Source: a virus
Virus record (IMG/VR): IMGVR_UViG_3300046170_000519
Span: 141,858 to 205,857 of that record
Reading direction: 5' to 3' (one strand)
Length of the DNA stretch: 64,000 nt
Shown here: positions 1-64,000 of the stretch, piece by piece
How positions within the stretch are numbered: the stretch's first letter is position 1
Layout: every line of letters begins with the position of its first letter
Translations under genes and position numbers: made by a program
Notes under the pieces: generated by a model
Told to the model about the DNA's origin: nothing
What the model saw: only the letters and a program-made list of their open reading frames with translations
Database searches by the model: none

Positions 1-552
1 GTAAACTAATGTTGGTGTAAGTGGAGGAGAATAGGTAGAAGTATTACAATCGTATTCACATCCATCGACGCAGCTCGCTGATAAAGACATATCTTTATTA
101 GTTTCATAATTGCAAGCATTAGGATCATTACACACGTCATTTTGACTACAAAGAGCGAGATTAACACAAGCTGGAGCTATTCCATCTTGAAAATCTGCAG
201 AGCAGTAAGAAGTACTACCCGAAAGGTCATCGCCGCATGCATAATCTTCACAACTACATTGAAATCCGTCATCGATTGTAGCATCAGGGTCATAATTTCC
301 ATAAGACCCATCATATAAAACATCCATGCAACCTAGTATTCCTGTAGGCGTCGGTTGAGGAGATGTAGTGTTACTAGGAGTGGGATTAACTGAAGCAGAA
401 GATTGTTCTGTAAAATAAATTTTCGCCCCTTGTTTTAAATTAGAATCAAAAATATTATTATAAACTAATAATTTATTAATAGATATTCCATAGCTATCAG
501 AAATACTCTTTAAAGTATCTGATTTTGAAACAATATGGAATTTATTATTCAT
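1..552 (-). CDS. LysM-domain virion or fibre protein, C-terminal end outside window
   Basis: The ATG is at 552 and the frame is open to base 1, so only the first 184 residues are seen. Residues 4-46 form a LysM-like module: HIVSKSDTLKSIS, then YGISINKLLVYNN, then a LKQGAKIYF ending. LysM modules bind peptidoglycan or other GlcNAc polymers, so a role in cell-wall contact or in baseplate/fibre attachment is likely. A Pro/Thr-rich linker follows at about residues 53-72. After it come two Cys-rich stretches of the kind GC-x-D...NYDPDATIDDG and DPNACNYE, a motif common in surface proteins of marine Bacteroidetes and marine phages. The gene starts 3 nt after the stop of the upstream gene (556-2,196), so it belongs to the same minus-strand fibre cluster. 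The LysM call is from sequence pattern; the ligand is inferred. Confidence 0.75.
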   Translation of the reverse strand, partial: MNNKFHIVSKSDTLKSISDSYGISINKLLVYNNIFDSNLKQGAKIYFTEQSSASVNPTPSNTTSPQPTPTGILGCMDVLYDGSYGNYDPDATIDDGFQCSCEDYACGDDLSGSTSYCSADFQDGIAPACVNLALCSQNDVCNDPNACNYETNKDMSLSASCVDGCEYDCNTSTYSPPLTPTLVY

Positions 553-555
553 TAA

Positions 556-2196
556 TTAAAAAAGTCTATCGATTAATCCATGTTTAAACATTAAATTAGG
601 AGGAAATTTCGGAAAAGTTTTATCAATAGCAAATTCAGGTAAAACCTTTTGGTTTTGGCTATTAAATTGCCCAGAAAAAGGGTTTAAATGAAAAGACATT
701 TTTTCAGTTCTTTTTATAGAAGTAAAAGATTCATAACCACTTGATATAAATCGAACATCTGGCTCAAATATATAAGACAAAGAGATATGTAGAACTGGAG
801 ATCCTACATAAATTTTAGATTTATAAATTGGATCATCAACATACCTTCTCCAAAAATAAGAACCATCATTAAAATTAAAATTAAATGGGTAACTTTTTAA
901 TATTAAAAAATTATCATCAGAATTATAATTTAAAGCTGTTGAATATAATTCTAATTCTCCAGAAGAAAAAGAATAATCTCCTTCATTGTAAGTTATATCT
1001 TGATTAATTACAAAATGAGGAAGATTGCTATAATCTAAAGTAGTAAGCCAGTCATCTATAGAGTATAAAGCTGAAGGAAGTTCATTAAACCAATATTGTG
1101 TATTTAAGGAACATAAATTAAAGTTTACATCTTCAACATTTATGGTATTTTTAGTAAATAATTTTTTAAATAAAGATTCGTCTTTAATAAGCTGTTCAGA
1201 GTTTTGTGTTATTGTCGGTGTTTCGCTAGTATAACAAAGCACTGAAGCAAAATTACGAGGAGTATAATCTCCCAGAAGCGCTCTAAAAACAGATCCACTG
1301 TAAGCATAATCACTTTTATAACAAGAAGTTGGGTCATGAGTTAAAGTTTCGGTTGGTTCGGTTTTTAAATAAAAATCGTTAGACGCATTAATAGCCCCTT
1401 CTTCTACATTACTGTCGCTAGAGATTAATTCGCCGTATTGATTTTCGTTAATAAATGTAGCTAAATGTTCATAAAAACAATCATAATCTCCGCAACTTTT
1501 ATAAAAAACTCTATAATCCGAATCGGTTGAATTAACTTTTTCTGTTACTTCTGAAACTCCATGAAAGACAGACTCATGAGAAAAATGAGGTTTATCTCCG
1601 CATAATAAAACAGTGTCAGTATTAATAGCTTCAAATAGTTCAATATTAGTTATTGTTTCAGTATGAGTTGGGGTAAAGGGTGAATGAGTTTCAGTGAAAG
1701 TTGGGGTTGAGCATATTGAGCTACTAATAAGTGGAGGTGTAGTAAAAAAACTAGCATTTATATTTTTACTAAAACAGCCTTGATTGCAGTAAAAGACTGG
1801 ACGATAATAATAAGCAGTTGATTTATCATTGCTGTACCAATATTCCCAGTTTTGAATAATATCAACACTTTCATCTATATTGCTGTCGACAAATGAATCC
1901 ATAAATAATGCTGCACAAGTTACTTCAGGAGAAGAATAGGTTTCAGTAGAACAATCGTAAGTCCAGGAGACAGCACACATTGAAGAATCTATTGATAATG
2001 ACTCTTCGCAACAGTAAGAAACTGTATAAAGATTATTGCCATCTTTAGTTACTCCGTTTACGCTAAGAATATTTAAAGATAAAGTTGAACTGGTGCAGTC
2101 ATTAATATAAGGCAGTACGTCAGCAAAACTACTAAGCTTATCTGCTGTCGAAATAGTAATTTCAGAATTTTCAGGACATTTTTTATTTGAAGACAT
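556..2196 (-). CDS. Large Cys-containing fibre/adhesin-like protein with short Thr-Pro linker
   Basis: This is a 546-aa protein that I do not recognise. It starts with ATG at 2,196. The N-terminal half is rich in Ser, Thr, Asp and Cys. A short linker at about residues 163-183 (TPTFTETHSPFTPTHTET) has the same alternating-Thr character as the giant stalks next to it. After the linker comes a C-terminal domain rich in Tyr, Phe and Asn, as is typical of beta-rich receptor-binding domains. There is no membrane segment and no clear signal peptide. It lies between the C-terminal domain of the giant TET fibre and the LysM gene in one minus-strand series, so it is probably a virion surface protein. 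The 25-nt leader contains GTGTAAAA, also seen before two other fibre genes. No obvious Shine-Dalgarno site is visible. Confidence 0.6.
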   Translation of the reverse strand: MSSNKKCPENSEITISTADKLSSFADVLPYINDCTSSTLSLNILSVNGVTKDGNNLYTVSYCCEESLSIDSSMCAVSWTYDCSTETYSSPEVTCAALFMDSFVDSNIDESVDIIQNWEYWYSNDKSTAYYYRPVFYCNQGCFSKNINASFFTTPPLISSSICSTPTFTETHSPFTPTHTETITNIELFEAINTDTVLLCGDKPHFSHESVFHGVSEVTEKVNSTDSDYRVFYKSCGDYDCFYEHLATFINENQYGELISSDSNVEEGAINASNDFYLKTEPTETLTHDPTSCYKSDYAYSGSVFRALLGDYTPRNFASVLCYTSETPTITQNSEQLIKDESLFKKLFTKNTINVEDVNFNLCSLNTQYWFNELPSALYSIDDWLTTLDYSNLPHFVINQDITYNEGDYSFSSGELELYSTALNYNSDDNFLILKSYPFNFNFNDGSYFWRRYVDDPIYKSKIYVGSPVLHISLSYIFEPDVRFISSGYESFTSIKRTEKMSFHLNPFSGQFNSQNQKVLPEFAIDKTFPKFPPNLMFKHGLIDRLF

Positions 2197-2221
2197 GGCG
2201 GGGAATAATTTTACACATAAA

Positions 2222-5200
2222 TTAGTTCGTACAGTTGTATAAAATTTCGTAATTAAAAGTTGTGGAATAAATAGTCGTTAAACCATTTGTTGTAGTTATG
2301 GTATTTTCGCTGTAAGAAATAGAGGTTTCAATCAAATAAGATTCGATACCATCTCTAGATCCACATAAGTTTATAACATCTTTTTCTGTTGGAGCCCTAG
2401 GATCTAAGCTGGGATGTTGAGAAGAACTCTGTTGTGTATTGCTGATTTCGAATGTACTATAATTAGAGGAAGATGGATCTAATACAGGAATAGCTTTAGG
2501 AACATTAAGAACATTATGGTGGCAAGGAGAATCTTGAACGCAATCACTACATTTCGAATCATTCAAGCAAGCTGTAATTGAAACTTTATGATAACCATCT
2601 TTTTCAAAATCTATAGTATAATACTCTAAATTGAAATCAGAAGTTGATGTTGGCGTTGATTCATGATGCGGTAATTCTATATTAAAATTATATTTTTCAT
2701 AATTATTAGATTTTACTTCTTTTATTAAATTAGATGTATTATTTTCATATACTTTTATATCCGCTTCATCAATGGCATTTAAATCTCCATCATGAAATAA
2801 TCCGTAGTAGTAACTTTTATCTTCTACGTCCATAGTTCCATCACAAATACTGCAAGCTTCGGAATTAGAAAGGATTGGTAATAAATCAGTAAAGTGATAT
2901 TGATTATTATAATCTTTTCCAAAAAATCTTACATGTAAAGAAGCTTGAGAATAAGGTATAAATGCTGCAGCTCCTCGATTCGCCGCAACTTTTAATAGTC
3001 GAGGATATGATATATCAGTTGAAGTATGCTGTAATACTCCGTTAAAAGCTGGCGAACCATACACTCTAAATGGATTTGAATTATTAACAAAAACGATTAA
3101 ACCTGGATTTCCTCCAGCATTAATGCATATAACATTACTGATTGAGACTCCTTGAAGAGGAGAATCACACTCAACATACATTTCTAAAGGTAATTCTTCT
3201 GATGGAGTTGGGGTATGAGTGTCTGTGTCTGTTAATGTAGTAGTCGGAGTTTCACAAGAAACACAGCATTGATCGCAAGAATCTTGTGGGTAAACATCAT
3301 TAGCTTTAGGAGTATCAGTTGAATCTGCAGGAATAACTTTATTAATTAATAAATTATTGTTAAATTCCTGAGAATTTTTGAATTGACCTGCAGAACCTCC
3401 ACAAGAAGAAGCTGAAACCGCATTACAGAAAGAAACATCAACTTGAGAGTCAAATACATAACATTTAGAGGTTGAGAAATCTTTAATAACACTTGGGAAA
3501 TCAGCATAAGATTCAACTCCTATATAAGCTGGTAATGTAGCAGAAAGGCAGTTGCTAGGCTCAGAACCATCTCCACAGGTGTATGAGCAACTAATATACT
3601 TACCGCAGAGTCCAAAGCCACAAGTCTCAGTTTCAGTTTGAGTCTGAGTTTCTGTCTCTGTTGCTGTTTGAGTCTGAGTTTCTGTCTCTGTTGCTGTTTG
3701 AGTCTGAGTTTCTGTCTCTGTTGCTGTCTGAGTCTGAGTTCTTGTTTGAGTGTTTGTAGCTGTCTGGGTCTCAACCTCTGTTTCTGTCTCTGTCTCGGTT
3801 TGAGTGTTTGTTGATGTCTCGGTCTGAGTTCGTGTTTGAGTCTTTGTTACTGTCTGGGTCTCAGTCTCTGTTTCAGTCTCTGTCTCGGTCTGAGTTTGTG
3901 TTTGAGTCTTTGTTGCTGTCTGGGTCTCAGTCTCTGTTTCAGTCTCTGTCTCGGTCTGAGTTTGTGTTTTAGTCTGAGTCTGAGTTTCTGTCTCGGTCTG
4001 AGTTTGTGTTTGAGTCTTTGTTGCTGTCTGGGTCTCAGTCTCTGTTTCAGTCTCTGTCTCGGTCTGAGTTTGTGTTTCAGTCTGAGTCTGAGTTTCTGTC
4101 TCGGTCTGAGTTCGTGTTTGAGTCTTTGTTGCTGTCTGGGTCTCAGTCTCTGTTTCAGTCTCTGCCTCGGTCTGAGTTTGTGTTTCAGTCTGAGTTTGTG
4201 TTTCAGTCTGAGTCTGAGTTTCTGTCTCGGTCTGAGTTCGTGTTTGAGTCTTTGTTGCTGTCTGGGTCTCAGTCTCTGTTTCAGTCTCTGTCTCGGTCTG
4301 AGTTTGTGTTTCAGTCTGAGTCTGAGTTTCTGTCTCGGTCTGAGTTCGTGTTTGAGTCTTTGTTGCTGTCTGGGTCTCAGTCTCTGTTTCAGTCTCTGTC
4401 TCGGTCTGAGTTTGTGTTTCAGTCTGAGTCTGAGTTTCTGTCTCGGTCTGAGTCTGAGTTTCTGTCTCGGTCTGAGTCTGAGTTTCTGTCTCGGTCTGAG
4501 TCTGAGTTTGTGTTTCTGTCTCGGTCTGAGTCTGAGTTTGTGTTTCTGTCTCGGTCTGAGTCTGAGTTTCTGTCTCGGTCTGAGTCTGAGTTTGTGTTTC
4601 AGTCTGAGTTTGTGTTTCTGTCTCGGTCTGAGTTTGTGTTTCTGTCTCGGTCTGAGTCTGAGTTTCTGTCTCGGTCTGAGTCTGAGTTTGTGTTTCAGTC
4701 TGAGTCTGAGTTTGTGTTTCAGTCTGAGTCTGAGTTTGTGTTTCAGTCTGAGTCTGAGTTTGTGTTTCAGTCTGAGTCTGAGTTTCAGTAAAGGTATTTG
4801 TTTCAGTCTGAGTCTCTGTTTCAGTCTCTGTCTCGGTCTGAGTTTGTGTTTCAGTAAAGGTATTTGTTTCAGTCTGAGTCTGAGTTTCTGTCTCGGTCTG
4901 AGTCTGGGTTTCTGTCTCGGTCTGAGTCTGAGTTTCTGTTTCAGTCTGAGTCTGAGTTTGTGTTTCAGTCTGAGTCTGAGTTTCTGTTTCAGTCTGAGTC
5001 TGAGTTTCTGTTTCAGTCTGAGTCTGAGTTTCAGTAAAGGTATTTGTTTCAGTCTGAGTCTGAGTTTCTGTCTCGGTCTGAGTCTGAGTTTGTGTTTCAG
5101 TCTGAGTCTGAGTTTCTGTCTCGGTCTGAGTCTGAGTTTGTGTTTCAGTCTGAGTCTGAGTCTCTGTTTCAGTCTGAGTCTGAGTTTCTGTCTCGGTCTG

Positions 5201-7626
5201 AGTCTGGGTTTCTGTCTCGGTCTGAGTCTGAGTCTCTGTTTCAGTCTGAGTCTGAGTTTCTGTCTCGGTCTGAGTCTGAGTTTGTGTTTCTGTCTCGGTC
5301 TGAGTCTGAGTTTCTGTCTCGGTCTGAGTCTGAGTTTCTGTTTCAGTCTGAGTCTGAGTTTCTGTTTCAGTCTGAGTCTGAGTCTGAGTTTGTGTTTCAG
5401 TAAAGGTATTTGTTTCAGTCTGAGTCTGAGTTTCTGTCTCGGTCTGAGTCTGAGTTTGTGTTTCTGTCTCGGTCTGAGTCTGAGTTTCTGTCTCGGTCTG
5501 AGTCTGAGTTTGTGTTTCTGTCTCGGTCTGAGTCTGAGTTTGTGTTTCTGTCTCGGTCTGAGTCTGAGTTTCTGTCTCGGTCTGAGTCTGAGTTTGTGTT
5601 TCTGTCTCGGTCTGAGTCTGAGTTTGTGTTTCTGTCTCGGTCTGAGTCTGAGTTTGTGTTTCTGTCTCGGTCTGAGTCTGAGTTTGTGTTTCTGTCTCGG
5701 TCTGAGTCTGAGTTTGTGTTTCTGTCTCGGTCTGAGTCTGAGTCTCTGTTTCAGTCTCTGTCTCGGTCTGAGTTTGTGTTTCAGTCTGAGTCTGAGTTTC
5801 TGTCTCGGTCTGAGTCTGAGTTTCTGTCTCGGTCTGAGTCTGAGTTTCTGTCTCGGTCTGAGTCTGAGTTTGTGTTTCTGTCTCGGTCTGAGTCTGAGTT
5901 TGTGTTTCTGTCTCGGTCTGAGTCTGAGTTTCTGTCTCGGTCTGAGTCTGAGTTTGTGTTTCAGTCTGAGTTTGTGTTTCTGTCTCGGTCTGAGTTTGTG
6001 TTTCTGTCTCGGTCTGAGTCTGAGTTTCTGTCTCGGTCTGAGTCTGAGTTTGTGTTTCAGTCTGAGTCTGAGTTTGTGTTTCAGTCTGAGTCTGAGTTTG
6101 TGTTTCAGTCTGAGTCTGAGTTTGTGTTTCAGTCTGAGTCTGAGTTTCAGTAAAGGTATTTGTTTCAGTCTGAGTCTCTGTTTCAGTCTCTGTCTCGGTC
6201 TGAGTTTGTGTTTCAGTAAAGGTATTTGTTTCAGTCTGAGTCTGAGTTTCTGTCTCGGTCTGAGTCTGGGTTTCTGTCTCGGTCTGAGTCTGAGTTTCTG
6301 TTTCAGTCTGAGTCTGAGTTTGTGTTTCAGTCTGAGTCTGAGTTTCTGTTTCAGTCTGAGTCTGAGTTTCTGTTTCAGTCTGAGTCTGAGTTTCAGTAAA
6401 GGTATTTGTTTCAGTCTGAGTCTGAGTTTCTGTCTCGGTCTGAGTCTGAGTTTGTGTTTGAGTCTGAGTCTGAGTTTCTGTCTCGGTCTGAGTCTGAGTT
6501 TGTGTTTCAGTCTGAGTCTGAGTCTCTGTTTCAGTCTGAGTCTGAGTTTCTGTCTCGGTCTGAGTCTGGGTTTCTGTCTCGGTCTGAGTCTGAGTCTCTG
6601 TTTCAGTCTGAGTCTGAGTTTCTGTCTCGGTCTGAGTCTGAGTCTGAGTTTCTGTCTCGGTCTGAGTCTGAGTTTCTGTCTCGGTCTGAGTCTGAGTTTC
6701 TGTCTCGGTCTGAGTCTGAGTTTCTGTTTCAGTCTGAGTCTGAGTTTCTGTTTCAGTCTGAGTCTGAGTCTGAGTTTGTGTTTCAGTAAAGGTATTTGTT
6801 TCAGTCTGAGTCTGAGTTTCTGTCTCGGTCTGAGTCTGAGTTTGTGTTTCTGTCTCGGTCTGAGTCTGAGTTTGTGTTTCTGTCTCGGTCTGAGTTTCTG
6901 TCTCGGTCTGAGTCTGAGTTTCTGTCTCGGTCTGAGTCTGAGTTTGTGTTTCTGTCTCGGTCTGAGTCTGAGTTTCTGTCTCGGTCTGAGTCTGAGTTTG
7001 TGTTTCTGTTTCAGTCTGAGTTTGTGTTTCTGTCTCGGTCTGAGTCTGAGTCTGAGTTTCTGTTTCAGTCTGAGTCTGAGTTTCTGTCTCGGTCTGAGTC
7101 TGAGTTTCTGTTTCAGTCTGAGTCTGAGTTTCTGTCTCGGTCTGAGTCTGAGTCTGAGTTTCTGTCTCGGTCTGAGTTTGTGTTTCTGTCTCGGTCTGAG
7201 TCTGAGTTTCTGTCTCGGTCTGAGTCTGAGTTTGTGTTTCAGTCTGAGTCTGAGTTTGTGTTTCAGTCTGAGTCTGAGTTTGTGTTTCAGTCTGAGTCTG
7301 AGTTTGTGTTTCAGTCTGAGTCTGAGTTTCAGTAAAGGTATTTGTTTCAGTCTGAGTCTCTGTTTCAGTCTCTGTCTCGGTCTGAGTTTGTGTTTCAGTA
7401 AAGGTATTTGTTTCAGTCTGAGTCTGAGTTTCTGTCTCGGTCTGAGTCTGGGTTTCTGTCTCGGTCTGAGTCTGAGTTTCTGTTTCAGTCTGAGTCTGAG
7501 TTTGTGTTTCAGTCTGAGTCTGAGTTTCTGTCTCGGTCTGAGTCTGAGTTTGTGTTTCAGTCTGAGTTTGTGTTTCTGTCTCGGTCTGAGTTTGTGTTTC
7601 TGTCTCGGTCTGAGTCTGAGTTTCTG
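2222..7626 (-). CDS. C-terminal part of giant TET-repeat fibre (start not in this frame)
   Basis: The frame closed at 2,222 is open far beyond its first Met (3,181): codon by codon it runs without a stop through 3,628 into the TET repeat and stays in the TET phase up to 7,626. The product is therefore a stalk of about 1,330 alternating-Thr residues, then a Cys-rich domain (codons about 3,627-3,260, starting [19 protein letters not shown]), a second Thr-Pro linker (about 3,260-3,195), and a final domain of about 320 residues ending at 2,222. The Cys pairs suggest disulfide-stabilised or metal-binding tips. At 7,626/7,627 a 10-base loss shifts the repeat out of phase, so no start codon connects in this sequence. 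Most likely this is the receptor-binding tip of the protein that starts at 22,887. The short 319-codon reading starting at 3,181 is not the real gene start. Confidence 0.65.
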
Positions 7627-10217
7627 AGTCTGAGTTTGTGTTTGAGTCTGAGTCTGAGTTTCTGTCTCGGTCTGAGTCTGAGTTTGTGTTTCAGTCTGAG
7701 TCTGAGTCTCTGTTTCAGTCTGAGTCTGAGTTTCTGTCTCGGTCTGAGTCTGGGTTTCTGTCTCGGTCTGAGTCTGAGTCTCTGTTTCAGTCTGAGTCTG
7801 AGTTTCTGTCTCGGTCTGAGTCTGAGTCTGAGTTTCTGTCTCGGTCTGAGTCTGAGTTTCTGTCTCGGTCTGAGTCTGAGTTTCTGTTTCAGTCTGAGTC
7901 TGAGTTTCTGTTTCAGTCTGAGTCTGAGTCTGAGTTTGTGTTTCAGTAAAGGTATTTGTTTCAGTCTGAGTCTGAGTTTCTGTCTCGGTCTGAGTCTGAG
8001 TTTGTGTTTCTGTCTCGGTCTGAGTCTGAGTTTGTGTTTCTGTCTCGGTCTGAGTTTCTGTCTCGGTCTGAGTCTGAGTTTCTGTCTCGGTCTGAGTCTG
8101 AGTTTGTGTTTCTGTCTCGGTCTGAGTCTGAGTTTCTGTCTCGGTCTGAGTCTGAGTTTGTGTTTCTGTTTCAGTCTGAGTTTGTGTTTCTGTCTCGGTC
8201 TGAGTCTGAGTCTGAGTTTCTGTTTCAGTCTGAGTCTGAGTTTCTGTCTCGGTCTGAGTCTGAGTTTCTGTTTCAGTCTGAGTCTGAGTTTCTGTCTCGG
8301 TCTGAGTCTGAGTCTGAGTTTCTGTCTCGGTCTGAGTCTGAGTCTGAGTTTCTGTTTCGGTCTGAGTCTGAGTTTCTGTCTCGGTCTGAGTCTGAGTCTG
8401 AGTTTGTGTTTCAGTAAAGGTATTTGTTTCAGTCTGAGTCTGAGTTTCTGTCTCGGTCTGAGTCTGAGTCTGAGTTTCTGTCTCGGTCTGAGTCTGAGTC
8501 TCTGTTTGAGTCTGAGTACCAGTTTCTGTTTCAGTCTGAGTCTGAGTTTGTGTTTCAGTCTGAGTCTGAGTCTGAGTTTCTGTTTCAGTCTGAGTCTGAG
8601 TTTCTGTCTCGGTCTGAGTCTGAGTCTGAGTTTGTGTTTCAGTAAAGGTATTTGTTTCAGTCTGAGTCTGAGTTTCTGTCTCGGTCTGAGTCTGAGTTTG
8701 TGTTTCTGTCTCGGTCTGAGTCTGAGTTTGTGTTTCTGTCTCGGTCTGAGTCTGAGTTTGTGTTTCTGTCTCGGTCTGAGTCTGAGTTTGTGTTTCTGTC
8801 TCGGTCTGAGTCTGAGTTTGTGTTTCTGTCTCGGTCTGAGTCTGAGTTTGTGTTTCTGTCTCGGTCTGAGTCTGAGTTTGTGTTTCTGTCTCGGTCTGAG
8901 TCTGAGTCTCTGTTTCAGTCTCTGTCTCGGTCTGAGTTTGTGTTTCAGTCTGAGTCTGAGTTTCTGTCTCGGTCTGAGTCTGAGTTTCTGTCTCGGTCTG
9001 AGTCTGAGTTTCTGTCTCGGTCTGAGTCTGAGTTTCTGTCTCGGTCTGAGTCTGAGTTTCTGTCTCGGTCTGAGTCTGAGTTTGTGTTTCTGTCTCGGTC
9101 TGAGTCTGAGTTTGTGTTTCTGTCTCGGTCTGAGTCTGAGTTTCTGTCTCGGTCTGAGTCTGAGTTTGTGTTTCAGTCTGAGTTTGTGTTTCTGTCTCGG
9201 TCTGAGTTTGTGTTTCTGTCTCGGTCTGAGTTTGTGTTTCTGTCTCGGTCTGAGTCTGAGTTTCTGTCTCGGTCTGAGTCTGAGTTTGTGTTTCAGTCTG
9301 AGTCTGAGTTTGTGTTTCAGTCTGAGTCTGAGTTTGTGTTTCAGTCTGAGTCTGAGTTTGTGTTTCAGTCTGAGTCTGAGTTTCAGTAAAGGTATTTGTT
9401 TCAGTCTGAGTCTCTGTTTCAGTCTCTGTCTCGGTCTGAGTTTGTGTTTCAGTAAAGGTATTTGTTTCAGTCTGAGTCTGAGTTTCTGTCTCGGTCTGAG
9501 TCTGGGTTTCTGTCTCGGTCTGAGTCTGAGTTTCTGTTTCAGTCTGAGTCTGAGTTTGTGTTTCAGTCTGAGTCTGAGTTTCTGTTTCAGTCTGAGTCTG
9601 AGTTTCTGTTTCAGTCTGAGTCTGAGTTTCAGTAAAGGTATTTGTTTCAGTCTGAGTCTGAGTTTCTGTCTCGGTCTGAGTCTGAGTTTGTGTTTCAGTC
9701 TGAGTCTGAGTTTCTGTCTCGGTCTGAGTCTGAGTTTGTGTTTCAGTCTGAGTCTGAGTCTCTGTTTCAGTCTGAGTCTGAGTTTCTGTCTCGGTCTGAG
9801 TCTGGGTTTCTGTCTCGGTCTGAGTCTGAGTCTCTGTTTCAGTCTGAGTCTGAGTTTCTGTCTCGGTCTGAGTCTGAGTTTGTGTTTCTGTCTCGGTCTG
9901 AGTCTGAGTTTCTGTCTCGGTCTGAGTCTGAGTTTCTGTTTCAGTCTGAGTCTGAGTTTCTGTTTCAGTCTGAGTCTGAGTCTGAGTTTGTGTTTCAGTA
10001 AAGGTATTTGTTTCAGTCTGAGTCTGAGTTTCTGTCTCGGTCTGAGTCTGAGTTTGTGTTTCTGTATCGGTCTGAGTCTGAGTTTCTGTCTCGGTCTGAG
10101 TCTGAGTTTGTGTTTCTGTCTCGGTCTGAGTCTGAGTTTGTGTTTCTGTCTCGGTCTGAGTCTGAGTTTCTGTCTCGGTCTGAGTCTGAGTCTGAGTTTG
10201 TGTTTCAGTAAAGGTAT

Positions 10218-11096
10218 TTGTTTCAGTCTGAGTCTGAGTTTCTGTCTCGGTCTGAGTCTGAGTTTGTGTTTCTGTCTCGGTCTGAGTCTGAGTTTGTGTT
10301 TCTGTCTCGGTCTGAGTCTGAGTTTGTGTTTCTGTCTCGGTCTGAGTCTGAGTTTGTGTTTCTGTCTCGGTCTGAGTCTGAGTTTCTGTCTCGGTCTGAG
10401 TCTGAGTTTGTGTTTCAGTCTGAGTTTGTGTTTCTGTCTCGGTCTGAGTTTGTGTTTCTGTCTCGGTCTGAGTCTGAGTTTCTGTCTCGGTCTGAGTCTG
10501 AGTTTGTGTTTCAGTCTGAGTCTGAGTTTGTGTTTCAGTCTGAGTCTGAGTTTGTGTTTCAGTCTGAGTCTGAGTTTGTGTTTCAGTCTGAGTCTGAGTT
10601 TCAGTAAAGGTATTTGTTTCAGTCTGAGTCTCTGTTTCAGTCTCTGTCTCGGTCTGAGTTTGTGTTTCAGTAAAGGTATTTGTTTCAGTCTGAGTCTGAG
10701 TTTCTGTCTCGGTCTGAGTCTGGGTTTCTGTCTCGGTCTGAGTCTGAGTTTCTGTTTCAGTCTGAGTCTGAGTTTGTGTTTCAGTCTGAGTCTGAGTTTC
10801 TGTTTCAGTCTGAGTCTGAGTTTCTGTTTCAGTCTGAGTCTGAGTTTCAGTAAAGGTATTTGTTTCAGTCTGAGTCTGAGTTTCTGTCTCGGTCTGAGTC
10901 TGAGTTTGTGTTTGAGTCTGAGTCTGAGTTTCTGTCTCGGTCTGAGTCTGAGTTTGTGTTTCAGTCTGAGTCTGAGTCTCTGTTTCAGTCTGAGTCTGAG
11001 TTTCTGTCTCGGTCTGAGTCTGGGTTTCTGTCTCGGTCTGAGTCTGAGTCTCTGTTTCAGTCTGAGTCTGAGTTTCTGTCTCGGTCTGAGTCTGAG
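10218..11096 (-). repeat. Long direct repeat, copy 1 of pair at offset 7,995
   Basis: This segment of about 880 bp recurs at 18,213-19,091. The order of repeat words is the same, including two punctuation words, a gagtctggg variant and a tttgagtctgag variant at the same spacing. The offset is a multiple of three, so both copies are in the same TET phase. A related pair links 5,044-5,403 with 9,642-10,001 (offset 4,598). Confidence 0.75.
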
Positions 11097-13724
11097 TCTG
11101 AGTTTCTGTCTCGGTCTGAGTCTGAGTTTCTGTCTCGGTCTGAGTCTGAGTTTCTGTTTCAGTCTGAGTCTGAGTTTCTGTTTCAGTCTGAGTCTGAGTC
11201 TGAGTTTGTGTTTCAGTAAAGGTATTTGTTTCAGTCTGAGTCTGAGTTTCTGTCTCGGTCTGAGTCTGAGTTTGTGTTTCTGTCTCGGTCTGAGTCTGAG
11301 TTTGTGTTTCTGTCTCGGTCTGAGTTTCTGTCTCGGTCTGAGTCTGAGTTTCTGTCTCGGTCTGAGTCTGAGTTTGTGTTTCTGTCTCGGTCTGAGTCTG
11401 AGTTTCTGTCTCGGTCTGAGTCTGAGTTTGTGTTTCTGTTTCAGTCTGAGTTTGTGTTTCTGTCTCGGTCTGAGTCTGAGTCTGAGTTTCTGTTTCAGTC
11501 TGAGTCTGAGTTTCTGTCTCGGTCTGAGTCTGAGTTTCTGTTTCAGTCTGAGTCTGAGTTTCTGTCTCGGTCTGAGTCTGAGTTTCTGTCTCGGTCTGAG
11601 TCTGAGTTTCTGTCTCGGTCTGAGTCTGAGTTTCTGTCTCGGTCTGAGTCTGAGTTTCTGTCTCGGTCTGAGTCTGAGTTTCTGTCTCGGTCTGAGTCTG
11701 AGTTTCTGTCTCGGTCTGAGTCTGAGTTTGTGTTTCTGTCTCGGTCTGAGTCTGAGTTTGTGTTTCTGTCTCGGTCTGAGTCTGAGTCTGAGTTTGTGTT
11801 TCAGTCTGAGTCTGAGTTTCTGTCTCGGTCTGAGTCTGAGTCTGAGTTTGTGTTTCAGTCTGAGTCTGAGTTTCTGTTTCAGTAAAGGTATTTGTTTCAG
11901 TCTGAGTCTGAGTTTCTGTCTCGGTCTGAGTCTGAGTTTGTGTTTCTGTCTCGGTCTGAGTCTGAGTTTGTGTTTCTGTCTCGGTCTGAGTCTGAGTTTG
12001 TGTCTCGGTCTGAGTCTGAGTTTGTGTTTCTGTTTCAGTCTGAGTTTGTGTTTCTGTCTCGGTCTGAGTTTGAGTTTGTGTTTCTGTCTCGGTCTGAGTC
12101 TGAGTCTGAGTTTCTGTTTCAGTCTGAGTCTGAGTTTGTGTTTCTGTCTCGGTCTGAGTCTGAGTTTCTGTCTCGGTCTGAGTCTGAGTTTGTGTTTCTG
12201 TCTCGGTCTGAGTCTGAGTTTGTGTTTCTGTTTCAGTCTGAGTCTGAGTTTCAGTAAAGGTGTTTGTTCAGTCTGAGTCTGAGTTTGTGTCTCAGTCTGA
12301 GTCGCTGTTCAGTCTCTGTTTCAGTCTGAGTCTGAGTCTGAGTTTGTGTTTCATGTCTCGGTCTGAGTCTGAGTTTCTGTCTCGGTCTGAGTCTGAGTTT
12401 GTGTTTCTGTTTCAGTCTGAGTTTGTGTTTCTGTCTCTGTCTGAGTCTGAGTTTGTGTTTCAGTCTGAGTCTGAGTTTCTGTCTCGGTCTGAGTCTGAGT
12501 TTCTGTCTCGGTCTGAGTCTGAGTTTGTGTTTCAGTCTGAGTTTGTGTTTCTGTCTCGGTCTGAGTCTGAGTTTGTGTTTCAGTCTGAGTCTGAGTTTCT
12601 GTTTCAGTCTGAGTCTGAGTTTCTGTCTCGGTCTGAGTCTGAGTTTCTGTCTCGGTCTGAGTCTGAGTTTCTGTCTCGGTCTGAGTCTGAGTCTGAGTCT
12701 GAGTTTCTGTCTCGGTCTGAGTCTGAGTTTGTGTTTCAGTAAAGGTATTTGTTTCAGTCTGAGTCTGAGTTTCTGTTTCAGTCTGAGTCTGAGTCTGAGT
12801 TTGTGTTTCAGTAAAGGTATTTGTTTCAGTCTGAGTCTGAGTTTCTGTCTCGGTCTGAGTCTGAGTTTGTGTTTCTGTCTCGGTCTGAGTCTGAGTTTCT
12901 GTCTCGGTCTGAGTCTGAGTTTCTGTCTCGGTCTGAGTCTGAGTTTCTGTTTCAGTCTGAGTCTGAGTTTCTGTCTCGGTCTGAGTCTGAGTTTCTGTTT
13001 CAGTCTGAGTCTGAGTTTCTGTCTCGGTCTGAGTCTGAGTCTGAGTTTCTGTCTCGGTCTGAGTCTGAGTCTGAGTTTCTGTCTCGGTCTGAGTCTGAGT
13101 TTGTGTTTCAGTCTGAGTCTGAGTTTGTGTCTCGGTCTGAGTCTGAGTCTGAGTTTCTGTTTCAGTCTGAGTCTGAGTCTGAGTTTGTGTTTCAGTCTGA
13201 GTCTGAGTTTCTGTTTCAGTCTGAGTCTGAGTTTCTGTCTCGGTCTGAGTCTGAGTTTCTGTCTCGGTCTGAGTCTGAGTTTCTGTCTCGGTCTGAGTCT
13301 GAGTTTCTGTTTCAGTCTGAGTCTGAGTTTCTGTCTCGGTCTGAGTCTGAGTTTGTGTTTCAGTCTGAGTCTGAGTTTGTGTTTCAGTCTGAGTCTGAGT
13401 CTGAGTTTGTGTTTCTGTTTCAGTCTGAGTTTCTGTCTCGGTCTGAGTCTGAGTTTCTGTCTCGGTCTGAGTCTGAGTTTCTGTCTCGGTCTGAGTCTGA
13501 GTTTCTGTCTCGGTCTGAGTCTGAGTTTGTGTTTCTGTTTCAGTCTGAGTTTGTGTTTCTGTCTCGGTCTGAGTCTGAGTTTCTGTCTCGGTCTGAGTCT
13601 GAGTCTGAGTTTCTGTTTCAGTCTGAGTCTGAGTTTCTGTTTCAGTCTGAGTCTGAGTTTGTGTTTCAGTAAAGGTATTTGTTTCAGTCTGAGTCTGAGT
13701 TTCTGTCTCGGTCTGAGTCTGAGT

Positions 13725-14680
13725 TTGTGTTTCTGTCTCGGTCTGAGTCTGAGTTTGTGTTTCTGTCTCGGTCTGAGTCTGAGTTTGTGTTTCTGTCTCG
13801 GTCTGAGTCTGAGTTTGTGTTTCTGTCTCGGTCTGAGTCCGAGTTTGTGTTTCTGTTTCAGTCTGAGTTTCTGTCTCGGTCTGAGTTTCTGTCTCGGTCT
13901 GAGTCTGAGTTTGTGTTTCTGTCTCGGTCTGAGTCTGAGTTTCTGTCTCGGTCTGAGTCTGAGTTTGTGTTTCTGTTTCAGTCTGAGTTTGTGTTTCAGT
14001 CTGAGTCTGAGTTTCTGTCTCGGTCTGAGTCTGAGTTTGTGTTTCTGTTTCAGTCTGAGTTTGTGTTTCTGTCTCGGTCTGAGTCTGAGTTTCTGTCTCG
14101 GTCTGAGTCTGAGTTTGTGTTTCTGTTTCAGTCTGAGTTTGTGTTTCTGTCTCGGTCTGAGTCTGAGTTTCTGTCTCGGTCTGAGTCTGAGTTTGTGTTT
14201 CTGTTTCAGTCTGAGTTTGTGTTTCTGTCTCGGTCTGAGTCTGAGTCTGAGTTTCTGTCTCGGTCTGAGTCTGAGTTTCTGTTTCAGTCTGAGTCTGAGT
14301 TTCTGTCTCGGTCTGAGTCTGAGTCTGAGTTTCTGTCTCGGTCTGAGTCTGAGTTTCTGTCTCGGTCTGAGTTTGTGTTTCAGTCTGAGTCTCTGTTTCA
14401 GTCTCTGTTTCAGTCTGAGTCTGAGTTTGTGTTTCTGTCTCGGTCTGAGTCTGAGTTTCTGTCTCGGTCTGAGTCTGAGTTTGTGTTTCTGTTTCAGTCT
14501 GAGTTTGTGTTTCTGTCTCGGTCTGAGTCTGAGTTTCAGTAAAGGTATTTGTTTCAGTCTGAGTCTGAGTTTGTGTTTCTGTCTCGGTCTGAGTCTGAGT
14601 TTCTGTCTCGGTCTGAGTCTCAGTTTGTGTTTCTGTCTCGGTCTGAGTCTGAGTTTCTGTCTCGGTCTGAGTCTGAGTTT
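13725..14680 (-). repeat. Long direct repeat, copy 1 of pair at offset 5,776
   Basis: This segment recurs at about 19,501-20,456. The match is anchored by two rare variants, gagtccgag at 13,835 and gagtctcag at 14,615. Both recur exactly 5,776 bases later, at 19,611 and 20,391, which shows a segmental duplication and not just shared word use. The two copies lie in different TET phases because of the indels between them. Ends are approximate. Confidence 0.8.
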
Positions 14681-16281
14681 CTGTCTCGGTCTGAGTCTGA
14701 GTTTGTGTTTCTGTCTCGGTCTGAGTCTGAGTCTGAGTTTCTGTTTCAGTCTGAGTCTGAGTTTGTGTTTCTGTCTCGGTCTGAGTCTGAGTTTCAGTAA
14801 AGGTATTTGTTTCAGTCTGAGTCTGAGTCTGAGTTTGTGTTTCAGTAAAGGTATTTGTTTCAGTCTGAGTCTGAGTTTCTGTCTCGGTCTGAGTCTGAGT
14901 TTGTGTTTCTGTCTCGGTCTGAGTCTGAGTTTGTGTTTCTGTCTCGGTCTGAGTCTGAGTTTCTGTCTCGGTCTGAGTCTGAGTTTGTGTTTCTGTTTCA
15001 GTCTGAGTTTGTGTTTCTGTCTCGGTCTGAGTCTGAGTTTGTGTTTCTGTCTCGGTCTGAGTCTGAGTTTGTGTTTCTGTCTCGGTCTGAGTCTGAGTTT
15101 GTGTTTCAGTCTGAGTCTGAGTTTCTGTCTCGGTCTGAGTCTGAGTTTCTGTCTCGGTCTGAGTCTGAGTTTGTGTTTCAGTCTGAGTTTGTGTTTCTGT
15201 CTCGGTCTGAGTCTGAGTTTGTGTTTCAGTCTGAGTCTGAGTTTCTGTTTCAGTCTGAGTCTGAGTTTCTGTTTCAGTCTGAGTCTGAGTTTCTGTCTCG
15301 GTCTGAGTCTGAGTTTCTGTCTCGGTCTGAGTCTGAGTTTCTGTCTCGGTCTGAGTCTGAGTCTGAGTCTGAGTTTCTGTCTCGGTCTGAGTCTGAGTTT
15401 GTGTTTCAGTAAAGGTATTTGTTTCAGTCTGAGTCTGAGTTTCTGTTTCAGTCTGAGTCTGAGTCTGAGTTTGTGTTTCAGTAAAGGTATTTGTTTCAGT
15501 CTGAGTCTGAGTTTGTGTTTCTGTCTCGGTCTGAGTCTGAGTTTCTGTCTCGGTCTGAGTCTGAGTTTCTGTTTCAGTCTGAGTCTGAGTTTCTGTCTCG
15601 GTCTGAGTCTGAGTTTCTGTTTCAGTCTGAGTCTGAGTTTCTGTCTCGGTCTGAGTCTGAGTCTGAGTTTCTGTCTCGGTCTGAGTCTGAGTCTGAGTTT
15701 CTGTCTCGGTCTGAGTCTGAGTTTGTGTTTCAGTCTGAGTCTGAGTTTGTGTCTCGGTCTGAGTCTGAGTCTGAGTTTCTGTTTCAGTCTGAGTCTGAGT
15801 TTGTGTTTCAGTCTGAGTCTGAGTTTCTGTTTCAGTCTGAGTCTGAGTTTCTGTCTCGGTCTGAGTCTGAGTTTCTGTCTCGGTCTGAGTCTGAGTTTCT
15901 GTCTCGGTCTGAGTCTGAGTCTGAGTTTGTGTTTCAGTAAAGGTATTTGTTTCAGTCTGAGTCTGAGTTTCTGTTTCAGTCTGAGTCTGAGTTTCAGTAA
16001 AGGTATTTGTTTCAGTCTGAGTCTCTGTTTCAGTCTCTGTCTCGGTCTGAGTTTGTGTTTCAGTCTGAGTCTGAGTTTCTGTTTCAGTCTGAGTCTGAGT
16101 TTCTGTTTCAGTCTGAGTCTGAGTTTCAGTAAAGGTATTTGTTTCAGTCTGAGTCTGAGTTTGTGTTTCTGTCTCGGTCTGAGTCTGAGTTTGTGTTTCT
16201 GTCTCGGTCTGAGTCTGAGTCTGAGTTTCTGTTTCAGTCTGAGTCTGAGTTTGTGTTTCTGTCTCGGTCTGAGTCTGAGTT

Positions 16282-19200
16282 TCAGTAACTGAGTTTCTGT
16301 CTCGGTCTGAGTCTGAGTCTGAGTTTGTGTTTCAGTAAAGGTATTTGTTTCAGTCTGAGTCTGAGTTTCTGTCTCGGTCTGAGTCTGAGTTTGTGTTTCT
16401 GTCTCGGTCTGAGTCTGAGTTTGTGTTTCTGTCTCGGTCTGAGTCTGAGTTTGTGTTTCTGTCTCGGTCTGAGTCTGAGTTTGTGTTTCTGTCTCGGTCT
16501 GAGTCTGAGTTTGTGTTTCTGTCTCGGTCTGAGTCTGAGTTTCTGTCTCGGTCTGAGTCTGAGTTTGTGTTTCAGTCTGAGTTTGTGTTTCTGTCTCGGT
16601 CTGAGTTTGTGTTTCTGTCTCGGTCTGAGTCTGAGTTTCTGTCTCGGTCTGAGTCTGAGTTTGTGTTTCAGTCTGAGTCTGAGTTTGTGTTTCAGTCTGA
16701 GTCTGAGTTTGTGTTTCAGTCTGAGTCTGAGTTTGTGTTTCAGTCTGAGTCTGAGTTTCAGTAAAGGTATTTGTTTCAGTCTGAGTCTCTGTTTCAGTCT
16801 CTGTCTCGGTCTGAGTTTGTGTTTCAGTAAAGGTATTTGTTTCAGTCTGAGTCTGAGTTTCTGTCTCGGTCTGAGTCTGGGTTTCTGTCTCGGTCTGAGT
16901 CTGAGTTTCTGTTTCAGTCTGAGTCTGAGTTTGTGTTTCAGTCTGAGTCTGAGTTTCTGTTTCAGTCTGAGTCTGAGTTTCTGTTTCAGTCTGAGTCTGA
17001 GTTTCAGTAAAGGTATTTGTTTCAGTCTGAGTCTGAGTTTCTGTTTCAGTCTGAGTCTGAGTCTGAGTTTGTGTTTCAGTAAAGGTATTTGTTTCAGTCT
17101 GAGTCTGAGTTTGTGTTTCTGTCTCGGTCTGAGTCTGAGTTTCTGTCTCGGTCTGAGTCTGAGTTTCTGTTTCAGTCTGAGTCTGAGTTTCTGTCTCGGT
17201 CTGAGTCTGAGTTTCTGTTTCAGTCTGAGTCTGAGTTTCTGTCTCGGTCTGAGTCTGAGTCTGAGTTTCTGTCTCGGAGTCTGAGTCTGAGTTTCTGTCT
17301 CGGTCTGAGTCTGAGTTTGTGTTTCAGTCTGAGTCTGAGTTTGTGTCTCGGTCTGAGTCTGAGTCTGAGTTTCTGTTTCAGTCTGAGTCTGAGTTTGTGT
17401 TTCAGTCTGAGTCTGAGTTTCTGTTTCAGTCTGAGTCTGAGTTTCTGTCTCGGTCTGAGTCTGAGTTTCTGTCTCGGTCTGAGTCTGAGTTTCTGTCTCG
17501 GTCTGAGTCTGAGTCTGAGTTTGTGTTTCAGTAAAGGTATTTGTTTCAGTCTGAGTCTGAGTTTCTGTTTCAGTCTGAGTCTGAGTTTCAGTAAAGGTAT
17601 TTGTTTCAGTCTGAGTCTCTGTTTCAGTCTCTGTCTCGGTCTGAGTTTGTGTTTCAGTAAAGGTATTTGTTTCAGTCTGAGTCTGAGTTTCTGTCTCGGT
17701 CTGAGTCTGGGTTTCTGTCTCGGTCTGAGTCTGAGTTTCTGTTTCAGTCTGAGTCTGAGTTTGTGTTTCAGTCTGAGTCTGAGTTTCTGTTTCAGTCTGA
17801 GTCTGAGTTTCTGTTTCAGTCTGAGTCTGAGTTTCAGTAAAGGTATTTGTTTCAGTCTGAGTCTGAGTTTGTGTTTCAGTCTGAGTCTGAGTTTGTGTTT
17901 CAGTCTGAGTCTGAGTTTGTGTTTCAGTCTGAGTCTGAGTTTCTGTCTCGGTCTGAGTCTGAGTTTCTGTCTCGGTCTGAGTCTGAGTTTCTGTCTCGGT
18001 CTGAGTCTGAGTCTGAGTTTCTGTCTCGGTCTGAGTCTGAGTCTCTGTTTCAGTCTGAGTCTGAGTTTGTGTTTCAGTCTGAGTCTGAGTTTCTGTTTCA
18101 GTCTGAGTCTGAGTTTCTGTCTCGGTCTGAGTCTGAGTTTCTGTCTCGGTCTGAGTCTGAGTTTCTGTCTCGGTCTGAGTCTGAGTCTGAGTTTGTGTTT
18201 CAGTAAAGGTATTTGTTTCAGTCTGAGTCTGAGTTTCTGTCTCGGTCTGAGTCTGAGTTTGTGTTTCTGTCTCGGTCTGAGTCTGAGTTTGTGTTTCTGT
18301 CTCGGTCTGAGTCTGAGTTTGTGTTTCTGTCTCGGTCTGAGTCTGAGTTTGTGTTTCTGTCTCGGTCTGAGTCTGAGTTTCTGTCTCGGTCTGAGTCTGA
18401 GTTTGTGTTTCAGTCTGAGTTTGTGTTTCTGTCTCGGTCTGAGTTTGTGTTTCTGTCTCGGTCTGAGTCTGAGTTTCTGTCTCGGTCTGAGTCTGAGTTT
18501 GTGTTTCAGTCTGAGTCTGAGTTTGTGTTTCAGTCTGAGTCTGAGTTTGTGTTTCAGTCTGAGTCTGAGTTTGTGTTTCAGTCTGAGTCTGAGTTTCAGT
18601 AAAGGTATTTGTTTCAGTCTGAGTCTCTGTTTCAGTCTCTGTCTCGGTCTGAGTTTGTGTTTCAGTAAAGGTATTTGTTTCAGTCTGAGTCTGAGTTTCT
18701 GTCTCGGTCTGAGTCTGGGTTTCTGTCTCGGTCTGAGTCTGAGTTTCTGTTTCAGTCTGAGTCTGAGTTTGTGTTTCAGTCTGAGTCTGAGTTTCTGTTT
18801 CAGTCTGAGTCTGAGTTTCTGTTTCAGTCTGAGTCTGAGTTTCAGTAAAGGTATTTGTTTCAGTCTGAGTCTGAGTTTCTGTCTCGGTCTGAGTCTGAGT
18901 TTGTGTTTGAGTCTGAGTCTGAGTTTCTGTCTCGGTCTGAGTCTGAGTTTGTGTTTCAGTCTGAGTCTGAGTCTCTGTTTCAGTCTGAGTCTGAGTTTCT
19001 GTCTCGGTCTGAGTCTGGGTTTCTGTCTCGGTCTGAGTCTGAGTCTCTGTTTCAGTCTGAGTCTGAGTTTCTGTCTCGGTCTGAGTCTGAGTTTGTGTTT
19101 CTGTCTCGGTCTGAGTCTGAGTTTGTGTTTCTGTCTCGGTCTGAGTCTGAGTTTGTGTTTCTGTTTCAGTCTGAGTTTCTGTCTCGGTCTGAGTCTGAGT

Positions 19201-22200
19201 TTCTGTCTCGGTCTGAGTCTGAGTTTCTGTCTCGGTCTGAGTCTGAGTTTCTGTCTCGGTCTGAGTTTCTGTCTCGGTCTGAGTCTGAGTTTGTGTTTCT
19301 GTCTCGGTCTGAGTCTGAGTTTGTGTTTCGGTCTGAGTCTGAGTTTGTGTTTCTGTTTCAGTCTGAGTTTGTGTTTCAGTCTGAGTCTGAGTTTCTGTCT
19401 CGGTCTGAGTCTGAGTTTGTGTTTCTGTTTCAGTCTGAGTTTGTGTTTCTGTCTCGGTCTGAGTCTGAGTTTGTGTTTCTGTCTCGGTCTGAGTCTGAGT
19501 TTGTGTTTCTGTCTCGGTCTGAGTCTGAGTTTGTGTTTCTGTCTCGGTCTGAGTCTGAGTTTGTGTTTCTGTCTCGGTCTGAGTCTGAGTTTGTGTTTCT
19601 GTCTCGGTCTGAGTCCGAGTTTGTGTTTCTGTTTCAGTCTGAGTTTCTGTCTCGGTCTGAGTTTCTGTCTCGGTCTGAGTCTGAGTTTGTGTTTCTGTCT
19701 CGGTCTGAGTCTGAGTTTCTGTCTCGGTCTGAGTCTGAGTTTGTGTTTCTGTTTCAGTCTGAGTTTGTGTTTCAGTCTGAGTCTGAGTTTCTGTCTCGGT
19801 CTGAGTCTGAGTTTGTGTTTCTGTTTCAGTCTGAGTTTGTGTTTCTGTCTCGGTCTGAGTCTGAGTTTCTGTCTCGGTCTGAGTCTGAGTTTGTGTTTCT
19901 GTTTCAGTCTGAGTTTGTGTTTCTGTCTCGGTCTGAGTCTGAGTTTCTGTCTCGGTCTGAGTCTGAGTTTGTGTTTCTGTTTCAGTCTGAGTTTGTGTTT
20001 CTGTCTCGGTCTGAGTCTGAGTCTGAGTTTCTGTCTCGGTCTGAGTCTGAGTTTCTGTTTCAGTCTGAGTCTGAGTTTCTGTCTCGGTCTGAGTCTGAGT
20101 CTGAGTTTCTGTCTCGGTCTGAGTCTGAGTTTCTGTCTCGGTCTGAGTTTGTGTTTCAGTCTGAGTCTCTGTTTCAGTCTCTGTTTCAGTCTGAGTCTGA
20201 GTTTGTGTTTCTGTCTCGGTCTGAGTCTGAGTTTCTGTCTCGGTCTGAGTCTGAGTTTGTGTTTCTGTTTCAGTCTGAGTTTGTGTTTCTGTCTCGGTCT
20301 GAGTCTGAGTTTCAGTAAAGGTATTTGTTTCAGTCTGAGTCTGAGTTTGTGTTTCTGTCTCGGTCTGAGTCTGAGTTTCTGTCTCGGTCTGAGTCTCAGT
20401 TTGTGTTTCTGTCTCGGTCTGAGTCTGAGTTTCTGTCTCGGTCTGAGTCTGAGTTTGTGTTTCTGTCTCGGTCTGAGTCTGAGTTTGTGTTTCTGTCTCG
20501 GTCTGAGTCTGAGTTTGTGTTTCAGTCTGAGTCTGAGTTTCTGTCTCGGTCTGAGTCTGAGTTTCTGTCTCGGTCTGAGTCTGAGTTTGTGTTTCAGTCT
20601 GAGTTTGTGTTTCTGTCTCGGTCTGAGTCTGAGTTTGTGTTTCAGTCTGAGTCTGAGTTTCTGTTTCAGTCTGAGTCTGAGTTTCTGTTTCAGTCTGAGT
20701 CTGAGTTTCTGTCTCGGTCTGAGTCTGAGTTTCTGTCTCGGTCTGAGTCTGAGTTTCTGTCTCGGTCTGAGTCTGAGTCTGAGTCTGAGTTTCTGTCTCG
20801 GTCTGAGTCTGAGTTTGTGTTTCAGTAAAGGTATTTGTTTCAGTCTGAGTCTGAGTTTCTGTTTCAGTCTGAGTCTGAGTCTGAGTTTGTGTTTCAGTAA
20901 AGGTATTTGTTTCAGTCTGAGTCTGAGTTTCTGTCTCGGTCTGAGTCTGAGTTTCTGTCTCGGTCTGAGTCTGAGTTTCTGTCTCGGTCTGAGTCTGAGT
21001 CTGAGTCTGAGTTTCTGTCTCGGTCTGAGTCTGAGTTTGTGTTTCAGTAAAGGTATTTGTTTCAGTCTGAGTCTGAGTTTCTGTTTCAGTCTGAGTCTGA
21101 GTCTGAGTTTGTGTTTCAGTAAAGGTATTTGTTTCAGTCTGAGTCTGAGTTTCTGTCTCGGTCTGAGTCTGAGTTTGTGTTTCTGTCTCGGTCTGAGTCT
21201 GAGTTTCTGTCTCGGTCTGAGTCTGAGTTTCTGTTTCAGTCTGAGTCTGAGTTTCTGTCTCGGTCTGAGTCTGAGTTTCTGTTTCAGTCTGAGTCTGAGT
21301 TTCTGTCTCGGTCTGAGTCTGAGTCTGAGTTTCTGTCTCGGTCTGAGTCTGAGTCTGAGTTTCTGTCTCGGTCTGAGTCTGAGTTTGTGTTTCAGTCTGA
21401 GTCTGAGTTTGTGTCTCGGTCTGAGTCTGAGTCTGAGTTTCTGTTTCAGTCTGAGTCTGAGTTTCTGTTTCAGTCTGAGTCTGAGTTTCTGTCTCGGTCT
21501 GAGTCTGAGTTTCTGTCTCGGTCTGAGTCTGAGTTTCTGTCTCGGTCTGAGTCTGAGTCTGAGTTTCTGTCTCGGTCTGAGTCTGAGTCTGAGTTTGTGT
21601 TTCAGTCTGAGTCTGAGTTTCTGTTTCAGTCTGAGTCTGAGTCTGAGTTTGTGTTTCAGTAAAGGTATTTGTTTCAGTCTGAGTCTGAGTTTCTGTTTCA
21701 GTCTGAGTCTGAGTCTGAGTTTGTGTTTCAGTAAAGGTATTTGTTTCAGTCTGAGTCTGAGTTTCTGTCTCGGTCTGAGTCTGAGTCTGAGTTTCTGTTT
21801 CAGTCTGAGTCTGAGTTTCTGTCTCGGTCTGAGTCTGAGTTTCTGTTTCAGTCTGAGTCTGAGTTTCTGTCTCGGTCTGAGTCTGAGTTTCTGTCTCGGT
21901 CTGAGTCTGAGTTTCTGTCTCGGTCTGAGTCTGAGTTTCTGTCTCGGTCTGAGTCTGAGTTTGTGTTTCTGTTTCAGTCTGAGTTTGTGTTTCTGTCTCG
22001 GTCTGAGTCTGAGTTTGTGTTTCAGTCTGAGTCTGAGTTTGTGTTTCAGTCTGAGTCTGAGTTTGTGTTTCAGTCTGAGTCTGAGTTTCTGTCTCGGTCT
22101 GAGTCTGAGTTTCTGTCTCGGTCTGAGTCTGAGTTTCTGTCTCGGTCTGAGTCTGAGTCTGAGTTTCTGTCTCGGTCTGAGTCTGAGTCTGAGTTTCTGT

Positions 22201-22887
22201 TTCAGTCTGAGTCTGAGTTTGTGTTTCAGTCTGAGTCTGAGTTTCTGTTTCAGTCTGAGTCTGAGTCTGAGTTTCTGTTTCAGTCTGAGTCTGAGTTTCT
22301 GTCTCGGTCTGAGTCTGAGTCTGAGTTTCTGTCTCGGTCTGAGTCTGAGTTTGTGTTTCAGTCTGAGTCTGAGTTTCTGTTTCAGTCTGAGTCTGAGTCT
22401 GAGTTTGTGTTTCAGTAAAGGTATTTGTTTCAGTCTGAGTCTGAGTTTCTGTCTCGGTCTGAGTCTGAGTTTCTGTCTCGGTCTGAGTCTGAGTTTGTGT
22501 TTCTGTCTCGGTCTGAGTCTGAGTTTCTGTTTCAGTCTGAGTCTGAGTTTCTGTCTCGGTCTGAGTCTGAGTTTCTGTTTCAGTCTGAGTTTGTGTTTCT
22601 GTTTCAGTCTGAGTCTCTGTTTGAGTCTGAGTACCAGTTTCTGTTTCAGTAAATGTGCTTGTCTGAGTCTCCGTTTCAGTATAAGTTACTGTAGGAGTAT
22701 ATGTATATGTTTGAGTCTGAGTCTCCGTTTCAGTATAAGTTACTGTAGGAGTATATGTATATGTTTGAGTCTGAGTCTCCGTTTCAGTATAAGTTACTGT
22801 AGGAGTATATGTATATGTATCAGTATAAGTACTAGTTTCAGTCGGAGGAGACTGTATTAATTTTGAGCGTGCAAATACCGATAACAT
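16282..22887 (-). CDS. N-terminal part of giant TET-repeat fibre
   Basis: ATG at 22,887 follows an AGGG Shine-Dalgarno-like site at 22,897-22,900. As written the product is 2,201 aa. After a very short head ([10 protein letters not shown]...) come three 18-residue units with [10 protein letters not shown], then about 1,850 residues of strict T-x-T-x repeat (TETQTQT, punctuated by NTFTE). At 17,277/17,278 four bases (TCTG of a standard unit) are missing. The reading then leaves the Thr phase and becomes an Arg/Lys/Leu/Gln-rich run that stops at 16,282. That basic tail is almost surely a frameshift product. The true protein would continue through the middle repeat to the domains ending at 2,222, giving roughly 6,890 residues. 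There is no head domain large enough to dock on a virion, so attachment must use the short N-terminus or a partner protein. Confidence 0.7.
18213..19091 (-). repeat. Long direct repeat, copy 2 of pair at offset 7,995
   Basis: This is the partner of 10,218-11,096 with the same word order. The two diverge after about 19,091, where a tttgtgtttctg word replaces a gagtctgag word. A duplication of this size cannot be bridged by short reads. Confidence 0.75.
19501..20456 (-). repeat. Long direct repeat, copy 2 of pair at offset 5,776
   Basis: This is the partner of the segment at about 13,725-14,680. It shares the rare words gagtccgag (19,611) and gagtctcag (20,391) at the same spacing. The sequence diverges after about 20,456, where one copy goes on with a ttctg word and the other with ttgtg. 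Confidence 0.8.
22669..22830 (-). repeat. Three tandem 54-bp units at fibre N-terminus
   Basis: Three in-frame copies of a 54-bp unit start at 22,669, 22,723 and 22,777, the last one diverging at its end. Each codes for an 18-residue unit of the type [18 protein letters not shown]. The Tyr/Val/Pro content differs from the Glu/Gln-only array that follows in the protein, so this is a distinct neck between the short head and the long stalk. Confidence 0.85.
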
Positions 22888-22898
22888 AGTACATAGCC

Positions 22899-23846
22899 CT
22901 AGCCTTTGACTTTGAATGTTGCAGTGTATCCAAGATTACCCGCTCCAAACTTAGGTGATTGAGATAAATATAAAGTAGCTCCCTCTACTAAAGTTAAAGG
23001 AGAGGTGAAATCAGATTTTGAGTTTTTTTCATCTAATGGGTGTGTCCATGATTTTTCTGATTTTGTTCCATCTGCAGCTGATTGATTTAATGTTATTGTT
23101 GATTCTGTATTAGAACCTCCTGTTGTAAATATAGAAGCTGTAACACTTAAAACTTTTTTGTTATGCCAGGAGGAGGGGACAACTATGATTGCATCTTCAA
23201 AATTAAAATTATCAATAAGTTCAGAAGCTGGAACATTATTTATTGCAAAATACTCTTCTTCATTGGGGTATTTTTTCCAATTAGCTTCATCACGAGTCCA
23301 GACTCCGCCGTTTCCGTTTGATTCACCTTCTACTTTATGATTAATCCAAGCATTTATTAAAGCTTGTGAAGGAGCATTATCCCCAGAAACTTGAGCATTG
23401 TACTGAGTAACAGAGATATCTCCAACAGCTGCATTATATAAAGTTTCATAATCATCAATCATAAATTGATAAGACTGGTTTTTCTCTATTACATAGACTA
23501 CCATGCCTAATTTTAAACGACCAGAACTCATTAAATCTCTGTTTAGCTCTAATAAAGCAGGAGTAGTTATTATTTCAACACAGGGAGGGACCTCATTCCT
23601 GTTACAGCTTCTTGGAACTTCTTCTGTTCCACCAGGTGTATATATTAATGGTATAAAATTAAGAGGATCATCAAGTGGAATGCCTGTGACTCCATTAGTA
23701 GTACTATAAGTAATATTGTTTAAATGATAATATTCTTGTAAACCACCAATGAGAGATGTCCCAGAAGTTACTCCAGTTTGAGAACTCATGGAAAAAGAAT
23801 CTGCAACTTGTTTTGCTGTTAAATGTATGTGATCTGAAAAACTCAT
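22899..23846 (-). CDS. Probable virion/tail-fibre structural protein
   Basis: This 315-aa protein is not recognised with certainty. It is short of Cys, has no membrane segment, and begins MSFSDHIHLTAKQVADSFS. The middle part (about residues 105-135: GRLKLGMVVYVIEKNQSYQF) resembles a pattern often seen in phage structural and fibre proteins, a Gly-Met-x-Val-x-Val run followed by a Tyr-rich strand. The C-terminal third is beta-rich with Ser/Thr/Gly and ends in a hydrophobic alternating strand. It sits immediately upstream of the giant fibre (12 nt) and just downstream of another TET-fibre gene (9 nt), so co-expression with the fibres is likely. It could be an adaptor that joins the giant fibre, which lacks a head domain, to the tail; that is inference. 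Confidence 0.55.
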   Translation of the reverse strand: MSFSDHIHLTAKQVADSFSMSSQTGVTSGTSLIGGLQEYYHLNNITYSTTNGVTGIPLDDPLNFIPLIYTPGGTEEVPRSCNRNEVPPCVEIITTPALLELNRDLMSSGRLKLGMVVYVIEKNQSYQFMIDDYETLYNAAVGDISVTQYNAQVSGDNAPSQALINAWINHKVEGESNGNGGVWTRDEANWKKYPNEEEYFAINNVPASELIDNFNFEDAIIVVPSSWHNKKVLSVTASIFTTGGSNTESTITLNQSAADGTKSEKSWTHPLDEKNSKSDFTSPLTLVEGATLYLSQSPKFGAGNLGYTATFKVKG

Positions 23847-23855
23847 AGCTTTATA

Positions 23856-25382
23856 TTATTTTGAAACAGCTCTCCATTTTACTCTATCGTTGCCACTATT
23901 ATCAAAAGCAAAAGAGTTAGTCGATCTGTTGCCGTAAGTAGAATAAACTTTATAAATCGTTCCATTAAAACTTACGTTATGAGAAGAAAGCACTGAGTCT
24001 GGTGATAATGTTGTGTCAACACCATTGATCGTTTTGATTATATCAAAATTTGGAGATACATGATCAATAGGCAACCAGAAGCTGTAAATATATTTATTAC
24101 CAGTTCCTTGAAAACAACCAGCGTTATTTCCGTAAGTGTTTTCTGGGATTGTAATTTCATTAAACAAACCGTCACCACTGAATTGATCAACGGGTATTTC
24201 TTGGAAGAAGCAAGATCCATAGACACTTGTACACTGTCCTGCATAAGTTTCTCCACTGTAGCAAGTATTTTGGTTGTCAACAACACTTGTTATGTAATCA
24301 GCTAATTCAGAAGGTGAGTCTACACCATTAATTATAGTAAAAGATTTTGCTGGTGAGACACTATTCGCGTTAAATAATTCCGCCCAGTCAAATGTAGAAT
24401 AATCTGTTCCGCTAGCAAGAGGTTGCTCTGCTACTTTGTGAGGTTCAGCTATTAAGTAGCCAACAGCACTAGGATTAGTGCCGCCAGCTTCTGTTGGAGT
24501 GTTTGTTTCTGTCATAGTTTCTGTATTAGTTTGAGTCTGAGTTTCAGTCTGAGTTTGAGTTTCAGTCTGAGTTTGAGTTTCGGTTTCAGTTTGGGTAAAT
24601 GAACCTGTTTCGGTCTGAGTTTGAGTTTCGGTCTGAGTTTGAGTTTCGGTCTGAGTTTGAGTTTCGGTTTCAGTTTGAGTTTCTGTTTCAGTTTGGGTAA
24701 ATGAACCTGTTTCAGTCTGGGTCTGAGTTTCGGTCTGAGTTTGAGTTTCGGTCTGAGTTTGAGTTTCGGTTTCAGTTTGAGTCTCTGTTTCAGTTTGGGT
24801 AAATGAACCTGTTTCAGTCTGAGTCTGAGTTTCAGTATAAGTTTGAGTTTCTGTTTGGGTCTGAGTTTCTGTTTCAGTTTGGGTAAATGAGCCTGTTTCA
24901 GTCTGAGTTTGAGTTTCTGTATAAGTTTGAGTTTCTGTTTCAGTCTGAGTTTCTGTTTCAGTCTGAGTTTCTGTTTCAGTCTGAGTAAATGAACCTGTTT
25001 CAGTCTGAGTAAACGAACCTGTTTCAGTCTGAGTAAATGTAGATGTATCTGTTTCCGTGAATGTAGGAGTTATTCCACAATGAGAAATTCTTTGATCAGA
25101 GGAGGTTGAGTAAGGGCTAACAAAAGCATGATTAATAGTTATTGATTTACCTTGTTGTAATTCAATATAATAAACTTTTCCGCATTCTAATTCTGAAAAA
25201 GATTGAGATGAACTAGCTGCAGCAATCCAAGATTTTGCAGACCCAGAATCATCAATTTGCCAAACCGTATTTATTTCAGATTTATGAGAATTAAGAGGAA
25301 AATTAGTACAACTAGATAGGCTTTGAGTTCCTGGACAGAAACCATACCATATGAAGTTATATTTTTTATTTAAGAGGGCCAT
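23856..25382 (-). CDS. TET-stalk fibre protein, 508 aa
   Basis: Three parts are visible. The N-terminal domain (about residues 1-103, with IWYGFCPG and LECGKVYYIELQQGKSI) is clearly related to the head of the neighbouring 944-aa protein. A Thr-alternating stalk spans about residues 105-297, with recurring TGSFTQTETE. The C-terminal domain (about 300-508) contains several Cys, a YSFWLPIDHVSP segment and a beta-rich end, and is unrelated to the other fibre tips. The shared head suggests that both proteins dock at the same kind of site while their tips differ. The gene starts with ATG at 25,382 after an 86-nt gap that contains an inverted repeat and GTGTAAAA. Function as a receptor-binding fibre is inferred from architecture and position. 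Confidence 0.65.
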   Translation of the reverse strand: MALLNKKYNFIWYGFCPGTQSLSSCTNFPLNSHKSEINTVWQIDDSGSAKSWIAAASSSQSFSELECGKVYYIELQQGKSITINHAFVSPYSTSSDQRISHCGITPTFTETDTSTFTQTETGSFTQTETGSFTQTETETQTETETQTETETQTYTETQTQTETGSFTQTETETQTQTETQTYTETQTQTETGSFTQTETETQTETETQTQTETQTQTETQTQTETGSFTQTETETQTETETQTQTETQTQTETQTQTETGSFTQTETETQTQTETQTQTETQTQTNTETMTETNTPTEAGGTNPSAVGYLIAEPHKVAEQPLASGTDYSTFDWAELFNANSVSPAKSFTIINGVDSPSELADYITSVVDNQNTCYSGETYAGQCTSVYGSCFFQEIPVDQFSGDGLFNEITIPENTYGNNAGCFQGTGNKYIYSFWLPIDHVSPNFDIIKTINGVDTTLSPDSVLSSHNVSFNGTIYKVYSTYGNRSTNSFAFDNSGNDRVKWRAVSK

Positions 25383-25407
25383 TTTTCGAATAAATACTAA
25401 AAAAGAA

Positions 25408-25428
25408 TGTGTAAATTGTTTTTACACA
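25408..25428. promoter_or_regulatory. Inverted repeat upstream of TET-fibre gene
   Basis: TGTGTAAA and TTTACACA form an 8-bp perfect stem with a 5-nt loop in the 86-nt gap between two fibre genes. It is AT-rich. For minus-strand transcription the U-run lies before the stem, so it does not look like an intrinsic terminator. It contains the GTGTAAAA word found before other fibre genes; an RNA-processing or promoter-associated role is possible. Confidence 0.35.
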
Positions 25429-25468
25429 AAAAAATATAGTTTTGTTTATTTTTTGCTAAATACATAAT

Positions 25469-28303
25469 TTATAAAGTTAAAATACATTTCCCCTCAGATA
25501 TATCACACTGATAACATTTATCATTATATGAAAGAATGATATTATTGCTAGCAAATTCTCCAACAGATGTTGCCCCCATAATAAAACTCATTGAGCTATT
25601 ATCTGATAGCCATATATCGATAGTAAAAGGAAGGCTGGTTGTTGATTTAGATATGTTTGGTAAACATACGCTTGAGTTTCCAACTAAACCTACATGAACT
25701 CCAGATAAAGTAATAACCTCTGAAGAAACTGGATCTATAATTTCTTGTATATTTGAGGAAATATCCACAGAATTTTGGCAGCAAGAAGTTGATGTATTGG
25801 TTGGGGTGCTTGGAAAAACAATAATATGAGTTAAAGTTCTTGTTTCAGTCTGAGTTTGGGTCTCTGTTTGAGTTTCAGTCTGAGTTTGTGTTTCTGTCTC
25901 CGTCTCTGTTTCAGTCTGAGTTTCAGTTTCTGTTTCGGTAAATGTATTTGTCTGAGTTTGAGTCTCTGTTTCAGTTTGAGTCTCTGTCTCTGTTTGAGTC
26001 TGAGTACTAGTTTCTGTCTCTGTTTCGGTCTGAGTCTGGGTCTCTGTTTGAGTTTCAGTCTGAGTTTGTGTTTCTGTCTCTGTCTCTGTTTGAGTCTGAG
26101 TACCAGTTTCTGTCTCTGTCTCTGTTTGAGTCTGAGTACCAGTTTCTGTCTCTGTCTCTGTTTCAGTCTGAGTCTGGGTCTCTGTTTGAGTTTCAGTCTG
26201 AGTTTGTGTTTCTGTCTCTGTCTCTGTTTCAGTCTGAGTTTCAGTTTCTGTTTCGGTAAATGTATTTGTCTGAGTTTGAGTCTCTGTTTCAGTTTGAGTT
26301 TCTGTCTCTGTTTCAGTCTGAGTACCAGTTTCTGTCTCTGTCTCTGTTTCAGTCTGAGTCTGGGTCTCTGTTTGAGTTTCAGTCTGAGTTTGTGTTTCTG
26401 TCTCTGTCTCTGTTTCAGTCTGAGTTTCAGTTTCTGTTTCGGTAAATGTATTTGTCTGAGTTTGAGTTTCTGTCTCTGTTTCAGTCTGAGTACCAGTTTC
26501 TGTCTCTGTCTCTGTTTCAGTCTGAGTTTGTGTTTCTGTCTCTGTCTCTGTTTCAGTCTGAGTTTCAGTTTCTGTTTCAGTTTGGGTTTCTGTCTCTGTT
26601 TCAGTCTGAGTACCAGTTTGAGTCTCTGTTTCAGTTTGAGTCTGAGTCTGGGTCTCTGTTTGAGTTTCAGTCTGAGTTTCAGTTTCTGTTTCGGTAAATG
26701 TATTTGTCTGAGTTTGAGTCTCTGTTTCAGTTTGAGTCTCTGTTTCAGTTTGAGTCTCTGTTTCAGTTTGAGTTTCTGTCTCTGTTTGAGTCTGAGTACC
26801 AGTTTCTGTCTCTGTCTCTGTTTCAGTCTGAGTCTGGGTCTCTGTTTGAGTTTCAGTCTGAGTTTGTGTTTCTGTCTCTGTCTCTGTTTCAGTCTGAGTT
26901 TCAGTTTCTGTTTCGGTAAATGTATTTGTCTGAGTTTGAGTCTCTGTTTCAGTTTGAGTTTCTGTCTCTGTTTCAGTCTGAGTACCAGTTTCTGTCTCTG
27001 TCTCTGTTTCAGTCTGAGTTTGTGTTTCTGTCTCTGTCTCTGTTTCAGTCTGAGTTTCAGTTTCTGTTTCAGTTTGGGTTTCTGTCTCTGTTTCAGTCTG
27101 AGTACCAGTTTCTGTTTCTGTCTCTGTTTCAGTCTGAGTCTGGGTCTGTGTTTGAGTTTCAGTCTGAGTTTCAGTTTCTGTTTCGGTAAATGTATTTGTC
27201 TGAGTTTGAGTCTCTGTTTCAGTTTGAGTCTCTGTTTCAGTTTGAGTCTCTGTTTCAGTTTGAGTTTCTGTCTCTGTTTGAGTCTGAGTACCAGTTTCTG
27301 TCTCTGTCTCTGTTTCAGTCTGAGTCTGGGTCTCTGTTTGAGTTTCAGTCTGAGTTTGTGTTTCTGTCTCTGTCTCTGTTTCAGTCTGAGTTTCAGTTTC
27401 TGTTTCGGTAAATGTATTTGTCTGAGTTTGAGTCTCTGTTTCAGTTTGAGTTTCTGTCTCTGTTTCAGTCTGAGTACCAGTTTCTGTCTCTGTCTCTGTT
27501 TCAGTCTGAGTTTGTGTTTCTGTCTCTGTCTCTGTTTCAGTCTGAGTTTCAGTTTCTGTTTCAGTTTGGGTTTCTGTCTCTGTTTCAGTCTGAGTACCAG
27601 TTTCTGTTTCTGTCTCTGTTTCAGTCTGAGTCTGGGTCTCTGTTTGAGTTTCAGTCTGAGTTTCAGTTTCTGTTTCGGTAAATGTATTTGTCTGAGTTTG
27701 AGTCTCTGTTTCAGTCTGAGTACCAGTTTCTGTCTCTGTCTCTGTTTCAGTCTGAGTCTGGGTCTCTGTTTGAGTCTGAGTCTGGGTCTCTGTTTGGGTC
27801 TGAGTACCAGTTTCTGTTTGAGTCTCCGTCTCTGTTTCAGTGAATGTATTTGTCTGGGTTTGAGTCTCTGTTTCTGTTTCTGTTTCTGTTTCAGAAATTG
27901 TTGGAGATACTGTCGGGGTTCCATCAGCACAACAACCTAAAGATAGTCTATATATATCTGTAGAACTTGAATGAGAAAATTGAAATTCAGGAATATCAAC
28001 AAATCCTTGCCCTGGTTTTAGAATAATTTTATAAGCTTTTCCGCACTCTAAGGATTTTATTCCAAGGAATGGAATTTGACTTTTAGTAGCTGAACTCGAA
28101 TAAGAAGACTCTGAAACTAAATCTTCAAAAGGATGTATAGCATAATAAATTTCTGGATGATTGTGATCGTTGTTATTAGAATCTCCCGCATCAATAGTTA
28201 CTAAATCAAAAGGGATACATTTCGCAGCACTTTCTTCAGGACAAGTCCCATACCACCCATAGTAAATTAGGTAATTGGATTGATTTTGATCTAAGCGAGC
28301 CAT
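25469..28303 (-). CDS. TET-stalk fibre protein, 944 aa
   Basis: The head (about residues 1-125: SNYLIYYGWYGTCPE, SLECGKAYKIILKPGQGF) is paralogous to the head of the 508-aa fibre gene downstream. The stalk (about residues 128-835) is alternating Thr with Glu/Gln, punctuated by TNTFTETE and ETGTQTQ. The tip (about 840-944) has CCQNSVDISS and a C-terminal CYQCDISEGKC motif, which may bind metal or form disulfides. A near-exact 492-bp (164-codon) block is tandemly duplicated inside the stalk, in frame, so the stalk has grown recently. The start (ATG 28,303) lies one base from the stop of the upstream gene, so the two are co-transcribed. No frameshift is seen, unlike in the giant fibre. Confidence 0.7.
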   Translation of the reverse strand: MARLDQNQSNYLIYYGWYGTCPEESAAKCIPFDLVTIDAGDSNNNDHNHPEIYYAIHPFEDLVSESSYSSSATKSQIPFLGIKSLECGKAYKIILKPGQGFVDIPEFQFSHSSSTDIYRLSLGCCADGTPTVSPTISETETETETETQTQTNTFTETETETQTETGTQTQTETQTQTQTETQTQTETETETETGTQTETETQTQTNTFTETETETQTETQTETQTQTETETETETGTQTETETETQTETETETQTETETETETQTQTETETETETGTQTETETETQTETETQTQTNTFTETETETQTETETETETQTQTETQTETQTQTETETETETGTQTQTETETQTETETQTETETQTETETQTQTNTFTETETETQTETQTQTQTQTETETETETGTQTETETETQTETETETQTETETETETQTQTETETETETGTQTETETETQTETETQTQTNTFTETETETQTETETETETQTQTETQTETQTQTETETETETGTQTQTETETQTETETQTETETQTETETQTQTNTFTETETETQTETQTETQTQTQTETETQTGTQTETETETQTETETETQTETETETETQTQTETETETETGTQTETETETQTQTNTFTETETETQTETETETETQTQTETQTETQTQTETETETETGTQTETETETQTETETQTQTNTFTETETETQTETETETETQTQTETQTETQTQTETETETETGTQTQTETETETGTQTQTETETETQTQTETQTETQTQTETETETSTQTQTETETQTETETQTQTNTFTETETETQTETETETETQTQTETQTETQTQTETRTLTHIIVFPSTPTNTSTSCCQNSVDISSNIQEIIDPVSSEVITLSGVHVGLVGNSSVCLPNISKSTTSLPFTIDIWLSDNSSMSFIMGATSVGEFASNNIILSYNDKCYQCDISEGKCILTL
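26698..27681 (-). repeat. Two tandem 492-bp in-frame units in fibre stalk
   Basis: 26,698-27,189 and 27,190-27,681 are nearly identical. The differences I noticed are ggtctgtg versus ggtctctg near 27,147, plus at most a few others. 492 is 3 x 164, so the duplication adds 164 residues without changing frame. It marks recent expansion by slippage or unequal recombination. Confidence 0.85.
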
Positions 28304-28304
28304 G

Positions 28305-30974
28305 TTAACTTATTGTTATAGAATAAACACCTCCGTTAAGATTTACGGTTTGACCCTCTAGCATCTTTACCATGTCTTCTACACTGGTGAATTCTGGGTA
28401 ATATGTATCTTTAGGTTGGAATGGGGAGTAATATGATTTGAGCATCATACCTTCAACATACAAATGGTTTTCTACCGAAATAACCGTTTCTGCTTGTACG
28501 AATCTAGGGCCTGAAGAAAAGAAAGAATTCCATTGTCCAGGATCGCTAGTCCATTCTAGTATAAAAGTCGAATCTGGTACAAGATAACGTACATATAAAC
28601 CACCAGCATCTTCTTCAACAGTAAGACCTGATAGTTTTGTTACCATGTCTTCTACACTAGCGAATTCTGAATAATATGTATCTTTAGGTTGGAATGGGGA
28701 ATAATATGATTTGAGCATCATACCTTCAACATACAAATGGTTTTCTACCGAAATAACCGTTCCTGCTTGTACGAATCTAGGGCCTGAGGAAAAGAAAGAA
28801 TTCCATTGTCCAGGATCGCTAGTCCATTCTAAATAAAACTTTTTCAATCTAGGAGCTGGCGTTTCAGTTTCTGTTTGAGTAAATGTTTCGGTAGTTGTTG
28901 GTGTTGGGATGATGCTGTTTACATTAACTAATATAATTGTGCTCTGATTAGGGCCTGTAAGCTCTCCTATCCAGCATTCTCCTCCATAAGTATATTTTAT
29001 TGAACCATTAGAAACACCAAATGAAAGAGTTACATATCCTGTAAAGGTTGGATTTTGAACAGAGTCTTGAATGAAATAAGATCTATTCGTTGTATCTGAT
29101 ACATCTAAATGGTAAAAGCAAAGAGTGCCTCCATTATCAAAACCATTTACATTAAAACCTGTATCCGCCGAAAATTGTGATCCCGTAGTTCTTGCTTGAA
29201 TATCCCCAAACCCATCACAGCAATTAGGCTCAGAAGTTTGTGTTTCTGTTTCAGTCCCTGTTTGGGTTAAAGTAAATGAGCCTGTCTCTGTTTGTGTTTC
29301 TGTATCAGTCTGAGTTTGCGTTTCTGTCTCAGTTTGGGTTTGTGTTTCTGTTTCGGTCTGAGTCTGAGTATGAGTTTCTGTTTCAGTCTGAGTCTGAGTG
29401 CCAGTTTCTGTTTCAGTCTCTGTATCAGTCTGAGTTTGCGTTTCTGTCTCAGTTTGGGTTTGTGTTTCTGTTTCGGTCTGAGTGTGAGTATGAGTTTTTG
29501 TTTCAGTCTGAGTCTGAGTGCCAGTTTCTGTTTCAGTCTCTGTAGTCGTCTGAGTTTCTGTCTCTGTCTCAGTCTGGGTTTGCGTTTCTGTCTCAGTTTG
29601 AGTTTGCGTTTCTGTTTCTGTCTCAGTTTGAGTTTGTGTTTCTGTCTCGGTCTGAGTCTGAGTTTGTGTTTCAGTCTGAGTCTGAGTTTCTGTTTCTGTT
29701 TGGGTAAATGTATTTGTCTGAGTTTGAGTATCTGTTTGGGTCTGAGTGCCAGTTTCTGTTTCAGTCTCTGTAGTCGTCTGAGTTTCTGTCCCTGTCTCAG
29801 TCTGAGTTTGCGTTTCTGTCTCAGTTTGGGTTTGTGTTTCTGTTTCAGTCTGAGTCTGAGTTTGTGTTTCTGTATCTGTATGGGTCTGAGTTTCTGTCTC
29901 GGTCTGAGTCTGAGTCTCTGTTTGAGTCTGAGTACCAGTTTCTGTTTCAGTAAATGTGTTTGTCTGAGTTTCTGTCTCGGTTTGAGTTTGCGTTTCTGTT
30001 TCTGTCTCGGTTTGAGTTTGCGTTTCTGTTTCAGTCTGAGTCTGAGTTTGTGTTTCTGTTTCAGTCTGAGTCTGAGTTTCTGTTTCTGTTTGGGTAAATG
30101 TATTTGTCTGAGTTTGAGTATCTGTTTGGGTCTGAGTGCCAGTTTCTGTCTCTGTTTCTGTTTCGGTCTGAGTCTGAGTTTCTGTATCTGTTTCCGTAAA
30201 TGTATTTGTCTGAGTTTGAGTTTCTGTCTCTGTTTGGGTTTGGGTTTCGGTTTGGGTAAAAGAACCTGTTTCAGTTTTTGTTTCTGTTCTTGTATTAGTA
30301 AATGTATTAGTATAAGTTTGGCTGTTTGTCGCAGTTTCGGTTTGGGTATCTGTATTTGTTTTAGTATGAGTTTGAGTCTCTGTTTCTGTATTAGTATCAG
30401 TTATTGTTGAAGTTTGAGTTGTTGTGTAAGACCCTGTTTCGGTTTGAGTTGGTGTTTCAGTTTCTGTTCTGGTTTGAGTTTGCGTGAATGAACCTGTTTC
30501 GGTTTGAGTCTCTGTAAATGAACCTGTTTCGGTTTCAGTTTCTGTATTTGAGGGAGTTTCCGTCGGGTTTGTTTCTGTTATAGTTGGTGATTTAGGTATT
30601 GAGTCTATTAGGAAATCAGGTTTATATATAGGATTATGGCAATGAGAAACAGTAAAATCACAACTAGAACTATTTACTTGAATTTTTAAAAAATTAAAAT
30701 TAAAAATTTGTTGATAATTTAATGTGTCTGAAGATTTTGAAGAAACCTCAAGGCTATAAATCTTTACCCAAGATTTTAAATTGATATCATTTGATACATA
30801 TATCGATATATCACTAGGAGAATCAGATTTATTATTTAAAAAAAGTGTAAAAGAATGAGTTAAATGCTTAGATATATCATAGTTTATAGACTCCGAAGAG
30901 CCTGAATCAGTAGGAAGCAATGAACCCGAAAATTCATAGCTAACTGATAGTGTTTTATTTAACTCAGACCTCAT
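28305..30974 (-). CDS. TET-stalk fibre protein with duplicated C-terminal domain, 889 aa
   Basis: The head (about residues 1-122) is a beta-rich domain unlike the heads of the two downstream fibre genes. The stalk (about 125-583) is alternating Thr with more varied partners (E, Q, N, D, H, G, K). A middle domain (about 585-690) starts EPNCCDGFGDIQ. A short Thr linker (about 690-705) leads to two tandem copies of a 91-residue module beginning LEWTSDPGQWNSFFSSGP, with VENHLYVEGMMLKSYYSP in each. The module may bind carbohydrate or protein; I do not recognise the family. ATG at 30,974 is the first gene after the sugar island, separated from it by a 75-nt gap with a perfect hairpin. Confidence 0.65.
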   Translation of the reverse strand: MRSELNKTLSVSYEFSGSLLPTDSGSSESINYDISKHLTHSFTLFLNNKSDSPSDISIYVSNDINLKSWVKIYSLEVSSKSSDTLNYQQIFNFNFLKIQVNSSSCDFTVSHCHNPIYKPDFLIDSIPKSPTITETNPTETPSNTETETETGSFTETQTETGSFTQTQTRTETETPTQTETGSYTTTQTSTITDTNTETETQTHTKTNTDTQTETATNSQTYTNTFTNTRTETKTETGSFTQTETQTQTETETQTQTNTFTETDTETQTQTETETETETGTQTQTDTQTQTNTFTQTETETQTQTETETQTQTQTETETQTQTETETETQTQTETETQTNTFTETETGTQTQTETQTQTETETQTHTDTETQTQTQTETETQTQTETETQTQTETGTETQTTTETETETGTQTQTDTQTQTNTFTQTETETQTQTETQTQTQTETETQTQTETETETQTQTETETQTQTETETETQTTTETETETGTQTQTETKTHTHTQTETETQTQTETETQTQTDTETETETGTQTQTETETHTQTQTETETQTQTETETQTQTDTETQTETGSFTLTQTGTETETQTSEPNCCDGFGDIQARTTGSQFSADTGFNVNGFDNGGTLCFYHLDVSDTTNRSYFIQDSVQNPTFTGYVTLSFGVSNGSIKYTYGGECWIGELTGPNQSTIILVNVNSIIPTPTTTETFTQTETETPAPRLKKFYLEWTSDPGQWNSFFSSGPRFVQAGTVISVENHLYVEGMMLKSYYSPFQPKDTYYSEFASVEDMVTKLSGLTVEEDAGGLYVRYLVPDSTFILEWTSDPGQWNSFFSSGPRFVQAETVISVENHLYVEGMMLKSYYSPFQPKDTYYPEFTSVEDMVKMLEGQTVNLNGGVYSITIS
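28308..28837 (-). repeat. Tandem 273-bp duplication coding two 91-aa modules
   Basis: The two copies are offset by exactly 273 bp (for example ccattcta at 28,551 and 28,824) and differ at only a handful of bases, several silent. The high DNA identity shows a recent domain duplication in the fibre tip. Outer ends are approximate. Confidence 0.85.
29301..29540 (-). repeat. Two tandem 120-bp units in fibre stalk
   Basis: tgtatcagtctgagtttgcg recurs at 29,301 and 29,421, and the following 100 bases match with few changes. The unit is 40 codons, so frame is kept. Confidence 0.7.
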
Positions 30975-30985
30975 AATAAACTAAT

Positions 30986-31012
30986 AAAAGTATTTTACAC
31001 GAAAATACTTTT
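30986..31012. promoter_or_regulatory. Perfect 11-bp hairpin between sugar island and fibre block
   Basis: AAAAGTATTTT and AAAATACTTTT pair perfectly around the loop ACACG. It lies 12 nt upstream of the ATG of the 889-aa fibre gene and 38 nt after the end of the GDP-fucose synthase-like gene. The stem has only two G-C-type positions, so it is weak as an intrinsic terminator, but it separates two functional blocks. It could be a weak bidirectional terminator, an RNA-processing site or an operator. Confidence 0.45.
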
Positions 31013-31049
31013 AGAAGCCGATTTTATATAAAAAAAGTTACATTTTAGA

Positions 31050-31982
31050 TTACTCTCTAAGGTCTGCTGATGATTTATTACTCAAATACCAGTTTATTGT
31101 TTGCTCAAGACCTTCCTCAAAAGAAATGGGATGAAAGTCTGGGAAAATAATTTTCATTTTTGAGACATCTAACACTTTTCTTTGTACTCCATTTGGTTTT
31201 GATGTATCCCATTTCAAATCTCCTTTGTATTTTATAAATTTAGCAGTTAAATCAGCAAGTTCTTTGATTGATGTCCCAATACCTGTCCCGATGTTTACAG
31301 GATCTAGATCGTGATCAACATTTACAGACATAGAAATAACCTTGGCAGCATCCTTAACGTGTAAAAATTCTCTAACAGGACTTCCATCACCCCAATTAGT
31401 AATTTCGGGTTCATTTATTTGATCAGAAAACCTTTTTATTAAAGCTGATACTACATGAGCTCGATATTCTTGAAATACATCGTGTTCTCCGTATAAGTTA
31501 GTAAGCACTAGGTGGTTTCCTAATAATCCATATTGTTGATAATAAGATTTTTGAGCTATTAATTGAATTTTTTTTGAAGAGCCGTAGCCGATAACAGAAT
31601 CGTGCATGGGGCCATTCCAAAAATCTTTTTCTTTCATATCTCCTTCGACGTGACCTGGGTAAGCACAGGCAGAACCTACAGCAACAACTTTATTAACATC
31701 GTTTTTTGCCGCAGCCTCATAAATATTAGCTGTCATTAAAGTGTTATTCCTGAAGAGGTTAGCGGGCTCTTCGACATTAATGTTTAATCCGCCATAATAT
31801 GCAGCCGAATGAATTATGACTTCTGGCTTATGTTTTTTAATATAATTAAAAGTTGAATTATAATCATAAAGATTAAACTCAGAGCTTCTTGGAGCAAGGA
31901 CTTCGAATTTTTTTTCGCACTCGCTAACGATTTGCCTCCCCAGAAAACCTGAACCGCCTGTAACTAATATTTTTTTATACAT
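31050..31982 (-). CDS. fcl: GDP-L-fucose synthase-like NAD(P)-dependent epimerase/reductase
   Basis: This 310-aa protein is an extended SDR enzyme, close to the usual length of about 310-320. It has the Rossmann glycine motif GGSGFLG at the N-terminus, Ser104 in GSACAYPG, and the catalytic pair Tyr133/Lys137 in YGSSK, all at spacings matching GDP-fucose synthases. The family converts GDP-4-keto-6-deoxymannose to GDP-L-fucose in the cytosol. The GDP-mannose 4,6-dehydratase needed to make its substrate is not in this window and may lie elsewhere or come from the host. The start overlaps the end of the upstream epimerase gene by 8 nt, indicating translational coupling. A related 4-keto-sugar epimerase/reductase is possible; GDP-fucose synthase is the best fit. 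Confidence 0.8.
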   Translation of the reverse strand: MYKKILVTGGSGFLGRQIVSECEKKFEVLAPRSSEFNLYDYNSTFNYIKKHKPEVIIHSAAYYGGLNINVEEPANLFRNNTLMTANIYEAAAKNDVNKVVAVGSACAYPGHVEGDMKEKDFWNGPMHDSVIGYGSSKKIQLIAQKSYYQQYGLLGNHLVLTNLYGEHDVFQEYRAHVVSALIKRFSDQINEPEITNWGDGSPVREFLHVKDAAKVISMSVNVDHDLDPVNIGTGIGTSIKELADLTAKFIKYKGDLKWDTSKPNGVQRKVLDVSKMKIIFPDFHPISFEEGLEQTINWYLSNKSSADLRE

Positions 31983-32907
31983 TTTTATATTTACTCCTAC
32001 TATCTAAAGCTGGAACAGCTTGAATTAATTCGTTAATACCTTCTTCTATAGTTTTTTTAATATTAAATCCTATATTATTTATTTTCTTATAAGACACTTC
32101 ATAATTCCTTTTATCTTCATCTTCTCCAAACTCCGCAAAATGAAGATAGTAATCTACTTTGTCTTTTATCATCAAAGCTATTTCTTCTTTACTAAAGTTA
32201 TTAAAATCTCCCCCAACATTATAAGTATTATTCTTCATAATATCATAATTCTCTATAGCATAAACTATACTATCAGCCATATCATCTACATGAATAAAAG
32301 TTCTTTTGAAGCTTTTTTCAAACATAACAAGAGTTTTGTTATTAATAGCCTGATAGACAAAATCATTAATAAGAAGATCTAATCTCATCCTTGGAGACAA
32401 ACCAAAAGCTGTGGCAAAACGATAAGCTACGGCACCATTTTCATTTAAAAAAATATTTTCAGCTTCAGTTTTAGTTGTTCCATATAAACTTATAGGGTTT
32501 AAAGGAGTTTCTTCAGTGCAAATTTCATTTTCAATAACTCCATAGTTAGACCCTGTTGAAGCATATACAGTTCCTTGATCTTTGGATAATAAGGACGATA
32601 TTAATTTAGAAGAGTCTACGTTAACTGTTTTTGCTAAATCTGGATTCTTTCTGCAAGCTGGAAACCCAACAATAGCCGCCAAATGTATAACAAATTCAAA
32701 GTTATGAACTAAGTTTTTCATTAAAGTTTCATCTCTAGCATCTCCTTTGATGAATTTAAACTTTTTATTTTTAAAAAAGGGGATAATTGTATGACCATTG
32801 TCGTACATCAAATTATCGACAACACAGACCTTAAACCCTTTTTCTAATAATTTGGGAACTAAAACAGAACCCACGTATCCAGCACCTCCAGTAACTAAAA
32901 TTTTCAT
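31975..32907 (-). CDS. NAD-dependent nucleotide-sugar epimerase/dehydratase
   Basis: This is a 310-aa extended SDR protein. It starts MKILVTGGAGYVGS (NAD-binding), has an HLAA strand and the catalytic Tyr142/Lys146 in YGTTK, with the expected Ser/Thr run (ASTGSNYG) upstream. The family includes UDP-glucose 4-epimerase and UDP-glucuronate epimerases or decarboxylases; the substrate cannot be fixed from sequence alone. The gene is translationally coupled to the GDP-fucose synthase-like gene by an 8-nt overlap, and glycosyltransferase-like genes lie upstream. Together they form a nucleotide-sugar pathway for surface or virion glycan synthesis. Confidence 0.8.
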   Translation of the reverse strand: MKILVTGGAGYVGSVLVPKLLEKGFKVCVVDNLMYDNGHTIIPFFKNKKFKFIKGDARDETLMKNLVHNFEFVIHLAAIVGFPACRKNPDLAKTVNVDSSKLISSLLSKDQGTVYASTGSNYGVIENEICTEETPLNPISLYGTTKTEAENIFLNENGAVAYRFATAFGLSPRMRLDLLINDFVYQAINNKTLVMFEKSFKRTFIHVDDMADSIVYAIENYDIMKNNTYNVGGDFNNFSKEEIALMIKDKVDYYLHFAEFGEDEDKRNYEVSYKKINNIGFNIKKTIEEGINELIQAVPALDSRSKYKNV

Positions 32908-32953
32908 AATATGTTTATTATGAATAGTAAATTACTTTTACTAAAAATCTAAA

Positions 32954-33730
32954 CTAATAATTAAAAAAATTACTTTTATAAAGAGGTGAATTTAGTTTTT
33001 CATCTAAATTAGAGCTATGATACTGGTGGTAGAAGTCGAAATTTAACTTTAGACCTAAATTGTAAACAGGGTTATGAGCGCATAAAGAATTTATAAAATT
33101 GATATCAATGTATTTTTTAAATATTAAATCTTCATTCAAAAAACTTCTTTGATTGATAAGAGATTTATTGAAAATAAATATTCCTCTAGCTGAACCAAAG
33201 AAAGGGCAAATATTATTTCTATAAAAACAATTATAGGCATAGTGAGGTTGATTAATTACAAACTCATTTATGTCGTCACTTAAAACATGTTTTATTGGAT
33301 CTTTCGATTGTAATTCGTCTAAAGATCTAGATTGGGAATAAGCGAGATTAGGTAGCTTGCTCGAAGAAAAAAACCAGTCAAAGAAAGATATTCCAGGAAT
33401 TGTGTCTTGGTCAATTTTTAATATAAAATTAAAAGAGCAGTGATCTATGCAAAAGTTTAATGCATGTGGTATTGAAAAAACTGACTCTTTACAAAATTTT
33501 TTTGAAGGAGTTAATATTTTAATAAAATCTTTTTTTTTGTATAGATTAATTGATTCAATAATAGGAGTTTCTGAGAAGTAGTCACAAACTATAATCTCTA
33601 CTCGATTGATTAAATTTAATTTTTCTATAAAAAAAGTAATACAATTTAATGTATTTGTTAATCTTTTAAGCGAAGATCCTTTATAGAAATCATTTCTTGA
33701 GCAAAGAATAATGCTTAATTTTTCGTTCAT
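32954..33730 (-). CDS. GT-A type glycosyltransferase (family 2-like)
   Basis: This 258-aa protein begins with the strand MNEKLSIILCSRND, followed by a helix and EIIVCDYFSETP, the usual start of a nucleotide-sugar-binding GT-A fold. Asp107-Gln-Asp109 in FILKIDQDTIPG is a DxD motif that would bind the metal and the sugar nucleotide. At 258 aa it matches a single catalytic domain with no membrane anchor. It would transfer an activated sugar to an acceptor in the host cytosol. Next to sugar-activation genes and Thr-rich fibre genes, it is a candidate for fibre glycosylation, though modification of DNA or host surface glycan cannot be excluded. The gene lies 2 nt after the small unknown gene upstream. 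Confidence 0.7.
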   Translation of the reverse strand: MNEKLSIILCSRNDFYKGSSLKRLTNTLNCITFFIEKLNLINRVEIIVCDYFSETPIIESINLYKKKDFIKILTPSKKFCKESVFSIPHALNFCIDHCSFNFILKIDQDTIPGISFFDWFFSSSKLPNLAYSQSRSLDELQSKDPIKHVLSDDINEFVINQPHYAYNCFYRNNICPFFGSARGIFIFNKSLINQRSFLNEDLIFKKYIDINFINSLCAHNPVYNLGLKLNFDFYHQYHSSNLDEKLNSPLYKSNFFNY

Positions 33731-33732
33731 GA

Positions 33733-34092
33733 TTAAATAAAGTTTGATATATGATCACTACTAAAAGAAAAATAAAAAGAATCTTCATTTAAATAGTAAG
33801 TATTTTTGAAATTAAATGGCAAACTTTTATCACTTTTATAAATTATAACATGATTCAGGAGATTAACAGGTAATTCATAATCTTTAGATGATCTTATATT
33901 TTTAAAAATTTTTTTTAAAAAAACCTCATGATCAGAACTTAAACTTATTAAATAAAAAATAGAATTATTTAATAGCAAGCTACATTTGTTCATTTGAGCT
34001 ACTAAAGTATTAGTTAAATGAATAGGTAATTGAGGTGCATAAATACCCACACAAAATTTATTGTTTTTTTTAATTGAATTATATACGCTCAA
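33733..34092 (-). CDS. Small protein of unknown function in glycosyltransferase cluster
   Basis: This 119-aa protein is not recognised. The start is TTG at 34,092, which overlaps the TGA stop of the upstream gene in a TTGA arrangement. That overlap is good evidence for both the unusual start and translational coupling. The sequence is rich in Asn, Lys, Ser and Tyr, has a beta-alpha pattern (FCVGIYAPQLPIHLTNTLVA) and no membrane segment. It may be a fragment or small accessory domain of a glycosyltransferase, because it is sandwiched between two such genes, but no motif proves this. Confidence 0.5.
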   Translation of the reverse strand: MSVYNSIKKNNKFCVGIYAPQLPIHLTNTLVAQMNKCSLLLNNSIFYLISLSSDHEVFLKKIFKNIRSSKDYELPVNLLNHVIIYKSDKSLPFNFKNTYYLNEDSFYFSFSSDHISNFI

Positions 34093-34775
34093 GATTTTTT
34101 ATGAAGAATTTTTGTATTGGGATATAAACTAATAACCTCATCTAAAGTTTTTTTTGAATCAATAGGGTCGCTTATGTTGACGATAAAGTCTGTATTAATA
34201 AAATTATTATAATAATCTTTATCATTTTTGCAAGATTCATAAATCGCAACATCAAAACTTAAATAACTTAATCCATGAGAGACTTTTCTAAGTAAAAATT
34301 TTTCAGATTTATCTAATATTTTTTTTAATTGTTTAGAGTTTTTATAAATAGCAACTCCATTTAAATGCTCTCGATAACTTAAGTTTTTATGATATACATT
34401 ATCGCCTTTATATTTTGATCCTGCTATAATAAAATTATTATTATTTACAAAAATTAAAAAAGTAGAGATCCACCCGTCTATTAACTCAACATCTGTTTCT
34501 AATAGTAGAAAACTTTTGTATTTTATTGGGTAATCAATTAAGTAGTTTAATGATTCAAAGAAAAGAATATTAGGGCCAGATGTTAAACTATAAGGAGTTA
34601 TTTCCGTCGGATTAAAAGGGTGAAAACTTTTATCATAAACATCTTCCGAGCTATTTAAATTTAAATTTACAAAATATATATTAAAATTATACTTTAACTT
34701 TTTTTCTTTTATATATTTCTCAAAGCTTTTGCTTGAAGCATTTACAAAAATAAAAAAATCAAATACATCACGCAA
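34089..34775 (-). CDS. Glycosyltransferase-like protein, N-terminus probably longer
   Basis: The given start (TTG at 34,775) yields 228 aa. The core has LLLETDVELIDGW (about residue 90 on, an ExD type nucleotide-sugar/metal site), HLNGVAIY (about 135) and SFDVAIYES (about 170). This order is seen in phage glycosyltransferase-like proteins that act as GT-A enzymes. The frame stays open upstream to a stop at 34,878-34,880, and the extra codons read as sensible protein (NCIFLLCTLKEYKNGSLENF). The true N-terminus is therefore likely near 34,875, using a rare AUU or AUA start, or a TTG that needs a frameshift in a run of ten A. The gene ends in a TTGA overlap with the next gene. Function is by pattern; the donor sugar is unknown. 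Confidence 0.55.
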   Translation of the reverse strand: MRDVFDFFIFVNASSKSFEKYIKEKKLKYNFNIYFVNLNLNSSEDVYDKSFHPFNPTEITPYSLTSGPNILFFESLNYLIDYPIKYKSFLLLETDVELIDGWISTFLIFVNNNNFIIAGSKYKGDNVYHKNLSYREHLNGVAIYKNSKQLKKILDKSEKFLLRKVSHGLSYLSFDVAIYESCKNDKDYYNNFINTDFIVNISDPIDSKKTLDEVISLYPNTKILHKKS

Positions 34776-34895
34776 ATTATTATTTATATTTTTTTTAAAA
34801 AAATTTTCTAAACTTCCATTTTTATACTCTTTTAAAGTGCAAAGTAAAAAAATGCAGTTATATATTTTATTTTTTTTTTATATTTTTTCAATATA

Positions 34896-37349
34896 TTACT
34901 GGCAGCTTTCACAAGATTCTCCTTTAGCTCTAGCCTCTAGGCTACAAGATTTAGGTTCAGATTTAGATTCACCTGTGGATTTTTCTACTTTACTAGCAGC
35001 TCTATTGCGTAAATAATATGTAGTTTTAAGTCCTAACTGCCAACACTTAAAGTAAATATCATTTAAATATTTTAAGGATGTTGTTTTGTTATAAAGGTTA
35101 AAACTTATAGCTTGATCAACCCACTTTTGACGAACAGAATTGATTTCTATTAATTTTAACATGTCTCTATCAAATGCAGTTTTATACTTATTTTTTAAAT
35201 CTTCTGGAATATTTTCGTTAGTTAGAGATAAATCACCATCAATGCTTTTTATGAATGAAGCTATTTCTGGATTCCAGAGACCTCTATCTTTCATATCATT
35301 GACAAAATGAGGATTAGTGATGTAGAAATTACCACTTTTATTTTCATAAACAAAAAGAACAGAAAAATTAGGTTCAATACTTTGCTCCACACCATTTATA
35401 TATCCTATGGTTGCGGTTGGAGCTATAGCCATTACATTTGAATTTCTCATACCATGCTTAGAAATATGACTCCTAACTTTTTCCCAATCTTTTAGATTTT
35501 CTGTAGATTTGTTTTTTTCTCCCCTGTATGACATTAAATTATTGAAAGAGTCAATAGGTAGAATATTTTTACTCCACAGTGATCCATTATAACTACTATA
35601 AGATCCTTTTTCTCTAGCTAAAAGGGAGCTGGCATAAATTGCATGACAGGAATAAAACTCAAAAAGTTTGTCGTTAAAACTCTTAGCTTCATCGCTGTCA
35701 ATTTGAATATTCATTTTATGTAAAACATCGTGTATTGACATCATTCCTAGGCCAATTGGTCTATGCTTTAAGTTGCTATTTTCAGCTTCTTTTGTTGGGT
35801 AGAAATTTAGATCAATTACATTATCAAGTATTCTAATAGCTGTATGTATTGTTGATTTTAATTTATTAAAATCGATGCAATAACCAGTTTTGCCATGAGT
35901 TGTTTTTTCTTTTAAATGATTTAATATATTGATAGAACCTAAATTGCAAACAGCTGTTTCTCCTATTTCTGTTTTTTCTCCCTGATTGTATTTTGATGGT
36001 TTTGTGTGTAGAGTAATTTCCGTGCAAAGATTTGAGCTATTGACCGCACCCTTATGTTGATTAGTGTATCGAATATTACAGGGGTCTTTAAATGTATTCC
36101 ATGGGTGAGATGTTTCAAAGAGAACTTTAAGCATTTTTTTCCAAAGATCTTTTGCGGGGATTATCCGATAATTTTTAATTAAACCTGCATCTGCCGCTTT
36201 GCATAACTCATCGTATCGAGTGTCAAACTGATCTCCGAAAAGATCATGCAAGGTTTTTCCGTCATCACCTTCTGTATCTTTTGGGTCAAAGAAATACCAA
36301 ACATCTTCTTTTTGGACCCTACGCATAAATTCATCAGGAATCCATGCTGCGGTATTCATGTCGTGACAGCGTAAGCGGTCGTCTCCTGTATTTCTCCTTA
36401 AGTTTAAAAAATCTTCAAAATCTAAATGCCATGGCTCTAAATAAGCACATCCAGCACCTGGGCGCTTCCCTCCTTGATTGACAGCAACTAAAAGGTCGTT
36501 GTATATTTTCAACCAAGGAACTAAACCGCTAGAAATACCATTAGTCCCTTCAATATGAGAACCTGTAGAACGAAATGGTGTTACATCAAGACCTAAGCCT
36601 CCAGCATATTTTGATTTGCGAGCTTCTTGCCAAGCACCGTCAAATATCCCATCAATACTATCATCAAAAGTATTTAAGTAGCAGGAACTAAGTTGAGAGT
36701 GAGTGGTTCCGCTATTAAAAAGAGTTGGGGTTGAGGGAGTGTACAAGAATTGACTAAACAAATTGTAAAATTCTATAGCTTTTTCGTTTTTATTTTTTTC
36801 GTTGATTGCTAGTCCCATTGCGACTCGCATCCAAAAACTTTGGGGAGCCTCCATGCATTTTTCATCCACCCTAATAAAATATCTGTCTGTTAAAATCTGT
36901 ATACCTAAATATTTAAAATCTAAATCTCTTCTAATTTTAATAGATTCAGCAAGCTTTTGTAAGTCGAAGTTTAGTAATTTTTCATCAAGCCTGTTTTCTT
37001 TTACTAGCTTTTTTGTATTTTGAATGAAACTTTTTCTATATTGTAATTTAAAAGTGTCTGAATCCACACCTTCTTTAAAAACTTCTTTATATAGATTATT
37101 TAATAATAATCTAGCCGCAGCAAAAGAGTAATTAGGCTCTTTTTCTATTTTTTCTCTAGCTGATAAAATCAAAGCTTGATCGATCTCTTTTGTTGTTATT
37201 TTGTCAAAAAGCTGTAATTGTGCATCTAGAACTATTTCGCTGGCAGATACATCGGTAATTCCTTCACAAGCTCTTTGCGAGCTTGCATTAATTTTATCTA
37301 CATGAAATTTTTCAAGCCTTCCGTTTCTTTTCTTTACTTTTATATTCAT
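34896..37349 (-). CDS. nrdA: Ribonucleoside-diphosphate reductase large subunit, class I
   Basis: This 817-aa protein reduces ribonucleotides to deoxyribonucleotides for phage DNA synthesis. Residues 1-95 form an ATP-cone regulatory domain (IKVKKRNGRLEKFHVDKIN). Key catalytic residues are all present: Cys223 (SSCYLN), the Asn440-x-Cys442-x-Glu444 triad (NLCTE), and Cys468 (VCNLGS). MAIAPTATIG and a C-terminal CESCQ redox pair are also there. Spacing matches E. coli NrdA almost residue for residue. The class I enzyme needs an NrdB radical subunit, which is not in this window. A promoter with TTGATT-17-TATCAT lies 20 nt upstream. The gene sits inside the sugar cluster, and the glycosyltransferase-like gene follows closely. 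Confidence 0.95.
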   Translation of the reverse strand: MNIKVKKRNGRLEKFHVDKINASSQRACEGITDVSASEIVLDAQLQLFDKITTKEIDQALILSAREKIEKEPNYSFAAARLLLNNLYKEVFKEGVDSDTFKLQYRKSFIQNTKKLVKENRLDEKLLNFDLQKLAESIKIRRDLDFKYLGIQILTDRYFIRVDEKCMEAPQSFWMRVAMGLAINEKNKNEKAIEFYNLFSQFLYTPSTPTLFNSGTTHSQLSSCYLNTFDDSIDGIFDGAWQEARKSKYAGGLGLDVTPFRSTGSHIEGTNGISSGLVPWLKIYNDLLVAVNQGGKRPGAGCAYLEPWHLDFEDFLNLRRNTGDDRLRCHDMNTAAWIPDEFMRRVQKEDVWYFFDPKDTEGDDGKTLHDLFGDQFDTRYDELCKAADAGLIKNYRIIPAKDLWKKMLKVLFETSHPWNTFKDPCNIRYTNQHKGAVNSSNLCTEITLHTKPSKYNQGEKTEIGETAVCNLGSINILNHLKEKTTHGKTGYCIDFNKLKSTIHTAIRILDNVIDLNFYPTKEAENSNLKHRPIGLGMMSIHDVLHKMNIQIDSDEAKSFNDKLFEFYSCHAIYASSLLAREKGSYSSYNGSLWSKNILPIDSFNNLMSYRGEKNKSTENLKDWEKVRSHISKHGMRNSNVMAIAPTATIGYINGVEQSIEPNFSVLFVYENKSGNFYITNPHFVNDMKDRGLWNPEIASFIKSIDGDLSLTNENIPEDLKNKYKTAFDRDMLKLIEINSVRQKWVDQAISFNLYNKTTSLKYLNDIYFKCWQLGLKTTYYLRNRAASKVEKSTGESKSEPKSCSLEARAKGESCESCQ

Positions 37350-37369
37350 ATAATTTTAGATATTTTGCA

Positions 37370-37398
37370 ATGATAACACATTACACTAATATAATCAA
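37370..37398 (-). promoter_or_regulatory. Sigma-70 type promoter of the ribonucleotide reductase gene
   Basis: On the minus strand TTGATT (37,393-37,398) and TATCAT (37,370-37,375) are separated by exactly 17 bp. The -10 box ends 20 nt before the ATG at 37,349, so the leader would be only about 14 nt, and no Shine-Dalgarno site is seen in it. Confidence 0.55.
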
Positions 37399-37430
37399 GA
37401 CGAAACAGAAAAAAAGATATTAACAAAAAA

Positions 37431-38291
37431 TTAATTATCAAATACTGCGGACTTAAATTCTCCCCAGTCTAACTTATCTCTGACATTAAGATTTACCTCC
37501 CATGCAGCTTTAAGAACTGTTGGTTGTAGATCATTTTTTTCAAAAGTATCTATCAATGAGTTAATATCTTTAGGGAAGCATGTACCCCCAAAACCTTTTT
37601 GTCCATCATGCCCTGGGACTTGATAATGAGATTGCCCTATTCTTTTATCTGATAAAACTCCGTTTATAATAGGGTTCCAATCTAACCCAAGTTTTTCAAT
37701 CAAGGTATAAATTTCATTAAAGAAACTAACTTTACAAGCAAAAAAACAATTAGCTATATATTTGACCGACTCAGATTCGTCGCTCTTCATTAACATTGTT
37801 TTAATGTTAGGAAAAGCTGATTGTAATAATTTTTCAACAAGATGTCCTGTTCTTTTATTATTAGTAAATCCGACGATATGTCTGTCAGCATTAAGGAAAT
37901 CTTCTTTAGCAAATTTAGCAGTTAAGAATTCTGGACTATGAACAATATTTAGATTTGGATATTTGTCTTGCAGGTCTTTTGTTGTGCCGATTGGAACCGT
38001 AGATTTTATAATTAAAATAGGATTAGACTTCACCTTTTCTGAAACCTCTTTAAGGCAGGAATTTATAATTGATAAATTACATTCGCCACCTCTTAGGGAT
38101 CTCATTGGGGTTGGAACGCAAATAAAAACAAAATCTTGCGAAACAACTTCTTCAAGCGAATTTTTTGATAATTTTTTATTTTTGTCAAAAATTTTTACAT
38201 TAAATTTTTGGAAACCATTGGCGATAGCGGAGCCAACAAAACCATTGCCGATTACGCCAATGTTTAATTTACTGAGATTGATTTTTTTCAA
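37431..38291 (-). CDS. UDP-glucose/NDP-sugar 6-dehydrogenase-like protein, short form
   Basis: This 286-aa protein oxidises the C6 of an NDP-sugar to a uronic acid if active. It shows the N-terminal Rossmann motif GVIGNGFVG, the FICVPTP strand, STVPIGTT, EFL near HSPEFLTA, Asn in KYIANCFFACK, and the catalytic Cys238 in GFGGTCFPKD. These are the diagnostic residues of the UDP-glucose/UDP-ManNAc dehydrogenase family. It is about 100-150 residues shorter than usual because the C-terminal UDP-binding domain is nearly absent; this compact form might use another substrate or depend on dimer contacts. The start overlaps the upstream epimerase gene by 23 nt, so both are co-translated. Confidence 0.8.
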   Translation of the reverse strand: MKKINLSKLNIGVIGNGFVGSAIANGFQKFNVKIFDKNKKLSKNSLEEVVSQDFVFICVPTPMRSLRGGECNLSIINSCLKEVSEKVKSNPILIIKSTVPIGTTKDLQDKYPNLNIVHSPEFLTAKFAKEDFLNADRHIVGFTNNKRTGHLVEKLLQSAFPNIKTMLMKSDESESVKYIANCFFACKVSFFNEIYTLIEKLGLDWNPIINGVLSDKRIGQSHYQVPGHDGQKGFGGTCFPKDINSLIDTFEKNDLQPTVLKAAWEVNLNVRDKLDWGEFKSAVFDN

Positions 38292-39183
38292 TCCAATCCT
38301 CCAGTTTTTGTTTGGGAATCCAGTTCAATAACTCTCTGGCTTTATTGTTATTAGCTTGAGTTTCTTTAGCTTCTCCAAGTCTAGCTGGAATATGAGTAAA
38401 TTCACCCCCTATTAAATCTTTAATTTCATTAACGGAATGATTTAAACCTGTCCCAAGATTTATAAGTTCACCCACAGGCTTTTTGTTGTCGAGATTAGCT
38501 GCTAAAATATTTGCTTTAGCAATATCTTTTACATAAGTGAAATCTCTTCTCTGTGTTCCATCTCCTACAATTGTCATTAGTTCTTTGTTTGATTTTTGTC
38601 TAAGAAAAATTCCTATGACGGGAGCATATTGACCTTTCAGGGGCTGTCTTTCGCCATAGACATTGAAATATCTAAAACAAACTGTTTCTATATTAAATAG
38701 ATTTGTATACATAAAGCACAGATCTTCTCCAGCGGTTTTTGTTACAGAATAAGGATTCAAGCAATCCTTGGGCATATCTTCTCTTTGGGGAGGAGTATTT
38801 TTTAAACCATAAGCTGCTGATGTAGAGCTGTAAATGACTCTTTTAACATTATTTATTTTTGCAGCCTGTAGTACAGAACAGGTTCCTACAACGTTTGTTT
38901 TAGCTGCTAATATTGGGTTTTCTAAAGTTGGCTGAATGCGAGCTTCCGCTGCAAGGTGGAAAATAACATCAACACCTTTACATAATGGAGAAAAGTGATC
39001 GAAGTCGCAAACATCAACTTTAAAATTTTTTGTTTCTTTATTCCAGAAGAATTCACTATTGGCATCAGAAGACTCATTGTCGACCACAGTGACTTCATTT
39101 CCTAAAGATAGTAGTTGATCAACAACATGAGAGCCTATAAAACCAGCTCCTCCAGTGACTAAACATTTTTTATTTTTAATCAT
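38269..39183 (-). CDS. NAD-dependent UDP-sugar epimerase (UDP-glucose 4-epimerase-like)
   Basis: This 304-aa extended SDR protein has GGAGFIGSH at the N-terminus, FHLAAEARIQPTLENP, SSTSAAYG, catalytic Tyr145/Lys149 in YSVTK, and RYFNVYGERQ. This combination is typical of UDP-glucose or UDP-N-acetylglucosamine 4-epimerases of bacteria and phages. It is the first gene of the minus-strand sugar operon and has its own promoter (39,195-39,222) facing away from the DNA-metabolism genes. It overlaps the dehydrogenase gene by 23 nt. Together the pair could produce a galacturonic or other uronic acid nucleotide. Confidence 0.85.
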   Translation of the reverse strand: MIKNKKCLVTGGAGFIGSHVVDQLLSLGNEVTVVDNESSDANSEFFWNKETKNFKVDVCDFDHFSPLCKGVDVIFHLAAEARIQPTLENPILAAKTNVVGTCSVLQAAKINNVKRVIYSSTSAAYGLKNTPPQREDMPKDCLNPYSVTKTAGEDLCFMYTNLFNIETVCFRYFNVYGERQPLKGQYAPVIGIFLRQKSNKELMTIVGDGTQRRDFTYVKDIAKANILAANLDNKKPVGELINLGTGLNHSVNEIKDLIGGEFTHIPARLGEAKETQANNNKARELLNWIPKQKLEDWIEKNQSQ

Positions 39184-39194
39184 AATAAATATTT

Positions 39195-39222
39195 ATTATA
39201 ACTCAAGTATTTGAGAAATCAA
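39195..39222 (-). promoter_or_regulatory. Sigma-70 type promoter of the sugar operon with palindrome
   Basis: On the minus strand TTGATT (39,217-39,222), a 16-bp spacer and a perfect TATAAT (39,195-39,200) lie 11 nt before the ATG at 39,183. The spacer holds the inverted repeat CTCAA-GTAT-TTGAG (39,202-39,215), a possible repressor site. The predicted leader is about 5 nt. Confidence 0.6.
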
Positions 39223-39329
39223 TTTTTTTTCTATATAATATATATAATATATAATATATATAATATTAAAAGATATATATATTTCTATAGATAATATAGA
39301 AAAAATTAAAAGATATATAAAATATATGA
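39223..39329. other. AT-rich divergent intergenic spacer
   Basis: This runs of TATATA/ATATAT between the two divergent promoters contains almost no G or C. No gene, repeat unit of fixed length or clear hairpin with a GC stem is visible. It may act as an easily melted or bent region, possibly near a replication start, but no iteron-like repeats are seen. Confidence 0.5.
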
Positions 39330-39358
39330 TTGACTTTTCGTCAACATAATGATATTAT
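39330..39358 (+). promoter_or_regulatory. Sigma-70 type promoter of the DNA-metabolism module
   Basis: TTGACT (39,330-39,335), 17 bp, TATTAT (39,353-39,358), then the ATG at 39,370 after 11 nt. The -35 box is part of an inverted repeat TTGAC-TTTTC-GTCAA, which could be an operator. An AGG at 39,362-39,364 is the only Shine-Dalgarno-like site and would lie at or before the predicted start of transcription. Confidence 0.6.
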
Positions 39359-39369
39359 TTTAGGCTTTA

Positions 39370-39672
39370 ATGAAAAATATGTTTAGAATAATTAAGGAAG
39401 ATTACTTAAATCAATATTTTGTGACATCTTCAAACTGGGAAAATACAATCCTAGCATCATCTAGTTCGGAGGCTGTATCCAGAAGTCTTGAAATAGCTTT
39501 TGATCAGCAAGGAGATAGATTATTATTATCACCAGCGATAATTGTTGTTGATATGACTAATTTTTGCTTGAATTTTTCCGAAGATCACACTAAAGTATAC
39601 TCTACTGAATTAATACTTCACGATATAGGTAGACACGATTTAGCAAAAAAATTTAAAAAAATTATAAAATGA
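39370..39672 (+). CDS. Small conserved-looking phage protein of unknown function
   Basis: This 100-aa protein is not recognised. It has a mixed alpha/beta pattern, with a central stretch SSSEAVSRSLEIAFDQQGD and a following strand LSPAIIVVDMTNFCLN, and a basic C-terminus. It is the first gene after a near-consensus promoter and overlaps the kinase gene by 4 nt (ATGA type), so it is coupled to nucleotide metabolism. It may be an early protein. Confidence 0.6.
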   Translation: MKNMFRIIKEDYLNQYFVTSSNWENTILASSSSEAVSRSLEIAFDQQGDRLLLSPAIIVVDMTNFCLNFSEDHTKVYSTELILHDIGRHDLAKKFKKIIK

Positions 39673-40205
39673 TTATCGGGGTTTCAGGTAATGCGAGGGC
39701 AGGAAAAGATACTTTTTGCAATCTATATAAAGAAAATAAAGATAAGAACACCAAGCGTGTAGCTTTTGCAGATGCAATTAAGGAAGAGTTAAAAAATCTT
39801 CTACTTACTAATTTTAACATAAATCCTTTAAATTGCTCAGATGAAGAAAAGGAAATCATTAGACCCCTACTAGTATCATACGGCACTGATGTAGCTAGAA
39901 AATTGAATAAAAATCATTGGATTGATAAAATCAAAGATCAACTTATATTAAATGAATCAAAGCGAATTACAACAATAATTACTGACGTAAGATATAAAAA
40001 TGAGCAAGATTATATTAGAAGTTTTAAAAATTCACTACTGATACACATTAATCGAGAAGGCTTTCCTCCAATGAATATTGAAGAATCCAAAAACTCTCCA
40101 ATATTAGAAAAAAATTCTGATTTTGTATTTAATTGGAAAACATTTGTTAACAACGAAGATCCACATATATATTTTAATAAATTCCTAAATGAATCAAAAT
40201 TATAA
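39669..40205 (+). CDS. Deoxynucleoside monophosphate kinase
   Basis: This 178-aa P-loop kinase has Walker A GVSGNARAGKDT at residues 4-15. RVAFADAIKEEL follows, then a conserved LLVSYGTDVARK block, TTIITDVRYKNE (Walker-B-like Asp with substrate-binding Arg), and a C-terminal LID-like part. The pattern matches T4 gp1-type dNMP kinases, which phosphorylate dGMP, dTMP and modified dCMP for phage DNA synthesis. The length is somewhat shorter than T4 gp1 (241 aa). The start overlaps the upstream gene by 4 nt, and the end overlaps the sigma-like gene by 17 nt. Confidence 0.8.
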   Translation: MIIGVSGNARAGKDTFCNLYKENKDKNTKRVAFADAIKEELKNLLLTNFNINPLNCSDEEKEIIRPLLVSYGTDVARKLNKNHWIDKIKDQLILNESKRITTIITDVRYKNEQDYIRSFKNSLLIHINREGFPPMNIEESKNSPILEKNSDFVFNWKTFVNNEDPHIYFNKFLNESKL

Positions 40206-40797
40206 CAACGAAGAAGATAACAAATTAATTAATGAAATAAAAAAAGGAATTAATGCAAGTTTAAATTTCAATTTTTTACTTCAAAAACATTCTCCATTAT
40301 TTTTCAAGATAAGTAGGTTTTACTTAAATTCTCAAAAGAAAAATGTAATTTATGATTTTAATAAAGATAAAAATTTTTACTTTTATAAATTTATTTTAGA
40401 TTATGATCAGACTAAAGGAACTAAATTCAGTACATATGTTGGTAATAGAGTAAAGTGGCTTTGTCTTAATATAGTTAACTCAATAAAAAAGAAGTCTACA
40501 TTAGAGTCCAGCGACTGCCCAGAAGATCTTGACTTCGTAACTGAAGGCTTAATACCTAATTCAAATATTTCAAGCCAAGATATAACTGATGTAATACAAG
40601 TATTAAAAAATGACCCAGATAGAAGAGTTTATGAAATTTTTAAGTACAGATACTTACAAGGAAAAGAAAATAATGTTATGCCATGGAAAGAGGTCTGTAA
40701 AAAAAGTGAATTAAACTTAAGTATTCAGGGTTGTATAAATATACATAATAAATTTATAAAAAAAATAAAAAATAAACAAAAAACAAAACAATACTAA
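40189..40797 (+). CDS. Sigma-70-like RNA polymerase sigma factor (phage-encoded)
   Basis: In this 202-aa protein, residues about 67-95 (FILDYDQTKGTKFSTYVGN, then RVKWLCLNIV) strongly resemble sigma region 2, where the consensus is FDxxKGxxFxTYxxxxIR. The C-terminal part (about 150-200) has a helix-rich, basic stretch with the spacing of a region-4-like helix-turn-helix. The size is like that of T4 gp55, the late sigma factor. It would direct host RNA polymerase to a set of phage promoters, most likely the late structural genes. The gene overlaps the kinase gene by 17 nt, so its ATG lies inside it. The sigma call is by motif; early or late role is inferred. Confidence 0.7.
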   Translation: MNQNYNNEEDNKLINEIKKGINASLNFNFLLQKHSPLFFKISRFYLNSQKKNVIYDFNKDKNFYFYKFILDYDQTKGTKFSTYVGNRVKWLCLNIVNSIKKKSTLESSDCPEDLDFVTEGLIPNSNISSQDITDVIQVLKNDPDRRVYEIFKYRYLQGKENNVMPWKEVCKKSELNLSIQGCINIHNKFIKKIKNKQKTKQY

Positions 40798-40799
40798 TC

Positions 40800-41249
40800 A
40801 TGGCTTTTTATTTAAATCAATTCCATTGCATAGGAAATTTAGTTGCCGATCCTGAAATTAAAAATGCTGGATCTACAAAAGTCTGTAAATTCAGAATTGC
40901 AGTTAATAATCCTCATAATGAATCTGCGTTATTTTTTTATGTGGATGTTTGGGGTAAAGAGGGAGAAAAATGTATGCTTCTCAAGAAAGGAGCTCAAGTC
41001 TTTATATCTAATGCTTCAATTATACCTAAGCAATACCAAAAAGACTGTAACGGAACTCCAGTCTCTTGCACAACATTCACCGTAAATGTGGACGGTTATT
41101 GCGGTAAGGTTCAATTTGGTCCAAAAACTGAGATCCCAAGCTCCAATAAAATATCAAAAAATAAAACTAATAAAATTAACAACCCAGCAGAAACAAAAGA
41201 AAGCGATGAAGAAGATTATTCCGATTTCGAGCAAGAATTTGAGTTTTAA
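40800..41249 (+). CDS. ssb: Single-stranded DNA-binding protein (SSB)
   Basis: This 149-aa protein has an OB-fold domain at residues 1-105 with the typical start FHCIGNLVADPEIK and the central VCKFRIAVNN and FFYVDVWGKEGEKC. A Ser/Lys/Asn-rich linker follows, then an acidic tail (ESDEEDYSDFEQEFEF) that, as in bacterial SSB, would recruit replication partners. It protects single-stranded DNA during replication and recombination. It is the last gene of the plus-strand series 39,370-41,249. Its end overlaps the convergent membrane-protein gene by 4 nt, leaving no room for a terminator. Confidence 0.9.
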   Translation: MAFYLNQFHCIGNLVADPEIKNAGSTKVCKFRIAVNNPHNESALFFYVDVWGKEGEKCMLLKKGAQVFISNASIIPKQYQKDCNGTPVSCTTFTVNVDGYCGKVQFGPKTEIPSSNKISKNKTNKINNPAETKESDEEDYSDFEQEFEF

Positions 41250-42502
41250 TCTTTATTCGAGGTTTTTCTCCAGTCCATAATCTCTTCTATTCTTTGAGGA
41301 AAAACTTTCTTTTTTTTCTCTTTTTTGTTTTCTTTTGAAAGATTTAAAACATCCAATTTATTCTCTGGGTTTTTAATGTCTGTAGTTCCAGCAGTTTCTT
41401 CGTTTATTTTATTCTTTAATTTTTTGTATGTTTTATTGACTCTTTCCTTGCTATTAATAAAAGATATTTGAGCCGCTAAAACTAATAAAATAGCCAAAGG
41501 ATCAAACACTAACATAATAATAATTATTATTACACGAACAGCTTGATCGGGAGATAGAGAAACAAATCCAGAATCATTTAAAGCTTCTAGAAAATATTTC
41601 AATGGCCCTATTTCGGTTTCCATTCGCCTAATGGTTTCCCCTAAATTGTTTTTTTCTTTTTTAAGTGAATCTATTCTTTCGAAGCTTGATCTTATATATT
41701 CATTGCATTCTTCTATTTCTTTTTGTTTTATATCTAAATTATTGTCTTTCAGTCGGATATTTTCTATAAATTGATTTATCCTAGAATACTCTTTGTTATA
41801 ATTTTCTCTATAGATTTTTATATTTTCATTATAAATATTTATTTTATTTTTAATTTCTTGTCTCTGTCCCTCTTGCTTTACTCTTAACTCCTCCAATAAC
41901 TTTTTTTTGTTAGAAAATAATCCGACCTTTTTACTTTCCAACTCTTTTATTTCAATGTCTAAAACTTCTTTAGATTTCTCTAGTCTGTTAATTCTTTCAA
42001 TTTCTATCTCAATATCATCTTTTAATTTTTTTGAAAGAGCATCTATTCTTGATTGTTCCCTATCTATCTCTTTTTGCTGAATATCTATTCCCACAACTTC
42101 CTTTTTTTCTAATTTTTCTATTTGATTTTTGTATTGATTTATTGAATTTTGCTCGTATTCAATTTGAACATTTAAGTTATCAATTAATGATAATTCTTGA
42201 TTAGCTTGACTTTTGTGTTCTATATGCGATTTACTTAAAAATCCAAATATACCTAAGCTGGTTATGCTCATTAAAACAAAAACAGCAAAACTGAAATACA
42301 ATTTCATTAAAAATTTTGTTTTTGCCCAATTCTTATGCAACCATAACACGGTTACCAACTTACCAACCTCAAGGGCTGCTCCCATTATAATTACCGAATA
42401 TTTAGAGCCTGGAAATATTGTCGATAAACCAAGTATACTAAAATAGCCACCTATAATAGATATAGATAATGCAGATAAAATAGTTAAAAAAAATATTTTC
42501 AT
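41246..42502 (-). CDS. Membrane protein with long cytoplasmic coiled coil
   Basis: This 418-aa protein has transmembrane segments at about residues 3-30 and 37-54, a third at 66-88, then a charged coiled coil of about 190 residues (100-290, with many Glu/Lys/Asp heptads). A further segment follows at about 310-340 (VIIIIIMLVFDPLAILLVLAAQ), then a basic tail. The topology and the FDPLAILLVLAA motif resemble the DUF4407-like phage and bacterial membrane proteins. The function of the family is not known; a role in reshaping or guarding the infected cell membrane (superinfection exclusion or lysis timing) is possible. It is the only minus-strand gene in the early module and lies between ssb and the FmdB-like gene. 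Confidence 0.7.
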   Translation of the reverse strand: MKIFFLTILSALSISIIGGYFSILGLSTIFPGSKYSVIIMGAALEVGKLVTVLWLHKNWAKTKFLMKLYFSFAVFVLMSITSLGIFGFLSKSHIEHKSQANQELSLIDNLNVQIEYEQNSINQYKNQIEKLEKKEVVGIDIQQKEIDREQSRIDALSKKLKDDIEIEIERINRLEKSKEVLDIEIKELESKKVGLFSNKKKLLEELRVKQEGQRQEIKNKINIYNENIKIYRENYNKEYSRINQFIENIRLKDNNLDIKQKEIEECNEYIRSSFERIDSLKKEKNNLGETIRRMETEIGPLKYFLEALNDSGFVSLSPDQAVRVIIIIIMLVFDPLAILLVLAAQISFINSKERVNKTYKKLKNKINEETAGTTDIKNPENKLDVLNLSKENKKEKKKKVFPQRIEEIMDWRKTSNKD

Positions 42503-42559
42503 ACTCTGTTGTTACACTTTTTCTTGATTTTTATATGTTTATATGTTACTATAATTCTA

Positions 42560-42949
42560 ATGCCTTCTTATATATATAAACATCCTGAAGAAGAAAAATA
42601 TGTTGAAGTAATTCAATCAATGAACGAAGAGCATATATATTTTGACGAATCTGGCTTGCAATGGCAAAGAGTTTGGACCAATCCTCAGTTAAACACCGAA
42701 TCAAATATAGATCCTTTTAGTAATGTAGGTTTTATAGAAAAGACTGGAAAAATGAAAGGGTCCTATGGCGACATGATGGACTATTCAAAAGAGCTTTCTG
42801 AAAAAAGAAAATCTATACACGGAGGCATTGATCCTGTTCAGCAAAAATATTTTAAAGATTACTCCGCCAAAAGAAATGGAGCAAAACATGTCCACGAACT
42901 AAAGCAAGGAAAGTTTGAAAATAAAAATTTTAAAATATCATATGACTAA
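42560..42949 (+). CDS. FmdB-like zinc-ribbon-derived small protein lacking the cysteines
   Basis: I place the start at ATG 42,560 (129 aa) because MPSYIYKHPEEEKYVEVIQSM is the typical start of FmdB-type proteins (MPxYxYxC...). A longer reading from a TTG at 42,509 would add a hydrophobic run that overlaps promoter-like sequence. In the usual family the first part is a zinc ribbon with CxxC motifs; here Cys is replaced (KHPEEEK), so zinc is probably not bound. The rest is hydrophilic (SNIDPFSNVGFIEKTGKMKGSY). A TATAAT stands 4 nt before the ATG. Function is unknown; these proteins are frequent in phages. Confidence 0.65.
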   Translation: MPSYIYKHPEEEKYVEVIQSMNEEHIYFDESGLQWQRVWTNPQLNTESNIDPFSNVGFIEKTGKMKGSYGDMMDYSKELSEKRKSIHGGIDPVQQKYFKDYSAKRNGAKHVHELKQGKFENKNFKISYD

Positions 42950-43482
42950 TGAGTATATCAATATACAAACCTAATTCAAAAAATACAGGGTGCGCTTTTA
43001 GTTTTCGTTATGGAATTCAAAAAAATGGCGAACCTTGTTTATTTGTTAATTCTATAAAGCAGTATAGCTGGGATGATTCATCAAAGACTGGAAACTTTTC
43101 ATCGAATGCTAATGACCCATCCAAAAACTTATCTTTAAAGTTTAATGAATTTGAATGTGGTTCAATTATCAGTGCTTTAGTAAATCGTTATGAGTATAAC
43201 ACATTCCATAACTACGAACAAAACAAAACCACCATAAAATTTTCGCCATGGGATAAAGAAATAAAAGTAAGTTCCTTAGACTCAAAAACTAAAAAGTTCA
43301 TAGAGAAAAAACAAATACTACCTGCTTTTGGCATATCTATTACCCGTAACGGCTCTGATACTTTTAAAATTCCTATAGAACCTGGTGAAGTTGAAGTTAT
43401 TCGCTGTTTTATAGAGTCTATTATAAATAAAATAATTAATTTCAGAATTAAATCTCAAATAGATAATTTAAAAAAAGCTTGA
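42949..43482 (+). CDS. Phage protein of unknown function, possible nucleic-acid-binding fold
   Basis: This 177-aa protein overlaps the upstream gene by 1 nt (TAATG), so it is translationally coupled. It begins MSISIYKPNSKNTGCAFSFR and contains LFVNSIKQYSWDD, NFSSNANDPSKNLSLKFNEF and a final helix. The alternation of beta strands with a terminal helix and its location next to DNA-metabolism genes suggest a PUR-alpha/Whirly-like ssDNA- or RNA-binding protein, but this is a guess from the pattern. No catalytic motif is visible. Confidence 0.55.
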   Translation: MSISIYKPNSKNTGCAFSFRYGIQKNGEPCLFVNSIKQYSWDDSSKTGNFSSNANDPSKNLSLKFNEFECGSIISALVNRYEYNTFHNYEQNKTTIKFSPWDKEIKVSSLDSKTKKFIEKKQILPAFGISITRNGSDTFKIPIEPGEVEVIRCFIESIINKIINFRIKSQIDNLKKA

Positions 43483-43507
43483 CTTTCTTTAGATTTTTTT
43501 CTATAAT
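43479..43507 (+). promoter_or_regulatory. Near-consensus sigma-70 promoter of probable leaderless gene
   Basis: TTGACT (43,479-43,484), exactly 17 bp, perfect TATAAT (43,502-43,507), and ATG only 6 nt later (43,514). Transcription would start at or next to the A of the ATG, which predicts a leaderless mRNA. The -35 box overlaps the end of the upstream gene. Confidence 0.7.
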
Positions 43508-43513
43508 CACTGC

Positions 43514-44287
43514 ATGACTAAATCAAAAGCTTCCCTGCCTGATAACTCCTTTGGCCCTAAAAGCTTCGAAAGAGATGAAAATGGGCTTTTAAAAAATGTT
43601 CAATATACATTCAATGAAGACGGCTCTATCGACTGGAGAGCCATGGTAAGAGAAGAGCATTTATTTCCAAACAAAGCTTGGTTTGAAAGATTTAATAAAC
43701 CAATGCCAAAATCTATTAATGGATTAAAAGATCATCAATTATTAATAAAACTTTCTGGGATAAAAGAGTTAGCTAGATTAAGAGGTTTTAATTCTGTTTC
43801 CTATGAAACGGTTGCGTGCAATCATGACCATGTAGCAGTTAAATGTAAGATATCATTTATTGAAAACTACGAGACAAAAGAAATTGTTACATACGAAGAC
43901 ATGGCAAATGCAACAATAAATAACTGTAGTAGTTTTGCTGTAAAGTTTTTAGAAACTATTGCATGTAACAGAGCTTTTGTTAGAGCTGTTAGAAATTTTT
44001 TAAATGTCCATATTGTAGGTTTAGATGAAATGGATACATCTGAATCCAGCCAACAAAACAAAGCAGACCAACCCTCTTCACTTAATTCTTTCTCCATACA
44101 TTCAACTCTTGAAAAAGCAGCTAAAACCTCTTTAAACTGTAATGATTTTGATTGCTTTAAAGAATTTTTAGTTGATCTTAAAAATTCTAACGAATATATT
44201 AATAGCGATGCTCCAAATTGGAAAAGCTATACAGATATACCATCAAAAGAAGCTAGAATACTTTTGAAAATTTTAAAAAGTAATTAA
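43514..44287 (+). CDS. Putative single-strand annealing (Rad52/Sak-like) recombination protein
   Basis: This 257-aa protein has DWRAMVREEHLFPN near residue 40, IKELARLRGFNSVSYETVAC, a strand rich in V/K (HVAVKCKISFIENYETKEIV), then a block TYEDMANATINNCS followed by a helix with ACNRAFVRAVRNFLNVHIV. The A-x-x-RAF-x-RA-x-R-x-FL segment and the location next to ssb recall single-strand annealing proteins of the Rad52/Sak superfamily, which anneal ssDNA during phage recombination. The C-terminal third is a likely linker plus small helical domain. I am not certain of the family; a profile search would decide. It is expressed from a strong promoter. Confidence 0.4.
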   Translation: MTKSKASLPDNSFGPKSFERDENGLLKNVQYTFNEDGSIDWRAMVREEHLFPNKAWFERFNKPMPKSINGLKDHQLLIKLSGIKELARLRGFNSVSYETVACNHDHVAVKCKISFIENYETKEIVTYEDMANATINNCSSFAVKFLETIACNRAFVRAVRNFLNVHIVGLDEMDTSESSQQNKADQPSSLNSFSIHSTLEKAAKTSLNCNDFDCFKEFLVDLKNSNEYINSDAPNWKSYTDIPSKEARILLKILKSN

Positions 44288-44634
44288 ATATATTTTTTGA
44301 TTAAGAAATATACTAAAACAGGATATGTAAAAAAAGAAACTATTGGTAAATAAACTGGACCGTTTAAATAATAACATAAAATTCCAGAAAAAATAGCTCC
44401 AACCCAATGACAAAAGCAAATAGGGCAAGTTAGCAACTCTCCTAAAATTCCCCAATTTTTATATACATATTCCTCAAAATCTGTCGGGGTATATATCATT
44501 ACTTTTCTTCTTCTCAAGCATAACCAAATCTTTAAAAATTTACATTTCAATGTCGTTGTTTGCCATGTGAAAATCCAATTTAAGGTTGCTATAAAACCTA
44601 ATATGTATATTTCTATAAATAATAAATTAATCAT
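44284..44634 (-). CDS. Small membrane protein with CPxCxCHW motif
   Basis: This 116-aa protein has hydrophobic segments at about residues 3-22 and 74-110, a basic cytoplasmic loop (LRRRKVM), and a short central motif LLTCPICFCHWVGA. The Cys/His cluster may bind metal or form disulfides, and resembles small phage or bacterial proteins with a CPxCxxxW motif next to transmembrane helices. The end overlaps the convergent gene by 4 nt. Function unknown; lysis or membrane modification are possible. Confidence 0.6.
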   Translation of the reverse strand: MINLLFIEIYILGFIATLNWIFTWQTTTLKCKFLKIWLCLRRRKVMIYTPTDFEEYVYKNWGILGELLTCPICFCHWVGAIFSGILCYYLNGPVYLPIVSFFTYPVLVYFLIKKYI

Positions 44635-44666
44635 AATAATATTATGTATTATAAATGTATTCTTTT

Positions 44667-46208
44667 TTATTTCCAGTGTAATATTCCAGAGAATATACCG
44701 TAACCTTTATGTAAAACTCCTTTAGTCATTGCGTTTGGAGTTTTTGATAACATTGGATTATAATATCCAGGCCCCTTACCTGCTAAATTAAACTGAACAG
44801 AGTCTGCTACGAATGTTTGACCACAACCAACAGCTACTGGACCACAAGCTAATGTATACTCTGGATTAATATCGAAATCTGCACTTCCACCAATTCTAGG
44901 CTTCCAAGATTTACAATCTAATTCCTGATTAAAAATATTAGTTATTTCCCACTGATCTGCGCCGCTTAAAGTCAAACCTACTACCCCCGCATTCCATAAA
45001 CTAACAACTATCCCCCCTTCTCCAGCACCAACTCCAGTAGGAAAAGCTCCTATAGTTTCTGTTGAAAAACTTCTATTAACTGAACAAGTTTGATCTACAG
45101 CTCTAGTAGCTGGATTCACAAGATTAACTTGCTTTGCAGCATATGCCCCGCTATAAAATGTAAAATTAGTGAAATCGAAACAAGAAACAGAATCATCTAT
45201 GCAAAAATTTTGAGAAGTGTTGAATGTTTTAATTGATGATGAATTTTTAAATAGCGATCCGCTATACCCATTGGTTGCAGTAGTAAAATAACAATCATCT
45301 TTATAAAAATCTATTGCAGTGCAGACCCCACCTCCAAAATCTTCTTTAGAAAAATTTACTTGACCTGATGAATTTTCCTGAACTTCTATTTTGAATGCTC
45401 CTGAGTCTGTAGCTACATAACAAATATAATTTTCTCTATCACTTGCCATATCTGTAACATTTCCGCACGGTATAGTCTTTACTAGGCTCGAATTTAAATC
45501 TGATCCTTGACTTATTTTCACCATATCATAAATTAACACTCCTTTTCCAGTCTTTGAGCCAGGAAAATTTGTTCCCAATTCAGGCTGATATAGTTCTTTT
45601 TCAAAATCATTAGCTGGTTCGGGTGGCGGAGTGTATCCGCATGTACCAACTAATATATATTGACCAATTACTCCAACCCTGTAAGCTATTGCTCCAACAT
45701 TTTGAAGTAATGTACTATCATCTCCAGTTATTATATCATAAAACCCTACTCCCGCTTCCCCCATAGCATAAACAATAGTTTCTTGATGAAAAAATTCTGC
45801 CCCATAAATTCCATTAAAATCATCAAACCCATACCTCATGCCTTTTTCGTCCCCTCCCCAAAATTGCCCTAAACTTTTTAAAGCTCCGTCAAAAATCTGA
45901 TCTTCACCTGATCCATGTCCTCCACCAATGGTTGCTTTATGACTCATCGATCCTTCTTCTATTTTGTACAAAAAACCTCCAGATGATCCGCATGAAGCTA
46001 TTAAATGTTTTCCGTCCGATTTTAGGTCGTAAATAAAATTAGCATTTAAACTGCCTGAAGACTGTAAATCGTCATTCACCCTACTAGCGAAACTTGGTGA
46101 ATTTAAATAAGGTTGTGTTGAGGAAGCTGGGCTACCTAAATAATTTACAGCTCCACCTGTTACCCCATGTTTTTTACAAACACTACTACAGCAACACCCT
46201 AAAGTCAT
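44667..46208 (-). CDS. Propeller-like virion protein, last gene of the tail operon
   Basis: This 513-aa protein starts MTLGCCCSSVCKKHG with a Cys cluster. The rest is made of short Gly/Ser-rich strands of similar length (for example IYDLKSDGKHLIASCG, YRVGVIGQYILVGTCG, MASDRENYICYVATDSG, GEGGIVVSLWNAGVVG). This pattern of repeated strand-turn units resembles a beta-propeller of WD40/quinoprotein type. No catalytic motif is seen. It is coupled to the 93-aa gene (TAATG) and is the downstream end of the operon that begins with the tape measure gene, so a baseplate or tail-tip role is likely. Confidence 0.55.
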   Translation of the reverse strand: MTLGCCCSSVCKKHGVTGGAVNYLGSPASSTQPYLNSPSFASRVNDDLQSSGSLNANFIYDLKSDGKHLIASCGSSGGFLYKIEEGSMSHKATIGGGHGSGEDQIFDGALKSLGQFWGGDEKGMRYGFDDFNGIYGAEFFHQETIVYAMGEAGVGFYDIITGDDSTLLQNVGAIAYRVGVIGQYILVGTCGYTPPPEPANDFEKELYQPELGTNFPGSKTGKGVLIYDMVKISQGSDLNSSLVKTIPCGNVTDMASDRENYICYVATDSGAFKIEVQENSSGQVNFSKEDFGGGVCTAIDFYKDDCYFTTATNGYSGSLFKNSSSIKTFNTSQNFCIDDSVSCFDFTNFTFYSGAYAAKQVNLVNPATRAVDQTCSVNRSFSTETIGAFPTGVGAGEGGIVVSLWNAGVVGLTLSGADQWEITNIFNQELDCKSWKPRIGGSADFDINPEYTLACGPVAVGCGQTFVADSVQFNLAGKGPGYYNPMLSKTPNAMTKGVLHKGYGIFSGILHWK

Positions 46209-46489
46209 TACTCATTATTTTCTTGTTCTGCGACAGCTTCTGATGCAAGCACAACTATATTGTATTTATTTCCGCTATCATCACAATATTTTACTTTTCT
46301 AAATTTCATTGTTAGATCTTTATCTTCTGTGTCAGATTGCTTAAATTCAATATCTACAATTTGATCAGATCTTGCATCAAAATTTATATAATCTTCATGT
46401 GAAGACTCCATACCAAGTACGTAATTAGCGGCTCCACCTTTTTCCGATATGGATACATAATAACCCGCACTTGAACTCATTGGTTGCAT
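46208..46489 (-). CDS. Small tail-operon protein of unknown function, 93 aa
   Basis: This small protein (MQPMSSSAGYYVSISEKGG...) has beta-rich character and an acidic C-terminus (SEAVAEQENNE). Its stop overlaps the next start by one base in a TAATG arrangement, and its own start lies 1 nt after the stop of the 837-aa gene. This coupling makes it a real gene. It is perhaps a small tail-tip or chaperone-like component. Confidence 0.65.
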   Translation of the reverse strand: MQPMSSSAGYYVSISEKGGAANYVLGMESSHEDYINFDARSDQIVDIEFKQSDTEDKDLTMKFRKVKYCDDSGNKYNIVVLASEAVAEQENNE

Positions 46490-46490
46490 A

Positions 46491-49004
46491 TTATCTATTT
46501 AGTAAGTTTTTTATTCTTGATGTTGTAAATTTTCTATAGTCTCTTAATTTAGCTTTTTCAGAAAAAACATACGAAGCTGTTAATTTTCCATCCACTACAT
46601 TTATAGACATTGAATCAACATATTTTAAATTATCTGGAGTTATCTCTAACATTTCATTTACTAATGAAAAAGACATTTTTTGTATATACGGAACCCCATA
46701 CACTGCATCACCACATTCATAGTTATATTGTTGAATTAAATATTCACTATCTTGGTTTACTCTAACAAAAGAATTCTGGTTTTGATCTTCCATCCAGGAG
46801 TAATCAATTTTTGTATGTTTTGTTCCTCTATTTAGAAGCCAAGCATCCGAAGGAGGCTCTTCCCCCTGTTTCCAATTTGTTTTACAACCTGTCCATGAAC
46901 TCTTCCTATATACTATAGGTTGAGCCGCCATACGGCTTCTCTGAATCTCTGGGTCAGATTGATCCCAGGGCTGTCTTCTTCCATCTGATCCTACATTAGC
47001 TCTTTCATAATAAACACCAGTTTGTTTAGTTCCAGAATAATGAGCTGTTCCACCCGACGCTCTTCTTTCTTTTTGGCTCTGTATCGCATCTACAGCTGTA
47101 TTTAAAAAATCTTGAGCAACTTGTTTTAATTCTGTCTTATTTACACATGCAACTCCATTGAATCGTTCTCCTTCTTCAGCTCTTACGGAAGGAGATGTGT
47201 CTATTTTCGTCTCTAACCCTAAATAATTCACATCGCTTGCGTCTATGGTTGGCATTGGTAATGGCCCATAATCAATGGCAACAACACCTTGGGTGAAATT
47301 ATATTCATCATCATTTCCTCCTATACCTATTTGATCACCCACCGTAGTACCTTTATCAGCCGAACAGGCTACTCCCAATGACTCTATATCCGCAGTACCA
47401 GGAACAAACATTAATGAACCTCCACTAGTTGTGACCCAAGATCTTGACCCTAAAGGGGAATCGGCAGTCCCAAAATTTTCAAAACCAGCTGATTGCAGAT
47501 TTCCAAACATAGCACTTTCTCCATCAGTGTCTCCTTGAGCTGTTATATCTTTACCATCAATTGTAGAAGAATACCAAATTCTATCAGTATTCTGATAGGC
47601 GCATACATGACTATCTTCAGCTGTACCTGAAACACCCAGCTCCTGTCTTGCTCTTTCTAAAAAATCTGCACCTTTAAGTTTGTCATTTACATTTTTATAA
47701 TACGTTCCATCCATTCCATAAACTGTTCTAGCCCAATCACCATCTATCTCTTCAGCTTCTGAGCATACCACAGCAACTCCAAGCTCTTGAAAAACAGGAT
47801 GATCTCCAATCAGATACCAGGCTAGCTCTTTATCATCCGCCTCATCTCCAGCCGATAAAGAACTTGATAAATCAACATCATCGCTTATAAACCTTAATTT
47901 AGGCACAGCTCTAAAACTTCCTGAATCATTATAAGCTGGAGCTTCGTCTTCAATATCATAGTCCGTTTCTCTAGGATATCGCCCAGGTCTTCTGCTCAAC
48001 TTTTGATATGAATGAGACACAGCTAAAGAATAATCTGTTTCTATTGACGAAGAAATCGCATTATCAGGAACTGTAATCCCTTCATCCTCCATAGCTTCTA
48101 TTTTTCCACTTATTTCCGTAAAATCAAAATATTTTGCCCCCCAAAAAGAATTAGAAGTAAAACTTTTTCCAAAAGCATTACCGATCCCACTAAGAACATC
48201 TGCAAAAGTTCCAGCATCATTAAATAAGCCAGTAAACCCTTCTGCATTTTCTATTTCTATATTCAAGCCTGCATTATTTTTTAAAAACTCTTCTATTTCT
48301 CTTTTTAAACCTCTTTCCCCTGCTTTTACTATTGAGGTTCCCGCATTAAAACTATAATAAAAAGATCCATACTCAACATAAGGATGAGGTATTCCTGGCG
48401 TATGATTTTTCTTATACGAATCCCTAGAATAACCGTTTATTCCAGAAACGTTATCAAAGGATACTGATTTCCAGTTTCTGGTAACAATTGAGCCATCAAC
48501 CCTAACATAACCATATCCGTTATTTATTTTATGATACCTACTCCCTTTATGCCCCCATAAAAAACTTCTCTCCACAAGAACATCCCTTTGTCTTCCATCT
48601 AAATATCCACTCGTAGTACCCGTAACATTAAACCACTCTCTCCCTAATAACAAATCAGCAAATGATTCCGCTCCATTGTAACTATCTCCAGGAGCTACAA
48701 AAAATGAGTTAAACTTTAACCACACAGAATCTATAAAAGTGCATGTTGTAATTACTCCAGATGAAGATTTTGCTGTTTGTATAGATACTAACTCCCAGCT
48801 TTCAGAGTTCCCAAAATTAAGACCAAACTCTTCAACTTCCTTTAGTGCGGTTGAAGCTAATTCTTTATGTTGCTGAATTCCTGTTTCAGGATCTCCAATT
48901 AGGCTAATTTCTAAAGTAGGCCCATTACTTGGAGACATTGTTAAATTTATACCTTGAAATTTACTACAAAAAGCATCACTTTTCTTGATTACACAGCTAC
49001 TCAT
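46491..49004 (-). CDS. Large tail-associated structural protein, 837 aa
   Basis: This is a large acidic, Gly/Ser/Asp-rich protein that I do not recognise. It starts MSSCVIKKSDAFCSKFQGIN and lacks membrane segments. The C-terminal stretch (about residues 770-837: MSFSLVNEMLEITPDNLKYV, then YVFSEKAKLRDYRKF) has a pattern of alternating strands and a helix that also appears in the neighbouring genes (SYSFTNKEKVQDFKN in the 546-aa gene). The downstream proteins may therefore share a fold. It is translationally coupled to the upstream gene (TAATG) and probably forms part of the tail tip or baseplate. Confidence 0.55.
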   Translation of the reverse strand: MSSCVIKKSDAFCSKFQGINLTMSPSNGPTLEISLIGDPETGIQQHKELASTALKEVEEFGLNFGNSESWELVSIQTAKSSSGVITTCTFIDSVWLKFNSFFVAPGDSYNGAESFADLLLGREWFNVTGTTSGYLDGRQRDVLVERSFLWGHKGSRYHKINNGYGYVRVDGSIVTRNWKSVSFDNVSGINGYSRDSYKKNHTPGIPHPYVEYGSFYYSFNAGTSIVKAGERGLKREIEEFLKNNAGLNIEIENAEGFTGLFNDAGTFADVLSGIGNAFGKSFTSNSFWGAKYFDFTEISGKIEAMEDEGITVPDNAISSSIETDYSLAVSHSYQKLSRRPGRYPRETDYDIEDEAPAYNDSGSFRAVPKLRFISDDVDLSSSLSAGDEADDKELAWYLIGDHPVFQELGVAVVCSEAEEIDGDWARTVYGMDGTYYKNVNDKLKGADFLERARQELGVSGTAEDSHVCAYQNTDRIWYSSTIDGKDITAQGDTDGESAMFGNLQSAGFENFGTADSPLGSRSWVTTSGGSLMFVPGTADIESLGVACSADKGTTVGDQIGIGGNDDEYNFTQGVVAIDYGPLPMPTIDASDVNYLGLETKIDTSPSVRAEEGERFNGVACVNKTELKQVAQDFLNTAVDAIQSQKERRASGGTAHYSGTKQTGVYYERANVGSDGRRQPWDQSDPEIQRSRMAAQPIVYRKSSWTGCKTNWKQGEEPPSDAWLLNRGTKHTKIDYSWMEDQNQNSFVRVNQDSEYLIQQYNYECGDAVYGVPYIQKMSFSLVNEMLEITPDNLKYVDSMSINVVDGKLTASYVFSEKAKLRDYRKFTTSRIKNLLNR

Positions 49005-50644
49005 TATACATACCCCTTGTAATATGTTCTACTTTGACTAAAACTACAATACTGAGAATTTTCATTAAAAGAGTTAGACTCTGTTTCTATATTACTATAG
49101 TAAGAGCCAAACAAGTCATTTTCAATAGATAAAAATTTTTCATCAGCTTTTTCTTTTAATTTATTTATAGCCTGATCTTTTGTTAAACTTTTATCTGTAT
49201 AATTTCCACTAACTTCTACAGAAACAGTTCCTACGGTTATCCCATGTTTTGTAACTATATATTTATCCATTCCACCTCCAAAATTCATATCAACAGAGTA
49301 TCTATCCACAACATCATTAATTTCACAACTTAAATTTAAATTTTTAAAATCTTGAACTTTTTCTTTGTTAGTAAAAGAGTAGGAGAAGGATATAACCCCA
49401 TTAGACTCCTGTTCATCTATTTGTCTGGATTCTGGTTCCTGATTTAAAGTAATTCCCGAAAAAATTAAATTTAAAGACTCTTGAGCTTCTTGATGAATCC
49501 AGCTTCCATAAGAACTTGAATCATATGGCTTATTTTCAAATTCATTTTTAACCATCGCCCATCTACTTTCATTTCTTCCACTAGCTGTAATCTCTCCATC
49601 TACAGAGACTTCAAATACTCCTCCCTCCTTTTCTGATATATCCACTGAGCTTTGAATGCCAATACCGCATGAATTTCTAAATGAATTTTTTTCAAAAGTC
49701 ATTCTAAATTTTATTAAATTAACTTCTTCAACTTCTGAAATTTGTATTTGTTGTGGGATGTCTGAATAATTTAAATCTGCAGTTTTTTCTATTAGCTTCT
49801 GATGAAAATCAATTTCTTTAAATTTTTCTTGAACATCTGAAAAATTAAATTCCATTCCTAATTGTAGACTGCCTGACAAATTTGCTGTCTGAATTTCCCC
49901 AAATGAATTAGCTTCATCTATTATTAAACTAAAAATTCCTAAATCATCATTACTAGATTCTTTATTAGCTAAAAAAGTTCTTTGAACATTAAAGTTGTTT
50001 TTTAATCTATCGATGGATTCAACCCTATTTATTGAATGTAAATTTAAACCATTAAACTCTTCTGGTAGATTTATATCTTGAGACTCAATTGATTGAACAA
50101 AATCTATAGCATTCTGTAAAGCGTTAGATATACTGGATTCATTATTTTGATTTATTCCTGAATAGTTTTTTGTGTTTAATCCATCAGCTGATATAGTTTG
50201 ATCAATAGTATAATTTCCGTTTTCGTCTCTGGATATCTCTATAGAGTTAATTGGTTGTGTAACACCATAAAACTCTTTATACATTAGTTCATCATAAGAA
50301 TGAATTTCTATTGAATAATTCAATACGCCAGCATAATTAGCTGCTGGAAAATCAATTTTAGCTATTTCAACAATTTTTCTTTCGAATATTATTTTAGAAC
50401 CATCTATTATTTTTAAATTCTTAAAATTTTCAGAAAAATTATCAATAATTTTATCTCTCTTTGATGATAGTGTTGATATTTTATCACAGCTGTCTGAGTT
50501 AATTAAACCATGCAAAATAACAATTTCTTTCATCCCAATTTTTTTTCCAAAAACAACGTTTTCGGATGAAAACTCAACTGATGGTGTAGCTATGGACTCA
50601 TCATTAAATATATTCTTATTATTATATAAAATTTCAACACTCAT
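49004..50644 (-). CDS. Tail-associated structural protein, 546 aa
   Basis: The protein starts MSVEILYNNKNIFNDESIATPSV and is Asn/Ser/Glu-rich. It contains several segments with alternating strand patterns (VNLIKFRMTFEKNSF, GVFEVSVDGEITASG, ISFSYSFTNKEKVQ). The early part (FGKKIGMKEIVILHGLI) looks like the structured N-terminal domain of a tail or baseplate protein. The family is not recognised. It follows a 1067-aa gene by one base (TAA A ATG) and overlaps the next gene by 1 nt, so all are one transcription unit. Confidence 0.55.
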   Translation of the reverse strand: MSVEILYNNKNIFNDESIATPSVEFSSENVVFGKKIGMKEIVILHGLINSDSCDKISTLSSKRDKIIDNFSENFKNLKIIDGSKIIFERKIVEIAKIDFPAANYAGVLNYSIEIHSYDELMYKEFYGVTQPINSIEISRDENGNYTIDQTISADGLNTKNYSGINQNNESSISNALQNAIDFVQSIESQDINLPEEFNGLNLHSINRVESIDRLKNNFNVQRTFLANKESSNDDLGIFSLIIDEANSFGEIQTANLSGSLQLGMEFNFSDVQEKFKEIDFHQKLIEKTADLNYSDIPQQIQISEVEEVNLIKFRMTFEKNSFRNSCGIGIQSSVDISEKEGGVFEVSVDGEITASGRNESRWAMVKNEFENKPYDSSSYGSWIHQEAQESLNLIFSGITLNQEPESRQIDEQESNGVISFSYSFTNKEKVQDFKNLNLSCEINDVVDRYSVDMNFGGGMDKYIVTKHGITVGTVSVEVSGNYTDKSLTKDQAINKLKEKADEKFLSIENDLFGSYYSNIETESNSFNENSQYCSFSQSRTYYKGYV

Positions 50645-50645
50645 T

Positions 50646-53600
50646 TTATGTAGTTTGGGTTTCTGTTGATGTTGGGCAGCTCTGTAAATATTCTACATAT
50701 GCGAAATTTATTTGCTCGTGCTCTGATAGACTGTATATACAGTTTTTAACTATATCATCAAAATGATATCGCTCGTCATTATATTCAGATCGTAAAAAGC
50801 AAGATTGTACCCCAATAACATCATAACAACCCTGCCCGCTACTATCTCCAAATTCATTTTCTGCCCTCTGGTTTATAGTTAAATTTTGACCATCCGCTGG
50901 TATTTCTAATTCAAGCACAGTACTTTGAGTCGCATTTAAACTAGAACAACTTTCAAATATCATAGGACCTGCAAAAAACTCTGTATTTGATAGATCAGGA
51001 TGAAAAGAATTATTTTCAGAATTTTGTGAAATTTTTGAATTATGATCATAATTAGAGTCTTTATGATTGTATTCAAATTGACCTAAATTTCTAAAACCTC
51101 CTATGAAATTAGAGTTATTGATAGTCTCTTGAACCAAATCTGCAACAGTTAGATTCCAAAACTTTGGAATATATATTGTATGAAAATCGCATCTTTGAGC
51201 TCCAAGATCAGGAGGAGATGCGCCAGCATCTGATTCAAAAATTAAATAGTTAAAAGCTTGACCTGATCCAGCTTTAACACAATCTTTTACTACATTATTT
51301 TCAGCCCAACTAGGATCTATAAGGAATGTTGGATCACCCGAAGAAAAGACAGAGCCTCCGTCATCCCAACATTTTTTACCTCCATATATATCGCCATCAG
51401 GGAAGAGTTTTGCAGCAGTATCATTCCAGTTTTCAGGAATATAAACTTCATGGAAAACTCTTGATGTTGTATAAGTATATGTAAAAGTTGGTTGAGTCCC
51501 TCCTTGTGTTGCACTGTAAGTTGGGGTTTCTAATATTACTGTATTTGTTTGAGTTAAAGATGGTGTATCTGTTATTGTTAAAGTTGGTGTTGGTTTTGGA
51601 GTTCCCAACTCTAAGTCAAAGTTCCATTTAAACCCCCCATCTGTTATTGGTGTGAATGCCACCCCTTCTTCTGATAATTGTGTTGTAAAAGAAGATGTTG
51701 GAGTTCTTTCGTGTAAAGATAAACTTAAATCAAATCCAAAATCAGGATCTACCGTATCAGTAGGCACTACACATTCGGAAAGGTCAACTATTTCTCTTGT
51801 ATAATTCAATACATCGTTCTGATAATCAAATTCATATATTTTTTCAGCAAGAAATATATTTTCAGACTCAGGGGAATTGCCTTCTAGTAAATTTTTACTC
51901 AAAAGGATAGCTTCTGCTGCATTTTTAATATTTTTAAGACCTTGACCCTTTTTCCCAGTAACTTGTATGTTTATTGTTCTTGTTTTAGCTGTTTGTAGAG
52001 CTCCTAATCTTTGTAAAAAAGTTGAACAGTTTACAAAAAAAGCTGCACCTTGTTGGGTTGATTCATTTTCAGTTATAGTTAGCTCGAACTTTTTAACCAC
52101 ATTTTCTATATCTGAGTTTGGCATAGTATAACCAACTTGATTTGAGAATTGCAGCGAAAATTCAAAACTTCCAGTCAGGTTATCTATTGATACTTGTTTC
52201 TCCACCTCCTTGAAAGTATTACTATAAGACCTTCTTGTGGCTATTTCAGATACTTGACTTGCAGATTGATTCACTACATTCTCTATAGCTTTTTTTGAAT
52301 TATTAATTCTTTCTGCCGTCGTTGAACCATGCCCAATAGATTCACCGTTAATAGTTATTAATTCAAACCCATCTTGTTCCTCTATTGATACATTACTATC
52401 TAGAATATATTTAAACGATCCAGATTTTTGAAATTTCGGGGAATTTGTATATTTTAATGATATATTTGCAGAATTTGTTCCGTATTGATAATTCACAGAG
52501 GAATACAAAGGCTCCTCAAAAATTTGATTTTCAACTCCAGGAGTTGCGCTAGGGCACTGATAAAAAAATTGTTTTGAATAACTATTTAATTTAGAAGATA
52601 TTCTTGAATTAGAAGAATTTAAAAAAGATTGCGTAAAACTCTTAAGTGAATTATCGCTTTCATCTTTTAAGTTTACTAATAAAGTATCTTCTGTAATTTC
52701 TATAAACCCTTCTTCTGTTACATTAATAGATACATCGCTACGAGTGGAGTACTCTTTATTACTATCCAACTTATCAATTCTTAAATTTCTACTAGAGTTA
52801 TATTTATTACTTATATGATCGAATGATTCACTTTTTCCAAAATCATTAAAATTAATAACATTTTTATATTCTCCTTGATATGTGTTTGAGAGTATAGGGT
52901 AATTTATACTAGATGAAAATATATTACTAGCAAATTCTCTAGATTTATTTATAGGTAATTCATTTGTTTTATATAAATATATATTATCAAAAAAAGTATT
53001 ATTATCTGTTGATGCAATTAGTTCAATTTTTACATCCTGATTAGCTACATTATTTATTTCAATATAGTGTTGTCCAGTAAACTCTTTTAAATCTAAAGTT
53101 TCTTGTTGAAATTTAACCTGACAATCGTTATAAGTCTGAGAATCTTGCCCTAAATAATCAAAATATAAAGAGTATCTTCCTGTTGTTAAATTTATAGTAA
53201 AACTTGATTTTTGATTTGCAGAAACTTTAATAGAACCATTTCCTTTTCCATTTAGGTTTTCTAGTGCTCTATCTTGCACTGAAGAGTTTGACCATATATT
53301 TTTTCTATTTTCCAGTAAAGATTCTCTTTTTTCAAAACTACAGGACACCGAATGCTGAATATCAAGAGAATTAGCTGATTCCGAAAAGCTAAAATTTTCT
53401 GAAAAATCTTTTAAATATTTTAAATCTTCATTTTGAAGACCTAATTGCTGGGCTGTTTTTATATTATTTTTATCGTTAGTTGTAAAATAAATTTCATCAA
53501 CACTTCCAGCTTCTATAATTTCTATTGATGCTGTAAAGTTAGCATCTCTAATAAATTCTCCAGATACAGCAAAACTAATAACAGAGCCTTCTCCATGACT

Positions 53601-53849
53601 TACTCCATTTATAAATATTTCTTGATTATCATTAATTATTGAATAATCAGAAGAAGATGATGATAACTCTTCAGAATTTAACCTTTTATATTCCTCAAAA
53701 ATACTTTCAACTCCAGAAGGGTTTTGTAAATCTAATAATAATCCAGATATTAGTATTTCTTTTTTGTTACTTTTAACATTTTCGTTCCCGATTTTTTCTA
53801 GAGAAGATGTTAAACTTAATAAGTTTACATTTTCAAATTGTATTGACAT
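50646..53849 (-). CDS. Large tail protein with Thr-Pro linker, 1067 aa
   Basis: The first gene after the tape measure gene starts MSIQFENVNLLSLTSSLEKIG. About 720 residues of beta-rich, Asn/Ser-rich sequence are followed by a Thr-Pro linker (about 750-790: TPTLTITDTPSLTQTNT) and a C-terminal domain with two related copies of a motif YIP-x-x-WN-x-T (YIPENWNDTAAKLF and YIPKFWNLTVADLV), each followed by Cys residues. The linker has the alternating-Thr character of the fibre stalks. Its Shine-Dalgarno site AGGAGG lies inside the end of the tape measure gene. It is likely a distal tail or baseplate hub component. Confidence 0.55.
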   Translation of the reverse strand: MSIQFENVNLLSLTSSLEKIGNENVKSNKKEILISGLLLDLQNPSGVESIFEEYKRLNSEELSSSSSDYSIINDNQEIFINGVSHGEGSVISFAVSGEFIRDANFTASIEIIEAGSVDEIYFTTNDKNNIKTAQQLGLQNEDLKYLKDFSENFSFSESANSLDIQHSVSCSFEKRESLLENRKNIWSNSSVQDRALENLNGKGNGSIKVSANQKSSFTINLTTGRYSLYFDYLGQDSQTYNDCQVKFQQETLDLKEFTGQHYIEINNVANQDVKIELIASTDNNTFFDNIYLYKTNELPINKSREFASNIFSSSINYPILSNTYQGEYKNVINFNDFGKSESFDHISNKYNSSRNLRIDKLDSNKEYSTRSDVSINVTEEGFIEITEDTLLVNLKDESDNSLKSFTQSFLNSSNSRISSKLNSYSKQFFYQCPSATPGVENQIFEEPLYSSVNYQYGTNSANISLKYTNSPKFQKSGSFKYILDSNVSIEEQDGFELITINGESIGHGSTTAERINNSKKAIENVVNQSASQVSEIATRRSYSNTFKEVEKQVSIDNLTGSFEFSLQFSNQVGYTMPNSDIENVVKKFELTITENESTQQGAAFFVNCSTFLQRLGALQTAKTRTINIQVTGKKGQGLKNIKNAAEAILLSKNLLEGNSPESENIFLAEKIYEFDYQNDVLNYTREIVDLSECVVPTDTVDPDFGFDLSLSLHERTPTSSFTTQLSEEGVAFTPITDGGFKWNFDLELGTPKPTPTLTITDTPSLTQTNTVILETPTYSATQGGTQPTFTYTYTTSRVFHEVYIPENWNDTAAKLFPDGDIYGGKKCWDDGGSVFSSGDPTFLIDPSWAENNVVKDCVKAGSGQAFNYLIFESDAGASPPDLGAQRCDFHTIYIPKFWNLTVADLVQETINNSNFIGGFRNLGQFEYNHKDSNYDHNSKISQNSENNSFHPDLSNTEFFAGPMIFESCSSLNATQSTVLELEIPADGQNLTINQRAENEFGDSSGQGCYDVIGVQSCFLRSEYNDERYHFDDIVKNCIYSLSEHEQINFAYVEYLQSCPTSTETQTT

Positions 53850-53855
53850 AATATA

Positions 53856-56800
53856 TTATTGGCCTCCTAATATATTATTTTTATCTATTCTTTGCGCAAG
53901 AACAGATTCTAAATATCCAATAATCATAGGATCTTGCAATGCTTGCACTACCGATTGCTTAACAGCTGGTTTTAGATTTCTATTTATAGCTTCATTATTA
54001 AACTCGAATCTAACATCCCCTGTTACAGTGTGCTTCATAACCACTTCATTTAATTGCTCAGTTAACTGTTGTGGGAAAGATAGTATTGTTTCATTCACTG
54101 CTTCGAATAAAGTTCTAGAAGTGTCCAGTCCCTCAGTATTTAGCATTACAGATTCGTTAAAAAGGGCCATTTGTTCATTCAGGATGGATTGATTCTCTAA
54201 TAAAAGCATATTTGTTTCATTAAGTCTGTTGCTGGTCTCAATTAATAATTTATTACTTTCAACTAAAGGTTGGTTTCCTCCTCCGCCGTCACCGTTGCCA
54301 CCTGGAACTGGTTGATCACCTTTAGGTGTATTATTTAAAGATTGTACTACAGCCTGACCAACTGCTTGAGCTATCTCTCCGTAATTATTTAATTTTATAC
54401 CCTCTGACCTCTGCTTCAATAATTCATTTTGAACAGCTTTCATTGGATCTTCTAACCTAGTATAATCAGCTTCTCCAAGGAGTTTAGTCTGCTCTAATAT
54501 TGATTCATCAATTGCTTGCACAGCCTTCAAGTCTTCCACAGCTGTATGTTTCAATTCTTCCATTTTTTTTATAAGATCTGGACTTACATTATTAGCTCTA
54601 AATGTCTCAATAACCTTTTCTAAATTTCTAATACCTACCACAAAATTAGCTTCATCATTACTCATTCCAGTAAGTATTTGTTGTTGCACTCCTAGTATTT
54701 CAGCCAAACGTCTCGCATTTTCAACACTTAGAGCTTTCTCATCCATTGTATCTACAGTATTATCGGCAACGTAATCTCTTGGCCCAAATTCCCTATTTAG
54801 TAACTCACCAGTTCTTTCATTTCTGTATACATCTATACCTTCTCCAAGATCTGCGACATTTTTCAAATCTTCCTTGGATAAAAATTTACCACCTATTCCC
54901 TCCAACCTACCCCTACCAAGTTCAGCTCTTTCAAGTTTTCTATTTATAGCCGCTTTTTGTATCTCAATAGCTAATTTTTGCATACTTAAACTGCTCATCA
55001 TTGCTGCTTTTTCTGCGATAGCATTACCCTGTCCTCCAATAACCTGCAACTTACCTATAAATTGTTTTATTTCTTTAAGAGATATGTTTCCATCTTCATT
55101 ACTTTTTAAAAACGCTGTATAAGCATCCTGCATAGCTTGAGTACTTTCTTTTGTAGATTTCTCAAAAAATTGAGCGAAACCAGCTTGCCCAGTCAATACT
55201 TTTTCCTTCGCTTTAACCCCCTCCCCTTGCAAGAATGATTTTGATGCATCAGAGGGCTCGAATTCAGCTTTAGGCATTGAATTGCTTACAAGATTTATTA
55301 ATTCACTTTTTAACTGTAAATTGCTATCCGCTTTAATCTTTGAAACTTCATTTTCAGCTCTTCGATCAATTCCTTCGTCAGGAGATCTCGATCCACCATT
55401 TACTTTAAAATCATTAACAGCATTCCTAACCTGAAAAGAAGCTTCCAGTCTGGCTGAAGCTAATTCTAAATTGTTCTCAAATTTAGTTAAAATGTTATTT
55501 ATTAACTCTTGTTCTCTTATGAATTTTTGGTATTCTGAAATTAAAACCTCTTTTTGGTTTTTTAACCTCATTTCTGTATCCTGAGCTTTTTCTACAGCAT
55601 CAGAATATGCATCAACGCTTTGGGCAGCCTCTCGCTGGGATTCTATCAACTCAGAAAGCAATGCTGATCCTGCCAAATTAAATTCTCCATCTTCACCTTT
55701 TATAAATCTGTTCATATTATCTACAGTTTCATTGCCTCCTTTATATTTTTTTAACGACTGCCCTACTTCTGTGTCTCCAATATTAGAGCCTAATTCAACT
55801 AAAGTTTTAATAGTTTTATCTCTTAAATCATTAGCGACTTCATTTTCCATCTTGGCAATTTGTGCATCAAGCTCTAAATCTTCCTGCCTTTTAGCTGTAA
55901 TAGCTTCAGGAGTTAATCCCCTCAAATCAAAGCCTCCTAAACCTGCTGAACCATCAGATAATTGTTGTATCACTTTATCACTTGCCATTATTTCAATCTC
56001 TTTATCAATAACTTTATTAAGCTCAGCCCCTTTATCCTTAGCTTTTGCAAATTCGCCAAACATAGGATCAGCGCCCTTAAGCATTCTTTTATTGAAATCA
56101 TATGTGCCATTACCAAAAGCACTCATTGTTGCGGCTGTAGTTGCTTGAACTGCACTCCCAAATGAACTCGTAACAAGGCTATTAGGTTTAGAGTATTCAT
56201 CCGAATTAAGATCCTGGCCCATTTTAATTAATTGATCTTGAACAGTTAAATTCTTCTGAGCATCTTGCATGGTACGGTTAAGTATTCCTAATTTCTCTGA
56301 AGTGCTTAAACTTGAATTCGCTAACTCTCTCATTCTTTGAGCTTGTTTAGGATCAGATAAGGAGTTAATAGAATCTCTAATTTGTTGATTAGCGCTCACT
56401 ATTCCCGAAACATCTCCCATTTCAGTGGAGTTTTTTAAATCAACTAGTGATTGTCCAAAACTTTCTAGCTTACTGACATCTTTAAACTCTTCGTCAAGCT
56501 TCTTTTTTGCAGCAGCTAAAGCCTTAAAAGTCTTTGATTGATCCTCTTTTACTCCATACTCAGCCATCCCTTTTATAGCTCCGCCTGCTCCTCCCACAAT
56601 CATTCCTGGAGCCCCAAAAGCTGCACCGTATGACAATCCAGTTAAGGCATTTGTGGCAAGGCTAGCTCCGCCTCCAAGTTCTGGCCCCTGCCTCCCGTCA
56701 GCAATCATTTGAGCCCCCATCGGTCCCATGAACATAGCTCCCATAGCAAGCCCGCCCGACTTCCCCTTCAGGTTTTTATATCTTTGTGAATTTTCAGGGC

Positions 56801-59800
56801 TTCTAATATTACTTACAAATTTTGAAAAGCCTTTTTTTCCAGCGTTTCTTTTTTTGAATTCTTTTTGCCTTTGGTTTAGTTCGTAAGCTTGATTTTTATC
56901 AAGATCTGTGTAAGGGTTTATCAAACCTGATCCGCCTAGAAATCTACCATTTTTTCTATCCTGCTCTAAGTGGAATTTTTCTTGTCTTTTTCTCTCTCTT
57001 ATTTCTTCTATAGTCATTGCGAAAGAAGGTACTCCGTGAGTTTTAGGATCAATACCTTTTGCTTCAGACCTATTAATTCCTTGCTGCACACCCATAGGTT
57101 CATCTACGGTATTAATAACCGCTAACCCCATTGGATTCATTGAGTTCTTTAATTTAGAATGTTTTGATACTTTTATTTTATTAGAGGATATACCTCTTTG
57201 TTTTAAAGCTTTTGTCTCTCTTTCTATAGCTTCATCTAATGCAAAATTAGGCATAAATCCGTTTCCGAAATTTCTAATTTTCCCTCTATAATTTGGGCTT
57301 GCTGAATGCCGCAAGTATTCATTATCTAAATCTTTAATTGAGGAAATTTTCGCCTTTTGTTTATTATAGTAATACGTTAATTTATTTTTTGTCTCTTCGG
57401 GTAATACCCTGAATTGTTTAGAATTTAAAAATCTTTTAATATTATCCAAATCTTCTAAACGATGTCTTCTGCTGATTTTAAACACTTGCTTTCTATCTGT
57501 TGAAACAAGCGGTCTACTTTGCATATAACGACCATCCTTAGAAGCTTGCACCTTTTTATTAAAATCTGCAATTCTAGTACTTAATTTTGAAAATTCTTGT
57601 CCAGTCAAACCTTGCCTAACTTTTTTTTGTTGATTATTTTTTAAAATTAAATTACTAAAACTAGACTGCTTATCTGAAAAACTTCTCATAACTCTAGAGA
57701 AACTAGGTGTAAACCCAGAAGCAAAAGATTTTTTAGGCACTATTCTTTTTCCTCTCATTACATAACCCGTTTCTTTAGGTATTACTTTTTTATTACCAGC
57801 CCAATGTTGAGGTTTTGCATACTTACGATAATAACTATCTAAAGCTTTTTTCTGTATTTTTATTTCTTCAGCATTTCTTTCTAGCCTTTTAAGCTGTTCT
57901 AAAGATGGATCAGAACTCCTGCCTGATAATATATCCATTATCGATTGCTGGTTTGATGCAAAGCTTCTCTTTATTTCTTGATTTTTAAAACTATAAACTT
58001 CAGCATCTTTCTTTGGTAAATACATATAATTTTTACCAGTATCAACCTGAACCCCTCTAAAAGTTTCTTTTACAGATTTCTGTATTTTATTTAAACCAGT
58101 TATTCTGCTAGAAAAAGCTGCAGCTTTTCTAAAGTGCTCAGAAAAATCTATTTTTCTTTTTTCCCCTGAAATTCCGTAATCAACATCAGCATATGGATTT
58201 TTCATACCTTTATCGAAAGAGAAGGTTTTTGATAAAGTCTTTCTAGGTTCTTTAATTAGAGATTTTCCAGCTTTAACTATAGAACTTTCATTAACCCATT
58301 TATTGAAAGCGAACTGCGCCTTATTTGAAATTTTTGAAGATCTTTCAGTTTGTAATGGATTTTTAATATATCTTTTTTGTCTTTCTATTGCAGATAAATA
58401 AGGATTTTCTGTCGAACTTTTTGTTGGTGAAAATATTTTTTTACCAAGATTTGAAACTTTATTAAATGTATTTTCAGCTCGCTGTCTAACCTGAAGTCTT
58501 TCTGAAAAATTTCTCCAACTATCACTTATGGATTGAGGTGCATTTTTAATTTTTCCTGTTTTTTCATTTACTATTCTCGAAACTTGTTCTTTAATATTTT
58601 TTTGTTTTTTTCTTAGCGATAAAATTTCTTTTTTAATTTTACTAGCTTGATTAGCTGGCATATTTTTAATAGCTTCTGCTTTTGTCTTTATTGAGCTGGT
58701 TATTTCATCCCTCTTTGACATTAAAGACTCAAACTTCCTAGATATTGATTGTCCATTAAATTTTTGTATCAAATTAGCTAACTGATCTTTTCTTCTTGCA
58801 GTCATTTGATTTACAGAGCCACCTATGTCTTGATATATATTTTTAATTTTATCTTTTTGCTCTATTATAGATCCTTTAATGTCTATTTTTTTTGCCGCTT
58901 GCATTTTCCCCAGCATAGCTGTGTTTTGCGATAATCTTTTGAGTGATATCCCCCCAGAAGAGCCTTCTCTACCTTTTTTGGTTATTGCTATTGTTGACAT
59001 TAAATTAGACAAAGAGGCATCAGCAACCCCCCTGAATCCCTTGCCTCCAAATTTCGTAATAACATTTTTAACTCCTTGAGGTTTAAGTTGCAGAGTGTGC
59101 TCTCCATTACTTAAAGCTTTACCTATCGTAAAGGAAGGGTCTAGTGACTGAACTGATCCCGTTTGCTTATTAGTTCCTAATTTTATATTTTTTGCTACAG
59201 ATCTTAGATTTTGACCTAATTGTTGTTTTTCTATATCTATAGTAGGTTTAAATCCAAGCCTTGATAGAAGACTTTTACCTGCTCCATATCTTTGAGCATC
59301 AAGCAATTGTTTATTTACTTTTTTTGTTACAAAATCTAAAACTTTTTTATTGCTTACTATTTGATTAATTATAGCTTTATTATTAAAATTTATTGGCTTT
59401 CCATCTTTTAATATTCCACCTTCTTTATCGACACTAATATTCATATTAGTTGATACTCCCCCTATATTTTTCGATAAAGCTTGTCTAGTATGATCTTCTA
59501 ACCCAAAACCTATTTCTTTAGCGAAATTAGGTATATAACCTTCAGATAAATGATTTATTACATTATTCGAATATTGAGGGCTTAAATGGTTAGATTCAAA
59601 ATTTGGGATAAATCCTTCAGAAAAATTTTGCTTAAACCCTTGAATTATGTCATCTATTTTTTCTTTTTTTAAATATTTAAGTTCAACCTTAAAAGGTCGG
59701 TCTTGAGGAAGTGGGTTATTGTAATAATTTTTTCTTTCATAAAAACCTGCATTTCCTAATTTTATTTTTTTACCAAGCTCGTAATCTCTCTTTTTCTGAG

Positions 59801-62800
59801 CCTCTAAATCTTGTTTCTCTTTTTGTAAAGCTTTATTAAAGTTTTTGGATACATACGGAGGAATGTCAGACCTAGTTGATAAATATTTAGAAAAAGATTC
59901 TACTTCTTTTAAATCTCCTTGTACTCTCTGATATTTAGGGCTTATCCATTCAGTTTTTGAGCTTTCCCAGTCAGGGGTATTAAACTTAGCTTCCTTAAAT
60001 TTTTTCCCTTTAAATAAGAAATTGCCTTTAGGATCTTCTATTCCTTTTATGTTCCTAATTGATGTAACTCGTTTTATCCCACCTCTCATCGCATAATTTG
60101 GAATAAATCCTTTAGAGAAATTTTTGCCAATCCAAAGATTCTCAAGTCTTACTAATTTATCTTGTTTATGAGCATTTCGCCCTAAACCAAACTGCCTCAG
60201 GGATTTAATCAATTTTCTTTCTTCTCCAGGTAAATATTCTGCCTGATCCCTTGTTTTAAACTTTCCAGACTCACGATAATAATTTTCTTGCCTAAATCCT
60301 TCTACCCTCTTTCTTAATTGAACGGGGTTAAAAACTCCTTCCATTTGCATTTTTGGAATATTTTTTGAAAGCCTTTTCCTGTCTAATATTTTTTTTGCGG
60401 ACAATAAAGCTCTTGGGATCCTGGGTCCAATTACAGAACCAGCATCTATTTTAGTATAAGGTCTCCCAGATTTAGCTGCAGATTCAATTTCTTTTATTAA
60501 TTTTTTATATATACTTGAACCAAACTCACCCTCATTAGCTCTGATGTGACGCACATTTAAAACACGCTCTTTACCCCTGTTCATGTCATAAACATTGCTA
60601 CTCCTACCAAATCCTGGTCGTTTAACCATAAAATTAGGCACAAACCCTTTTGACATATTTGGTAATTTTTTTCTTGAAGGGCCAAACTCTTTTCTTGTTT
60701 TTCTGGATACTTCTTGTTGTTTCTGTTTATCTGTTTCCGATATCTTTTGTCTTACATCTGGAAGTTTTAAAACTTTTTGAACAAAATCTCCTTTTGTTCC
60801 TTGACTTATCCCTATTTTTGCATCAGCAAAAGGAGTGTAGTAACCAAATAAACTTTGGAGAGCTTTATCTGGAAAGCCTGATATGTCGAAAGTAGCATTG
60901 TTTTGAGAAAATAATTTATTTTTTCCAATAGAAGATAAAGCTGTTTCAAAAACAGATCCTGCAGCGGAACCGACACTTCCTGCATTTGCCATTTTTGTTA
61001 TTGGGTTATTATTTGAAGCAAACCTTCCTCCAGATAATTCACTAGCAAGTTTCTTAGATTCGCCTAGCATTAAGTTTTTTAATTTTTCTCTAGTTTTTGT
61101 CTCTGTACCCTGCAGGCTCTTATTTTTGATTCCTTCAATTCTGTATTTAATTCTTGTCTTATTTCCATCTTTTGGAGAGTGAATAGTGTCAACTTTTTGC
61201 CTAACATTATTTCTCGCAACCAACATCGTTGCTTGCCTACTTGCGTCAATAGTATTTATTTGATTTCTTTTTCTTTTTGTCTCTATTGCTTGGTTATTCA
61301 TAACATCTTTGTTATACCTAGCTTTAAAACCTAAAAGAGCTTTTTGCTCTTCACTGGAGAAATCTTTAATAGTCAGTTTTTCATTGTTTAAGTTTATCGG
61401 CTTGCCCTCTCTTAAATTTCTAACCCTTTGAACACTTACAAACCCTCTTTGGGTAGCAACTCCAGATTTTGAAAAGTTCGGGACATATCCTTTTGTTAAA
61501 TTTTTAACATACTCTGGGACATACCCTTTTGAATAATTAAAATTTACCCCATGAGGGAATAGGGGGTTTTCAGTTTGTTGATCTTTTGGTGAATTTTTTT
61601 TCTTTGCTGTTATTTTACTTTCCCTAAGAACTGTATCTGATGGAGTTATCATATTAATTCCACCAGAAAACATTGTTCTTCCCCCTTTAGTTAAATTAAT
61701 CTTGTCGGTTTTATTATTCTTAATTCCAATTTTTGGTTGATTAAAGCTAGCTTGAGAATTAGTTAAGGCTAGTAACCACTCTGAAGCAGCCTTTTTTAAT
61801 CCCACTATTATGTTCTGCTCTGTTGTGGCTTTAGTTTCGAAACTTTTTTCAGATTTATTTTTTTTGCTTCTCGCAGTTAAATCCATGAAGGCGTTTTTTC
61901 CTGTAAATTTTATATCAGAAAATCCAGATTTAGCTAGGTAATTTTTACTCTCCATTTCTCCAACTAAACCTTTAGCTTTTCCTGTTAATGTCCCAAAAGC
62001 TTGATGGACTGCATAAGGTCTTTTACCGTAATAAGGTCTTTTCGCTATGTTTTCTGCGGATTTAAATATCCCCTTGTAAGACCCACTTTTTACAAGATCC
62101 CCATATGTTTGTTTAATTCTTTTTACGGCGTCTGGATTGATTTTATATTTAGTTAAGTTTGGATCTTTGTTTTTTGGATCTCTTACTATTAAACCTTGAA
62201 TTTGACTATTGCCCTTAACTATTTTATTAGCTTCTTTCTTGAAGTGATCATTGTCATGACTCATTCTGTGAACATTCAACTTCCCAGTAAATACATCTGT
62301 TAAGTCTGCATATTGAGATATTATTGATCCACCTCCATCAAACCCTCCTAGCTTGGAAGCTGAATAGCTATATGTTTTTCCACTTAAGCTTTGTCCATAT
62401 TTTTGTCTCGAAAAATTTGGTATATATCCGTCCGCTGCATTTACTTTTTTAGCTCCATTTGGTAATCCATATTGTTTAGCCATATCTCTATTGAAAACAG
62501 CATCGGCTCCAGAATTTTTAAAATTCTTCACAATCCACTCCCCTGTATTTACAACCACATCAGAGGATTGCCCTGGCCTCATTTTAATTTTTGTTTTTAC
62601 AGGTTTATCCCCTTTTCTTGCTCCACCTATACCCCTACTGACATCTAAACTTTCTTTTTCAAATGCGGGTAAAAATCCATTAGCTAAAGATAGAGTTTTT
62701 CTGCCTTTAGCTCTCGATGATCTTTTACCCATAGGTACAAACCCTACATCTGTTGCCCCCACACCAATTAACCTAGAACTCGCCGCTATTCTTTTGATTA

Positions 62801-64000
62801 AAGCTTCTTGCTTCAGTCTTTCGGCTGTTTCTTGTTTTATTGTATTTAATATTATCTGTTCTTGCTTTGCTGTGTTCGAACCTGCTGCAAGAATTTTTTG
62901 ATATATATTTGAATTGGTTGTTAAAATTTGACTTATTGCAGCTTGTAAACCTTGCTGTCTTTTTGTTTCTGAATTTAATCCGAGAATATCAGAAAAAGCT
63001 TCTTTCGCAAATTTTGTAACAAGACCAAATATTTTTATAAATGCAGCTCCTAAAATTACCATCCCTGGCCCAGTCAGGAAGCTACCAATTCCACTAATTA
63101 AGTTTTTTGCTAAGTTAGATCCACTGTCTTCAGAAAGTATTTCATTAAATTTTTTAGCTAAATTATTTAAAAAAGTAAGAATCTCTTTAAAGTTATCTGA
63201 AAAAGCTATATCCCCAATAGAAGAAGCTAATTCTTTTGCGCTTAAGGATGTTTGAGTGAATAGAGCTGACAGTGTTTTGTTTAACTCCTCATTTCTTTTC
63301 GTCGCTTCATTCGTTGTATTATTAGCCACATTTAAAGCATCATTATAAATGGAGTATCCACTGTTTAGATCTTGTATTAAGGCTTGCAGATTTTGAATTT
63401 GATAAACTCCAGCTAATTGCTCTGCTGTATAAGCTTTTTGACTATCAGAGAGGTTTTTATAAACATTTGCATAATCTAATATTATATCCATACCTCCACG
63501 AAAAGTTCCATCTAAATTTCTTGTAGCTACGCCAATTTCTTCCAAAGCTTCTCTAACCCCGCTTCTTTTTATTCTTGTGAAAATACTTTTAAATCCGTTA
63601 CCTATTACTGATCCACCCCTCGCAGTTCTTTGCTGCACTGCAGTCACAACAGCAGCTAATTCATTAAACTCAACACCTGAAGATTGCGCAACAGCTCCTG
63701 CCCTTGATAAAGCTTCAGCTAAATCAGCTGAAGACACAGCAAAAGCAGCATCAACATTAGCCATTCTATTAACTATCTGGGTGTGAGTTATTCCTTCTTC
63801 ATTAAAAGAATTAATTGCAGCTGTTAAAGTTTCTGTTGATTTTACTGTATCCAACCCTGACAATCTACTAAGTATTAAAGCTGAATTAACTCTAGCTAAA
63901 GTTTCTTCAGCACTTAAACCCTGTCTGGCTAATTCTGTCGCAGATTCCGCCACAGCAGAAAAAGATGTTGCAGTGTTTCTAGCTACATCAAACAATCCTT
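53856..64000 (-). CDS. Tape measure protein, N-terminal end outside window
   Basis: More than 3,380 residues are in view and the gene continues past the window edge. The TTG at 63,995 is an internal Leu, not a start. The first 300 residues are a TP901/phage tape-measure core (TATSFSAVAESATELARQGL, GLDTVKSTETLTAAINSF), followed by a hydrophobic patch near 63,000-63,090. From 62,678 down to 57,243 the motif G-[FY]-x-P-x-[FY] recurs ten times. Intervals between copies hold enzyme-like segments: a nuclease-like one at 61,740-62,010, another at 60,780-61,000, and an acetyltransferase-like one at 60,370-60,560. Later parts are helical and basic, then a Gly/Ala-rich hydrophobic segment (56,540-56,760), then coiled coils to the C-terminus. 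Tape measure proteins set tail length and travel into the host. Confidence 0.9.
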   Translation of the reverse strand, partial: GLFDVARNTATSFSAVAESATELARQGLSAEETLARVNSALILSRLSGLDTVKSTETLTAAINSFNEEGITHTQIVNRMANVDAAFAVSSADLAEALSRAGAVAQSSGVEFNELAAVVTAVQQRTARGGSVIGNGFKSIFTRIKRSGVREALEEIGVATRNLDGTFRGGMDIILDYANVYKNLSDSQKAYTAEQLAGVYQIQNLQALIQDLNSGYSIYNDALNVANNTTNEATKRNEELNKTLSALFTQTSLSAKELASSIGDIAFSDNFKEILTFLNNLAKKFNEILSEDSGSNLAKNLISGIGSFLTGPGMVILGAAFIKIFGLVTKFAKEAFSDILGLNSETKRQQGLQAAISQILTTNSNIYQKILAAGSNTAKQEQIILNTIKQETAERLKQEALIKRIAASSRLIGVGATDVGFVPMGKRSSRAKGRKTLSLANGFLPAFEKESLDVSRGIGGARKGDKPVKTKIKMRPGQSSDVVVNTGEWIVKNFKNSGADAVFNRDMAKQYGLPNGAKKVNAADGYIPNFSRQKYGQSLSGKTYSYSASKLGGFDGGGSIISQYADLTDVFTGKLNVHRMSHDNDHFKKEANKIVKGNSQIQGLIVRDPKNKDPNLTKYKINPDAVKRIKQTYGDLVKSGSYKGIFKSAENIAKRPYYGKRPYAVHQAFGTLTGKAKGLVGEMESKNYLAKSGFSDIKFTGKNAFMDLTARSKKNKSEKSFETKATTEQNIIVGLKKAASEWLLALTNSQASFNQPKIGIKNNKTDKINLTKGGRTMFSGGINMITPSDTVLRESKITAKKKNSPKDQQTENPLFPHGVNFNYSKGYVPEYVKNLTKGYVPNFSKSGVATQRGFVSVQRVRNLREGKPINLNNEKLTIKDFSSEEQKALLGFKARYNKDVMNNQAIETKRKRNQINTIDASRQATMLVARNNVRQKVDTIHSPKDGNKTRIKYRIEGIKNKSLQGTETKTREKLKNLMLGESKKLASELSGGRFASNNNPITKMANAGSVGSAAGSVFETALSSIGKNKLFSQNNATFDISGFPDKALQSLFGYYTPFADAKIGISQGTKGDFVQKVLKLPDVRQKISETDKQKQQEVSRKTRKEFGPSRKKLPNMSKGFVPNFMVKRPGFGRSSNVYDMNRGKERVLNVRHIRANEGEFGSSIYKKLIKEIESAAKSGRPYTKIDAGSVIGPRIPRALLSAKKILDRKRLSKNIPKMQMEGVFNPVQLRKRVEGFRQENYYRESGKFKTRDQAEYLPGEERKLIKSLRQFGLGRNAHKQDKLVRLENLWIGKNFSKGFIPNYAMRGGIKRVTSIRNIKGIEDPKGNFLFKGKKFKEAKFNTPDWESSKTEWISPKYQRVQGDLKEVESFSKYLSTRSDIPPYVSKNFNKALQKEKQDLEAQKKRDYELGKKIKLGNAGFYERKNYYNNPLPQDRPFKVELKYLKKEKIDDIIQGFKQNFSEGFIPNFESNHLSPQYSNNVINHLSEGYIPNFAKEIGFGLEDHTRQALSKNIGGVSTNMNISVDKEGGILKDGKPINFNNKAIINQIVSNKKVLDFVTKKVNKQLLDAQRYGAGKSLLSRLGFKPTIDIEKQQLGQNLRSVAKNIKLGTNKQTGSVQSLDPSFTIGKALSNGEHTLQLKPQGVKNVITKFGGKGFRGVADASLSNLMSTIAITKKGREGSSGGISLKRLSQNTAMLGKMQAAKKIDIKGSIIEQKDKIKNIYQDIGGSVNQMTARRKDQLANLIQKFNGQSISRKFESLMSKRDEITSSIKTKAEAIKNMPANQASKIKKEILSLRKKQKNIKEQVSRIVNEKTGKIKNAPQSISDSWRNFSERLQVRQRAENTFNKVSNLGKKIFSPTKSSTENPYLSAIERQKRYIKNPLQTERSSKISNKAQFAFNKWVNESSIVKAGKSLIKEPRKTLSKTFSFDKGMKNPYADVDYGISGEKRKIDFSEHFRKAAAFSSRITGLNKIQKSVKETFRGVQVDTGKNYMYLPKKDAEVYSFKNQEIKRSFASNQQSIMDILSGRSSDPSLEQLKRLERNAEEIKIQKKALDSYYRKYAKPQHWAGNKKVIPKETGYVMRGKRIVPKKSFASGFTPSFSRVMRSFSDKQSSFSNLILKNNQQKKVRQGLTGQEFSKLSTRIADFNKKVQASKDGRYMQSRPLVSTDRKQVFKISRRHRLEDLDNIKRFLNSKQFRVLPEETKNKLTYYYNKQKAKISSIKDLDNEYLRHSASPNYRGKIRNFGNGFMPNFALDEAIERETKALKQRGISSNKIKVSKHSKLKNSMNPMGLAVINTVDEPMGVQQGINRSEAKGIDPKTHGVPSFAMTIEEIRERKRQEKFHLEQDRKNGRFLGGSGLINPYTDLDKNQAYELNQRQKEFKKRNAGKKGFSKFVSNIRSPENSQRYKNLKGKSGGLAMGAMFMGPMGAQMIADGRQGPELGGGASLATNALTGLSYGAAFGAPGMIVGGAGGAIKGMAEYGVKEDQSKTFKALAAAKKKLDEEFKDVSKLESFGQSLVDLKNSTEMGDVSGIVSANQQIRDSINSLSDPKQAQRMRELANSSLSTSEKLGILNRTMQDAQKNLTVQDQLIKMGQDLNSDEYSKPNSLVTSSFGSAVQATTAATMSAFGNGTYDFNKRMLKGADPMFGEFAKAKDKGAELNKVIDKEIEIMASDKVIQQLSDGSAGLGGFDLRGLTPEAITAKRQEDLELDAQIAKMENEVANDLRDKTIKTLVELGSNIGDTEVGQSLKKYKGGNETVDNMNRFIKGEDGEFNLAGSALLSELIESQREAAQSVDAYSDAVEKAQDTEMRLKNQKEVLISEYQKFIREQELINNILTKFENNLELASARLEASFQVRNAVNDFKVNGGSRSPDEGIDRRAENEVSKIKADSNLQLKSELINLVSNSMPKAEFEPSDASKSFLQGEGVKAKEKVLTGQAGFAQFFEKSTKESTQAMQDAYTAFLKSNEDGNISLKEIKQFIGKLQVIGGQGNAIAEKAAMMSSLSMQKLAIEIQKAAINRKLERAELGRGRLEGIGGKFLSKEDLKNVADLGEGIDVYRNERTGELLNREFGPRDYVADNTVDTMDEKALSVENARRLAEILGVQQQILTGMSNDEANFVVGIRNLEKVIETFRANNVSPDLIKKMEELKHTAVEDLKAVQAIDESILEQTKLLGEADYTRLEDPMKAVQNELLKQRSEGIKLNNYGEIAQAVGQAVVQSLNNTPKGDQPVPGGNGDGGGGNQPLVESNKLLIETSNRLNETNMLLLENQSILNEQMALFNESVMLNTEGLDTSRTLFEAVNETILSFPQQLTEQLNEVVMKHTVTGDVRFEFNNEAINRNLKPAVKQSVVQALQDPMIIGYLESVLAQRIDKNNILGGQ
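53863..53868 (-). promoter_or_regulatory. Shine-Dalgarno site AGGAGG inside tape measure stop region
   Basis: The perfect AGGAGG is formed by the last codons (GGA GGC) of the tape measure gene, 13 nt before the ATG of the next tail gene. It decides that start at 53,849 and couples the two genes. Confidence 0.75.
57243..62678 (-). repeat. Ten dispersed G-[FY]-x-P-x-[FY] motifs in tape measure protein
   Basis: Hexapeptides lie at 62,661-62,678 (GFLPAF), 62,412-62,429 (GYIPNF), 61,509-61,526 (GYVPEY), 61,473-61,490 (GYVPNF), 60,630-60,647 (GFVPNF), 60,093-60,110 (GFIPNY), 59,598-59,615 (GFIPNF), 59,523-59,540 (GYIPNF), 57,699-57,716 (GFTPSF) and 57,243-57,260 (GFMPNF). Most are preceded by a small polar or Ser-Lys/Glu residue pair and followed by Ser, Ala or Glu. 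The spacing is irregular (36 to 1,807 nt), so they separate domains and are not a tandem array. A linker or proteolytic processing site is the simplest explanation. Confidence 0.85.

Follow-up and report, generated by a model that had tools for sequence, protein, structure and literature searches.

The question raised by this locus is whether a minus-strand region that reads, from an ATG at 22,887 to a stop at 2,222, as a short head followed by threonine at every second residue encodes one giant fibre protein, and if so what kind of fibre this would be and how long. The window, i.e., the whole 64,000-nucleotide stretch of DNA analysed, is the last 64 kb of the 205,857-bp IMG/VR virus record IMGVR_UViG_3300046170_000519. 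This record belongs to a tailed phage, in which a large terminase, a DnaB-type helicase, a UvsX-like recombinase, RIIA and ribonucleotide reductase were found. Because a sibling contig (L287, 100% identity) spans position 64,000 of the window and continues into the first base of the record (L001:1), the genome maps as a circle and is essentially complete. The tape-measure gene of 3,497 codons spans the circular join, and the whole gene was obtained from the sibling contig. Relatives of the terminase occur on about 110 uncultured contigs, and the terminases of named phages are only about 22-25% identical to it. The most probable answer, to which a probability of roughly 0.6 is assigned, is that the locus is a single structural gene in an uncultured tailed phage, that its product would be an extremely long, O-glycosylated, tether-like fibre, and that the indels are assembly errors.

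Architecture and constraint of the giant T-x gene

A stalk in which threonine alternates with another residue (T-x) is treated here as a module, a class defined in this analysis: Thr occupies alternate positions over at least 100 residues, in one constrained frame, between folded domains. The giant gene has this organization, with six indels in the assembly, and is composed of the following features.

2222-22887, minus strand: whole putative giant T-x fibre gene, 10.0% of the 205,857-bp genome, six indels in the assembly
22834-22887, minus strand: N-terminal head of 18 residues, followed by the stalk
22661-22830, minus strand: neck, a 54-bp unit (18 protein letters) present three times
17287-22833, minus strand: stalk block 1, 1,849 codons, in frame with the ATG
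16301-17263, minus strand: stalk block 2, 321 codons, without an in-frame start codon
12357-16277, minus strand: stalk block 3, 1,307 codons, without an in-frame start codon
12259-12356, minus strand: 98 bp of garbled sequence, with three indels plus additional mismatches, resembling an uncorrected patch
7636-12258, minus strand: stalk block 4, 1,541 codons, without an in-frame start codon
3632-7612, minus strand: stalk block 5, 1,327 codons, sharing its frame with the C-terminal domains
3254-3625, minus strand: Cys-rich domain at the tip, a homologue of the tip in T-x stalk protein L001:5800-8757
2225-3196, minus strand: final domain of about 320 aa, with no relative found in the IMG/VR search and no confident model

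One frame joins the head to the start of the stalk, and one open frame joins the last stalk block, the Cys-rich domain and the final domain. The frame blocks bear out the single T-x reading from the ATG to the stop that had been made from the sequence alone, and the six indels noticed at that time are distributed 1+1+3+1 between the five blocks. These blocks hold 6,345 stalk codons; with the gaps, the stalk comprises about 6,350-6,380 alternating residues, including ~3,170-3,190 Thr. The whole protein, recounted at about 6,870 residues, is close to the ~6,890 first given, but the 6,400 threonines of the same reading correspond to the number of stalk residues (~6,400), which is double the number of Thr (~3,170). 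An ACN codon is present at 3,168 of the 3,170 T positions, far beyond chance. Gln (1,685) and Glu (1,329) occupy the x positions, together with Asn and Phe in NTF units. At the distal end of the protein, the Cys-rich domain, which is conserved, is followed by the final domain; the model of the C-terminus is weak (mean pLDDT 39.8).

Since blocks 2-5 contain no in-frame ATG, GTG, TTG or CTG, and none of the ribosome-site motifs AGGA, AGGAG, GGAGG and GAGGA occurs in the 19-kb array, blocks 2-5 cannot start independently. The division into five frame blocks might suggest several separate T-x genes run together, which the sequence-only reading had named as the case that would speak against it. However, blocks 2-5 have neither a start codon in frame nor a ribosome-site motif, and the T frame contains no stop, so that the probability of separate genes is negligible.

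Constraint on the T frame was assessed by comparison of repeat copies that are nearly identical over the 80 codons compared. At the T codons, 83 third-position sites were synonymous and 1 site was non-synonymous, whereas two thirds of random changes are non-synonymous under the null; the resulting P of about 1e-38 treats sites as independent and is optimistic given repeat conversion. Differences at the x codons were silent or Glu/Gln swaps, with few exceptions, and the T-codon pattern was the same in every frame block. Because the T codons are constrained in all blocks, the T frame has been read as protein over its full length until very recently, or is still so read. Chance or low-complexity noise was rejected by the start-codon and motif scan and by the T-codon constraint. 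The proposal that the region is one gene is thus supported by the lack of starts in blocks 2-5, by equal constraint on the T frame and by an intact giant T-x stalk in another phage, which is described below.

Indels and length of the array

The indels lie near 17,270, near 16,290, inside 12,356-12,259 (three) and near 7,620. Comparison with the remaining array copies shows four bases missing at one junction and ten at another, and one junction resembles a wrong-register join. Outside the T-x stalks, two sibling contigs of the same phage show 0 mismatches and 0 indels relative to the record over the ~80 kb compared, a comparison that excludes one piece (L291 against L003, 98.5%). Their differences from the record, as well as their ends, lie only inside T-x stalks; one sibling contig carries a T-x stalk that is 50 residues shorter, in frame, and neither reaches the giant array. 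Given this confinement of differences and contig ends to the stalks, with base-for-base agreement elsewhere, errors of assembly within the repeat most likely account for the six indels.

If the indels were instead real, the gene would be broken or phase-variable, and its product would be the literal ORF from the ATG, which ends at 16,282 and encodes 2,201 aa with a Lys/Arg-rich shifted tail. The sequence as given does read so, and frameshifts in repeats are a known route of phase variation. However, the T-codon constraint is unrelaxed downstream of every indel, three of the indels crowd into 98 bp, and 0 indels in ~80 kb outside the repeats stand against six in one unpolishable repeat. Moreover, the only frameshift in a T4-like phage with a comparable stalk sits where two other assemblies stop. 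A gene truly interrupted by indels is therefore very improbable.

The order and length of the array are a separate matter. Exact internal repeats reach 982 bp, and those of 500-982 bp are present in several copies, several of them in three or more; because of the 982-bp repeats, short reads cannot order the array. A real T-x fibre gene could thus have been mis-assembled, such that its length and order differ substantially from those given and the stalk probably numbers between one and a few thousand residues, or more if the assembly collapsed copies. This possibility agrees with the fact that only 57% of the 251-mers in the array are unique, with the uncorrected appearance of the 98-bp stretch, with the junction that resembles a misjoin and with the ends of sibling contigs inside T-x stalks. 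On the other hand, all 1,001-mers are unique, about 13,850 distinct 251-mers survive the removal of all exact duplicates, the array is even in T frame and composition throughout, and an independent lineage has stalks about 4,000 residues long. Discarding all exact 251-bp duplicates as false would leave a stalk of roughly 4,600 residues, whereas a collapse of copies would mean that the true stalk is longer. Substantial mis-assembly is accordingly regarded as rather unlikely, although it carries real weight. A 32-base unit of the array occurs in no other IMG/VR contig and no second assembly of the array was found; likewise, the IMG/VR search for relatives of the neighbour P0006 gave no independent copy of the giant gene. 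The exact array length rests on one assembly and is hence unproven. The ease with which T-x genes are lost or broken in short-read assemblies is a warning.

T-x stalks in this genome and in other phages

The reading of the locus as one long fibre gene can be compared with its surroundings, which include the following genes.

22899-23846, minus strand: adjacent gene for a fibre-type protein; in other phages its N-terminal domain is found at the head of T-x and SGTSG-repeat proteins
23856-25382, minus strand: intact T-x stalk gene, 508 aa
25469-28303, minus strand: intact T-x stalk gene, 944 aa, stalk of about 700
28305-30974, minus strand: intact T-x stalk gene, 889 aa, stalk of about 440
31050-32907, minus strand: two nucleotide-sugar epimerase genes by the fibre cluster, possible sugar supply
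37431-39183, minus strand: UDP-sugar dehydrogenase and epimerase genes, possible sugar supply

The giant gene is carried by a tailed phage among structural genes, with TerL, the 3,497-aa tape-measure protein and the fibre-like gene cluster in one circular genome. Its Cys-rich domain is homologous (E 4e-10; 33% over 100 residues) to the C-terminal tip of L001:5800-8757, a paralogue encoded elsewhere by this phage, in which an intact T-x stalk of about 390 residues is fused to a structural-region protein. The paralogue gene maps to the head/tail structural region, not far from that of the terminase, at a presumed exact place. Conservation of its N-terminal 165 residues extends to about 20 phages; this head domain (fair model, pLDDT 70; no significant match in the fold search) stands alone and stalkless in distant phages, and the T-x stalk and tip have been added in the clade of this phage. 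The Cys-rich tip domain is located behind a T-x stalk in all seven loci in which it was found. Between lineages of the paralogue family, in which the heads are 59-61% alike, T is constant and x turns over, with the sets E/Q/N/S/D, I/V/T/P/A/E and S/L/H/P. Because T stays, x turns over and lengths differ, what is conserved is Thr at every second position and not a particular sequence. In the close relatives L303, L305 and L306, the lengths of the T-x stalks are about 30 residues apart, in frame, which represents natural length change.

These data bear on the earlier designation of the product as a fibre. The cluster of T-x genes, the tip shared with a structural-region protein and the T4-like stalk near baseplate genes described below all strengthen it; the absence of a recognizable N-terminal attachment domain, only 18 residues preceding the giant stalk, weakens it, whereas the neighbour at 22,899-23,846 has an attachment-type N-terminal domain. 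It is reasonable to call the giant protein fibre-like by architecture, and its membership in virion fibres is putative.

Several other repeat proteins were observed. Long SGTSGTSG repeats, with a three-residue period, are found on the same N-terminal domain as that of the neighbour in four loci (L158, L199, L173 and L245). Elsewhere in this genome, L007:10263-18839 (record 130,263-138,839) encodes an intact 2,858-residue protein with repeated Cys-rich domains and many T-x linkers, the C-terminal stretch of which matches the protease family phrog_20754 (E 1.7e-20); next to it is another giant T-rich ORF, of at least 2,264 residues. In the window, the minus-strand gene at 41246-42502 gives a weak tetraspanin-like match (E 1e-6, below the Pfam cut-off).

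A scan of IMG/VR for 50 consecutive T-x steps yielded at least 118 stretches. In the loci examined, 144 stalks were measured (median 156 residues), 72 of them in ORFs closed at both ends, the longest closed stalk being 876 residues. The longest open stalk among those measured, 4,173 residues, belongs to an unrelated T4-like lineage (G001-G003) that has a Gp23 capsid, a sheath and baseplate J, and the stalk gene adjoins baseplate genes. This ORF, with a head domain (no match among annotated phages) and a Cys-rich end, is uninterrupted and identical over 12,607 bp in three assemblies. The stalk of G002 changes frame at residue 4,199, precisely the point at which the remaining two contigs stop, and past this single break there are further T-x and Cys-rich domains. 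The TPTNTPT-type stalk gene of these contigs (L275:3400-19690 in G002, L279 and L269-L270) amounts to roughly 5,200 residues. The T4-like gene, foremost among the T-x stalk genes of other phages, is like the giant gene in plan, with a head domain, a strict T-x stalk, Cys-rich end domains and a fibre or baseplate neighbourhood; the T4-like lineage differs in that x is Pro, Asn or Val, the stalk is about 4,100 residues before the break, and there is no match to the terminase of the present phage. The giant stalk would be the longest among those measured and is of the rare Glu/Gln kind. In bacterial and archaeal genomes, a scan for stalks of the Glu/Gln type found mainly simple (TE)n or (TQ)n tracts, and mixed E/Q runs had at most 33 Thr among the matches listed. 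The T-x genes and P0006 had no match in annotated phages, and no description of phage T-x stalks was found in the literature searched, the coverage of which was incomplete. These results suggest that T-x stalks are a widespread, little-described phage class, in which alternating Thr is the sole invariant.

The same survey bears on the possibility that the stalk is a beta-structured rod (cross-beta or amyloid-like, perhaps multimeric), the Thr side chains lining one face and those of Glu/Gln the opposite one; a beta-strand or an amyloid-like rod was among the forms that the sequence alone had suggested. A beta-strand does accord with strict alternation, and the Glu/Gln version is nearly Pro-free, with Pro at 3 of the ~3,170 x positions of the giant stalk. 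However, equally strict viral T-x stalks have a median of 39% Pro at x, with at least 20% in 137 of the 144 measured among the matches listed; the orthologous stalks of the paralogue family in the clade contain Pro as well, and about 1,330 Glu would stack in register. The homologues thus do not keep beta-compatible residues at both parities, Pro being common at x. Because homologous stalks carry Pro, the rod is disfavoured and is considered unlikely, and because x tolerates Pro, Asn, Val, Glu, Gln, Ser and His, the T-x chain would not be a cross-beta design; it suits an extended chain in which the hydroxyl groups of Thr are what matters.

The proposed tether and known systems

O-glycosylation of the stalk would seem to fit the sequence better than a beta rod. 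Among the genes of this phage are those for a Fringe-like glycosyltransferase, two GT2 enzymes, three sulfotransferases and several nucleotide-sugar enzymes, and part of them lie next to the fibre cluster. The three carbohydrate-sulfotransferase-like genes and the Fringe-like glycosyltransferase gene are L003:15505-16182, L004:19122-19787, L005:678-1268 and L005:1921-2622. The T4-like lineage also encodes glycosyltransferases. Against this evidence, many phages commonly carry glycosyltransferases, the targets of which may instead be DNA or the host surface. The Thr-rich T-P linkers of bacterial cellulases are reported to be glycosylated, and most or all of their T are assumed to be mannosylated (PMC12757957). 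On the basis of the sugar enzymes, the analogy with cellulase linkers and the constancy of Thr, an O-glycosylated, mucin-like tether with a Cys-rich tip is proposed.

In the proposed fibre, a short head would be followed by a mucin-like tether of ~6,400 residues, with the Cys-rich tip and the final domain at the far end. The Thr residues would most likely bear O-linked sugars, supplied by phage or host enzymes, and glycosylation would make the chain extended, soluble and protease-resistant. The tip would be held hundreds of nanometres to about 2 micrometres off the virion and would make the first contact with host cells or surfaces, and in-frame recombination among the repeats would lengthen or shorten the stalk. 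The single constrained frame, the modular architecture, the shared tip and the intact giant stalks of other phages were observed directly; the place of the protein in the virion, its glycosylation, its role as a tether and its exact length are inferred. An extended chain measures 0.25-0.33 nm per residue. A stalk of 6,380 residues would therefore be about 1.6-2.1 micrometres long if it is a single, fully extended chain and the array length is correct, the two assumptions on which the figure of about 2 micrometres given from the sequence alone also depends; the tail is estimated at about 0.5 micrometres by applying a rule of 0.15 nm per residue to the 3,497-residue tape measure.

As judged from the sequence, the giant gene is real, constrained, of structural type and of a widespread kind, exceptional in its size and its Glu/Gln stalk, with length and intactness unproven. 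If the proposal is true, the product is among the longest proteins proposed for a virus, and a tenth of the phage genome is spent on one tether several-fold longer than the estimated tail. A broader idea, possible but doubtful, is that several unrelated kinds of phage produce mucin-like, glycosylated tethers of micrometre scale in which Thr alternates strictly; sugar and sulfate transferases encoded by the phages would coat these tethers, and in-frame repeat recombination would tune their length so as to reach distant hosts, far past the tail. Two questions thereby become testable: do phages glycosylate the fibres they make, and what distance can a virion span?

Among known systems, the linkers of cellulases (PT boxes; Celf_3184, Cfla_1986 and CelA; PMC12757957) resemble the giant stalk in having Thr/Ser at alternate positions in a spacer between domains. 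These linkers are tens of residues long, Pro-rich and part of secreted enzymes, and their glycosylation is reported or assumed, whereas the giant stalk has thousands of residues with Glu/Gln at x, is encoded by a phage and is only presumed to be glycosylated. Mucin-like domains share with it dense Thr that could bear O-glycans and stiffen an extended chain; the giant stalk differs from them in the near absence of Pro and in its strict two-residue period, and its glycans are likewise putative. The hairy-capsid jumbo phage PTm1 was considered as a known carrier and was ruled out because it has no T-x stalk. Long tail fibres of jumbo phages, the whiskers of jumbo phage CBB (PMC5259590), the genes for which are not identified in that report, and the capsid hairs of PTm1 (PMC13282480) are, like the giant stalk, very long, thin appendages with a proposed role in host contact, but the appendages of jumbo phages, such as the CBB whiskers of about 119 nm (PMC5259590), fall far below the possible reach of the giant stalk.
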